From: Deltaproteobacteria bacterium
GTDB lineage: Bacteria; Desulfobacterota; Binatia; UBA12015
Length of the DNA: 36,391 bases
NCBI GenBank assembly: GCA_016874795.1
Contig: VGTG01000046.1
Coordinates: 1-36,391 of the forward strand
Reading direction: 5' to 3'
Both the position numbers and the translations under genes were made by a program. Below are positions 1 to 36,391 of the stretch, in pieces. Below the pieces are notes generated by a model, which was not told where the DNA came from, searched no databases, and worked only from the letters and a program-made list of their open reading frames with translations. Position 1 is the first letter of the stretch. Each line of letters starts with the position of its first letter.

Positions 1-98
1 GTGGGCGTCGGGGTCGGGGTACGCGTCGGGGTCGGCGTCGGAGTCGGAACCTTGGTGGGACTCGGGCGGGGAGTCGGCGTCGGCGTCGGCGGGCGAGC
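1..98 (-). repeat. Period-6 tandem repeat encoding Thr-Pro stalk
   Basis: On the plus strand the sequence is made of GGCGTC, GGGGTC and GGAGTC-like hexamers. On the minus strand these read as alternating CCG ACG codons, giving (TP)n with a few RP, SP and KV interruptions. It continues to the left edge, so its full length is unknown. Such stalks usually vary in length between strains. Confidence 0.8.
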
Positions 99-1001
99 CT
101 GATGCGTGCCGCGCACGAACACCTGTCCACCTACCGCGGTGCCGAGCAGGATGGCGTCCTTCCGGAAGTCGAGGTCGTCATCCTTCGGCGCGAACAGAGT
201 CCCGATGAACACGCTCAGGTGGCCGATGTCGGAGTTCGCGATCGAAGTGAACGGGTTGCAGGTGATGCGCGATCCGATCCAGAGCGCGAAGTCGTCGACG
301 TGGGCGTTATCCGCTCCGAAGAACGCGCCCTCTTCGTCGGTGACGTTGTCGCGCACGTAGATCGTCACGGGCCCGTTGGCCGTAATGCTTGCGAACTTGC
401 GAATGTCCCAGTTGCGGAAGCGGTATACGCCCGCGTTCAGGAAGACGTGCGAGCTCTGGCGCGCGAGGAGTTGCCCGTAGCAGCCAGGGCTCAGCGTGAC
501 CGTGTCACCCACGGGAACGGTGACGTCCCCCGCGCCGAGAGTACAATCGTTGCAGATATTATTTACAGGTAGGTTTGGGAGGTTGATCGGCAGCGGGAAC
601 GTCTGCGGAAAGATCTGCCCGCGAACCTCGCCGGTCGGATTGCCGACGATCGCGTTCGTGTATGCGTCCGCGATCGAAGCCTGCGGGCCGAGATCGATGG
701 TATCCGCCGCGACGAAGAACGAGGGCGAGGCGTCGAGCTGAAAGGAGTTGAGTCCGATCTCGACGGTTCCGTCGGCATTGACGGTCGCGTAGTTGCCCGT
801 GAGGTTCAGGTTCGGGCCGATGACGAGACGGTCGAGGCTGATGACCGTGTAATCGCGCCAGTTGTTGGTCGGGATGGCGTCGGCGCGCGTCGGTGGAACC
901 AGTCCGGCAACGAAGAACGCCATGGCAAGCGCCGCGCGGGCGATGCCGCGCGCGTGCCGTACGCCGATCCGTGGAGAATGCAAAGTGGTTCGGTCGATCA
1001 T
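1..1001 (-). CDS. Secreted protein of unknown function with Thr-Pro stalk (partial, C-terminus outside window)
   Basis: The frame is open from an ATG at 1001 to the window edge (333 codons). The N-terminus has basic residues, then a hydrophobic run (AALAMAFFVAGLV) ending in TRADA, which looks like a Sec signal peptide of about 42 residues. The mature part is rich in beta-type, Asn/Asp/Gly-containing sequence and has a CNDC pair and a further Cys near SPGCYG. From about residue 304 it becomes a (TP)n stalk with occasional Arg, Ser and Lys, typical of wall- or surface-spacer segments. I do not recognise the folded domain. A membrane anchor or sorting signal could lie beyond the edge and cannot be judged. 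A sigma-54-like site lies about 120 bases upstream. The gene is certain as a reading frame; the function is unknown. Confidence 0.8.
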   Translation of the reverse strand, partial: MIDRTTLHSPRIGVRHARGIARAALAMAFFVAGLVPPTRADAIPTNNWRDYTVISLDRLVIGPNLNLTGNYATVNADGTVEIGLNSFQLDASPSFFVAADTIDLGPQASIADAYTNAIVGNPTGEVRGQIFPQTFPLPINLPNLPVNNICNDCTLGAGDVTVPVGDTVTLSPGCYGQLLARQSSHVFLNAGVYRFRNWDIRKFASITANGPVTIYVRDNVTDEEGAFFGADNAHVDDFALWIGSRITCNPFTSIANSDIGHLSVFIGTLFAPKDDDLDFRKDAILLGTAVGGQVFVRGTHQARPPTPTPTPRPSPTKVPTPTPTPTRTPTPTP

Positions 1002-1123
1002 TGCAGCGGGTCTCTCTCGAGTTGGCGAAGGCCTACGGCACGCCGTGGGCGGAGGAGGAGGGGAAACCGTAGCGGAGGTTTTGCGGTGCGCTTCGGCGGG
1101 CTTATCCGAGGCAAGGTCGTACC

Positions 1124-1138
1124 GCAAGAAAAGGGCCA
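1124..1138 (-). promoter_or_regulatory. Putative sigma-54 (-24/-12) promoter for the secreted protein gene
   Basis: Read on the minus strand the site is TGGCCC-TTTTC-TTGC. The GG and GC doublets have exactly the ten-base spacing that sigma-54 requires. It differs from the TGGCAC-N5-TTGC consensus at one -24 position. Transcription would start near 1112 and leave a leader of about 110 bases before the ATG at 1001. It lies in the 269-bp non-coding stretch 1002-1270, where I see nothing else. No activator site was identified. Confidence 0.5.
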
Positions 1139-1270
1139 CTGCAGGAAAGGATCAGGTAGAGATTCTGGACCTGTCTCGCCGGATGGGAGAAACGCGCACC
1201 TTGCATCCGTGCACGAGCTGGCTTGCGTGCGAGTCTCGCCTGCGCGCTTTGGCAATTCACAGGGAAGGAG

Positions 1271-1966
1271 CTATGGTTCGTCCGGCGCCTCCGCAGCGAC
1301 CACACCGAAGCCGAAGAGGGCGGGCAGGAAGTATCGGAGCGCATAGAACCCGAGCTTCAGGGCTTCCTCCGTGACCCGCACGAGGGAGCGCTCGCGTGCC
1401 CACCAGTCGAGTCCGTAGACGGTCCCGCAGGGGTACACCGTCACCTTCGAGCCGAGACCTCCCAGGGCCGTCCGGAGGCTCCAGAGAGCCCGCCTCGAGT
1501 GCGTCGGCGAGGTGACCGCGACGATCTCCCGGGCACCGCTCGAGCGCATCCAGTTGCCGAGAACGACCGCGTCCTCCCACGTGCTCGTGCCCTCGGAGAG
1601 CACGACCTCGGCGCCATCGGGCACGCCATGCGCGGCCGCGACCCGCGCGTTCAGGACGGCGTCGCTCAGAGGTCGATCGACGACGAGGAGCTCGGGCGCG
1701 ACGTGCGCGCCCGTGAAGACGACGCGAGGAGCAGTTCCGTTCCGGTAGAGCTCGGCCGCGCAGACGGCGCGCTCGGGAATCTGTCCCGGGAAGACGTAGA
1801 TCGCGTCCGAGTGGGCCGGGGCCGTACGCCGCACCATGAGGAGATTCGGGACGAGCGGCACCAGGAGGAGCGGCACGAGAGCCAGAAGCAGGACGACGAG
1901 CCACCGCCGAGAGGGGCGCTTGCGGTGGGGTCCGGTGACAGGAAGGATCCGAGGATCGTCGCGCAC
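1271..1966 (-). CDS. YdcF/DUF218-family membrane-anchored protein
   Basis: 231 residues. A basic N-terminus (RKRPSRRW) is followed by one strong transmembrane helix (about residues 22-46, rich in Leu and Val). Then comes a DUF218-like fold: DAIYVFPGQIPER at the start, a VVFTGAH segment, an STWEDAVVL segment (compare the conserved ST.ED motif) and VTSPTHSRRALWSL. In this family these pieces surround a putative nucleotide- or polyprenyl-phosphate-binding pocket; ElyC of E. coli acts in envelope carrier-lipid metabolism. The GTG start at 1966 is supported by an AAGGAA Shine-Dalgarno six bases upstream. It lies on the same strand as the EPS operon but is separated from it by a plus-strand gene. 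Family assignment is firm; the substrate is unknown. Confidence 0.85.
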   Translation of the reverse strand: MRDDPRILPVTGPHRKRPSRRWLVVLLLALVPLLLVPLVPNLLMVRRTAPAHSDAIYVFPGQIPERAVCAAELYRNGTAPRVVFTGAHVAPELLVVDRPLSDAVLNARVAAAHGVPDGAEVVLSEGTSTWEDAVVLGNWMRSSGAREIVAVTSPTHSRRALWSLRTALGGLGSKVTVYPCGTVYGLDWWARERSLVRVTEEALKLGFYALRYFLPALFGFGVVAAEAPDEP

Positions 1967-3295
1967 GGCATTTCCTTCGAGACGCTCGCCGGACGGTCCG
2001 AGGCCTCAGGGAGCGCCGCGCTCGCCGGTGCCGGGCAACGGTACCGGGGCCGGCGCTGGGAGCCCGCGCTGGCTCTGGTCGCTCTCCTCTTCGGCCTCGC
2101 CGAGCCGGCGTGGGCGCGCGACTGCGGCGGCCGGCGCGTCTGTCGCTGCGGCGACCGCGTCGTCTCCGACTACGAGCTCGTCGCCGACCTCGGACCCTGC
2201 GAAAAGCACGGCTTGATCCTCGACGGCCCGGTCACCCTCGACGGGGGAGGACACAAGATCCGCGGCAGCCGCGCGCGCTCGAGCGCGGGCGTCGTGCTGA
2301 AGGAGAAGGCCGGAGGGAGCCGCGTTCGCAACCTCGAGGTGACCGGCTTCGAACGCGGCGTGCGACTCGCCGGCGTGCAGCGGGCGCACGTCGAGAACGT
2401 CGAGTCGCATCACAACGGAGACCCCGTCGCGCACAAGGGATACGGAATCGACGTCTCCAAGAGTGCTTCCGACAACGTCATCGAGAACGTCCACGTCCAT
2501 CACAATGCCGACGAGGGCATCCATATCGGAAACGGTTCCCGGGGCAACCGCGTCGTGAAATCGCGCGTCGAGGAGAACTACCGCGAGCAGGTCTACTTCC
2601 TCGAGAACGAGGACAACAGCCTCGAGGGCTCGACGATCCGCGGCGGCGGCGCCTCGGCGGTGTTCGTGAAGCACGCGCGAAACGTGCGGATCGAGGGCAA
2701 CACGATCGACGGGCGCGGGATCCAGGTCCGCGGCTCCTCGTCCGACATCCGTATCGCGGGAAACACTCTCGAGGGGATGGGCGTCGTCGTCCAGCCCTAC
2801 CGGAAGAAGGGCTCGATGGAGCCGATGGCCGTCCCGAGCGGCGTGACGGTCGAGAAGGGGCGGATCCGCGCAGAGAGCGCCTGCGTGCGCTTGGTCCAGG
2901 CGCGCGGGACGAAGCTCGAATCGGCGGAGCTCGCCTGTCCGACGAGCCTCACGATCGACGGCGACAGCGACGTCCAGGCGATCGACACGAAGCTCGAGGA
3001 CGTCCGCTGCGAAGGCGACGGCTCCGTCACGCGAATGCGTCGCGCGGATGCGAAGTTCGTCGATGCGAAGGGGAACGCCGTCGGCGGCGTCCAGGTCCGG
3101 TCGCGCGGCGGTACGACGCTCGCGCAGGCGAACGCGAAGGGCGTTCTCGACGCCCTGGTTCCCCTCGGTCAGATGGTCTGCCCCGACACGAAGTGGTCGA
3201 GGTCCTCCGACGTGAAGCTCTCCTCCGGCGAGTGGAGCCGCGAGATCGCGGCCGCCGATCTGAAGGGAACGATCCGCGTCGACGCGGGCGAATGA
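1925..3295 (+). CDS. Secreted right-handed parallel beta-helix protein
   Basis: About 456 residues from a GTG at 1925. A hydrophobic signal segment (PALALVALLFGLAEPAWA) precedes a Cys-rich start (DCGG..CRCGD) and then repeated Asn/His-rich turns such as NVIENVHVHHNADEGIHIGNGS and NRVVKSRVEENY. These are the PbH1/NosD-type coils found in polysaccharide lyases, epimerases and periplasmic copper-maturation proteins. A final region (DAKFVDAKGNAVGGVQVRS) resembles a carboxypeptidase-regulatory-like beta domain. The start is uncertain: no ATG exists in frame near the signal peptide, and the GTG, preceded by GAGAGGGG, overlaps the 5' end of the divergent DUF218 gene by 42 bases and gives a long pre-signal leader. 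It could modify or bind the EPS, but no catalytic residues can be assigned. Confidence 0.75.
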   Translation: MGSGDRKDPRIVAHGISFETLAGRSEASGSAALAGAGQRYRGRRWEPALALVALLFGLAEPAWARDCGGRRVCRCGDRVVSDYELVADLGPCEKHGLILDGPVTLDGGGHKIRGSRARSSAGVVLKEKAGGSRVRNLEVTGFERGVRLAGVQRAHVENVESHHNGDPVAHKGYGIDVSKSASDNVIENVHVHHNADEGIHIGNGSRGNRVVKSRVEENYREQVYFLENEDNSLEGSTIRGGGASAVFVKHARNVRIEGNTIDGRGIQVRGSSSDIRIAGNTLEGMGVVVQPYRKKGSMEPMAVPSGVTVEKGRIRAESACVRLVQARGTKLESAELACPTSLTIDGDSDVQAIDTKLEDVRCEGDGSVTRMRRADAKFVDAKGNAVGGVQVRSRGGTTLAQANAKGVLDALVPLGQMVCPDTKWSRSSDVKLSSGEWSREIAAADLKGTIRVDAGE

Positions 3296-3311
3296 GAGGG
3301 GATGCCCTCTC
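3294..3311. terminator. Hairpin between convergent genes, possible bidirectional terminator
   Basis: GAGAGGG at 3294-3300 and CCCTCTC at 3305-3311 form a perfect seven-pair stem with loop GATG. It starts within the stop codon of the beta-helix gene and ends three bases before the stop codon of the EPS operon's last gene. There is no T tract on either side, so intrinsic termination would be weak; its position is the main argument. Confidence 0.45.
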
Positions 3312-3313
3312 GA

Positions 3314-5305
3314 TCAGTCGGAGCCGAGCTTCAGGGCGATCCGGTAGTCGCTCGGCCGGTCGCCGAGACGAACCTCGGTGCCGATACCGATGCCGAGGAG
3401 CCCCCAGAAGAGGAGCTGCACCGCGATGTTGTTGAAGGGGTCGAAGCTCTGCATCGCGACGAGAAAGCCCAGGACCGAGAACATGATCGCCCAGAGCGTC
3501 GCGCGGAGACCCGGATCCGCGGTGCGCTGCTGCGTCGTGTAGAGCGAGTACAGCGCCGCGCCGAAGATCCAGAGCATCGCACCCCAGCCGAGAATCCCAT
3601 TCTCGAGGAGGAGCCGCAGGTTGCCGTTCGCCTGGAGCAGCGCCGCGTCCGAGGCGTGCGAGCCTAGAGGCACGAGCTCGCCGAGCGTGCGCGGTCCCTG
3701 ACCGAGGAGCAGCTCGCGCGTCGGCATCTTTGCGATCGCGTTACAGGCCTCCGTCGACTGGCCGCACAGCAGGGCCTGCCAGGAGAGGTGCCCGTCGGAG
3801 AAGGCGTGGAGCACCGCCAGGTACGCGAAGGGAGCGAGGACCACGAGCGAGGCGAACGCCCAGCGGACGCTCAGGTGGCGCCACGAGTACGCCGTCGCGA
3901 TCAGCGCGAGAGCGACCAGTCCACCGGGATGGCGCGTCAGGAGAATGCCGACGAGGCAGATCGTCGTGGAAGCGACCCAGAAGTCGCGTGCTTCCCGCGA
4001 CTGCGCGCGCGCGAGGCGGCAGAGGACGCACGGGACGCCGAGCATGAGATACGTCGCGAGAGCGATCGGGCTGCCGAGAGTCGAGGAGACGCCGACCGGG
4101 CTCACGCCGAGGCCGACGAGCGCCCGCGAGTCGCGCGGGATGTAATCCGCGACGACCATCTCGAACAAGCCGAGCGCCGAGATGGCGACCGAGATCAAAG
4201 CGACCGCCGTGACGGAGCTCCGCACGAAGCGGCGCGTGAACGTGCCGTTGATGACCGCGAGCATCACGATGAAGCCCGTGATCAGGTAGTACGTCGCACC
4301 ACGAACGGCCTGCACCGGCGACTCCGAGAGGAATGCCGAAGCGAGCGAGAGCAGCAGGAAGATCGCGATCGGCAGGTTCAGCGGAGTCCGGTAGAGGCTG
4401 ATCTTGTCGCGTGGCGCATGCCGCAGGATCATCCACAGCGCGCCGAAGGCGATCACGCCGTGCAGGGGATTCACCCGCGCGCCGAGCATCTCGATGTAGA
4501 GGTTCTCCATCACCGAGGCGGGGATGAAGGAGACGAAGAGCAGGAGGACGAGGAGGAACGCGCCGAGCGTGATCCAGCGGTTCAGGACCTTCAGCGCGGT
4601 CAGCCCGACGAGCTGCGCGTCGAGCCGCAGGCTCCGATGACTGATGTAGAGACGGTCGTAGCGGAGCTTGTTGCGCGGCGAGGTGAAGTAGCCGCCGCGC
4701 ACCTGCGCGAGACCGGTCATGCCCGGCGCCACGCGGAAGCGGTCCGCGTAGTCGGGGATCTCGTCGAGGTAGCGCTCGAGGAAGATCGGACGAAGCGGGC
4801 GCGGGCCGGCGAAGTTCATTTCGCCGCGCAGCACGTTGATGAGCTGCGGGACCTCGTCGAGCTTGGAGCGCTTCAGGAACTTTCCGATCGGCGTGTAGAA
4901 GTCGTCCTGCGCGCTGAGCAGACGCCCGCCGATCTGCCGCTCGGAACCTTCGCGCAGCGTCCGGAACTTGTACATCGTGTACAGCTTCTGGCTCCGGCCG
5001 GTGCGGACGCCCGAGTAGAAGAGCGGGCCTGGGCTCGTGAGCTTCACCGCGATCGCGACCAGCACGAGGATCGGGGAAAGAAGGACCAGTGCCGTGATCG
5101 CGAGGATGGCCTGGATCAGGTAGCGCGCCGTCGACTCGGGCGCTTCCGGCCGAATCGTGCGGACCAGCCGGTCCGGCGCGGGAGAAGCCGACGGGTTTAG
5201 GTTCACCGCCGTGTTGGGCACGGCGCGCAATGGAAGGGGTCGGGACACGGAAAAGGGTCCGGGCTGGTCTCTGGAAGAATGCATGAGCGGTTCCGACGTG
5301 GTCAA
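3314..5305 (-). CDS. Phosphoglycosyl transferase fused to O-antigen ligase/polymerase-like domain
   Basis: 663 residues. Residues about 60-245 are a monotopic polyprenyl-phosphate sugar transferase (WcaJ/PssY/PglC superfamily): a membrane helix at 62-88, SPGPLFY, YKFRTL, the catalytic Asp-Glu pair in KLDEVPQL (D150, E151), GPRPLRP and PGMTGLAQVRGGY. This enzyme type moves a sugar phosphate onto undecaprenyl phosphate and starts a glycan. Residues about 245-645 hold many transmembrane helices and a large periplasmic loop (GQGPRTLGELVPLGSHASD), like the Wzy/WaaL superfamily, which polymerises or ligates glycans. Such activities normally sit on separate proteins. The TTG start at 5305 overlaps the asnB stop (TTGA); an ATG at 5284 with GGAA upstream is an equally good start and costs seven residues. 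Last gene of the operon. Confidence 0.88.
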   Translation of the reverse strand: MTTSEPLMHSSRDQPGPFSVSRPLPLRAVPNTAVNLNPSASPAPDRLVRTIRPEAPESTARYLIQAILAITALVLLSPILVLVAIAVKLTSPGPLFYSGVRTGRSQKLYTMYKFRTLREGSERQIGGRLLSAQDDFYTPIGKFLKRSKLDEVPQLINVLRGEMNFAGPRPLRPIFLERYLDEIPDYADRFRVAPGMTGLAQVRGGYFTSPRNKLRYDRLYISHRSLRLDAQLVGLTALKVLNRWITLGAFLLVLLLFVSFIPASVMENLYIEMLGARVNPLHGVIAFGALWMILRHAPRDKISLYRTPLNLPIAIFLLLSLASAFLSESPVQAVRGATYYLITGFIVMLAVINGTFTRRFVRSSVTAVALISVAISALGLFEMVVADYIPRDSRALVGLGVSPVGVSSTLGSPIALATYLMLGVPCVLCRLARAQSREARDFWVASTTICLVGILLTRHPGGLVALALIATAYSWRHLSVRWAFASLVVLAPFAYLAVLHAFSDGHLSWQALLCGQSTEACNAIAKMPTRELLLGQGPRTLGELVPLGSHASDAALLQANGNLRLLLENGILGWGAMLWIFGAALYSLYTTQQRTADPGLRATLWAIMFSVLGFLVAMQSFDPFNNIAVQLLFWGLLGIGIGTEVRLGDRPSDYRIALKLGSD

Positions 5306-7212
5306 CCCACGAGTCGGGGTCGGACCTCCGTGGGGTCGACGTGGCTCAGCGCGTCGTGCCAGGTCTGGAACATGAGGAGCGTCCAGATGTCGCGGCTGTG
5401 GTCATGGGCAAGCGACTCGTGGTCGTCGATCAGCTTCTGAACGGCTTCCGGACGGAAGAGACCGCTGGCGCGGATCCGCGAGGGAGCGAGAGTATCGCGG
5501 ACCATCTCGCGGAGCGGGCCGACGATCCAGCTCGGGATCGGCACGTTGAAGCCCTGCTTGGGGCCGTGGAGCGTCTCGTGGGGCAGGCGATCCGCCATCA
5601 CCTTCCGGAGGAGATACTTCTTCTGGAAGCGCTTCATCTTGAGCGTACTCGGGACGGAAGCGACGAGCTCGACGAGCGGATGGTCGAGGAGGGGAACGCG
5701 GCCCTCGAGCGACGTTGCCATCGTCATGCGGTCCGCCTTGACGAGCATGTCGCCTTCGAGGCCGAGCCGCGTGTCGATCGCGAGGAGCTGTCCGAGGAGG
5801 TCGGTCTGGTCGACGTCGGCGATCGCCTCGCGATAGAGCCGTAGCGTCGGCTCGAGCCCATCTGCGGTCGAATCGTACAGCGTGCGCTTGCGGTCCTCGT
5901 CGAAGATCGCCTTCCACGAGAGATGAGCCTCGATCGGGTCGCGATCCGCGCCGGCGACGAAGCGCTTCGCCATGTAGTCGAAGCTCACCCTGCCGTGCGA
6001 GACCGGTAGGCGCTCGACGACGCGAGCGACGACGTTCCGTCCGAGCGCCGGGACGAGCCGGCGGTACCAGCCGGCGAGGACCGTCGCGGGGTACGTCTTG
6101 TAGCCGGCGAAGACCTCGTCGCCGCCCTCGCCTGAGAGAGCGACCGTCACGTGCTGGCGCGCGAGGCGCGAGACGCAGAGCACGGGGATCGCCGAGGAGT
6201 CGGCGTAGGGCTCGTCGAAGGAGCGGACGAGCTCCGGGACGAGAGAGGCCGCGTCCGGCGTCACGACGAGCTCGTGGTGCTCGGTCTCGAAGTGCTTCGC
6301 AGCGACGCGCGCGCGGTCGAGCTCGTTGAACGTCTTCTCCTCGAAGCCGATCGAGAACGTCTTCAGCGGTCCCGTGTGGAAGCGTCGCATGCACGAAACG
6401 AGGGTCGCGGAGTCGACACCGCCCGAGAGGAACACGCCGAGCGGCACGTCGGAGACGAGGTGGCTCCGGACCGCGTCGTCGAGTCGCTCGCGCAGCGCCT
6501 CGAGGACGACGCCCTCGCTGCGGAGAGACGGGTCCGCGCGCAGCTCGAGCTTCCAGTACTGCTCGGTGCGGATCTGTCCGTCCTCGACGATCAGTCGCGT
6601 GCCCGGCGCCAGCTTCCGCGCGTCGCGGAAGATCGAGGCGGGCGCGGGGACGTACGTCAACGTCAAGTAGTCGTGCAGGGCCTGCCGATCGATCGTGCGG
6701 TCGAGCCCGGCTGCGACGAGGCTCTTCAGCTCGGAGCCCCACACGAACCGGCGCCCGATTCGTCCGTAGTAGAGCGGCTTGATCCCGAGCCGGTCGCGCG
6801 CGAGGAGGAGGCGCTTTCGCGGCGCGTCCCAGAGCGCGAAGGCAAACATGCCCCGCAGATGCTCGACGCAAGCAGTGCCGTACTCTTCGTAGAGGTGGAC
6901 GATCGCTTCCGTGTCGCTGTTCGTCGCGAAGCGATGGCCCTTCTTCTCGAGGTCGGCGCGGACCTCCTGGAAGTTGTAGATCTCGCCGTTCTGCATCACG
7001 GCGAGCGTGCGGTCCTCGTTGAACAGCGGCTGGTTGCCGCCGGCGAGATCGATGATCGACAGACGCCGCATGCCCATGGCAAGCGGACCGTCGAGGAAGA
7101 TTCCTTCGTCGTCGGGACCGCGGTGAACGATCACGTCGCACATCGGCTTGATGTGCTCGCGTGTCAGCGTGGCCGAAGGGTCGAGGGCGAGCTGTCCTGC
7201 GATCCCGCACAT
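5302..7212 (-). CDS. asnB: Glutamine-hydrolysing asparagine synthetase-type amidotransferase
   Basis: 636 residues, full length for the family. Cys2 of MCGIAG is the class II glutaminase nucleophile, followed by HRGPDDEG and NGEIYN. The synthetase half has the ATP-pyrophosphatase loop SGGVDS (263-268) and SGEGGDEVFAGY. It would transfer glutamine-derived ammonia to an acyl-adenylate. Members in EPS loci of the XrtA/PEP-CTERM type are thought to amidate a uronic acid or similar carboxyl group rather than make free asparagine; I infer the same here from context. Three bases separate it from the deacetylase upstream, and its Shine-Dalgarno (GGAGAGTAGGA) overlaps that gene's stop codon. The fused glycosyl transferase overlaps its 3' end. 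Confidence 0.92.
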   Translation of the reverse strand: MCGIAGQLALDPSATLTREHIKPMCDVIVHRGPDDEGIFLDGPLAMGMRRLSIIDLAGGNQPLFNEDRTLAVMQNGEIYNFQEVRADLEKKGHRFATNSDTEAIVHLYEEYGTACVEHLRGMFAFALWDAPRKRLLLARDRLGIKPLYYGRIGRRFVWGSELKSLVAAGLDRTIDRQALHDYLTLTYVPAPASIFRDARKLAPGTRLIVEDGQIRTEQYWKLELRADPSLRSEGVVLEALRERLDDAVRSHLVSDVPLGVFLSGGVDSATLVSCMRRFHTGPLKTFSIGFEEKTFNELDRARVAAKHFETEHHELVVTPDAASLVPELVRSFDEPYADSSAIPVLCVSRLARQHVTVALSGEGGDEVFAGYKTYPATVLAGWYRRLVPALGRNVVARVVERLPVSHGRVSFDYMAKRFVAGADRDPIEAHLSWKAIFDEDRKRTLYDSTADGLEPTLRLYREAIADVDQTDLLGQLLAIDTRLGLEGDMLVKADRMTMATSLEGRVPLLDHPLVELVASVPSTLKMKRFQKKYLLRKVMADRLPHETLHGPKQGFNVPIPSWIVGPLREMVRDTLAPSRIRASGLFRPEAVQKLIDDHESLAHDHSRDIWTLLMFQTWHDALSHVDPTEVRPRLVG

Positions 7213-7215
7213 TTC

Positions 7216-8058
7216 CTACTCTCCTCCGCCCGCGCTCGCGGCCTGCGCCCCGCGCCAGCGCTGCTGCGCCGCGTGGAGCAGGTCGAAGCTCCCATCCAGC
7301 TTGTGTCGGAAGTCCCGCAGGGTGTCGTCGTTGGCGATGAACGTGCGGCGCAGGCTGAACGGGTGCGTGTCCCGCGTGACGCACCCGGGCATCGTCGTGC
7401 AGGCGAGCTCGTAGCCCGCTTCGCGCACGGCGTCCTTGACGCGGGCGTCGAAGTCGCCGCGCGGATAGCAGAACGTCCGCGCCTCGATCCCGGTGCGCTC
7501 GCGAATTGTCCGTCCGGACTCGGCGACCTCGTGCCGCAGGCACTCATCGTCGAGCGTCGTCAGGTTCGGGTGCGTCAGCGTGTGCGCGCCGAAGTCGACC
7601 CCGTGCCGGGCCATCTCCTCGACCTGCTCCCAGCGGAGAGGCGGAACGCCGCGCCGATCGCGCAAAACAGGAAGCTCGTCCGTTCCGATGTAGTCGACCG
7701 TGAGGAAGACCGTCGCGGGGATCTGCTCCTTCTGAAGGACGGGAAACGCGTTCGTGTAGTTGTCGGCGAACCCGTCGTCGAAGGTGACGACGACGCTCCT
7801 CTCGGGAAACTCGCGCTTCGCATCGAGATGCTCCCGGACCGCGGAGAGCGGCAGAAGGTGGAAGCCCTCGCGACGGAGGAGCGCCATCTGCTCCGCGAAG
7901 GCGCGCTTCGGGACGCAGGAGCGGTGCGGCTCGTCGTCGATGCGGTGATAGTAGATCACGCGCAGCGTGCCGGAGCGTCCGGGCTTCAGCCGTCGCACGA
8001 GGACGGCGGCTTCCGAAGCGGCGGTTCGCAGGGCGCGCGAGGTCCTGGATCGGACCAT
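7216..8058 (-). CDS. Polysaccharide deacetylase (NodB family), first of three
   Basis: 280 residues. NodB-fold motifs are clear: TFDDG at 92-96 (catalytic base and metal Asp), GAHTLTHPNL with H159 and H163 (metal ligands) and FCYPRGDFD. It would remove N- or O-acetyl groups from sugars. There is no clear signal peptide, only a basic N-terminus, so it may act at the inner membrane or cytoplasm, or be exported in another way. The ATG at 8058 overlaps the stop of the upstream glycosyltransferase (TGATG). The closing residues are rich in Gln, Ala and Gly. Confidence 0.88.
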   Translation of the reverse strand: MVRSRTSRALRTAASEAAVLVRRLKPGRSGTLRVIYYHRIDDEPHRSCVPKRAFAEQMALLRREGFHLLPLSAVREHLDAKREFPERSVVVTFDDGFADNYTNAFPVLQKEQIPATVFLTVDYIGTDELPVLRDRRGVPPLRWEQVEEMARHGVDFGAHTLTHPNLTTLDDECLRHEVAESGRTIRERTGIEARTFCYPRGDFDARVKDAVREAGYELACTTMPGCVTRDTHPFSLRRTFIANDDTLRDFRHKLDGSFDLLHAAQQRWRGAQAASAGGGE

Positions 8059-9263
8059 CAGGCGGCCTCCCGCGCGGTCGCTCCTCGGAAGATCTCGACG
8101 AGCTCTGCGACGGTGCGCGTCATGTCGAAGTTCTCGACGACGCGGCGACGTCCTTCTGCGGCGAGGCGCGCGGCCTTCTCGGGATCGGCGAGAAGCGCTC
8201 CGATCGCGTCTGCGAGCGCCTTCGGATCCCTCTCGGGAACGAAGAGCCCGCTCTTCCCGTGCTCGACGAGCTCCGCCATCGAGGGCAGCTCGGTGCACAC
8301 GACCGGTGCTCCCGCCGCGAGACCTTCGATCAGGATGTTCGGGATGCCGAAGTGATCCTCGTGGTGCGCCGGAAGCGCGACCACGCTCGTCTCGAGGTAG
8401 GCGGGGATCAGGTCCTCTTGCGGCCGATAGCCGGGCAGATCGACGCGGTCCTCGAGGCCGAGCGAGCGGATCAGGGCCTCGAGCGCGGGGCGCTCTTCGC
8501 CTTCGCCGATGATCTCGAGTCGCGCGTTCGAGCCGGCGTCGCGCAGCAGCGCGATCGCGCGGATGAGGTCGTCGAACCCCTTGCAGGTGCGCAGCGTGCC
8601 GACGCTCAGCACGTGTCCCAGCTGCCGCGTCGCGCCGTTCGGCCGGAAGCGGGCCAGGTCGACGCCGTGGTAGACGGTCCGGATCCGCTCCGCGTGCGCG
8701 GGCGCGATCTCCGCGAGGTAGCCCCGATTGTACCGCGTGCAGGTGATCACGAAGCGCGCGGCGGCGAGCTTCTCGGGAAGCATCGCGTGGTGGACGAAGA
8801 TGTCCGTCGCGTGCCCGGAGAAGCTGAAGGGAAGACCCGTCAAGCGCGAGATCACGAGCGCGGCGGTCGCCGGGTAGGTCGCCCAGTTCGCGTGGATGTG
8901 GCGGACGCTGCGCTTCACCATGTCCTCGGCGAAGTAGAGGCTCTGCGGCAGGACCGCGATCGACTTCGCGAGCGCGTTCGGCATCGAGCGGTGACCGGCG
9001 ACGATCTTCGCGGTGACCCCGAGCGCCGCGCCCGGGTGCCGGCCGAGGGCGCGAAGTGCGGCTCCCGTACGGGCGCCGGGCGATCCGGGGTACACGGTCC
9101 GCTCCAGGAGAACGCGAGCGTCCTCGTGCACGCGCCAGCCCTTCGGTGGCGAGAGCAGGGAGTAGATCGTGAAGTCGAGTCCGCTGTCGTGGAGGCCGCG
9201 GAGCTCGCGTAGAAAGTAGGCGTCGACCTGCCGCGGGAACTGATTGACGATGAACGCGAGCAT
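8058..9263 (-). CDS. Glycosyltransferase family 4 (first of three GT4)
   Basis: 401 residues with a GT-B fold. The N-terminal half starts with FIVNQFP and contains the acceptor-side HIHANWATYPATAAL and FSGHATDIF. The C-terminal donor domain has VYHGVDLARF, SVGTLRTCKGFDDLI, IIGEGEERPALE and the GT4 E-x7-E region (HHEDHFGIPNILIEGLAAG). The HxHxxW and HATDI pattern resembles WcaL/AmsK-like EPS glycosyltransferases. It would transfer a nucleotide-activated sugar to a lipid-linked intermediate; the sugar cannot be inferred. Three bases separate it from the upstream GT4. Confidence 0.9.
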   Translation of the reverse strand: MLAFIVNQFPRQVDAYFLRELRGLHDSGLDFTIYSLLSPPKGWRVHEDARVLLERTVYPGSPGARTGAALRALGRHPGAALGVTAKIVAGHRSMPNALAKSIAVLPQSLYFAEDMVKRSVRHIHANWATYPATAALVISRLTGLPFSFSGHATDIFVHHAMLPEKLAAARFVITCTRYNRGYLAEIAPAHAERIRTVYHGVDLARFRPNGATRQLGHVLSVGTLRTCKGFDDLIRAIALLRDAGSNARLEIIGEGEERPALEALIRSLGLEDRVDLPGYRPQEDLIPAYLETSVVALPAHHEDHFGIPNILIEGLAAGAPVVCTELPSMAELVEHGKSGLFVPERDPKALADAIGALLADPEKAARLAAEGRRRVVENFDMTRTVAELVEIFRGATAREAA

Positions 9264-9266
9264 GGC

Positions 9267-10499
9267 TCAGGCGGCCGCGGCTCGCTGCGTGCGGGCGGCG
9301 AGCGTTCGATAGAGCCGCTCGGTCTGGTCGACCATCGGCGCGATCGCGAAGAGCGTCTCGACGCGCTTCTGACCGGCACGACCGAACCGGTCGCGCAGGT
9401 CGGCGGACTCGGCGAGACGCGTGATCGCGTTCGCGAGCGCCGCCGGATCGCGAGGAGGAACGACCAGCCCGGTCTCGTCCTGCTGGATCACCTCGGCGTT
9501 CCCGCCGACGTCCGTCGCAGCGACGGCTCGCCCGGCCGCCATCGACTCGATCACGGTGTTCGAGAGGCCCTCCTTCACCGAGGAGAGCACGGAGAAGTCG
9601 ACGCTCTGCAGCCATTCGGCGGAGTCGGTGCGGAAGCCGGTGAAGTGGACCCGATCGGCGATGCCGAGCTCGCGACACAACCGGCGGAGGTTCTCCTCCT
9701 CGCGCCCGCCGCCCACGACGACGAGGTGCAGGAGAGGGACGCGGTCGCGGATCAGGGCCATCGCCTGCAGCAGCGTGCCGTGGTCCTTCGCGGGCTCGAT
9801 GCGCGCGACGACACCGGCGACGACGGCGTTCTTCGGGATGCCGAGCTCGTCGCGGCGAACGCGCGGATCGCACGGCGCGCGGAAGCGGTCGAAGTTCACG
9901 CCGTTGTAGATCGTCACGACCTTCTCGGGAGCGAGCCCGCCGCGCTCCAGCAGGTAGCGCCGCACGGCTTCGGAGTTCGCGATGATGCAGTCGGTGGAGC
10001 GCGCGAGCCAGCGCCCGAGGACGCGCTTGTAGGTCTCCTCCCAGATGTCGACGTTGCGCTCGGAGGCGAGCACGATCGGAATGCCCGCGAGCCGCGCCGC
10101 GAGGCGCGCCCAGGTGTTCGCGGTCCAGAGGTACGTCTGGACGATGTCGTAACGTTCGCGACGCATCCGGCCGGCGAGCCGCAGGACGAGCCCGGGATCG
10201 GCCTTGAGCCGCTTCGGCTCCTGATGGACCGGGACGCCGAGGGAGGCGATCTCCGCCGCCTTCCGCCCGTAGCGGAAGCAGCACACGTGCGGCTCGAACT
10301 GCTCGCGATCGATGTGGCGGACGAGCTCGAGGATCTGCTGCTCGGTTCCGCCGATGTCGAGCTCGTCGATGACGAAGAGGACGCGCAGCGGTGGTCCCAA
10401 CGGCGAGCTCCGTGCGGGCCGGGGCGTCCCGGGGCGCGGGCGCCACTGAAGGATCTGGGCCCCCCCGCTCCGGTTCGGCGAGGTTTCGTTGTCGTTCAT
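9267..10499 (-). CDS. Glycosyltransferase family 4 (second)
   Basis: 410 residues. A roughly 38-residue Pro/Arg-rich extension precedes the GT-B fold (LRVLFVIDELDIGGTEQQILELV). The donor domain shows TIYNGVNFDRF, GVVARIEPAKDHGTLLQA, VVVGGGREEENLRRL, and SSVKEGLSNTVIESMAAGRAVAATDVGG, the classical GT4 E-x7-E signature. The GGTEQQ start is typical of GT4 proteins in XrtA-type EPS loci. It ends in a run of Arg and Ala. The extension could reflect a late true start, but no better start with a Shine-Dalgarno was seen. Confidence 0.9.
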   Translation of the reverse strand: MNDNETSPNRSGGAQILQWRPRPGTPRPARSSPLGPPLRVLFVIDELDIGGTEQQILELVRHIDREQFEPHVCCFRYGRKAAEIASLGVPVHQEPKRLKADPGLVLRLAGRMRRERYDIVQTYLWTANTWARLAARLAGIPIVLASERNVDIWEETYKRVLGRWLARSTDCIIANSEAVRRYLLERGGLAPEKVVTIYNGVNFDRFRAPCDPRVRRDELGIPKNAVVAGVVARIEPAKDHGTLLQAMALIRDRVPLLHLVVVGGGREEENLRRLCRELGIADRVHFTGFRTDSAEWLQSVDFSVLSSVKEGLSNTVIESMAAGRAVAATDVGGNAEVIQQDETGLVVPPRDPAALANAITRLAESADLRDRFGRAGQKRVETLFAIAPMVDQTERLYRTLAARTQRAAAA

Positions 10500-10559
10500 G
10501 AATACTACGCTCGAGGCGCGCCGGCCCGACTCTTCTGGCGGCCGGTCCCCGAGAAGGGT

Positions 10560-11567
10560 TTAGCCGGGCGCGCCCCGCTGTTCGGAGCTGCGGCCGGTCT
10601 GCCGCGCCAAGGTCGCGACGCCGGCTTCGAGATCGAGAGCCGGAGCCCAGCCGAGGTCCTCGCGAGCGGCGCGGGTGTCGTAGCGGAGGCTCTCCGTCGC
10701 GCGCCGGAGCTTGTAGCGGGTGAGCGGCAGGCTCCGCCGAGCCAGGCGGCTCGCGACCTCGCAGCCGAGTGCGACCGGATAGAAGAAGGCGGAGGAGAGA
10801 TAGGTCGGGCGCATCGCGGACGCGCCGGACGAAGCGAGCTGGGCGAAGTAGTCGTCCTGCGTGACGGCGCCGTCGATCACGTTGTAGGCGGCGCCTCGAC
10901 GGCCGCGCTCGCCGGCGAGGGCGATCGCTTCGCACGCGTTGTCGACGTGCGTCAGCGGCAGGAGAGCCTTCCGGGAGCCGACCACGATGCGGCGACCACG
11001 TCCGCGCGGCACGGGGAAGGAGAGGCGGCCGAGGAAGGGCTTCGCCTCCGCTCCGTAGAGGATCCCGGGGCGGATGACGATCACGTCGAGCTTCGAGCTC
11101 TCCGCGAAGCGACGGACGCGCTCGTCGGCGCGCGCCTTCGACCACGCGTAGGCGCCGCGCTGCTCGATCGCGGGATCGAGCGGCGTGTCCTCTCGGATCT
11201 CCGCAGCGGCTGCATCGGATCCGTAGATACCCGCGGAGCTGACGTACACCAGCCGGCGCACGCCCGAAGCCTCCGCGGCTTCGAGCAGGTTCTCGGTGCA
11301 GGTGACGTTGTCGCGCTCGAACTCCGCGCGCGAGCCGCCGGTGCTGACGCGCGCGGCGACGTGGTAGATCGTGTCGATCCCGTGCGTCGCGCGGGCGAGC
11401 GCCTTCGGATCGTCGAGGCCGCCCCAGACGACCTCGGAGATCTCCTTGGGAATGCGCTTGAGATCGGTGCCGACGCGCACGAGCGCGCGCAGCGATCGAC
11501 CACGCGCCGCGAGGCGCGCCGCGAGGTGACGCCCGAGATAGCCGGTCGCTCCGGTCAGGAGGTCCAT
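10560..11567 (-). CDS. NAD-dependent epimerase/dehydratase (extended SDR)
   Basis: 335 residues. The N-terminal TGATGYLG is the dinucleotide-binding GxxGxxG. The active site is Ser in VSSAGIYG (110-111) with Y140-x3-K144 in GAYAWSKA. The family works on nucleotide sugars or related substrates as epimerase, dehydratase or reductase. The sequence is also near the 3-beta-hydroxysteroid-dehydrogenase-like branch, so the exact reaction is open. The chosen ATG at 11567 lies within the 3' end of the upstream Gfo/Idh gene (13-base overlap) with GAGAGGAACC directly before it. An open frame continues far upstream but only by overlapping that gene. Confidence 0.88.
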   Translation of the reverse strand: MDLLTGATGYLGRHLAARLAARGRSLRALVRVGTDLKRIPKEISEVVWGGLDDPKALARATHGIDTIYHVAARVSTGGSRAEFERDNVTCTENLLEAAEASGVRRLVYVSSAGIYGSDAAAAEIREDTPLDPAIEQRGAYAWSKARADERVRRFAESSKLDVIVIRPGILYGAEAKPFLGRLSFPVPRGRGRRIVVGSRKALLPLTHVDNACEAIALAGERGRRGAAYNVIDGAVTQDDYFAQLASSGASAMRPTYLSSAFFYPVALGCEVASRLARRSLPLTRYKLRRATESLRYDTRAAREDLGWAPALDLEAGVATLARQTGRSSEQRGAPG

Positions 11568-12664
11568 GGTTCCTCTCGTGCATGGCCGTTGCCCTTGCCG
11601 GCGTCGGTGGCCGCTCCGGGCGAGAAATGCTTCTCGATGATGCGCAGCAGGCGGACGTTCTCGCGGCCCGCGGCGCCGTCGACCGGCGAGGGATCGCCGC
11701 GATCGAGGCTCCGATAGAACTCGCGGATGTTCTGTCCGATGCCGGGATAGAGCTTCATCCGGCGGAGTGCCACGCCGATCACGTTCTCGGCGGTGGCCTG
11801 CACGAGCTGCGCCGCCGGCTCGAGGTTCGCGGTGAGCTTGCCGACCAGCTTCGGCAGCTTCCGCACGCGCTCGAGGAGGATCGTCATCGTGTTGAGATTG
11901 ATTCGAGCGGTCGCCTTCGTGCCGAAGAGGTTCAGATGATTCAGGTAGGGCTGCGCGCCCATCGAGAAGACGACGTAGCCGTAGGTCTGGTCCCCCTCGA
12001 GCAGGATGCGGATCTCGCGCAGGAGGCCGTCCGCACCGAGCGGCTTCCCGGCGATCTGAACGCCGTGGACGTCGCCGAGGAACTCGGTCGCGAGGTAGAG
12101 CGGGTGCGGACCGAGGTTGTAGAGGGGCGCGAACGGATCGGCGACGCTCCAGTGCTTGCCGTCGCCCGGCGCAGCTCCCCCTTCGACCGGGTTGACGCCC
12201 TGATGCGCCTCGACGGACACGATGTCGCCGAGGACGCCCTTGTCGACGAGAGCGCGGGCTTTGCGGATCACCGGGTCGAAGAGCCGGTTGTGATCGATGC
12301 ACAGCCGGCGGCCGTAGCGCTCGGCGGCCTCGATCATGCGATCGCAGTCGGACACGCGAAGGGCCATCGGCTTCTCGACCATGACGTTCGCGCCGCGCTC
12401 CATCGCTGCGATCGCGAGATCGGCGTGCGTGTGCGGCGGCGTCAGGACGTGGACGATGTTAGGCTCCTCGCGCCGCATCATCTCGTCGATGTCGTCGTAC
12501 GCGTTCGGGATGTTTCGCGGTCGCGCGAACTCCTCCGCGCGGTCGCGATCGGCGTCGCACACGGCGACGACGCGCGCATTCGGTACTCCGCGTGCGTAGC
12601 CGTGGTGCACGACCGCGATGCGTCCTGCGCCGATCAGCGCGACGCGATGCGAGCGGTCGGTCAT
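11555..12664 (-). CDS. Gfo/Idh/MocA-family oxidoreductase
   Basis: 369 residues. The N-terminal Rossmann fold has GAGRIA (12-17) and the family's EKP motif (E97-K98-P99 in VMVEKPMAL). The second half is the alpha/beta substrate domain with NLGPHPLYL. Relatives oxidise or reduce sugars and nucleotide sugars (for example WlbA on UDP-GlcNAcA), and a pair with an SDR epimerase suggests synthesis of a rare sugar. The ATG at 12664 has GAGAGGAA upstream; an upstream in-frame ATG at 12748 would overlap the radical SAM gene and is rejected. The C-terminal tail (KGNGHAREE) is low in structure. Confidence 0.9.
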   Translation of the reverse strand: MTDRSHRVALIGAGRIAVVHHGYARGVPNARVVAVCDADRDRAEEFARPRNIPNAYDDIDEMMRREEPNIVHVLTPPHTHADLAIAAMERGANVMVEKPMALRVSDCDRMIEAAERYGRRLCIDHNRLFDPVIRKARALVDKGVLGDIVSVEAHQGVNPVEGGAAPGDGKHWSVADPFAPLYNLGPHPLYLATEFLGDVHGVQIAGKPLGADGLLREIRILLEGDQTYGYVVFSMGAQPYLNHLNLFGTKATARINLNTMTILLERVRKLPKLVGKLTANLEPAAQLVQATAENVIGVALRRMKLYPGIGQNIREFYRSLDRGDPSPVDGAAGRENVRLLRIIEKHFSPGAATDAGKGNGHAREEPWTS

Positions 12665-12689
12665 CGATTCCTCTCCCGGGTCGGCGCGC

Positions 12690-13889
12690 TCATCCGAGAG
12701 TCGGGAGGTAGCGCCAGAATTCGTTGTTGAGAGCGCAGCACTTCGCACACTTCGGGAAGAGCCGGCGCTTCTTCAGAGCCTTCCGGAACGTCACGTAGGA
12801 GTCGTTGTTCCAGATCTCCCGCACGCTCTGCTGTCGGACGTTCCCGAAGGCCACGTCGATCGAGCAGGAGTAGACGTCGCCGTACGGGCTGATGCGGAAC
12901 GTCTTCCAGGGGTAGAAGCACTTCTCGACGAAGGCGTACTCGTCGTCGAGGAAGCGGCGCTCCATCTGGTCGGGCGTCGTCAGGGGCGGGCCGAAGCCGA
13001 TCGGGATGCCGTACTCCTCGCTCTTCTTCTTCGCCTTCTCGGCCTCCTCGAAGAGCGTGTCGCCGTTCACCTGCCGGAGGTACATCGGCAGGTCCTGGTC
13101 CTCTTCCTTCTTGTGCACGGGAAGCGGGATCATCTGCTCGGTCTCTCGGTCGTGCTCGGGCGTCGTGTAGAACATGTAGTCGAAGTCGACGGTGTCGACG
13201 CCGGTGTCCTTCAGCCAGTCGAGCACCTCGCTGTAGCGGTGCTGGTTCAGCGCGGAGATCGTCACCGTGATGCCGATCTTCGGGCGCCGGACGCCGAGCT
13301 CCTGCTTGGCCGCCTGGATGTTGCGGATGCCCTCGAGGAGACGGCGGAAGCTGCCCTTGCCACGACGGATCTCGTCGTGCAGATCGTCCGGTCCGTCGAT
13401 CGAGATCGACAGGGCGTGCGGTTTCAACGAGACCAGGCGTCGCGCCTCGTCCGGCCGCAGGAACCAGCCGTTCGTGTTCACGCAGAGATGGATCGGCGTC
13501 TTCGTGATGTGCTCGACGATCTCGAAGACGTCCTTCCGGAGGAACACCTCGCCGCCCGTGATGGTCATGTCCTCCACGCCCATCGCCGCGATGTCGTCGA
13601 CGACGCGCTTGATCTCTTCGGTGCTGAGCTCCGCCCGCTGACGCTCCTTGATGTAATCGGGGTGCGTCTTGTCGTGCATCATCCGGGGGATGTCGAGCGG
13701 GCACATCTGGCACGACAGGTTGCAGCGGAGCGTCAGCTCCATCGTGACGGACTGCGGCGTCCACGCCTTCCCGCGCGCGACGGTGTACGGGACCCAGTAC
13801 TTGTAGGATTTGAGGTTGCTCTTCGTGAGCCCTCGGTCCCGCAGCCAACCCTTCATGTCGTCGAGTACGGTGTTTTCGTCGTTGGTCAT
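12690..13889 (-). CDS. Radical SAM/SPASM-domain enzyme
   Basis: 399 residues. The CxxxCxxC cluster motif is C56-x3-C60-x2-C63 (RCNLSCQMC), followed by TITGGEVFL (the GGEP-like SAM contact, here GGEV). The C-terminal third has a SPASM-type Cys set: CFYPWKTFRISPYGDVYSCS, then FPKCAKCCAL. Such proteins generate a 5'-deoxyadenosyl radical and bind auxiliary Fe-S clusters. Many modify peptides, but some act in cell-surface glycan loci, with substrates mostly unknown. Nothing peptide-like is encoded next to it, so a sugar or lipid-linked substrate is the better guess here. A small palindrome overlaps its ribosome-binding site. Confidence 0.9.
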   Translation of the reverse strand: MTNDENTVLDDMKGWLRDRGLTKSNLKSYKYWVPYTVARGKAWTPQSVTMELTLRCNLSCQMCPLDIPRMMHDKTHPDYIKERQRAELSTEEIKRVVDDIAAMGVEDMTITGGEVFLRKDVFEIVEHITKTPIHLCVNTNGWFLRPDEARRLVSLKPHALSISIDGPDDLHDEIRRGKGSFRRLLEGIRNIQAAKQELGVRRPKIGITVTISALNQHRYSEVLDWLKDTGVDTVDFDYMFYTTPEHDRETEQMIPLPVHKKEEDQDLPMYLRQVNGDTLFEEAEKAKKKSEEYGIPIGFGPPLTTPDQMERRFLDDEYAFVEKCFYPWKTFRISPYGDVYSCSIDVAFGNVRQQSVREIWNNDSYVTFRKALKKRRLFPKCAKCCALNNEFWRYLPTLG

Positions 13890-13891
13890 TG

Positions 13892-13905
13892 CTGACTCCA
13901 GTCAG
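13892..13905 (-). promoter_or_regulatory. Palindrome covering the radical SAM ribosome-binding site
   Basis: On the minus strand CTGACT-GG-AGTCAG stands two bases before the ATG at 13889 and contains the GGAG ribosome-binding site in its centre. In RNA only a short stem (CTGA with TCAG around CTGGAG, or GACT with AGTC) can form. It could tune translation or be a coincidence. Confidence 0.25.
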
Positions 13906-13932
13906 TCCGTCCTGGGAGATGGCGTACGCGGA

Positions 13933-14721
13933 TCACAGGAAGCGGCGGCCCTGCTGGCGCAGGCGCAGTCCGTCCTCGCGAGTCGGAAAGGAAAAGTAGG
14001 TCGCCTGGCTGCGGTCGTTCGGCTGGGTCGTGATCGCCCCCTGCTCGAGGCGGTCGATCGCGTCGACGATCAGCCGGGCGCCCGTCGCCTTGGTCTTTCG
14101 AATGATCGTGTCCTGGGTATCGTCCGGCTCGATCGGGACCCGCTCCTGTAGGAGGATCGGTCCGTCGTCGAGCTCTTCGTTCATGAAGTGGACGGTCGCA
14201 CCCGTTTCCTTCTCGCCGTTGGCGAGCACCCAGAAGCTCGGGAGACGGCCGCGGTACCGCGGCAGCAGAGCTCCGTGGACGTTGATGCAGCCGAGGCGGG
14301 GAAGGGCGAGGATCTCGCTCTTGAACTTCTGGCTCGCGTTGATCGAGATCACGAGGTCGAGGGAGAGCTTGCGCAGCGTGTCGAGGTACTCGCGTCCGTT
14401 CACGCTCTTCGTCTCGTAGAACGGGACCTCGTACTGCTGCGCGACACCGCGAACCGAGTAGTGGCCCGGGAGGAGGACGCGCGACGACGCCACGGCGAGC
14501 GCGCGGCGCGTCGCGTAGCGAAAGGACTGGCGCAGGAACTGGCCCGGGCCGTACAGCGCGAGATGGTCACGCAGGGTCGACGTCCACGTCTGCTTCGGCA
14601 TCAGCTCCGGGAGGATCGTGATTCCAGCGATGTTCGCGCGACGATGGCGCAGCACCGTGTGGAGGAACTGCGGCAGATACAGGCAGTCCTCCTGCGTGAT
14701 GATGAAGGCACGTAGTCCCAT
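13933..14721 (-). CDS. Formyltransferase (methionyl-tRNA formyltransferase-like fold, probably sugar-modifying)
   Basis: 262 residues. The formyltransferase catalytic triad is present: N147 and H149 in CINVHGALLPRYRG and D185 in ELDDGPIL, with GATVHFM between. The family moves a formyl group from N10-formyltetrahydrofolate to an amine. It lacks the C-terminal tRNA-binding domain of Fmt and sits inside an EPS operon, so an amino-sugar substrate (as for ArnA, VioF or WlaRD) is inferred. The C-terminal segment (TQPNDRSQATYFSFPTREDG) resembles linkers in glycan formyltransferases. The ATG at 14721 is the natural start after a 66-bp gap, in which I see no clear element. Confidence 0.85.
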   Translation of the reverse strand: MGLRAFIITQEDCLYLPQFLHTVLRHRRANIAGITILPELMPKQTWTSTLRDHLALYGPGQFLRQSFRYATRRALAVASSRVLLPGHYSVRGVAQQYEVPFYETKSVNGREYLDTLRKLSLDLVISINASQKFKSEILALPRLGCINVHGALLPRYRGRLPSFWVLANGEKETGATVHFMNEELDDGPILLQERVPIEPDDTQDTIIRKTKATGARLIVDAIDRLEQGAITTQPNDRSQATYFSFPTREDGLRLRQQGRRFL

Positions 14722-14787
14722 GCGCGGCCTAGACCCCGGCCGCCATCTTGGTGGCTGGACGAGACGAAGACAAGACGAAAACCCGGC

Positions 14788-15657
14788 TCACGAGTGGAGC
14801 CATCCCCGTTGTGCGAGGACGTCGCGCATGGGGGCGAAACGGAAGTCCGAGAGGAGGCGGCGGAGCTTCGACTCCATCGAATCGAGCCGGATGTAATGGG
14901 TCGAAATACCACGTTTGCCGCGGCTCTTGAGGCGCGGCTGCTGCGTATCGATCTCCCACGGATGGAGATAGACCAGCGCCGGCTCGCCCTCGCGATTCAC
15001 ACGGCGCATGCCCCAGCGCATGTACTGGTACGGCAGGAGGCGAAGGTAGGCGCCGCCGCCCAGAGGCAGGTTCCGGCTCCCGAAGCGCGTCGTCGTCATC
15101 GGGAACTCGACGAGCTTCCGGCGACCGGCCTGGTGGATGACGAACGGGAAACGAAGCGCGCCGGGAATGCCGTAGAGGGAGTCCTGGACCGGGAAGATGC
15201 TCGAATCGTACTCGAGGCCGGCCTCGAGCATCACGTCGAGCGCCCACATCGACTTCGTGGTCACCGAGAAGGACGGGGCGCGATAGCCGTACGCCTGACG
15301 TCCGAGGATCTTGTGCAGGATCTCCTGCGAGCGCTCGAGGTCGCGGCGATAGAGGTCGCGACCCTGCTCGTACAGAAGCCGATGCGAGTAGCCGTGCGTC
15401 GCGATCTCGTGTCCCTCGGCCGCGATCTCCTCGACGAGAGCGGGATGCCGCTCCGCGTTCCACGTCAAGATGAAGAACGTTCCCTTCACCTTGAACTCGC
15501 CGAGGATGCCGAGGATGCGGCGCGTGTTCGCGACGACGCGGCTTTCGTAGCGGTCCCACTCGTCGAGGCGGACCTGATCCTCGAAGTCGGAGACCTGATA
15601 CCAGTCCTCGACATCGACGGAGAACGCGTTCATCACGGGTTGGCTCTGCGCGGTCAT
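14788..15657 (-). CDS. XrtA/PEP-CTERM-locus polysaccharide deacetylase with DUF3473
   Basis: 289 residues. The early SVDVEDWYQ motif, THGYSHRLLYEQ (metal His), GYRAPSFSVTTKS and the C-terminal DUF3473 region (PGALRFPF...TTTRFGSRNLPLGGGAYLRLLP...YLHPWEID) match the deacetylase subfamily that marks PEP-CTERM EPS loci. It would deacetylate an amino sugar of the polymer or lipid intermediate. The ATG at 15657 overlaps the upstream GT2 stop (ATGA); an internal ATG at 15633 is an alternative start and gives MNAFSVDVEDW, the more usual N-terminus. This gene and the ExeA-like ATPase are the strongest evidence for calling the locus XrtA-type. Confidence 0.92.
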   Translation of the reverse strand: MTAQSQPVMNAFSVDVEDWYQVSDFEDQVRLDEWDRYESRVVANTRRILGILGEFKVKGTFFILTWNAERHPALVEEIAAEGHEIATHGYSHRLLYEQGRDLYRRDLERSQEILHKILGRQAYGYRAPSFSVTTKSMWALDVMLEAGLEYDSSIFPVQDSLYGIPGALRFPFVIHQAGRRKLVEFPMTTTRFGSRNLPLGGGAYLRLLPYQYMRWGMRRVNREGEPALVYLHPWEIDTQQPRLKSRGKRGISTHYIRLDSMESKLRRLLSDFRFAPMRDVLAQRGWLHS

Positions 15658-16856
15658 TCGCGAGCTCCCTTCGAGGTCGCCGCGACGGCGCCCGTCTCGA
15701 ACGGGCGCTCTGCGGTCTGCCAGCGACCGAGCTCGGAACCCGTCAACACCTTCCACCACCCCATCCCCGCGGCGAGATTCGCGATGCCGAAGTACACCGC
15801 CGGCGAGAGCCGCCGCTTGAGGCTGCCTTCCGGAAGCAGGAACGCCATGGGTATAGCCGCATACACGAGAAGCTGGCCGGCGAACACGAGCCGATAGAAC
15901 AGGCCGCCCGCGAGCGCCGCCCCCGCGAAGATCATCAGGAACCAGACGGGCGTGAGATACCGGAGGCCCTTTCGCGAGAGAAGCTCCCAGCCGAGCAGCC
16001 ACGCGCGCTCGCGGACGATGTCCGGCCAGACCGCGGCGATGCCGCGGATCCCGCGCCCGATGATGCGGGAGCGTCGGCGAAGCTCGTCGCCCAGGTTGCG
16101 CGAGCCCGCCTCGATCGAGAGCGCGCCCGGCTCGTAGAGGCAGTCGTGGCCCGCGGCGCCGACCCAGATCGGCTGCACCATGTCGTTGCAGACGTCGTTC
16201 GGAATCGGGCGGCAGAGGCCGGTGCGGATCCCGAAGATCGAGCCATTCGCGCCGAGGAGCCGGCCGAGCCCGCTCTCGAGCCGCTTCTGGAGCTGATCGA
16301 GCTCCCAGTAGCGGTTGTAGCCTTCCGCGATCGGGTTCTCGTTGAAGTTCCGGTAGACGAGCTCTCCGCAGACGCTTCCGACTTTCGGATCGGCGAAGGG
16401 CTGGACGAGCTTCCGGAGAGCGTCCTGCTGGTACATCCCGTTCGCGTCCGTGAAGACGATCACGTCTCCGCGCGCGCGCGGCAGCGTGTCGTTGAGGCAG
16501 AGGTTCTTGCCCCGGTTCACGGGGTAGTCGTGCAGCACGACGCCGCGATCGGCGTAGCTCTGCGCGATCTCGTTCGTGCGATCGGTCGAGCCGTCCGAGG
16601 CGACGATCACCTCGAGGCGGTCCCGCGGATAGTCGAGCTCGACGGCGTTCTCGAGCTTCCGGTCGAGGACCTCCTCCTCGTTGTAGGCGGAGATCACGAG
16701 GCTGACGCGCGGTAGCTCGGCTTCGCTCGCGTAGGAGGCGGCGGTCCGACGTCCGCGCACGAGCGCGATGCCCGCGAGCAGCAGCGGGTAGCCGACGTAC
16801 TGGTAGGCGAGAGTGAGGGTGCCCACCCAGAAGAGAATGGCGGCGAACGTTTCCAT
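15654..16856 (-). CDS. Membrane glycosyltransferase family 2
   Basis: 400 residues. One N-terminal transmembrane helix (AILFWVGTLTLAYQYVGYPLLLAGIAL) is followed by a GT-A domain: VSLVISAYNEEEVL, ASDGSTDRTNE, a GKNLCLN segment and the metal motif region VFTDANGMY. The C-terminus has three or more hydrophobic segments (about 295-370). The arrangement resembles BcsA/IcaA-like or WcaA/EpsD-type GT2 proteins, but no QxxRW processive motif is visible, so it is probably not a synthase. The ATG at 16856 was preferred over the upstream in-frame ATG at 16928, which would overlap the previous gene. Confidence 0.88.
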   Translation of the reverse strand: METFAAILFWVGTLTLAYQYVGYPLLLAGIALVRGRRTAASYASEAELPRVSLVISAYNEEEVLDRKLENAVELDYPRDRLEVIVASDGSTDRTNEIAQSYADRGVVLHDYPVNRGKNLCLNDTLPRARGDVIVFTDANGMYQQDALRKLVQPFADPKVGSVCGELVYRNFNENPIAEGYNRYWELDQLQKRLESGLGRLLGANGSIFGIRTGLCRPIPNDVCNDMVQPIWVGAAGHDCLYEPGALSIEAGSRNLGDELRRRSRIIGRGIRGIAAVWPDIVRERAWLLGWELLSRKGLRYLTPVWFLMIFAGAALAGGLFYRLVFAGQLLVYAAIPMAFLLPEGSLKRRLSPAVYFGIANLAAGMGWWKVLTGSELGRWQTAERPFETGAVAATSKGARE

Positions 16857-16884
16857 CAGATTCTCGATCCGTCGACGATCGGGT

Positions 16885-18075
16885 TCACGACCGGCCCGCT
16901 TCTCCCGGGCTCTGTCCTCCTCGTCCACGTTCGACGGAGGAGCTGCTCGGCTTGAGGCCCGCGCGTGCGAGCTCGCGGCGGTAGAGCTTGTCGAGCGCCT
17001 GCAGCATGGCCTCGAGGCTGAAATCGCGCCGCGCGCGGATCGAGCCGCCGCGGCGCAGCCTCTCGGCGAGGATCTCTTCGGTGAGAACCCGCTCGATGGC
17101 CTTCGCCAGGGCAGCGGCGTCGCGCGTCGGAACGACGAGGCCGGATTCGCCGTGCTCGACGATCTCGGCGCTGCCGCCCGCGGAGGTCGTCACCACCGGG
17201 CAGCTCGCGGCCATCGCTTCGAGCAGAGCGTTCGGCATGCCCTCGATGACGGAGGAGAGGACGTAGCAATCGAACGCGCGCATCCGGGTCGCGACGTCGT
17301 CGCGCTGGCCGAGGAATCGCACCGTGCTCTCGAGGCCGAGCTTCTTCGAAAGCGATTCGAGCTCGCTTCGTAGCGATCCGTCGCCGACGATGTCGACGCG
17401 TAGGTTGGGGATTCTCTCCCGCACGAGGGCGAAGGCCTCGAGGGCGAACTCGTAGCCCTTCTTCCAGCCGAGACGGCCGACCATCCCGACGAGAGGGCCG
17501 TTGCCGCGTGGATCCGGCTCCGCCTCCGGCGCGGGGCGGGGAGCGTACGCGCTCGGAAGCGGTACGCCGTTCGGGATGAGCTCGATCTTGCTCGGCGAGC
17601 AGCGCTCGTGCTCGAGCACGATGTTGCGCACGGCGATGGCGTTCACGGTGACGCGATCGGCGAAGCGATTCGAGAGCCACGCGGCGACGCGGTGATCGAG
17701 GCGCGCGTAGCGATCGAGGCTCCGCTTGCTCACCAGCGTGACCGGCCGGCGCGAGAGTCGTCCGACCATCGCGGCGAGGAAGTTCCCCTCGAAGAGGTAC
17801 CCTTGGACGATCGGGACGTTCCGCGACTGGAGATCGCGCGCGACGCGGCGCACGGCGCTCGCCGTCGCGAGGCTCATCATGGTCGAGCGGATTCCGAAGC
17901 TTCGCACGGGCACGCCGAGCTTCTCGAAGTCGGCCGCGAGCTCACCGGGATCTGCCGCGGCGGTCCACATCTCGAAGGAGTAGCGCTCCGGATCGAGACC
18001 CTGGACCACCTGGAGAAGGTGTCGCTGGGCGCCGCCCACGTGCAGGTGGTCGATGACGTAGGCGATCCGCGTCAT
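16885..18075 (-). CDS. Glycosyltransferase family 4 (third)
   Basis: 396 residues. GT-B fold starting TRIAYVIDHLHVGGAQRHLLQV, the GGAQ/GGTE start of many XrtA-locus GT4 proteins. The donor domain contains LIPNGVPLP, GMVGRLGWKKGYEFALEA, IVGDGSLRSELE, and SSVIEGMPNALLEAMAASCPVVTTSAGG with the E-x7-E pair. The tail is Ser- and Gly-rich. The nucleotide-sugar donor cannot be predicted. A strong hairpin lies between it and the deacetylase upstream. Confidence 0.9.
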   Translation of the reverse strand: MTRIAYVIDHLHVGGAQRHLLQVVQGLDPERYSFEMWTAAADPGELAADFEKLGVPVRSFGIRSTMMSLATASAVRRVARDLQSRNVPIVQGYLFEGNFLAAMVGRLSRRPVTLVSKRSLDRYARLDHRVAAWLSNRFADRVTVNAIAVRNIVLEHERCSPSKIELIPNGVPLPSAYAPRPAPEAEPDPRGNGPLVGMVGRLGWKKGYEFALEAFALVRERIPNLRVDIVGDGSLRSELESLSKKLGLESTVRFLGQRDDVATRMRAFDCYVLSSVIEGMPNALLEAMAASCPVVTTSAGGSAEIVEHGESGLVVPTRDAAALAKAIERVLTEEILAERLRRGGSIRARRDFSLEAMLQALDKLYRRELARAGLKPSSSSVERGRGGQSPGEAGRS

Positions 18076-18096
18076 TCCGAGCGTCCGGCGGGAATC

Positions 18097-18120
18097 GAGG
18101 GAGCGAGCACGCGCTCCCTC
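18097..18120 (-). promoter_or_regulatory. Intercistronic nine-pair stem-loop inside the EPS operon
   Basis: GAGGGAGCG (18097-18105) and CGCTCCCTC (18112-18120) form a perfect stem with a six-base loop. It overlaps the stop codon of the upstream deacetylase gene and lies 22 bases before the next start. There is no T tract after it on the minus strand. It may be an RNA-processing or partial-termination point that sets relative expression; this is inference. Confidence 0.4.
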
Positions 18121-19189
18121 ACGCGCCGATCTTGCCGCGCTCGATGTCCAGCGTGAACTCGGGCAGCGCGCCGTGTCGGCTGTAGATCCCGATGCGCTTC
18201 AGCGCGAAGGCATCGTCGCCGGCTTGCACGCTCCCGGTGAGAGACGTCGTGGCGGAATCGAAGTGCGCGTCGCGGACCATGCTCTTGACGGCCTCGGTCA
18301 GGTGCGCGCTGCCGCGGCCGTTCGGGTAGGAGAAGTGCCGAACCGGCTCGTTGATCTGCTCCGCGAGCGCGTCGCGCGAGCCTTCAATCTCGCGGCGCGC
18401 TTCGTCCGGGGTCGCGTTGGGCAGGTTCGGATGACTGAGCGTGTGGGCGCCGAAGATCATGCCGGCGCGGTGCATCTCCCGAACGTGGTCCCAGGACATC
18501 ATGATCCTGGAGAGCGGAGAGAGATCGTCGATGCCACCGGCCACGCGCACGGCCTCGAGAAGCTCGAGACGCGTCGCGGTGGGGACGTTCTTCATCGTGA
18601 CGATCAGCTTCGTGAAGGCCTCGCGGCGCTCTTCGGGCGTCCGCAGCGGAAGCCGGAACGCCATCGGCTCGCGCGTCTCGAGAACGGGAACCGTCGTCGT
18701 GAAGATCACGAAGCGAAGAAGCCCAGTCCACAAGACCGCGAGGTTATCGATGCAGTTCGTCGTGACGTAGAACGTCGCGTTCAGGCCGTGCCGCGCGAGG
18801 ATGGGAAAGGCGCGCGTGTAGTTGTCGAGGTACCCGTCGTCGAACGTCAAGGCGACCGCCTTGGCCGGCAACGGCTCGCCCTCGATCAGCCTCGTCACCA
18901 TCTCGTCGAGAGAGATCACGCGGTAGTGGCGCTTCAGATACGCGCACTGGCGATCGAAGTGCTCCGGCGCCACCGCGAGCCCCGGATCGAGGCAGAGATG
19001 AGTGCCGTCGGCCGCGGTGCTCACGGAGTGATAGCGGAGAATCGCCGCGCGTCCGGCGAGAACCGTACGCGCGAGAGAAGAGATCCCGCCGTGATGGATC
19101 GCGAGCTTGGCCAGATTGCGGATTACGCTTCGGATGGTCGTGTCTCCTGCGCTGCGGCTACGGCGAGCGTCCGAAATATGCCGCCGCAC
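18119..19189 (-). CDS. Polysaccharide deacetylase (NodB family), longer form
   Basis: 356 residues. RYHSVS, TFDDGYLDNY, GAHTLSHPNL and FSYPNGRG give the NodB metal site. An insert of roughly 100 residues (LAVLWTGLLRFVIFTTTVP... to LSPLSRIMMSWDHV) between the Asp and His motifs makes it longer than the 7216-8058 enzyme and partly hydrophobic. It is typical of a subgroup in EPS loci. The GTG start at 19189 lies eight bases after the Wzz gene stop, without a clear ribosome-binding site, so translation may be coupled. Substrate unknown. Confidence 0.85.
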   Translation of the reverse strand: MRRHISDARRSRSAGDTTIRSVIRNLAKLAIHHGGISSLARTVLAGRAAILRYHSVSTAADGTHLCLDPGLAVAPEHFDRQCAYLKRHYRVISLDEMVTRLIEGEPLPAKAVALTFDDGYLDNYTRAFPILARHGLNATFYVTTNCIDNLAVLWTGLLRFVIFTTTVPVLETREPMAFRLPLRTPEERREAFTKLIVTMKNVPTATRLELLEAVRVAGGIDDLSPLSRIMMSWDHVREMHRAGMIFGAHTLSHPNLPNATPDEARREIEGSRDALAEQINEPVRHFSYPNGRGSAHLTEAVKSMVRDAHFDSATTSLTGSVQAGDDAFALKRIGIYSRHGALPEFTLDIERGKIGA

Positions 19190-19197
19190 GTGGGCGA

Positions 19198-20625
19198 CTA
19201 GCTCGTGCGGATGTCGGAGATCAGGCCGAGGACGGGCAGCTCGAGCTCGCGCTCGATGTCGGAGCCGAAGTGGTAGGTCTGGTAGAGGTACTCGAGACCG
19301 AACGCTCCGGCGATTCCCAGTGCTGCGCCGGCGATCAAGGCGACCAGGATGGTCAGGAGGGTGTTCTCCCCGCTGGGAGTGGGGGGTGGGTAGGCGCGGT
19401 CTACGACGCGGACCGTATCGAGCTTGTTGGCGCTCATCTCCATCGAGAGCGAAGCCTCGTGGGCGTCCTCGATGGCCGCGTTCAAGGCGGCCTGGAGCTG
19501 CGTCACGTTCGTCTCGAGCGAGCGCAGCGGAGAGCCGTGCTTGTCGATCTCCTGGATGCGCTCGCGATACGTCGTGACCGTTGCTTCGAGCGAAGCCTTC
19601 TTGGCGAGAAGCGCCTCGCGGTTCGCGCGAGCGCGGTGCAGCTCTTCCTCGAGATTCTGCCGGACCGGGTTCCGCTCGAAGCGCTCCGTTCCGATGATTC
19701 GCTGCGGCTGCTCCGCGACCTGCGAGCGCAGCTCCGCGATCTGACGCATCTTGTCGCGGACGCGTCGATCTTCCTCGGTATATTTCTGCCGCAGGTCCGA
19801 CAGCTCGACGGTGAGGATCCCGATGCGCTCTTCGAGGGCGCGCGCGACCGGGTTATTGACCATGTTGACGTCGCTCGCGACGCGCTCGGGCTCGTTCGCG
19901 AGGGTGCGTTCGAGCTCGCCGATGAGCTCGTCGGTCTGCGCGATGAGCGCGACCGTTTCCTTCATCGCCAGCTCGCTCGCCATCATCTGGCGGACGGTCT
20001 CGTCGAGCTGCTGATCGAGATCGACGATTCCGGTGCGGCTTTGGTAGTCGTCGAGCTCCGATTCCGCGGCGCCGAGCTGTGATTCGAGCTCCGACTTCCT
20101 CTTGTCGAAGAAGGTCGCGACCTCGGGTGACTCGTAGAGGCTCGGGTGATACTCGAGGTAGGTGTCGACGAGCGTGTTCACGACCGCCGCGGCGAGGTTC
20201 TTGTCGCTGTGGAGGAACGCGACCTCGATCATCGGCGATTTCGGGAACGCGTTGACCTGTAGACCCAGGCGGATCGCGGCCGCGGTCACGCGGGCGCGAT
20301 CCTCGGGATCCGTCGGCGCGTCCTCGACGATGTCGACCTGGAGACGGCGCGCGGCGGCGAGCAGGAACGAGCGGTTCTGAAGGTTCTCGATCTCTGCGAA
20401 GATGACCTGCGCTTCCGGGATCTGCGTGGTCTTGCGAGTCTCCTGCGGCGAGAGGTGCAGGTAGCTGCGGCTCCCGATCACGAGCAGCTTGGCGCGCGCG
20501 AGATACTTGGGCGCGCGCACCAGCGTGAAGACGATGATCGGGATCGAGATCGCCAGAAAGGCGATGCCCACGAACCGCTTCCGCTTGAAGAGGATGTGGA
20601 GGAATTCGCGAACGGATTCGTTCAT
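19198..20625 (-). CDS. Polysaccharide chain-length determinant (Wzz/PCP family, XrtA type)
   Basis: 475 residues. The first transmembrane helix is at about 18-36 (VGIAFLAISIPIIVFTLV) and the second near 425-447 (LLTILVALIAGAALGIAGAFGL). A long periplasmic part between them is predicted to be coiled coil (many Glu, Arg, Leu and Gln heptads from about 160 to 390). PCP-2-type proteins such as this control glycan length and contact the export channel. The cytoplasmic tail is short and has no kinase domain; the partner ATPase is the next gene upstream (ATGA overlap). Confidence 0.9.
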   Translation of the reverse strand: MNESVREFLHILFKRKRFVGIAFLAISIPIIVFTLVRAPKYLARAKLLVIGSRSYLHLSPQETRKTTQIPEAQVIFAEIENLQNRSFLLAAARRLQVDIVEDAPTDPEDRARVTAAAIRLGLQVNAFPKSPMIEVAFLHSDKNLAAAVVNTLVDTYLEYHPSLYESPEVATFFDKRKSELESQLGAAESELDDYQSRTGIVDLDQQLDETVRQMMASELAMKETVALIAQTDELIGELERTLANEPERVASDVNMVNNPVARALEERIGILTVELSDLRQKYTEEDRRVRDKMRQIAELRSQVAEQPQRIIGTERFERNPVRQNLEEELHRARANREALLAKKASLEATVTTYRERIQEIDKHGSPLRSLETNVTQLQAALNAAIEDAHEASLSMEMSANKLDTVRVVDRAYPPPTPSGENTLLTILVALIAGAALGIAGAFGLEYLYQTYHFGSDIERELELPVLGLISDIRTS

Positions 20626-21803
20626 CGGTGGTCCTCGGGCGCGGGAACCACGGCGACCTCGATGAGCTCCTGCGGGTTCGTGAGTCGAGCGAGCAGCTCG
20701 GGGATGTAGTTCTGTGTGCGATTCAGCACCGCGCCGAGAACGTGCGCGCCGACGCGCTCGAGCTCACGTAGCGAGATCGCGGAAGCGCCGATCGGCGTGC
20801 TCTCGGCCTGGACGACGAGGATGACCCCGTCGGCGCGCGGCGCGAGATACGAGCTGTCGGCGTACATCTCCATCGGTGCGCCGTCGATCAGGATGCAATC
20901 GAACTCCTTGCGCAGCGAGCTGACCATGTCGTCGAGGGCGCGGCCCTCGAACATGTAAGGAACGCGGGTTGGGCCCTGACCCGTCGGCATGAAGTAGAGA
21001 TTCGGAATCTCGGTCGGATGGTAGTGCTCGGGCGTCGCCGCGCCGTCGGCGAGGGCTTCGCAAAGTCCCCCGGACGCTTCGCCGCCGAAGATGCGGCTCA
21101 GTCCGGGCGTGCGGAAGTTCGCATCGATCAGGATGCAGCGGCCGCCCTGGGACATCGTCGAGCCGAGAAGGGCCGTGGTCGTCGTCGCTCCCTCGCCGTG
21201 GCGCGAAGAGACGAGCAGCATCAGCTGCAACGAGCGCGGCGCCTTCGTCGCCATGATGTTCTTGCGCAGCTGCTGGAACTCTTCGATCGTGGTCGGCGGA
21301 ACGTCGAACGTGAAGGAGCGGTAGCCGTTGCCGTTCCCGTTGCCATTCCCGTTGCCATTCCCGTTGCCATTCCCGTTGCCGTTCCCGTTGCCGTTCCGGT
21401 ACCCGTTGCCATTCCCGTTGCGGTGACCGTTCCCGTTGCCGTTCCGGTAGTGGCCGTTGCCGTTCCCATTCCCGTTGCGGAAGTGGTAGCCGTTGCCATT
21501 GCCATTCCCGTTTCCGTTCGGGCGGCGACGGAAGCGGAACCAGCGACGCTCCGCAGGCGTCGGAAGATTTGCGGAATGGCTCGTCTCGTCGGCGGCGTGA
21601 TCCGTCGAGATCTCCGGCTCGAGAGCCTTCTTCTCGTCGGCTGCCGGTTCTGCGGGCGTCGCCTGTACGACGATCGGCTCGTCGGCCGCCGTCGTCTCGG
21701 GCTTGGCGCTCGCCGCCGAAGCGGACTCCGAGCGAGCTTCGCGAGCCGCCTTGGCCTTACGCTCGGCCTCGGCGCGTTTCAGTGCTTCGTAGGTCTTTCC
21801 CAC
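20622..21803 (-). CDS. BY-kinase-like ATPase (CpsD/XrtA kinase type) with altered P-loop and Gly-Asn linker
   Basis: 393 residues. It starts MGKTYEALKRAEAER, like XrtA-associated tyrosine autokinases, then a charged linker, a 65-residue Gly-Asn repeat (96-160) and a ParA/BY-kinase ATPase fold. The Walker A region reads SSRHGEGATTTT: the usual GEGKT/S lysine is Ala206. Walker A' is IDANFRTP (D227) and Walker B is ILIDGAP (D307). No C-terminal Tyr cluster is present. In active BY-kinases the lysine binds ATP phosphates and the Tyr cluster is autophosphorylated, so this may be a scaffold rather than an active kinase. The GTG start has GGGAAG upstream. It overlaps the Wzz gene, its expected partner. 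Confidence 0.85.
   Translation of the reverse strand: MGKTYEALKRAEAERKAKAAREARSESASAASAKPETTAADEPIVVQATPAEPAADEKKALEPEISTDHAADETSHSANLPTPAERRWFRFRRRPNGNGNGNGNGYHFRNGNGNGNGHYRNGNGNGHRNGNGNGYRNGNGNGNGNGNGNGNGNGNGNGNGYRSFTFDVPPTTIEEFQQLRKNIMATKAPRSLQLMLLVSSRHGEGATTTTALLGSTMSQGGRCILIDANFRTPGLSRIFGGEASGGLCEALADGAATPEHYHPTEIPNLYFMPTGQGPTRVPYMFEGRALDDMVSSLRKEFDCILIDGAPMEMYADSSYLAPRADGVILVVQAESTPIGASAISLRELERVGAHVLGAVLNRTQNYIPELLARLTNPQELIEVAVVPAPEDHR
21324..21518 (-). repeat. Minisatellite encoding 27 Asn-Gly pairs
   Basis: The 195 bases encode five blocks of Asn-Gly pairs (5, 4, 3, 3 and 12 pairs in protein order), separated by short aromatic or basic spacers YHFR, HYR, HR and YR. The DNA is built from CCGTTG, CCATTC and CCGTTC hexamers on the plus strand, with a 12-base higher-order period in the longest block. 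It lies in frame, so unit gain or loss would change linker length without a frameshift. Confidence 0.9.
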
Positions 21804-21822
21804 GTTTCAAACTTCCCGGCTG

Positions 21823-22629
21823 CTAAAAGGCGATCGAGTTGAGGTCGAATCCAGGCCGCGGCACGGTCGGCAGCAACCCTCGAATCCACTGGTCCACCCA
21901 GACATCCGCTTTGCCGATCCACGTCCTGGGAACGAAGACCACGTCGTCCGGAGCCATGACGATCTCTTCCATCGACTCTCCGTCAACGACGGATTCCAAG
22001 TCAAGCCTTTGTGCTTGGATCTCGTTGCCGATTCGACTGATGTAAAGAACCTCGTCCGACTCCGCCGAATCCGTGAATCCGCCGCGCTCGATCACGGCCT
22101 GGAGCGGGGTCAGACCATCCCGGTACGTGACGAAACCCGGGCGGAGGACATCGCCTCCTACATAGACCTTGTGCTCCGCGAGCTGGGCGATCACGACGCT
22201 GACCACCGGATCTCGGAGGGTCCGGGTCGCCATCTGGACGATCTTCTCCTCCAGCTCGCCTCCCGTCAGGCCGCCCGCCTGCACGTCGCCGACCACCTGG
22301 AGGTTGATGAGGCCGTCCGGACGGACCGGGACACGCTCGTTTTCCTCGGGGTGATACGGAAACTTCACGTCGATGATGTCTCCCGGAGTGAGACGATAGC
22401 TGTACTCGTCGATCTCGGGAGTCTCGCCGGCGCCTCCGGTCGCGGCCGTGAACGACGATTCGGAGGACGAGAGCATCATGGCCTCCGCTTGCTGCTGCTG
22501 GCGCATGCTCGACCCGCATCCGGTCACGGCCGCGATTGCGAAGGCGCCCATCAGGAGGGTGCCGAAGCGTACGAAGGCCGCTCTCGTGCTCTGCTCAGAA
22601 CCTGCTTGACGACTCGATTCGCTCGACAT
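21823..22629 (-). CDS. Outer-membrane polysaccharide export lipoprotein (Wza/OPX family)
   Basis: 268 residues. A signal sequence (RFGTLLMGAFAIAAVTGC) ends in a lipobox with Cys38. The Poly_export domain follows (YRLTPGDIIDVKFPYHPEENERVPVRPDGLINLQVVGDVQAGGLT), then SLBB-like parts (VYVGGDVLRPGFVTYRDGLTPLQAVIERGG). This is the XrtA-type OPX protein that forms the outer-membrane exit. It lacks a Wza-like extra C-terminal amphipathic helix of obvious length, ending GFDLNSIAF. First gene of the operon, with GAGAG before the ATG and a long leader upstream. Confidence 0.92.
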   Translation of the reverse strand: MSSESSRQAGSEQSTRAAFVRFGTLLMGAFAIAAVTGCGSSMRQQQQAEAMMLSSSESSFTAATGGAGETPEIDEYSYRLTPGDIIDVKFPYHPEENERVPVRPDGLINLQVVGDVQAGGLTGGELEEKIVQMATRTLRDPVVSVVIAQLAEHKVYVGGDVLRPGFVTYRDGLTPLQAVIERGGFTDSAESDEVLYISRIGNEIQAQRLDLESVVDGESMEEIVMAPDDVVFVPRTWIGKADVWVDQWIRGLLPTVPRPGFDLNSIAF

Positions 22630-22741
22630 CTCTCAACCCAATCCGCGCGGATGAAGTGTTGGCATATGGCGCCGTCCGGCGCTGCTTCGTTCTTCGACCT
22701 GGCCTGAGGGGCGGTTGGAGAGCCGGTGGATGCGAGGAGAA

Positions 22742-22768
22742 GCGCAGGCCGGGGCGCCCCGCTTGCGC
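22742..22768 (-). promoter_or_regulatory. Strong leader hairpin in the EPS operon 5' UTR
   Basis: GCGCA (22742-22746) pairs with TGCGC (22764-22768), and an inner CGGGG-CG-CCCCG (22750-22761) adds at least four G-C pairs across a small internal loop. It falls between the proposed transcription start (about 22821) and the ATG at 22629. No T tract follows, so it is not an obvious intrinsic terminator. Confidence 0.35.
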
Positions 22769-22831
22769 GGATTCGACCCGGACGGCGCACCTCTCCTTCG
22801 AGGTGGTCCGTCCCATCGCGTAAGGTCGGTG

Positions 22832-22847
22832 AGCAAAAGGGGCGCCA
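22832..22847 (-). promoter_or_regulatory. Putative sigma-54 promoter of the EPS operon
   Basis: Read on the minus strand: TGGCGC-CCCTT-TTGCT. The GG and GC elements are ten bases apart, as sigma-54 requires, and the -12 box is perfect. Transcription would begin near 22821, giving a leader of about 190 bases before the export lipoprotein gene. An NtrC-family activator with an intact sigma-54 contact loop is encoded at 32253-33617. Binding sites for the activator were not identified. Confidence 0.6.
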
Positions 22848-22958
22848 TCTCGCCGCAGCGCGGCACGGCACGGGCCCTGTGATTCCCTGCGGTTTTCGAC
22901 CGGGAGAAGCGGCGCCAAAGGGGCCCGCGAGCCGCAATGCTGCAGACTCCTGTCGGAA

Positions 22959-22974
22959 TCGTGCAAAAGCACGA
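22959..22974. repeat. Inverted repeat TCGTGC-AAAA-GCACGA
   Basis: A perfect six-pair inverted repeat with a four-base centre lies 20 bases past the stop of the ExeA-like ATPase gene. It could be a weak terminator for that gene (no T tract) or an operator or activator-binding site about 115 bases upstream of the sigma-54-like element, a usual distance for enhancer-type sites. Confidence 0.3.
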
Positions 22975-22994
22975 GAGCTTGGCGGAGCCGCTAA

Positions 22995-25118
22995 TCATGG
23001 CGTTGGATCTCGCAGGATCGGACCGAGCCGCTCGGCAATCTCGACCGCCTCGCCACGGTCGCCGATCCCCCGCACCGAGACCCGATAGAGGTTGGTGCGG
23101 CCTTCTCCTTCTACCCGCTCGAGTGACACCGGCTTGTCCAGGCGGTCCTCCAGCGAGGACTGCACGGCAAGCGCGTTGGACAGGGTCGGAGTGGTGACGG
23201 CGAGCACCGCGAAGCCGTCGGTCTGGCTCAGCACGCGCGATTCTGGGCCTGGATCGGGGAACACGAGTCCCGAGCCGGCGATGATCAGGTCGATGTCGCG
23301 GATCTGGGGGTTGGCGGAGCGCAGCATGTCGAGCGTCGTCAGGTTGGAGGACCCGTAGCGGCGAGCGGCGAGCTCGTGCAGGGTATCTCCGCGGACGACG
23401 GGGATCTGCTTCCGCGGCGCGCCGTTCGTCGCGGTCGTCGCACCGCGGCGTCCCGCCTGGAGCGGGATCGGGAGCTCGGTCCGGGCGAGGCTCGCGACCT
23501 CGATGTGCCGCTCCGGCTGCGCCTCGGCCGCCGGCTCGACTTCCTCGGGCTCCGCCGTCACGGGCTCGCGTGCGGGCTCGGGATGCGCGGGCGGGGCCGG
23601 GGCGGGCGCGCGTACGACCCGGCGCTGCTCGGAAGCCGGCTCGGGCGGAGCGGCTGGAGCTGCAGACTGCGTTGCCGGCTCGGAAGCAGCGCCCGCTTTG
23701 GGAGCGACTGCTCGATCGCCAGGCGCCGGCTCGGGTGGCCCGGCCTCGCTCGTCGGCGGGATCGCCGGCGCCTTGCGAGCCGGCGGAGCAGGGGCCGTCG
23801 CGGGAGGCGCTGCTCCGTGGTCCGACCTATTCTGGCCGGACGCATCCGGCGGCGACGCGGCGGCCGGAGCGCTCTCCGGGTGGGACTCGACGGAGGGGTC
23901 GATCGGCGGATCCATCCGTGGATCGACGGAGGCGTCCTTCGAAGGCCCCTCGTCGCTCGCGCGAGGCGCCAGGCCGACCGAGCCATCTCCGGGAGTCATG
24001 GCCGCAGGCACGCCGACCCGTCCGAGCCACGCTCCTGCGAGAAGCAGGACCAGACCCGCGAGAACTGCGGCGACCATCCAGGGCAGCGAGGACCGCCGCG
24101 CCGGGTCCGCCCGTGCCGGAGCGATCGGCGGCTTCGTTCGGATCGGCGCCTCCGCCGCGTTTGCCCGCGCCATGCTCGCGGGCGCCGCGGCGCTCGCGGT
24201 GGGCTGCGGGCTCGGTGTGACTGGAGGCTCCGCGGGAGGGGGTTCCGGTGCGAGCGTCGCACCGGCCGCGTCGGTCGGCTGGTCGGCGGCCTTGCGCGGA
24301 CCGGCGAGACCGATGTCGAGATTCTCGAGGTCGCGGATCACCTCCTCGATCACGCCGCGATCGAGGATGCGCCGCCCGAGCGCGTAGCCGACGAGCAGAG
24401 CGTTGTCGCAAGCCGTGTTGACGAGCCGCGGGATTCCGTTCGTGAAGCGCCAGATCGGATCGAACGCGTCCGGCGCGAAGATGTCTTGAGAACCCCCGGC
24501 AACGGCGAGACGCGCGCGGATGAAGCTCTCGAGCTCCTCGCGCTTCAGCGGCTCGAGGCGGCAGCGCACGGCGATCCGCTGCTTCAGCTGCCGCAAGCCG
24601 GGATCGTTGAGCTTGTCGGCGAGCTCGGGCTGTCCCGAGAGCACGATCTGGAGGATCTTCTCCTGCGACGTCTCGAGGTTCGACAGGAGACGCAACGACT
24701 CGAGGACATCCGGCTCGAGGTCCTGCGCTTCGTCGATCAAGAGAATCGTGTTCCGACCTTCCGCGAACGCGGCGAGGAGGAACTCGTTCAGACGCTGCAG
24801 CATCGCGAGCTTGCGCCCGGTAGGCGCGGTGATGCCGAGCTCGCTCAGCGTGTACTCGAGGATCTCTTCGAAGGTCGCGTTCGGGTTGAAGAGGAAGACC
24901 GAGATGATCTCGTCGCCCAGGTCCTCGAGCAGCTTTCGGAGAAGCGTGGTCTTTCCTGTGCCGGCTTCGCCGAGCATCGCGATGAAGCCCTTCCGCTCGC
25001 GGATTCCATACGCGAGGCTCGCCAGCGTCTCGCGATACTCGTCGTTCCAGTACAGGAAGCGCGGGTCGGGCGTCTGGCTGAAGGGCTTCTCGGACAGGCC
25101 GTAGAACTCGAGGTACAT
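22995..25118 (-). CDS. XrtA-type ExeA-like AAA ATPase with membrane helix, LysM and SPOR-like C-terminus
   Basis: 707 residues. It starts MYLEFYGLSEKPF, the signature opening of the PEP-CTERM-locus ATPase and of GspA/ExeA. Walker A GEAGTGKT is at 50-57 and Walker B ILLIDEAQ at 125-132. After the AAA module (to about 270) comes a Pro/Ala linker, one transmembrane helix (345-366), a long periplasmic Pro/Ala/Glu-rich linker, a LysM-like domain (VVRGDTLHELAARRYGSSN, near 570-620) and a SPOR-like domain (about 635-703). The ATP-driven part is cytoplasmic and the end should bind peptidoglycan. The ATG at 25118 is chosen from homology; the open frame upstream is not credible. The whole is roughly twice the length of the simple family members. 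Confidence 0.9.
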   Translation of the reverse strand: MYLEFYGLSEKPFSQTPDPRFLYWNDEYRETLASLAYGIRERKGFIAMLGEAGTGKTTLLRKLLEDLGDEIISVFLFNPNATFEEILEYTLSELGITAPTGRKLAMLQRLNEFLLAAFAEGRNTILLIDEAQDLEPDVLESLRLLSNLETSQEKILQIVLSGQPELADKLNDPGLRQLKQRIAVRCRLEPLKREELESFIRARLAVAGGSQDIFAPDAFDPIWRFTNGIPRLVNTACDNALLVGYALGRRILDRGVIEEVIRDLENLDIGLAGPRKAADQPTDAAGATLAPEPPPAEPPVTPSPQPTASAAAPASMARANAAEAPIRTKPPIAPARADPARRSSLPWMVAAVLAGLVLLLAGAWLGRVGVPAAMTPGDGSVGLAPRASDEGPSKDASVDPRMDPPIDPSVESHPESAPAAASPPDASGQNRSDHGAAPPATAPAPPARKAPAIPPTSEAGPPEPAPGDRAVAPKAGAASEPATQSAAPAAPPEPASEQRRVVRAPAPAPPAHPEPAREPVTAEPEEVEPAAEAQPERHIEVASLARTELPIPLQAGRRGATTATNGAPRKQIPVVRGDTLHELAARRYGSSNLTTLDMLRSANPQIRDIDLIIAGSGLVFPDPGPESRVLSQTDGFAVLAVTTPTLSNALAVQSSLEDRLDKPVSLERVEGEGRTNLYRVSVRGIGDRGEAVEIAERLGPILRDPTP

Positions 25119-25252
25119 GCTTCGTTCCGACGATCGATAACATCGGCAAGCCGGGCCACGTGCTGAAGCGGCGCGGCCCGCGCCGCGCAGGCCGGGGACG
25201 GCTTGCTTTCGATCCTCTGGTCGCCTCTCTCGCCGTCCGCCGACGGCTTGCC

Positions 25253-26761
25253 TCAGGACGTTCGCGATTCGCCCCCGCGTTGCGCGGGCGCAAGTCCTCT
25301 CCGCGGCCCTGATGATACCAGAATTCCGAATGCCAGTGCCACGACCAACCATCCGAAGAGGTCTCCGACCGACTGGTAGATGGTGCCCATCTCGAGCGGA
25401 CGAACGACCGCGACGGTGCTCTCTTCCCGCCAGGGCGGAAGCTCCAGCACCACGCGACCGACGGGATCGACGACCGAGGTCTTGCCGGTGTTCGTAGCGC
25501 GGACGAAGTAGCGCCGGTTCTCGATCGCCCGCCATAGCGCGAGCGATTCGTGGAGCTGCAGCGCCGCGCTGTCGCCGAACCACGCGTCGTTTGCGAGCGT
25601 CGCGAGCACGGTGGCGCCGCCCCGTACCGCATTCCGCACGTGTCCCGCGAGGAGGTCGTCGTAGCAGACGAGCGGAGCGACCCGAAGCGCCGGCGTGACG
25701 GTCAGCACTTCCGGACCGTCCCCGGGAGTGAAGTCCCCCGTGTTGGGGCTGATCGACTTGATCGACGGGAACCACGTCGCGAACGGCAGGAACTCGCCGA
25801 ACGGCATCAGCACGAGCTTGTCGTAGCGACCGCGCACTTCGCCCTGGATGTCGCGCAGAAAGGCACTGTTGAACCACTCCGTTCGCTCGCCGTCGCGCCG
25901 GTACGAGATCGCGCCGAACAGGAGGGGCGCCCGCGCGTTCGGGAACGGGTCGAACTCCTCGAAGTGCGTCGCCGTCTGCGGAATGCCCCAGCCTACGACG
26001 GTCTCCGGCCAGACGATCAGGTCCGGGGTCGGCGCGAGGTCGAGCGAGAGCCCTCGGTAGCGCTCGACGTTCGCCTCGAAGAGATCACCTTGACGCTTCT
26101 CGACGAGCGACAGGTTGCCCTGCACGATGCCGATGCTCGTCTCCGGCGTGCGCGCCAGGACTGCATCGATCGTCGCGACGCGCCAGTACCCGTAGACGAC
26201 GAGCACGAGCGCCGCGGCGAGCGGCGCGATCAGAAGACGCGGGTGACGCAGCGCACGGGTGAGCGCACTCGCGAACCAAGCGATCACGAAGGAGAGACCG
26301 TACGGCCCCGTGACGTCGCCGATCTGCACGAGCCACGTGAGCTCGCGTTGCGAGTGCCCGATGCGCCACGGAAAGAGGTTCGGGAAGAAGAACTCGCTCG
26401 CGACCCACAGAGAGGGCGCGAGGAGCACCGAAGCGTTCGGCCCGGCCCAGCGGAGGAGCGCGCCGACGATCGCGAACGGAATGCCGGTGTAGAGGACGAG
26501 CGAGCCGTAGAAGAAGAGGGCGACCGGCATCGGAAAGCCGCCGAACCGCGTGATCGTTTCGACCAGCCACGCGCAAGCCGGCCCATTCGCGGCGACGCCC
26601 ATCAGGAGTCCGTCGACGAACGCGCTACGCGGTCGCGGTGCGTGCGGCGTGAGCGCGAACAGGGGCACGAGGCCGACCCACGCGAGCGGCCATGCGCGCG
26701 GGTCGAGGAACGCGACTGCGATGGCGATGCCCCCGAGGACCATCCAGAGGCGCCGGATCAA
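25253..26761 (-). CDS. lnt: Apolipoprotein N-acyltransferase
   Basis: About 502 residues from a TTG at 26761, close to E. coli Lnt (512). An N-terminal half with multiple transmembrane helices precedes a nitrilase-like domain with the catalytic triad E253 (WPETVVGW), K315 (YDKLVLMPFGE) and C366 (LVCYDDL). It adds the third acyl chain to lipoproteins in the inner membrane's outer leaflet; the OPX lipoprotein in this window is a likely client. The residue pair after Cys-Tyr is Asp-Asp rather than the commoner Glu. Start is unclear: ATG at 26743 and GTG at 26809 are alternatives, and a GGAGG lies 13 bases before the TTG. It stands 134 bp upstream of the ATPase gene and is divergent from the DUF309 gene. 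Confidence 0.9.
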   Translation of the reverse strand: MIRRLWMVLGGIAIAVAFLDPRAWPLAWVGLVPLFALTPHAPRPRSAFVDGLLMGVAANGPACAWLVETITRFGGFPMPVALFFYGSLVLYTGIPFAIVGALLRWAGPNASVLLAPSLWVASEFFFPNLFPWRIGHSQRELTWLVQIGDVTGPYGLSFVIAWFASALTRALRHPRLLIAPLAAALVLVVYGYWRVATIDAVLARTPETSIGIVQGNLSLVEKRQGDLFEANVERYRGLSLDLAPTPDLIVWPETVVGWGIPQTATHFEEFDPFPNARAPLLFGAISYRRDGERTEWFNSAFLRDIQGEVRGRYDKLVLMPFGEFLPFATWFPSIKSISPNTGDFTPGDGPEVLTVTPALRVAPLVCYDDLLAGHVRNAVRGGATVLATLANDAWFGDSAALQLHESLALWRAIENRRYFVRATNTGKTSVVDPVGRVVLELPPWREESTVAVVRPLEMGTIYQSVGDLFGWLVVALAFGILVSSGPRRGLAPAQRGGESRTS

Positions 26762-26852
26762 CGTGGTCCGAAGGCCTCCGGCGCGAGAGTGGACGGGAGC
26801 TTCGCGCACGGCCGCGTTAGGCAGTAGCGTCTGCCCGTGACAGAGTAAAACG

Positions 26853-27512
26853 GTGGCGGCTCGCGGCGAATTCGACGATCGCGACGAGCTCTTGCCGATT
26901 CGTACGCGGGACGCGCTGGTCGATCTCCTGCTCGAGAGCCTCGCCTGCGAGGGCGCCGAAGTGCACCTCGAAGCGGCGCTCCGCTTCGTTCGGGGCGACG
27001 AGCGGGAGTCGATCTCGCCGCGTGCGCGCGAGGCGCTCGTCGCAGCGGATCTCCTCGATGGGGCGCAGGCGCGCTTCGCCTGGCACGCGACGGCGCGGCA
27101 GCATCTCGAGGCGTACTGCACGGTCGTCGCGGGCGTGCCGCGCGGCGCGGAGCTTCGTGTGCGCCTCGAGCAGGCGCGCTCTCTCTTCGCGGCCGGGCTC
27201 TACTTCGAGGTCCACGAGGTCCTCGAGCCCGCATGGATGGAGGCGGACGGAGAGCCGCGCGTCCTTCTGCAGGGGCTGATCCAGGCGGCGGCGGGCTGGT
27301 ATCACTGGACTCGCGGGAATCGTGGCGGCGCGCGCTCGCTTCTTTCGGCGGCCGCGGAGAAGCTCGCGCGAGCGCCGGCATCGTGGAGCGGCTTCCCGGT
27401 TGCGCGCGTGCGCCATGCGGTGGAGGGATGGCGTACCTGGCTCGCGGCCGAAGCCGACGACGACATGCCGCCGCTGCCGCTTCGCGGGGACGGCGACGAA
27501 AGCGCGAGTTGA
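26853..27512 (+). CDS. DUF309 family protein
   Basis: 219 residues from a GTG. The second half has the DUF309 core: ARSLFAAGLYFEVHEVLEPAW (with the conserved His-x3-Glu and Trp), then LLQGLIQAAAGWYHWTRGN and GARSLLSAAAEKL. The family is a small all-alpha fold of unknown function. The first 100 residues are extra and of no recognised domain. It ends 16 bases from the convergent korB gene with no obvious hairpin. The start may be later, because no Shine-Dalgarno precedes the GTG. Confidence 0.8.
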   Translation: MAARGEFDDRDELLPIRTRDALVDLLLESLACEGAEVHLEAALRFVRGDERESISPRAREALVAADLLDGAQARFAWHATARQHLEAYCTVVAGVPRGAELRVRLEQARSLFAAGLYFEVHEVLEPAWMEADGEPRVLLQGLIQAAAGWYHWTRGNRGGARSLLSAAAEKLARAPASWSGFPVARVRHAVEGWRTWLAAEADDDMPPLPLRGDGDESAS

Positions 27513-27528
27513 GACCGGACCGCCTCGA

Positions 27529-28545
27529 TCAGGAAACCGTCCAGACGTCGCCGCGCTTCAGCAGGCCGTCGAGGTTCCCGCCGCGCTTCTCTCTCGCGCG
27601 CCGCATCTGCTGCTGGACGCCCTCTTCGTACACGGGCCGGTCGACGTCGTAGATCACGCCAATCGGCGTCGGGAACTCCGGCGGCGTCATGTGGCCGAGG
27701 AGGTACGCGAGCACGGGGTTCTTGCTGTCGTGGACCAGGATCTCGCTCTCGTTCGTCGAGTCGAGCTGCACGACCTCCGGGCGCATGCCGTTCATGCGGA
27801 TGCCCTTGTCGCGCTCCTTGCCGAAGATCATCGGCTTGCCCTCTTCGAGAACGAGCTGGTGCTCCGCTTTGATGTCGCGGTCGGTCACGTCGTTGAACGC
27901 GCCGTCGTTGAAGATGTTGCAGTTCTGGAGGATCTCGACGAACGAGGCGCCGCGATGCGCGTGCGCGCGCCGTACCACGTCCTGGAGATGTCGCGCTTCG
28001 ACGTCGATCGTCCTCGCGAGGAACGTCGCCTCCGCACCGAGCGCCAGCACGAGCGGCTTGAAGGGGTTGTCGACGGAGCCGTCGGGCGTGGACTTGGTGA
28101 CCTTCCCGGGCTCCGAGGTCGGCGAGTACTGCCCCTTGGTCAAGCCGTAGATCCGGTTGTTGAACAGCAGGATGTTCACGTCCAGGTTGCGGCGCAGGAT
28201 GTGGATGAGATGGTTGCCGCCGATCGAGAGCGCGTCCCCGTCTCCCGTGACGATCCACACCGAGAGCTCCGGCCGCGTCAGCTTGAGACCCGTCGCGATC
28301 GCGGGTGCGCGACCGTGCAGCGTGTGGAAGCCGTAGGTGTTGACGTAGTAGGGGAACCGGCTCGAGCAGCCGATGCCCGAGACGAACACGTAGTTCTCGC
28401 GTGGAATCCCGAGATCGGGCAGCACGCGTTGGACCTGCGCCAGGATCGCGTAGTCGCCGCAACCCGGGCACCAGCGGACCTCCTGGTCCGATTCGAAGTC
28501 CTTCTTCGTGAGCTTCCCGGGCTCCTTCAGGTTCGCGATCGACAT
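27529..28545 (-). CDS. korB: 2-oxoacid:ferredoxin oxidoreductase, beta subunit
   Basis: 338 residues. Cys26-x2-Cys29 (RWCPGCGDY), Cys60 (GIGCSSRFPYY) and a Cys near ILQNCNIF are the 4Fe-4S ligands of the beta subunit. GDGDALSIGGNHLIHILRRN with LLFNNRIYGLTKGQ is the thiamine-diphosphate site. Together with the gene upstream it forms an enzyme that oxidises (or, in reverse, makes) 2-oxoglutarate or another 2-oxoacid with CoA and ferredoxin; the GLTKGQ and TPDG features fit the Kor/Oor type found also in aerobes. The start codon lies three bases after the alpha-gene stop. Confidence 0.92.
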   Translation of the reverse strand: MSIANLKEPGKLTKKDFESDQEVRWCPGCGDYAILAQVQRVLPDLGIPRENYVFVSGIGCSSRFPYYVNTYGFHTLHGRAPAIATGLKLTRPELSVWIVTGDGDALSIGGNHLIHILRRNLDVNILLFNNRIYGLTKGQYSPTSEPGKVTKSTPDGSVDNPFKPLVLALGAEATFLARTIDVEARHLQDVVRRAHAHRGASFVEILQNCNIFNDGAFNDVTDRDIKAEHQLVLEEGKPMIFGKERDKGIRMNGMRPEVVQLDSTNESEILVHDSKNPVLAYLLGHMTPPEFPTPIGVIYDVDRPVYEEGVQQQMRRAREKRGGNLDGLLKRGDVWTVS

Positions 28546-28548
28546 CGG

Positions 28549-30408
28549 TCAGGCTTCCTCTTCCACGAGCTTCTTCACGCGCGTGACGATCTCCTCCACC
28601 TTGAACGGCCGTCCCTGGATCTTGTTGAAGCCGATCGCGTCGATCAGGTACTCGGCGCGGAGCACGCGCGAGAGGTGCCCCATGTTCATCTCGGGGACGA
28701 GGACGTGCTCGAACCGCCTCAGCACGTCGCCGAGATCGGGCGGGAGGGGATTCAGATGCCGCAGGTGCACCTGCGAGACGGAGAGGCCGTCGCGATGGAG
28801 GGAGCGCACCGCCGCCGTGATCGATCCGTAGGTGCTGCCCCAGCCGACGACGAGGACCTTCCCCGACTCGGCTCCGATGATCTTCGTCGGCGGGATCTCG
28901 CGCGCGATGCCGGCGATCTTCTTCGCGCGCAGGCGGACCATCTGCTCGTGGTTTGCCGGCGCGTAGCTGATGTTGCCCGTCAAGTATTCGGATTCGAGAC
29001 CGCCGATGCGGTGCTCGAGGCCCGGCGTGCCGGGGACGACCCAAGGGCGCGAGAGCGTCTCCGCGTCGCGCAGATAGGGGTAGTACCCGCTCGGGTCGGT
29101 CCGGAACTCGACGCGGAAATCGGGGAGGTCGTCGATCTTCGGGAGGAGCCACGGCTCGGCGCCGTTCGCGAGGTAGCCGTCGGAGAGCAGGTAGACCGGC
29201 GTCATGTACTTGATTGCGATCCGTGCGGCCTCGATCGCCGTGCCGAAGCAATCGGCCGGGCTGCACGCCGCGAGCACCACCGCCGGCGCTTCGCCGTGCC
29301 GTCCGTAGAGAGCCGCGAGGAGGTCCGCCTGCTCCGTTTTCGTCGGGAGGCCCGTCGACGGCCCGCCGCGCTGGATGTCGCAGATGATCAGCGGCAGCTC
29401 CGTCTTGACGGCGAGCCCGATCGTCTCCGACTTGAGATCGATGCCCGGTCCACTCGTCGTCGTGACGGCGAGCGCGCCACCGAACGCCGCGCCGAGGGCC
29501 GCGCCGACGCCCGCGATCTCGTCCTCCGCCTGGAACGTGACGACGTCGTGCTCCTTGTGTCCGGAGAGATCGTGCAGGATGTCGCTCGCGGGCGTGATCG
29601 GATAGGAGCCGAGAAAGAGCGGCAGTCCGGCGCGCTCCGCCGCCGCGATCAGGCCGATGCAGAGCGCCGAGTTCCCGGTGACGTTCCGGTAGGTCCCCGG
29701 TGCAATCGTCGCCGGCGGCACCTCGTACTGCATCGTGAAGAGATCGGAGGTCTCTCCGAAGAACAGTCCCGCCTTGAACGCCCTGGTGTTCGCGTCGAGG
29801 AGCGCCGCGTTCTTGCCGAAGCGCTCCGCGAGGAACGCGAGAATCGGCTCGATCGGACGATGGTAGAGCCACGCCATCAAGCCGAGCGTGAAGAAGTTCT
29901 TGCAGCGGAGAACCTGCTTGTTGGACAGGCCGGAGTCCTTCAGCGCGAGCGTCGTCAGGCGCGTGATGTCGACCGCGAAGACGCGGTAGCGGTCGAGCGA
30001 GCCGTCCGTCAGCGGGTTCGCCGCGTAGCCGGCCTTCTTCAGGTTCTGCTCGTTGAAGGCTTCCTGATCGAGAATCAGCATCCCGCCGGTCGGCAGGTCC
30101 TCGAGGTTCGACTTGAGGGCGGCCGGGTTCATCGCGACCAGCACGTCGGGATGGTCGCCCGGCGTGAAGATCTCGCTGCGGGAGAAGTTCAGCTGAAAGC
30201 CGCTGACGCCGGCGAGCGTGCCCGCGGGCGCGCGGATCTCCGCGGGGAAATCGGGCAGAGTCCCGATGTCGTTCCCTGCGAGCGCGGAGGCGGCCGTGAA
30301 CTGGGTCCCGGTGAGCTGCATGCCGTCACCGGAGTCTCCGACGAAGCGGATGACGACGGTCTCGACTTCCTGTCGCTCCTTCGTGAACGTGGTCTGTCCG
30401 TCGCTCAT
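28549..30408 (-). CDS. korA: 2-oxoacid:ferredoxin oxidoreductase, fused gamma-alpha subunit
   Basis: 619 residues. The N-terminal 190 are a gamma domain (VIRFVGDSGDGMQLTG, GVSGFQLNFS). The rest is the alpha chain: GNSALCIGLIAAAERAGLPLFLGSYPITPASDILHDL, TTTSGPGIDLKSE and DIQRGGPSTGLPTKTEQAD, then a transketolase C-terminal part (VVGWGSTYGSI, HLRHLNPLP). Fusion of gamma and alpha is normal for this two-subunit class. The ATG at 30408 has GAGAGCAGG upstream; the reading frame is open much further but into non-coding and antisense sequence. The substrate (2-oxoglutarate versus pyruvate) is inferred. Confidence 0.92.
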   Translation of the reverse strand: MSDGQTTFTKERQEVETVVIRFVGDSGDGMQLTGTQFTAASALAGNDIGTLPDFPAEIRAPAGTLAGVSGFQLNFSRSEIFTPGDHPDVLVAMNPAALKSNLEDLPTGGMLILDQEAFNEQNLKKAGYAANPLTDGSLDRYRVFAVDITRLTTLALKDSGLSNKQVLRCKNFFTLGLMAWLYHRPIEPILAFLAERFGKNAALLDANTRAFKAGLFFGETSDLFTMQYEVPPATIAPGTYRNVTGNSALCIGLIAAAERAGLPLFLGSYPITPASDILHDLSGHKEHDVVTFQAEDEIAGVGAALGAAFGGALAVTTTSGPGIDLKSETIGLAVKTELPLIICDIQRGGPSTGLPTKTEQADLLAALYGRHGEAPAVVLAACSPADCFGTAIEAARIAIKYMTPVYLLSDGYLANGAEPWLLPKIDDLPDFRVEFRTDPSGYYPYLRDAETLSRPWVVPGTPGLEHRIGGLESEYLTGNISYAPANHEQMVRLRAKKIAGIAREIPPTKIIGAESGKVLVVGWGSTYGSITAAVRSLHRDGLSVSQVHLRHLNPLPPDLGDVLRRFEHVLVPEMNMGHLSRVLRAEYLIDAIGFNKIQGRPFKVEEIVTRVKKLVEEEA

Positions 30409-30441
30409 CCTGCTCTCGCCTCCGTATTCATCGATACCGGG

Positions 30442-30466
30442 GGGTCCGAGCGCTTTCAACGGACCC
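30442..30466. repeat. Inverted repeat GGGTCCG/CGGACCC upstream of korA
   Basis: Seven-base perfect arms (30442-30448 and 30460-30466) around an 11-base centre, 34 bases upstream of the korA start in the divergent korA-argJ spacer. Could be an operator or a leader hairpin; there is no independent support. Confidence 0.25.
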
Positions 30467-30498
30467 GCCGGCGAGGGCGTCGCGCCCCGTGCAAAAGG

Positions 30499-30519
30499 CT
30501 CCCGCTCGGCTTGCGAGCG
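30499..30519 (-). terminator. Minus-strand hairpin with short T run in the korA-argJ spacer
   Basis: CCCGCTCG (30499-30506) and CGAGCGGG (30512-30519) form a perfect eight-pair stem with a five-base loop. On the minus strand it is followed by AGCC and four T. It could stop transcripts that read through from the minus-strand regulators at 31746-35262, antisense across argJ, before they reach korAB. It might instead be a leader structure of argJ. Confidence 0.4.
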
Positions 30520-30568
30520 GGCTTCGGTTGCGGTCACCTGTGCGTCGCGTCGGGAGGAGGGCATCGAT

Positions 30569-31768
30569 TTGAAACGAGGGCAGCGCACACAGAACGTCCG
30601 CGTCGCCGGCTTCCGGTTCGGAGCCGCCACCTGTGGGATCAAGGCGAGCGGCCGACCGGATTGCGCGGTGCTCGTGGCGGACGAGCCGGCAGCAGCCGCG
30701 GCGGTGTTCACGCGGAACCGGTTCGCCGCAGCTCCGGTGATCGTCGGCCGGGAGCACGTCCGCTCGGGTCGACTGCAGGCGCTCGTCGTCAACAGCGGCA
30801 ATGCCAACGCGTGCACGGGGGCACGTGGCGTCGAGGACGCTCGGCACACCTGTGCGGCGGCTGCCGACGCTCTCGGCATCGCGCCGCGTCTCGTTGCCCC
30901 GCTCTCGACGGGAGTGATCGGCGTACCGCTTCCGATGGAGCGCTTGCGGGCCGGGCTCGTCGAGGCCCTGTCGAAAGCGCGCCCGAACGGGCTCGCCAGC
31001 TTCGCGCGCGCCATTCGCACGACGGACGCGTACTCGAAGATCGCGTCCGAGACCGTGCTGCTCGGTGGAAAGCGGGTCGTCGTCGCGGGAGTCGCGAAGG
31101 GCGCGGGCATGATCGCACCCGACATGGCGACGCTCCTCGTGTTCCTTCTGACGGATGCGGTATTGACGCCGACGCAGACGAGGCTCGTCGCGCAATCGGT
31201 CGCGGCAACCTCGTTCAACACGCTGAGCGTCGACGGCGACACGTCGACGAACGACAGCCTCTTCGTCCTCGCGAGCGGCCGCGCGGGGAATGGCCCGGTC
31301 GCGCGCGCGGCGCTCGGGTCTTTCCTGCAGGCCGCGTGCCGGGTCGGCGACCGGCTCGCACGGCTCGTCGCCGCGGACGGGGAGGGTGCGACGAAGACGG
31401 TCACGATCGACGTGAGCGGCGCGGGCTCTGTCGCAGCGGCGCGCCTCGTGGCCGTGACGGTCGCGCGTTCGCTCCTCGTCAAGACGGCGTTGCACGGTGC
31501 GGATCCCAACTGGGGCCGGATCGCGTGCGCGGTCGGATACAGCGGCGCCGCCTTCGACCCCGCGCAGGTGACGATCGCGATCGGCGGCGTGCCGGTGTTC
31601 CGGCGCGGAGGAGGCGTCTCCGGTGCCGCGCCGCGCGCGCGCGCCGCGATGCGGCGCGAGGAGTTCGATATCCGCATCACGCTCGGCCGTGGTACCGGGA
31701 CGGCGCGGATGATCACGTCGGACCTGTCGCCCGCGTATGTTCGCTTCAACTCCGCGTACTCGACCTGA
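30569..31768 (+). CDS. argJ: Bifunctional glutamate N-acetyltransferase/amino-acid acetyltransferase
   Basis: 399 residues. The autocleavage site is intact: KGAGMIAPDMATLL, with Thr188 as the N-terminal nucleophile of the beta chain. NSGNANACTG, STGVIG and HGADPNWGRI are further family signatures. It recycles the acetyl group from N-acetylornithine to glutamate in arginine synthesis and in many organisms also makes N-acetylglutamate from acetyl-CoA. The TTG at 30569 is chosen because GGAGGAGGGC stands eight bases upstream and homology starts just after. The 3' end overlaps the convergent receiver gene by 23 bases. It is unrelated to the EPS genes. Confidence 0.92.
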   Translation: MKRGQRTQNVRVAGFRFGAATCGIKASGRPDCAVLVADEPAAAAAVFTRNRFAAAPVIVGREHVRSGRLQALVVNSGNANACTGARGVEDARHTCAAAADALGIAPRLVAPLSTGVIGVPLPMERLRAGLVEALSKARPNGLASFARAIRTTDAYSKIASETVLLGGKRVVVAGVAKGAGMIAPDMATLLVFLLTDAVLTPTQTRLVAQSVAATSFNTLSVDGDTSTNDSLFVLASGRAGNGPVARAALGSFLQAACRVGDRLARLVAADGEGATKTVTIDVSGAGSVAAARLVAVTVARSLLVKTALHGADPNWGRIACAVGYSGAAFDPAQVTIAIGGVPVFRRGGGVSGAAPRARAAMRREEFDIRITLGRGTGTARMITSDLSPAYVRFNSAYST

Positions 31769-32120
31769 GCGAGCAGATCGCGGCCTCGAGGCCGTCGAGG
31801 TCGGGGCAGCAGAGGCAGCGCGTCGCGCCGAGCGTGCGCGCGACCTCGCGGACCCGCGGAGTCTCCTCCTCGACGAGGAGGAGAGCGGGGGTCGAGACGC
31901 CCTCGGCACGCAGAGCGGCCAGCATCGTCGCGCCGCAGCAGTCCGGCAGGTGCATGTCGGTGATGATGGCCTCGAAGGTGCATCGGCGGGCGGCGTCGAG
32001 AGCCTGCTCGGCGGACTCGACGGGAAGCGCCCCGCGGCCGCTCCGCCGGAGCATCCGCGCGATCAGCCGGCGCTGGTTCGAGCTCCCGGTCGCGACCAGG
32101 ACCTGCGGACACGAGGTCAT
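31746..32120 (-). CDS. Stand-alone degenerate response-regulator receiver domain
   Basis: 124 residues, a single receiver fold. The phospho-acceptor Asp55 is present (IITDMHLPDCCG), but the acidic pair that binds Mg after strand 1 is replaced (LVATGSSNQ), the conserved Thr/Ser position reads LLLVEEE, and the Lys-Pro loop reads CCP. Normal phosphorylation is therefore doubtful. It is Cys-rich for its size (C4, C47, C61, C62 and three near 102-105), which might allow redox or metal sensing; that is speculation. It lies downstream of the NtrC-type pair on the same strand after a 132-bp gap that contains a sigma-54-like site. Confidence 0.75.
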   Translation of the reverse strand: MTSCPQVLVATGSSNQRRLIARMLRRSGRGALPVESAEQALDAARRCTFEAIITDMHLPDCCGATMLAALRAEGVSTPALLLVEEETPRVREVARTLGATRCLCCPDLDGLEAAICSLRSSTRS

Positions 32121-32134
32121 TCAAAAAATCATAC

Positions 32135-32150
32135 CGCAGGTTCCGTGCCA
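32135..32150 (-). promoter_or_regulatory. Possible sigma-54 site upstream of the degenerate receiver gene
   Basis: Minus strand: TGGCAC-GGAAC-CTGC. The -24 box is perfect and the spacing is right; the -12 box has C for T. The predicted start (about 32124) is only a few bases from the ATG at 32120, so the transcript would be almost leaderless, or translation starts later. That weakens the call. Confidence 0.35.
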
Positions 32151-32252
32151 GGGGGAACCGCAGAGAAGGTCAAGCCGCACGGAAATCGTCGGCGGGGGAC
32201 CGGCACGGACGTGGCGATTCGCTGCAGCGGATCGTCGCAGGCCTGTCGCAAG

Positions 32253-33617
32253 TCACCCGAGCTGGTACTTCTCGATCTTCCGGTAGAGCCGCTGGCGGTC
32301 GATCCGGAGAAGGCGCGCGGCCTCGTTCTTGTTGCCGCCAGACTGCTCGAGCGCCGCGGCGATCAGGTCTCGCTCCGCGTCCTCCAGAGGGAGCACCCGC
32401 GCAGGCCGGCTCGGGCTCGCCGCCCCCGGAGGCCGCGGGGCGGCGCCGCTCAGGGCGGGCTCGACGTCGTCGAGGTCGATTTGCTCCGCGTCGGAGAGCG
32501 CGAAGGCACGCTCGATCACGTTCTGGAGCTCGCGCGCATTGCCGGGCCACGGATGGAGGGCGAGGCGCTCCCGAGCCGCTGGCGTGACTTGCTTCGGCGA
32601 GACGCCATACGAGGTCGCGAACTCCCTCACGAAGTGGTCGATCAGCGGGTCGATGTCCTCGGGCCGCTCCGCGAGCGGCGGGAGATGCAGGTTGACCACG
32701 TTCAGCCGGTAGAAGAGGTCCTCGCGAAAGCGGCCTTCCTCCACCTCGGCTCGGAGGTCCCTGTTGGTAGCGGCGATCAGCCGGACGTCGACCTTTCGCG
32801 GCCTCGTCGCGCCGACGGGCAACACCTCGCGCTCCTGCACGGCACGGAGGAACTTGACCTGCAGGCCGAGCGGGATCTCCGAGACCTCGTCGAGAAAGAG
32901 GGTGCCACCGTGCGCCGCCTGGAAGAGTCCCTCCTGGTCCTGCACGGCGCCCGTGAACGAGCCGCGCCGGTGCCCGAAGAGCTGGCTGTCGAGCAGAGAT
33001 TCCGACACCGCGCCGCAGTTGACGGCGATGAACGGACCGGAAGCCCACGGCGAGCGCGCGTGCAGCGTGCGCGCGACGAGCTCCTTCCCCGTGCCGCTCG
33101 CTCCGGTGATCAGCACGGTGCTCTTGTTGCGGCTGACCGCTTCGATCAGCCGGTAGATTTCGCGCATCCCGGGACTCTCGCCGACGAGCGCGCCGTAGCG
33201 CTGCTGATGACGGGAGACCTCGCGGCGCAGGTTTGCCACCTCCGTGCGAAGCGCGCGCATCTCGAGCTGGTGATCGATCACGAGCTTCAGCTCGTCGGGA
33301 TTGCAGGGCTTGATCAGGTAGTCGGCGGCGCCGTGCTTCATTGCTTCGACGGCCGACTGGATCGTGCCGTACCCCGTCAGCACGACCGTCGCGGGCCGCG
33401 CCGGAAGCTCCTCGACCTCCCGCAAGAGAGCCATGCCATCCATCACCGGCATGTTCAGGTCGGTGATGAGCAGGTCGACCGGCTCGGCGCGCACCTTCTC
33501 GAGGGCGCGCGCTCCGTTCTCCGCGGTCAGGACTTCGTGGCCCTGGCGTCCGAGGATGCGGGAGATCGTGACGAGCTGGTTCGGCTCGTCGTCGACGACG
33601 AGGATCCGGGCCGACAA
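32253..33617 (-). CDS. NtrC-family sigma-54-dependent response regulator
   Basis: 454 residues. Receiver: D9, D10, phospho-acceptor D53 and K103 all present. AAA+ domain: Walker A GASGTGKE (172-179) and the sigma-54 contact loop as GSFTGA (219-224), a functional variant of GAFTGA, then GGTLFLDEVSEIP and the arginine-finger region. A Fis-type DNA-binding helix-turn-helix ends the protein (GGNKNEAARLLRIDRQRLYRKIEKYQ). It activates sigma-54 promoters when phosphorylated, presumably by the kinase one base upstream. Starts at TTG with GAGGGAGC before it. The resemblance to regulators of PEP-CTERM/EPS genes such as PrsR is contextual and not proven by sequence. Confidence 0.93.
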   Translation of the reverse strand: MSARILVVDDEPNQLVTISRILGRQGHEVLTAENGARALEKVRAEPVDLLITDLNMPVMDGMALLREVEELPARPATVVLTGYGTIQSAVEAMKHGAADYLIKPCNPDELKLVIDHQLEMRALRTEVANLRREVSRHQQRYGALVGESPGMREIYRLIEAVSRNKSTVLITGASGTGKELVARTLHARSPWASGPFIAVNCGAVSESLLDSQLFGHRRGSFTGAVQDQEGLFQAAHGGTLFLDEVSEIPLGLQVKFLRAVQEREVLPVGATRPRKVDVRLIAATNRDLRAEVEEGRFREDLFYRLNVVNLHLPPLAERPEDIDPLIDHFVREFATSYGVSPKQVTPAARERLALHPWPGNARELQNVIERAFALSDAEQIDLDDVEPALSGAAPRPPGAASPSRPARVLPLEDAERDLIAAALEQSGGNKNEAARLLRIDRQRLYRKIEKYQLG

Positions 33618-33618
33618 C

Positions 33619-35262
33619 TCAAGCTCCCTCGCGTCCTGCGGAGGGGGGCTCGTGCGGCGAAGCCTCGAGCTCCGCCGGGAGAGCGATCGAGAAGGTCGAG
33701 CCGTGTCCCTGATGGCTCGTCACCTCGATCGTTCCGCCTGCGTTCGTGATCACCGAGTGAACGACCGAGAGGCCGAGCCCGGTGCCTTCGCCGGGGCTCT
33801 TCGTCGTGTAGAACGGATCGAAGATGCGACCGAGGCGCTCGGGCGGAATCCCGACGCCCGTGTCGCTGACGGAGAGCCCGACGCGGTCGCCGTCGAGCGG
33901 CTCGGTTCGAACGCGCAGCTCGCCGCCTTCGGGCATCGCCTGCACGGCGTTGGTGATCAGGTTCAGCAGCACCTGGCGCATGCCGTTCTCGCTCGCCCGG
34001 CACGGCATGACCGAGTGGAGCTCGGCGCGCGCACGGACGCCGCTGTTCTGCAGGTACTTGTTCATCAGCTTCAGCGTCCGGCCGATCAGGACGTTCAGGT
34101 CGACGGCCTGCACCTCGGTCTGGCTGTCGCGTGAGAACTCGAGCAGATTGTTGATGATCTCCTGCACGCGCGCCATCTCGACGCGGGCGATGTGCAGATC
34201 CTCGCGGACCTCGGGCGTCGGCTCGGGCAGGAGCTCGGCGAGGTCGTACAGCGCGTTCATGATGATGCCGAGCGGGTTGCGGATCTCGTGTGCGATGCCG
34301 GCCGCGAGCTGGCCGATCGCCGCCATCTTCTCCGACTGGATCAGCTGGAACTCGAGCCGCCGCCGCTCCGAGAGATCGACGTACATCGCCTGCACGATCC
34401 GGTTGTCGCCGTAGGTGATCAGCGTCGTCCGGAGGTCGACCGGAAGCGGGTCCTTGCTGGCGCGCTCGAGATGCAGATTCTCCTTTCCGGCGCTGCCGCG
34501 CGTGACCGTCTCTCGGAAGAGAGTCCGCACCGCGTCGCGCTCGCCCTCGGGATGGAGCTCCCACAGTGCGCTGCCGACGGGACTTCGCATTGCGGACGCG
34601 AGCTGGCGCTCGGCGACGAGGTTCGAGCCGTTGATCACGCCGTCCTCGGGATCGACCATGAAGAGGATCGCCGGCGCGGAGTCGAGCGAGCGGCGGTAGC
34701 GCTCGTGCTGGTCGGCGAGCTCCTGCTCGCGCGCCTCGACGAAGAAGTCCGTGATATGGAGGACGCGCTCCCAAAGCGCCTGGTCGAGGAGCGCGAGCAG
34801 CTCCGGCAGGTCCGGGCTGTCCCGTTTGTCGCGGCGGAGGAGGTCGCCGAGGATGTGGCGGATCTTCAGCTGGCTCGTCAGGAAGCGCGACGGCGGATGC
34901 CGGGCGATGAAGCCGCCGCGCGCGTGCTCGCGGAGCGCCTCGTAGGTCTCCACGTCGTCCGGGTTCCGCACGTGCGCGAGCCAGCGCACGACGGCCTCGC
35001 GCATGTCCTGTGCGAGGAAGCAGAGGTCTTCCTCGCTGATCCGGAAGGCGCGTCCGACGGTCTCGGCCCAGATCCGCGCCGTCTCGTCACGGTGCTCCTC
35101 CATGAACGCGGCGAGCTTCTGGCGGAGGGGCGTCTCGCTCGCCGGAAAAGCGAGAAACCCGCAGCTCCGGAGGTACTCCTGGACACGACCGAGGTGCTCC
35201 TGCAGGGTCGGTAGAGCCGGACGCTCGGCAGCCGGCTCGCGTCCGGAAGGCCCATCCGCCAT
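33619..35262 (-). CDS. Soluble PAS-domain sensor histidine kinase
   Basis: 547 residues, no transmembrane helix. Residues about 45-180 form an all-helical region (LRQKLAAFMEEHRDETARIWAETV...) that looks like the RsbRD/RsbT-co-antagonist N-terminal fold or a globin-like sensor; this is a weak assignment. A PAS domain (about 188-298) precedes the HisKA domain with H325 (AGIAHEIRNPLG) and a HATPase domain (LLNLITNAVQAM, DTGVGIPPERLGRIFDPFYTTKSPGEGTGLGL). It is of the NtrB/HydH group and pairs with the regulator immediately downstream. Transcribed divergently from the ECF sigma gene across a 78-bp spacer. Confidence 0.92.
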   Translation of the reverse strand: MADGPSGREPAAERPALPTLQEHLGRVQEYLRSCGFLAFPASETPLRQKLAAFMEEHRDETARIWAETVGRAFRISEEDLCFLAQDMREAVVRWLAHVRNPDDVETYEALREHARGGFIARHPPSRFLTSQLKIRHILGDLLRRDKRDSPDLPELLALLDQALWERVLHITDFFVEAREQELADQHERYRRSLDSAPAILFMVDPEDGVINGSNLVAERQLASAMRSPVGSALWELHPEGERDAVRTLFRETVTRGSAGKENLHLERASKDPLPVDLRTTLITYGDNRIVQAMYVDLSERRRLEFQLIQSEKMAAIGQLAAGIAHEIRNPLGIIMNALYDLAELLPEPTPEVREDLHIARVEMARVQEIINNLLEFSRDSQTEVQAVDLNVLIGRTLKLMNKYLQNSGVRARAELHSVMPCRASENGMRQVLLNLITNAVQAMPEGGELRVRTEPLDGDRVGLSVSDTGVGIPPERLGRIFDPFYTTKSPGEGTGLGLSVVHSVITNAGGTIEVTSHQGHGSTFSIALPAELEASPHEPPSAGREGA

Positions 35263-35340
35263 GGGGGAAGGATAGTGGTTTGTCGCGGCCCCGCAAAAGC
35301 CGTAGACCTTCCCCATGCGTCGCGAGGTCTTCCGGCCGGC

Positions 35341-35952
35341 GTGACGGCGCCCGCGGACGAGCGGACGCAGAAGCCCGATCCCGACGCGGGTCTCATGGCC
35401 CGGGTTCGCGAGGGGGATCGCGAAGCGTTCCGCGAGCTCTACGAGAAGCACGGCGCTGCGGTGTCCCGCTACGTCGTCCACTTCACGGCGAATCCGGCCC
35501 GCGCCGAGGAGATCACCCAGGACGTGTTCCTGCAGGTCTACCGCGCGCGCGAGCGCTGGGAGCCGCGGGCCCGGTTCACGACCTGGCTCTATACGATCGC
35601 GCACAACCTGTGTCTGAACGAGCTCCGCCGCTTCGAGTACCGGGGCCGGATCCGCGCTCTCGAGGGCTCGGAGGACGACGAGGGACCCCCCGCGATCGAC
35701 CCGCCGGACGAGCGCGCCCTGGAGGGCGCCGCCGTCGTGTCCGGACGAGAGATCGAGGGCCGGCTTCGCGAGCTGCTCGAAGGCTTGCCCGAGAAGCAGC
35801 GGACCGCGCTCCTCCTCAGCCGCTTCGAGGGGCTCCGCTACGAGGAGGTCGGGGAAGTGCTGGGCTGCTCGGAGCAGGCCGTCAAGAGCTTGATTTTTCG
35901 AGCAACCCAGCGCTTGAAGGAGGGTTTGAAGGGATGGATCGAGGACGAGTGA
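35341..35952 (+). CDS. ECF-type RNA polymerase sigma factor
   Basis: 203 residues. Region 2: DREAFRELYEKHGAAVSRYV, EEITQDVFLQVYRARERW, FTTWLYTIAHNLCLNELRR. Region 4: LLEGLPEKQRTALLLSRFEGLRYEEVGEVLGCSEQAVKSLIFRATQRLKE. The GTG at 35341 is used because the next in-frame ATG (35395) would cut into region 2. The TGATG overlap with the following anti-sigma gene indicates an ordinary sigma/anti-sigma pair for an envelope or stress signal. Its -35/-10 targets were not identified here. Confidence 0.92.
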   Translation: MTAPADERTQKPDPDAGLMARVREGDREAFRELYEKHGAAVSRYVVHFTANPARAEEITQDVFLQVYRARERWEPRARFTTWLYTIAHNLCLNELRRFEYRGRIRALEGSEDDEGPPAIDPPDERALEGAAVVSGREIEGRLRELLEGLPEKQRTALLLSRFEGLRYEEVGEVLGCSEQAVKSLIFRATQRLKEGLKGWIEDE

Positions 35953-36391
35953 TGGGCTGCGAGGAAGTACGTCCCGACCTGGTCGCGATGCTCGACGGCG
36001 AGCTCGATCCCGCCCGGTTGGAGCGGGGAAGAGCGCACGTGCGCACGTGCGCCGCCTGCGTGAGCGAGCTGGCCGGGTACGAGAAGGTGCGGGGAGCGCT
36101 GGCGTCCCTGACCGCTGCGGGCGTCCCCTCGGCGGGCTTCGATGCGCTCTGGGCCCGGGCCGCGGAGAGCGGCGAGACCTCTCGGACTTCGGGGGCCCGT
36201 CGCGCTTCGAGCCGAGCCGGCGGCCGCCACACGGAGGGCCGCTCGCGGTGGCGCCGCTGGACGGTGCCGGCCGGAGCCGTCGCGGCCGCAGCCGTCGCAG
36301 CCATCGGATGGACTCTCTACTCGGGACCCGCCCCGATCTCCGCGCCGAAGAGTGTCGCACCGGATCGGACGGTTGCCGCTCCAGCAGCTCC
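35952..36391 (+). CDS. Zinc-finger anti-sigma factor (partial, C-terminus outside window)
   Basis: The frame starts at the ATG overlapping the sigma-factor stop and stays open to the edge (146 codons visible). The N-terminal ZAS domain has Cys3 and H29-x3-C33-x2-C36 (HVRTCAAC). After an Arg/Ser-rich linker comes a transmembrane helix (AGAVAAAAVAAIGWTLY), then a Pro/Ala-rich periplasmic part. It should hold the sigma factor at the membrane until a signal releases it. The sensor part lies beyond the window. Confidence 0.88.
   Translation, partial: MGCEEVRPDLVAMLDGELDPARLERGRAHVRTCAACVSELAGYEKVRGALASLTAAGVPSAGFDALWARAAESGETSRTSGARRASSRAGGRHTEGRSRWRRWTVPAGAVAAAAVAAIGWTLYSGPAPISAPKSVAPDRTVAAPAA

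Follow-up and report, generated by a model that had tools for sequence, protein, structure and literature searches.

The window, which is the whole 36,391-nucleotide stretch of DNA analysed here, carries on its minus strand a gene of 663 codons plus stop (3314..5305), which the listing of open reading frames starts at a TTG and ends with the stop codon at 3314-3316. An alternative start is the ATG at codon 8. The single continuous frame described in the earlier note, which left the strand unstated, was confirmed; translation of 3314-5305 on the plus strand is interrupted by stops. The product joins a monotopic phosphoglycosyl transferase (PGT) to a membrane domain with the WaaL/Wzy_C fold. An N-terminal extension predicted with low confidence (residues 1-57, 5135..5305, minus) precedes the PGT catalytic domain (residues 58-245, 4571..5134, minus), in which an Asp150-Glu151 pair is encoded at 4853..4858. 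The membrane domain follows with almost no linker (residues 246-663, 3317..4570, minus).

Directly upstream lies a gene for an asnB-like homologue of XrtA/PEP-CTERM amidotransferases (5302..7212, minus), whose TGA stop overlaps the TTG start of the fusion gene as TTGA. Next on the minus strand is a glycan locus (7216..18075) encoding polysaccharide deacetylases, three GT4 proteins and one GT2 protein, a Gfo/Idh oxidoreductase, a radical SAM protein, a formyltransferase and an epimerase-like protein, the last named by eye only and with no NCBIfam match. It ends at a slot of 43 bases (18076..18118, minus) that is occupied by a Wzy_C gene of approximately 1.55 kb in five relatives (G001, G002, G004, G005 and G008). 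A perfect 9-base inverted repeat (gagggagcg/cgctccctc) spans 18097-18120 in the slot gap, starting inside the upstream stop codon. The block at the higher coordinates beyond the slot (18119..25160, minus) encodes a deacetylase, a Wzz/chain-length protein, a BY-kinase, a Wza-type export protein and an XrtA-associated ATPase. The order of genes is the same in the five relatives, as far as their contigs reach. A parallel-β-helix (NosD-like) gene on the plus strand (1223-3295) is convergent with the fusion gene, and its homologue keeps the same place in these five genomes.

Among profile models, the XrtA-type deacetylase TIGR03006 exceeded its cut-off in the window locus, and TIGR03108, TIGR03007, TIGR03027 and TIGR03015 (amidotransferase, chain-length, export and ATPase models) matched below theirs. 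From its gene content the locus looks like one for an exopolysaccharide (EPS) of the XrtA/PEP-CTERM type. The exosortase model TIGR02602 had no match in six genomes and equally none in control genomes, so that this search is uninformative.

The N-terminal part of the protein is an intact monotopic PGT, as the earlier note had proposed from an Asp-Glu pair at 150-151 and the motifs GPRPLRP and PGMTGLAQVRG, all of which were found. Bac_transf (PF02397) matches residues 63-241 (E 2.1e-49, 167.9 bits against a curated cut-off of 27), and two NCBIfam models, EPS_sugtrans and WcaJ, give matches that fall short of their curated cut-offs. Residues 47-243 of a structure model resemble WbaP (Z 20.4) and PglC (Z 18.5) in the PDB. 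Asp150 and Glu151, which we take to be the catalytic dyad of a monotopic PGT, are invariant across 21 aligned fusions. Given its family membership and intact dyad, this domain, best read as the cytoplasmic catalytic part of a small-type PGT, would be expected to initiate the repeat unit by transferring a sugar-1-phosphate to undecaprenyl phosphate. The catalytic domain, the dyad and the fold are thus shared with the small and large monotopic PGTs (PglC, WbaP, WcaJ; PF02397). However, large PGTs have a CoA_binding_3 domain in front, which was confirmed in two scanned for comparison (L181 and L036), whereas Pfam found no domain of this type ahead of the catalytic domain of the window protein, which instead has a WaaL-like membrane domain behind. 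In the model, only the 57-residue low-confidence extension stands where large PGTs have a membrane bundle.

The model was built with AlphaFold2 from 21 aligned fusions (mean pLDDT 71, pTM 0.61); it is weak in residues 1-53 (pLDDT < 50) and in residues 241-300, just past the junction (55-64). In a PDB structure search the C-terminal half (model residues 246-650) has the fold of WaaL (7tpg_B, VIA Z 23.4, rmsd 4.5 over 348 residues), the next-best matches being FtsW and RodA (Z 11.0-13.4). Lower rows of this search, mostly 14-3-3 proteins (Z < 8), were taken as chance helical matches. Profile-profile comparison by hhalign against 28 Wzy_C proteins from the class gave a probability of 99.2 (E 2.3e-19, 338 columns). 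The N-terminus of WaaL is cytoplasmic, so that a PGT placed ahead of a WaaL fold is topologically sound.

Family searches were less responsive. Pfam found no Wzy_C (PF04932) in the window protein, even at E 1, and no family at all in its C-terminal half alone, and a PDB sequence search with a profile of the C-terminal half gave no match up to E 10. With E values up to 1 admitted, 10 of 21 fusion C-terminal halves matched Wzy_C, the best at 5.5e-8, and among 14 fusions scanned singly only L025 exceeded the Wzy_C cut-off (32.1 against 31.7 bits). The Wzy/WaaL similarity anticipated in the earlier note therefore holds by structure prediction and profile-profile comparison but not by Pfam family search. 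With respect to the WaaL/Wzy_C proteins (PF04932), the C-terminal half shares fold and profile but has other residues at the positions of the catalytic triad, as set out below.

The count of such architectures that the earlier note had suggested was made on the class of the window's genome, Candidatus Binatia. The fusion is present in 26 of 148 genomes, with the C-terminal half matched at E 2.2e-98 or better and the PGT domain in the same open frame, of at least 632 residues, in every case; all are complete except that of G003, which is cut by a contig end. By family, the fusion occurs in 12 of the 14 genomes of the window's own family (f1), in six of f6, in six of f8 and in two of f5 (genus g40). 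Six more genomes of the class have weak matches to the C-terminal half (E from 7.5e-11 to 6.9e-7), the frames being 103 to 453 residues long, and in the two of these that were inspected the protein is of the ordinary Wzy_C type and has an HN motif. Among 395 genomes drawn from the phylum both halves were matched in three only, all of the class and including the window's genome, and in one other genome the PGT part, but not the C-terminal half, gave a match above the cut-off; since this search scored the three best candidates of each genome against a cut-off of 1e-60, it is no proof that the fusion is absent outside the class. A database scan of named genomes, which rested on two short peptide patterns, returned 17 loci, 16 of which apparently correspond to fusion contigs of the class genomes; the other (L045) could not be tied to one. 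L045 (CAMBZJ010000012.1) belongs to a metagenome-assembled genome titled Klebsiella pneumoniae, a title that looks mislabelled, and carries the C-terminal half of the fusion at 62% identity.

Could the joined frame be an artefact of assembly, or of a frameshift between neighbouring genes? Neighbouring PGT and Wzy_C genes do exist in the class, and at three loci they share one frame broken by one stop. Nevertheless, the 26 orthologous open-frame fusions come from different genomes and are unbroken inside, and at the junction N242 R243 W244 and T246 L247 G248 are invariant in the 21 that were aligned. An artefactual stop or frameshift near residue 245, which the earlier note had named as one possible refutation, is thereby contradicted, and this explanation is scarcely credible.

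Phylogenetic trees were built for the PGT half (55 rows, including 22 of the 26 fusions) and the C-terminal half (51 rows, including 21 of 26), and in each tree the fused halves form one side of a 100/100 branch; near-duplicates L017, L026, L031 and L082 were omitted from both trees and the partial L018 from the second. As each half forms one clade, a single origin fits, and this is probably an old gene fusion of the Binatia. The halves of L080 and L175 (G103, genus g54) are placed discordantly, the PGT half with f6/f8 (82/85) and the C-terminal half with f1 (100/99), possibly through exchange or because of weak signal.

At 15 loci of the class a Wzy_C frame comes after a PGT frame as long as that of a large PGT, and the two such PGTs that were scanned (L181 and L036) do contain CoA_binding_3. 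At 10 of these the candidate Wzy_C start lies no more than 14 bases from the PGT stop, and at L033, L169 and L193 both genes share a reading frame, the Wzy_C part beginning directly behind the single stop codon between them. A fusion would result if such a pair lost one stop codon. These adjacent pairs combine the same two families, but as two proteins and with halves outside the fused clades. Since the fused halves form clades of their own beside the rows of the pairs, the present pairs look unlike direct parents, although the placement of the C-terminal half is weak.

In Escherichia coli WaaL, R215, R288 and H338 are important (PMC3643930), and His338 has been likened to the proton-abstracting Asp of RodA (PMC10449877). 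In a joint alignment the window protein has P460 (3926..3928, minus), S517 (3755..3757, minus) and A559 (3629..3631, minus) at these positions. Among the reference Wzy_C proteins, 35 of 36 have R at each of the first two positions and 36 of 36 have H at the third, the last count being partly circular as 28 class-wide references were chosen by a pattern that demands His. The other eight, Wzy_C genes of the fusion loci chosen without that pattern, have H in 8 of 8; ten had been extracted, and those of G032 and G039 were dropped because the wrong frame had been taken. When 59 Wzy_C loci were checked without selection and gaps were disregarded, 45 of 51 had the His, 47 of 50 had R at the R215-like column (one X being among the three exceptions) and 45 of 51 had R at the R288-like column; some of the 59 extracted frames look wrong.

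The fusions depart from this pattern in steps. None of the 12 f1 fusions has the canonical residue in any of the three columns, all 12 having P at the first, and the same is true of L080-L082 (0 of 3 each). The aligned f6/f8 fusions retain both arginines in 11 of 11 and the His in 0 of 11. Over the class the canonical His is lost in 26 of 26 fusions and all three residues in 15 of 26. The 11 f6/f8 fusions have a His three residues past the lost one (NMH), where f1 has Asn. All 12 f1 fusions conserve R/K458, R539, N560 and N562, and all 12 keep both residues of a Cys514...Cys521 pair (3743..3766, minus), which could form a disulfide.

Simple NG86 counts gave dN/dS values of 0.07-0.38 for the C-terminal half in 12 close pairs of fusions (0.07-0.21 in the seven f1 pairs), one pair being compared over only part of it, and of 0.07-0.29 for the PGT half of the same 12 pairs. 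These values indicate that the C-terminal half is not decaying but is under purifying selection.

In the five relatives, the slot gene between a GT4 gene and a deacetylase gene encodes a Wzy_C protein with SR, R and HN motifs and all three triad residues. The window's genome has its ortholog on another contig (G000:C69:21784-23310), with 67% identity to that of G001. A separate Wzy_C is present on the fusion contig in 8 of the 12 f1 genomes and is canonical in the five inspected; the remainder are the window's genome and G003, G011 and G012, whose fusion contigs (5.8, 17.6 and 3.9 kb) seem to end before the slot. A Wzy_C also lies near the fusion in the f6/f8 genomes G020, G024, G030, G032 and G039, and in G025 and G052 it shares the contig of the fusion. 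In G067 (f5) there was no separate Wzy_C in the 25 kb around the fusion. Genes of the flippase family PF01943 are separate from the fusion in all six genomes searched. The match is approximately 1.4 kb past the fusion in G005 and G008 and approximately 6.6 kb from it in G024, whereas the window's genome, G001 and G020 have theirs on contigs other than that of the fusion.

The earlier note had suggested that the first and last steps of lipid-linked glycan assembly are tied together in one protein. Both domain identities on which this rested stand, but the functional reading is not supported for this protein, as the triad is replaced in 12 of 12 f1 fusions and relatives have a separate Wzy_C with all three residues. 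Given that its triad is lost, that a separate Wzy_C exists and that selection on it continues, we favour a non-catalytic f1 C-terminal half over a rewired ligase. As a membrane anchor, a dock or a module binding lipid-linked glycan, such a half is a reading that we hold to be about evenly balanced between right and wrong. It might anchor the protein in the membrane, as the N-terminal part does in large PGTs, and offer a binding site for the carrier lipid or a lipid-linked glycan. It might also dock the Wzx/Wzy/Wzz machinery and so place initiation at the site of polymerisation, with polymerisation itself left to the separate Wzy_C protein. Against a non-catalytic half, the basic residues R/K458 and R539 are conserved nearby in f1, G067 seems to have no separate Wzy_C close to its fusion, and a missing WaaL triad need not mean a lack of activity. 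Considering the basic residues of f1, and the arginines and offset His of f6/f8, a shifted active site is possible.

Such a site is what a bifunctional enzyme would need, and this is the most substantial competitor, albeit a rather unlikely one. Here the PGT would initiate, the C-terminal half would act as a ligase (or transfer glycan to a lipid or protein acceptor) and the separate Wzy_C would be the polymerase, with R/K458 and R539 standing in for the two arginines and another residue for the His. WaaL being the best fold match is in line with this, as are the purifying selection, the arginines and offset His retained in the 11 aligned f6/f8 fusions and the R/K458, R539, N560 and N562 kept throughout f1; two Wzy_C-like domains per locus would suit one polymerase and one ligase. 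However, the His that every fusion lacks has been described as analogous to the proton-abstracting Asp of RodA (PMC10449877), and 15 of the 26 lack the entire triad. That the C-terminal half is itself the polymerase of the locus is very doubtful. The window's slot lacks a Wzy_C gene, and the C-terminal half is the only Wzy-like domain found encoded in the window, but a Wzy_C survives elsewhere in the genome and stands beside the fusion in relatives. It is likewise improbable, if marginally less so, that the C-terminal half recycles or flips the carrier lipid for the fused PGT by handling undecaprenyl phosphate or diphosphate. Proteins of the WaaL/RodA group do bind undecaprenyl-diphosphate lipids (PMC10449877), yet the Pfam matches include no phosphatase or flippase family, and genes of a flippase family are encoded separately in the six genomes searched.

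Returning to the non-catalytic C-terminal half, a wider scenario can be put forward tentatively, with rather more against it than for it at present. A PGT may have captured a Wzy/WaaL-type enzyme that became a ligase-fold pseudo-enzyme binding lipid-linked glycan, which would place initiation at the periplasmic polymerisation complex and let the first and last stages of EPS assembly influence each other by physical feedback; the f6/f8 fusions would then represent an intermediate state. What the analysis shows is the fusion itself, its two folds, its conservation, the loss of residues and the existence of a separate Wzy_C gene; its catalytic state, scaffold role and partners are inferred. A pseudo-enzyme acting as a scaffold has a precedent among EPS pathways in EcpK of Myxococcus, a pseudo-kinase which, like the fusion, has a catalytic fold without key residues and has been retained (PMC12004946). 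The two differ in that EcpK has a kinase fold, not that of a glycosyltransferase, and that its scaffold role is backed by interaction data.

Fusions of other domains to PGTs are known. In Bi-PGTs the catalytic domain carries further functional domains, joined to it at one end or the other (PMC10942596), and PGT fusions with sugar-modifying and regulatory domains have been mentioned (PMC12802240). By its architecture the fusion qualifies as a Bi-PGT, but the available parts of these two papers mention sugar-modifying and receiver partners and not one with a WaaL/Wzy fold. A literature search, mostly of titles and the openings of abstracts and with the main PGT survey (O'Toole 2021) outside its scope, recognised no PGT-Wzy/WaaL fusion; within these sources a WaaL/Wzy-fold partner was not found described. 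Another fusion of PGT type occurs in the same genome, at G000:C48:2427-3701 (L002:62-1336, plus strand), where Bac_transf stretches are joined to a WecG/TagA/CpsF glycosyltransferase domain. Its best Bac_transf stretch covers profile positions 91-173, no D-E dyad was seen by eye, and a complete PGT gene adjoins it.

Initiating PGTs work at one end of Wzx/Wzy pathways and the periplasmic Wzy and WaaL proteins at the other, each on its own face of the membrane. To our knowledge, it is not settled whether they share one complex. That a natural PGT-WaaL fusion has been kept in several families of one class suggests that the two work close together, and the fusion provides a single protein in which coupling of initiation and late steps can be tested. 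Across sister families the catalytic residues are lost by degrees, which provides a natural gradation between an enzyme and a possible scaffold.
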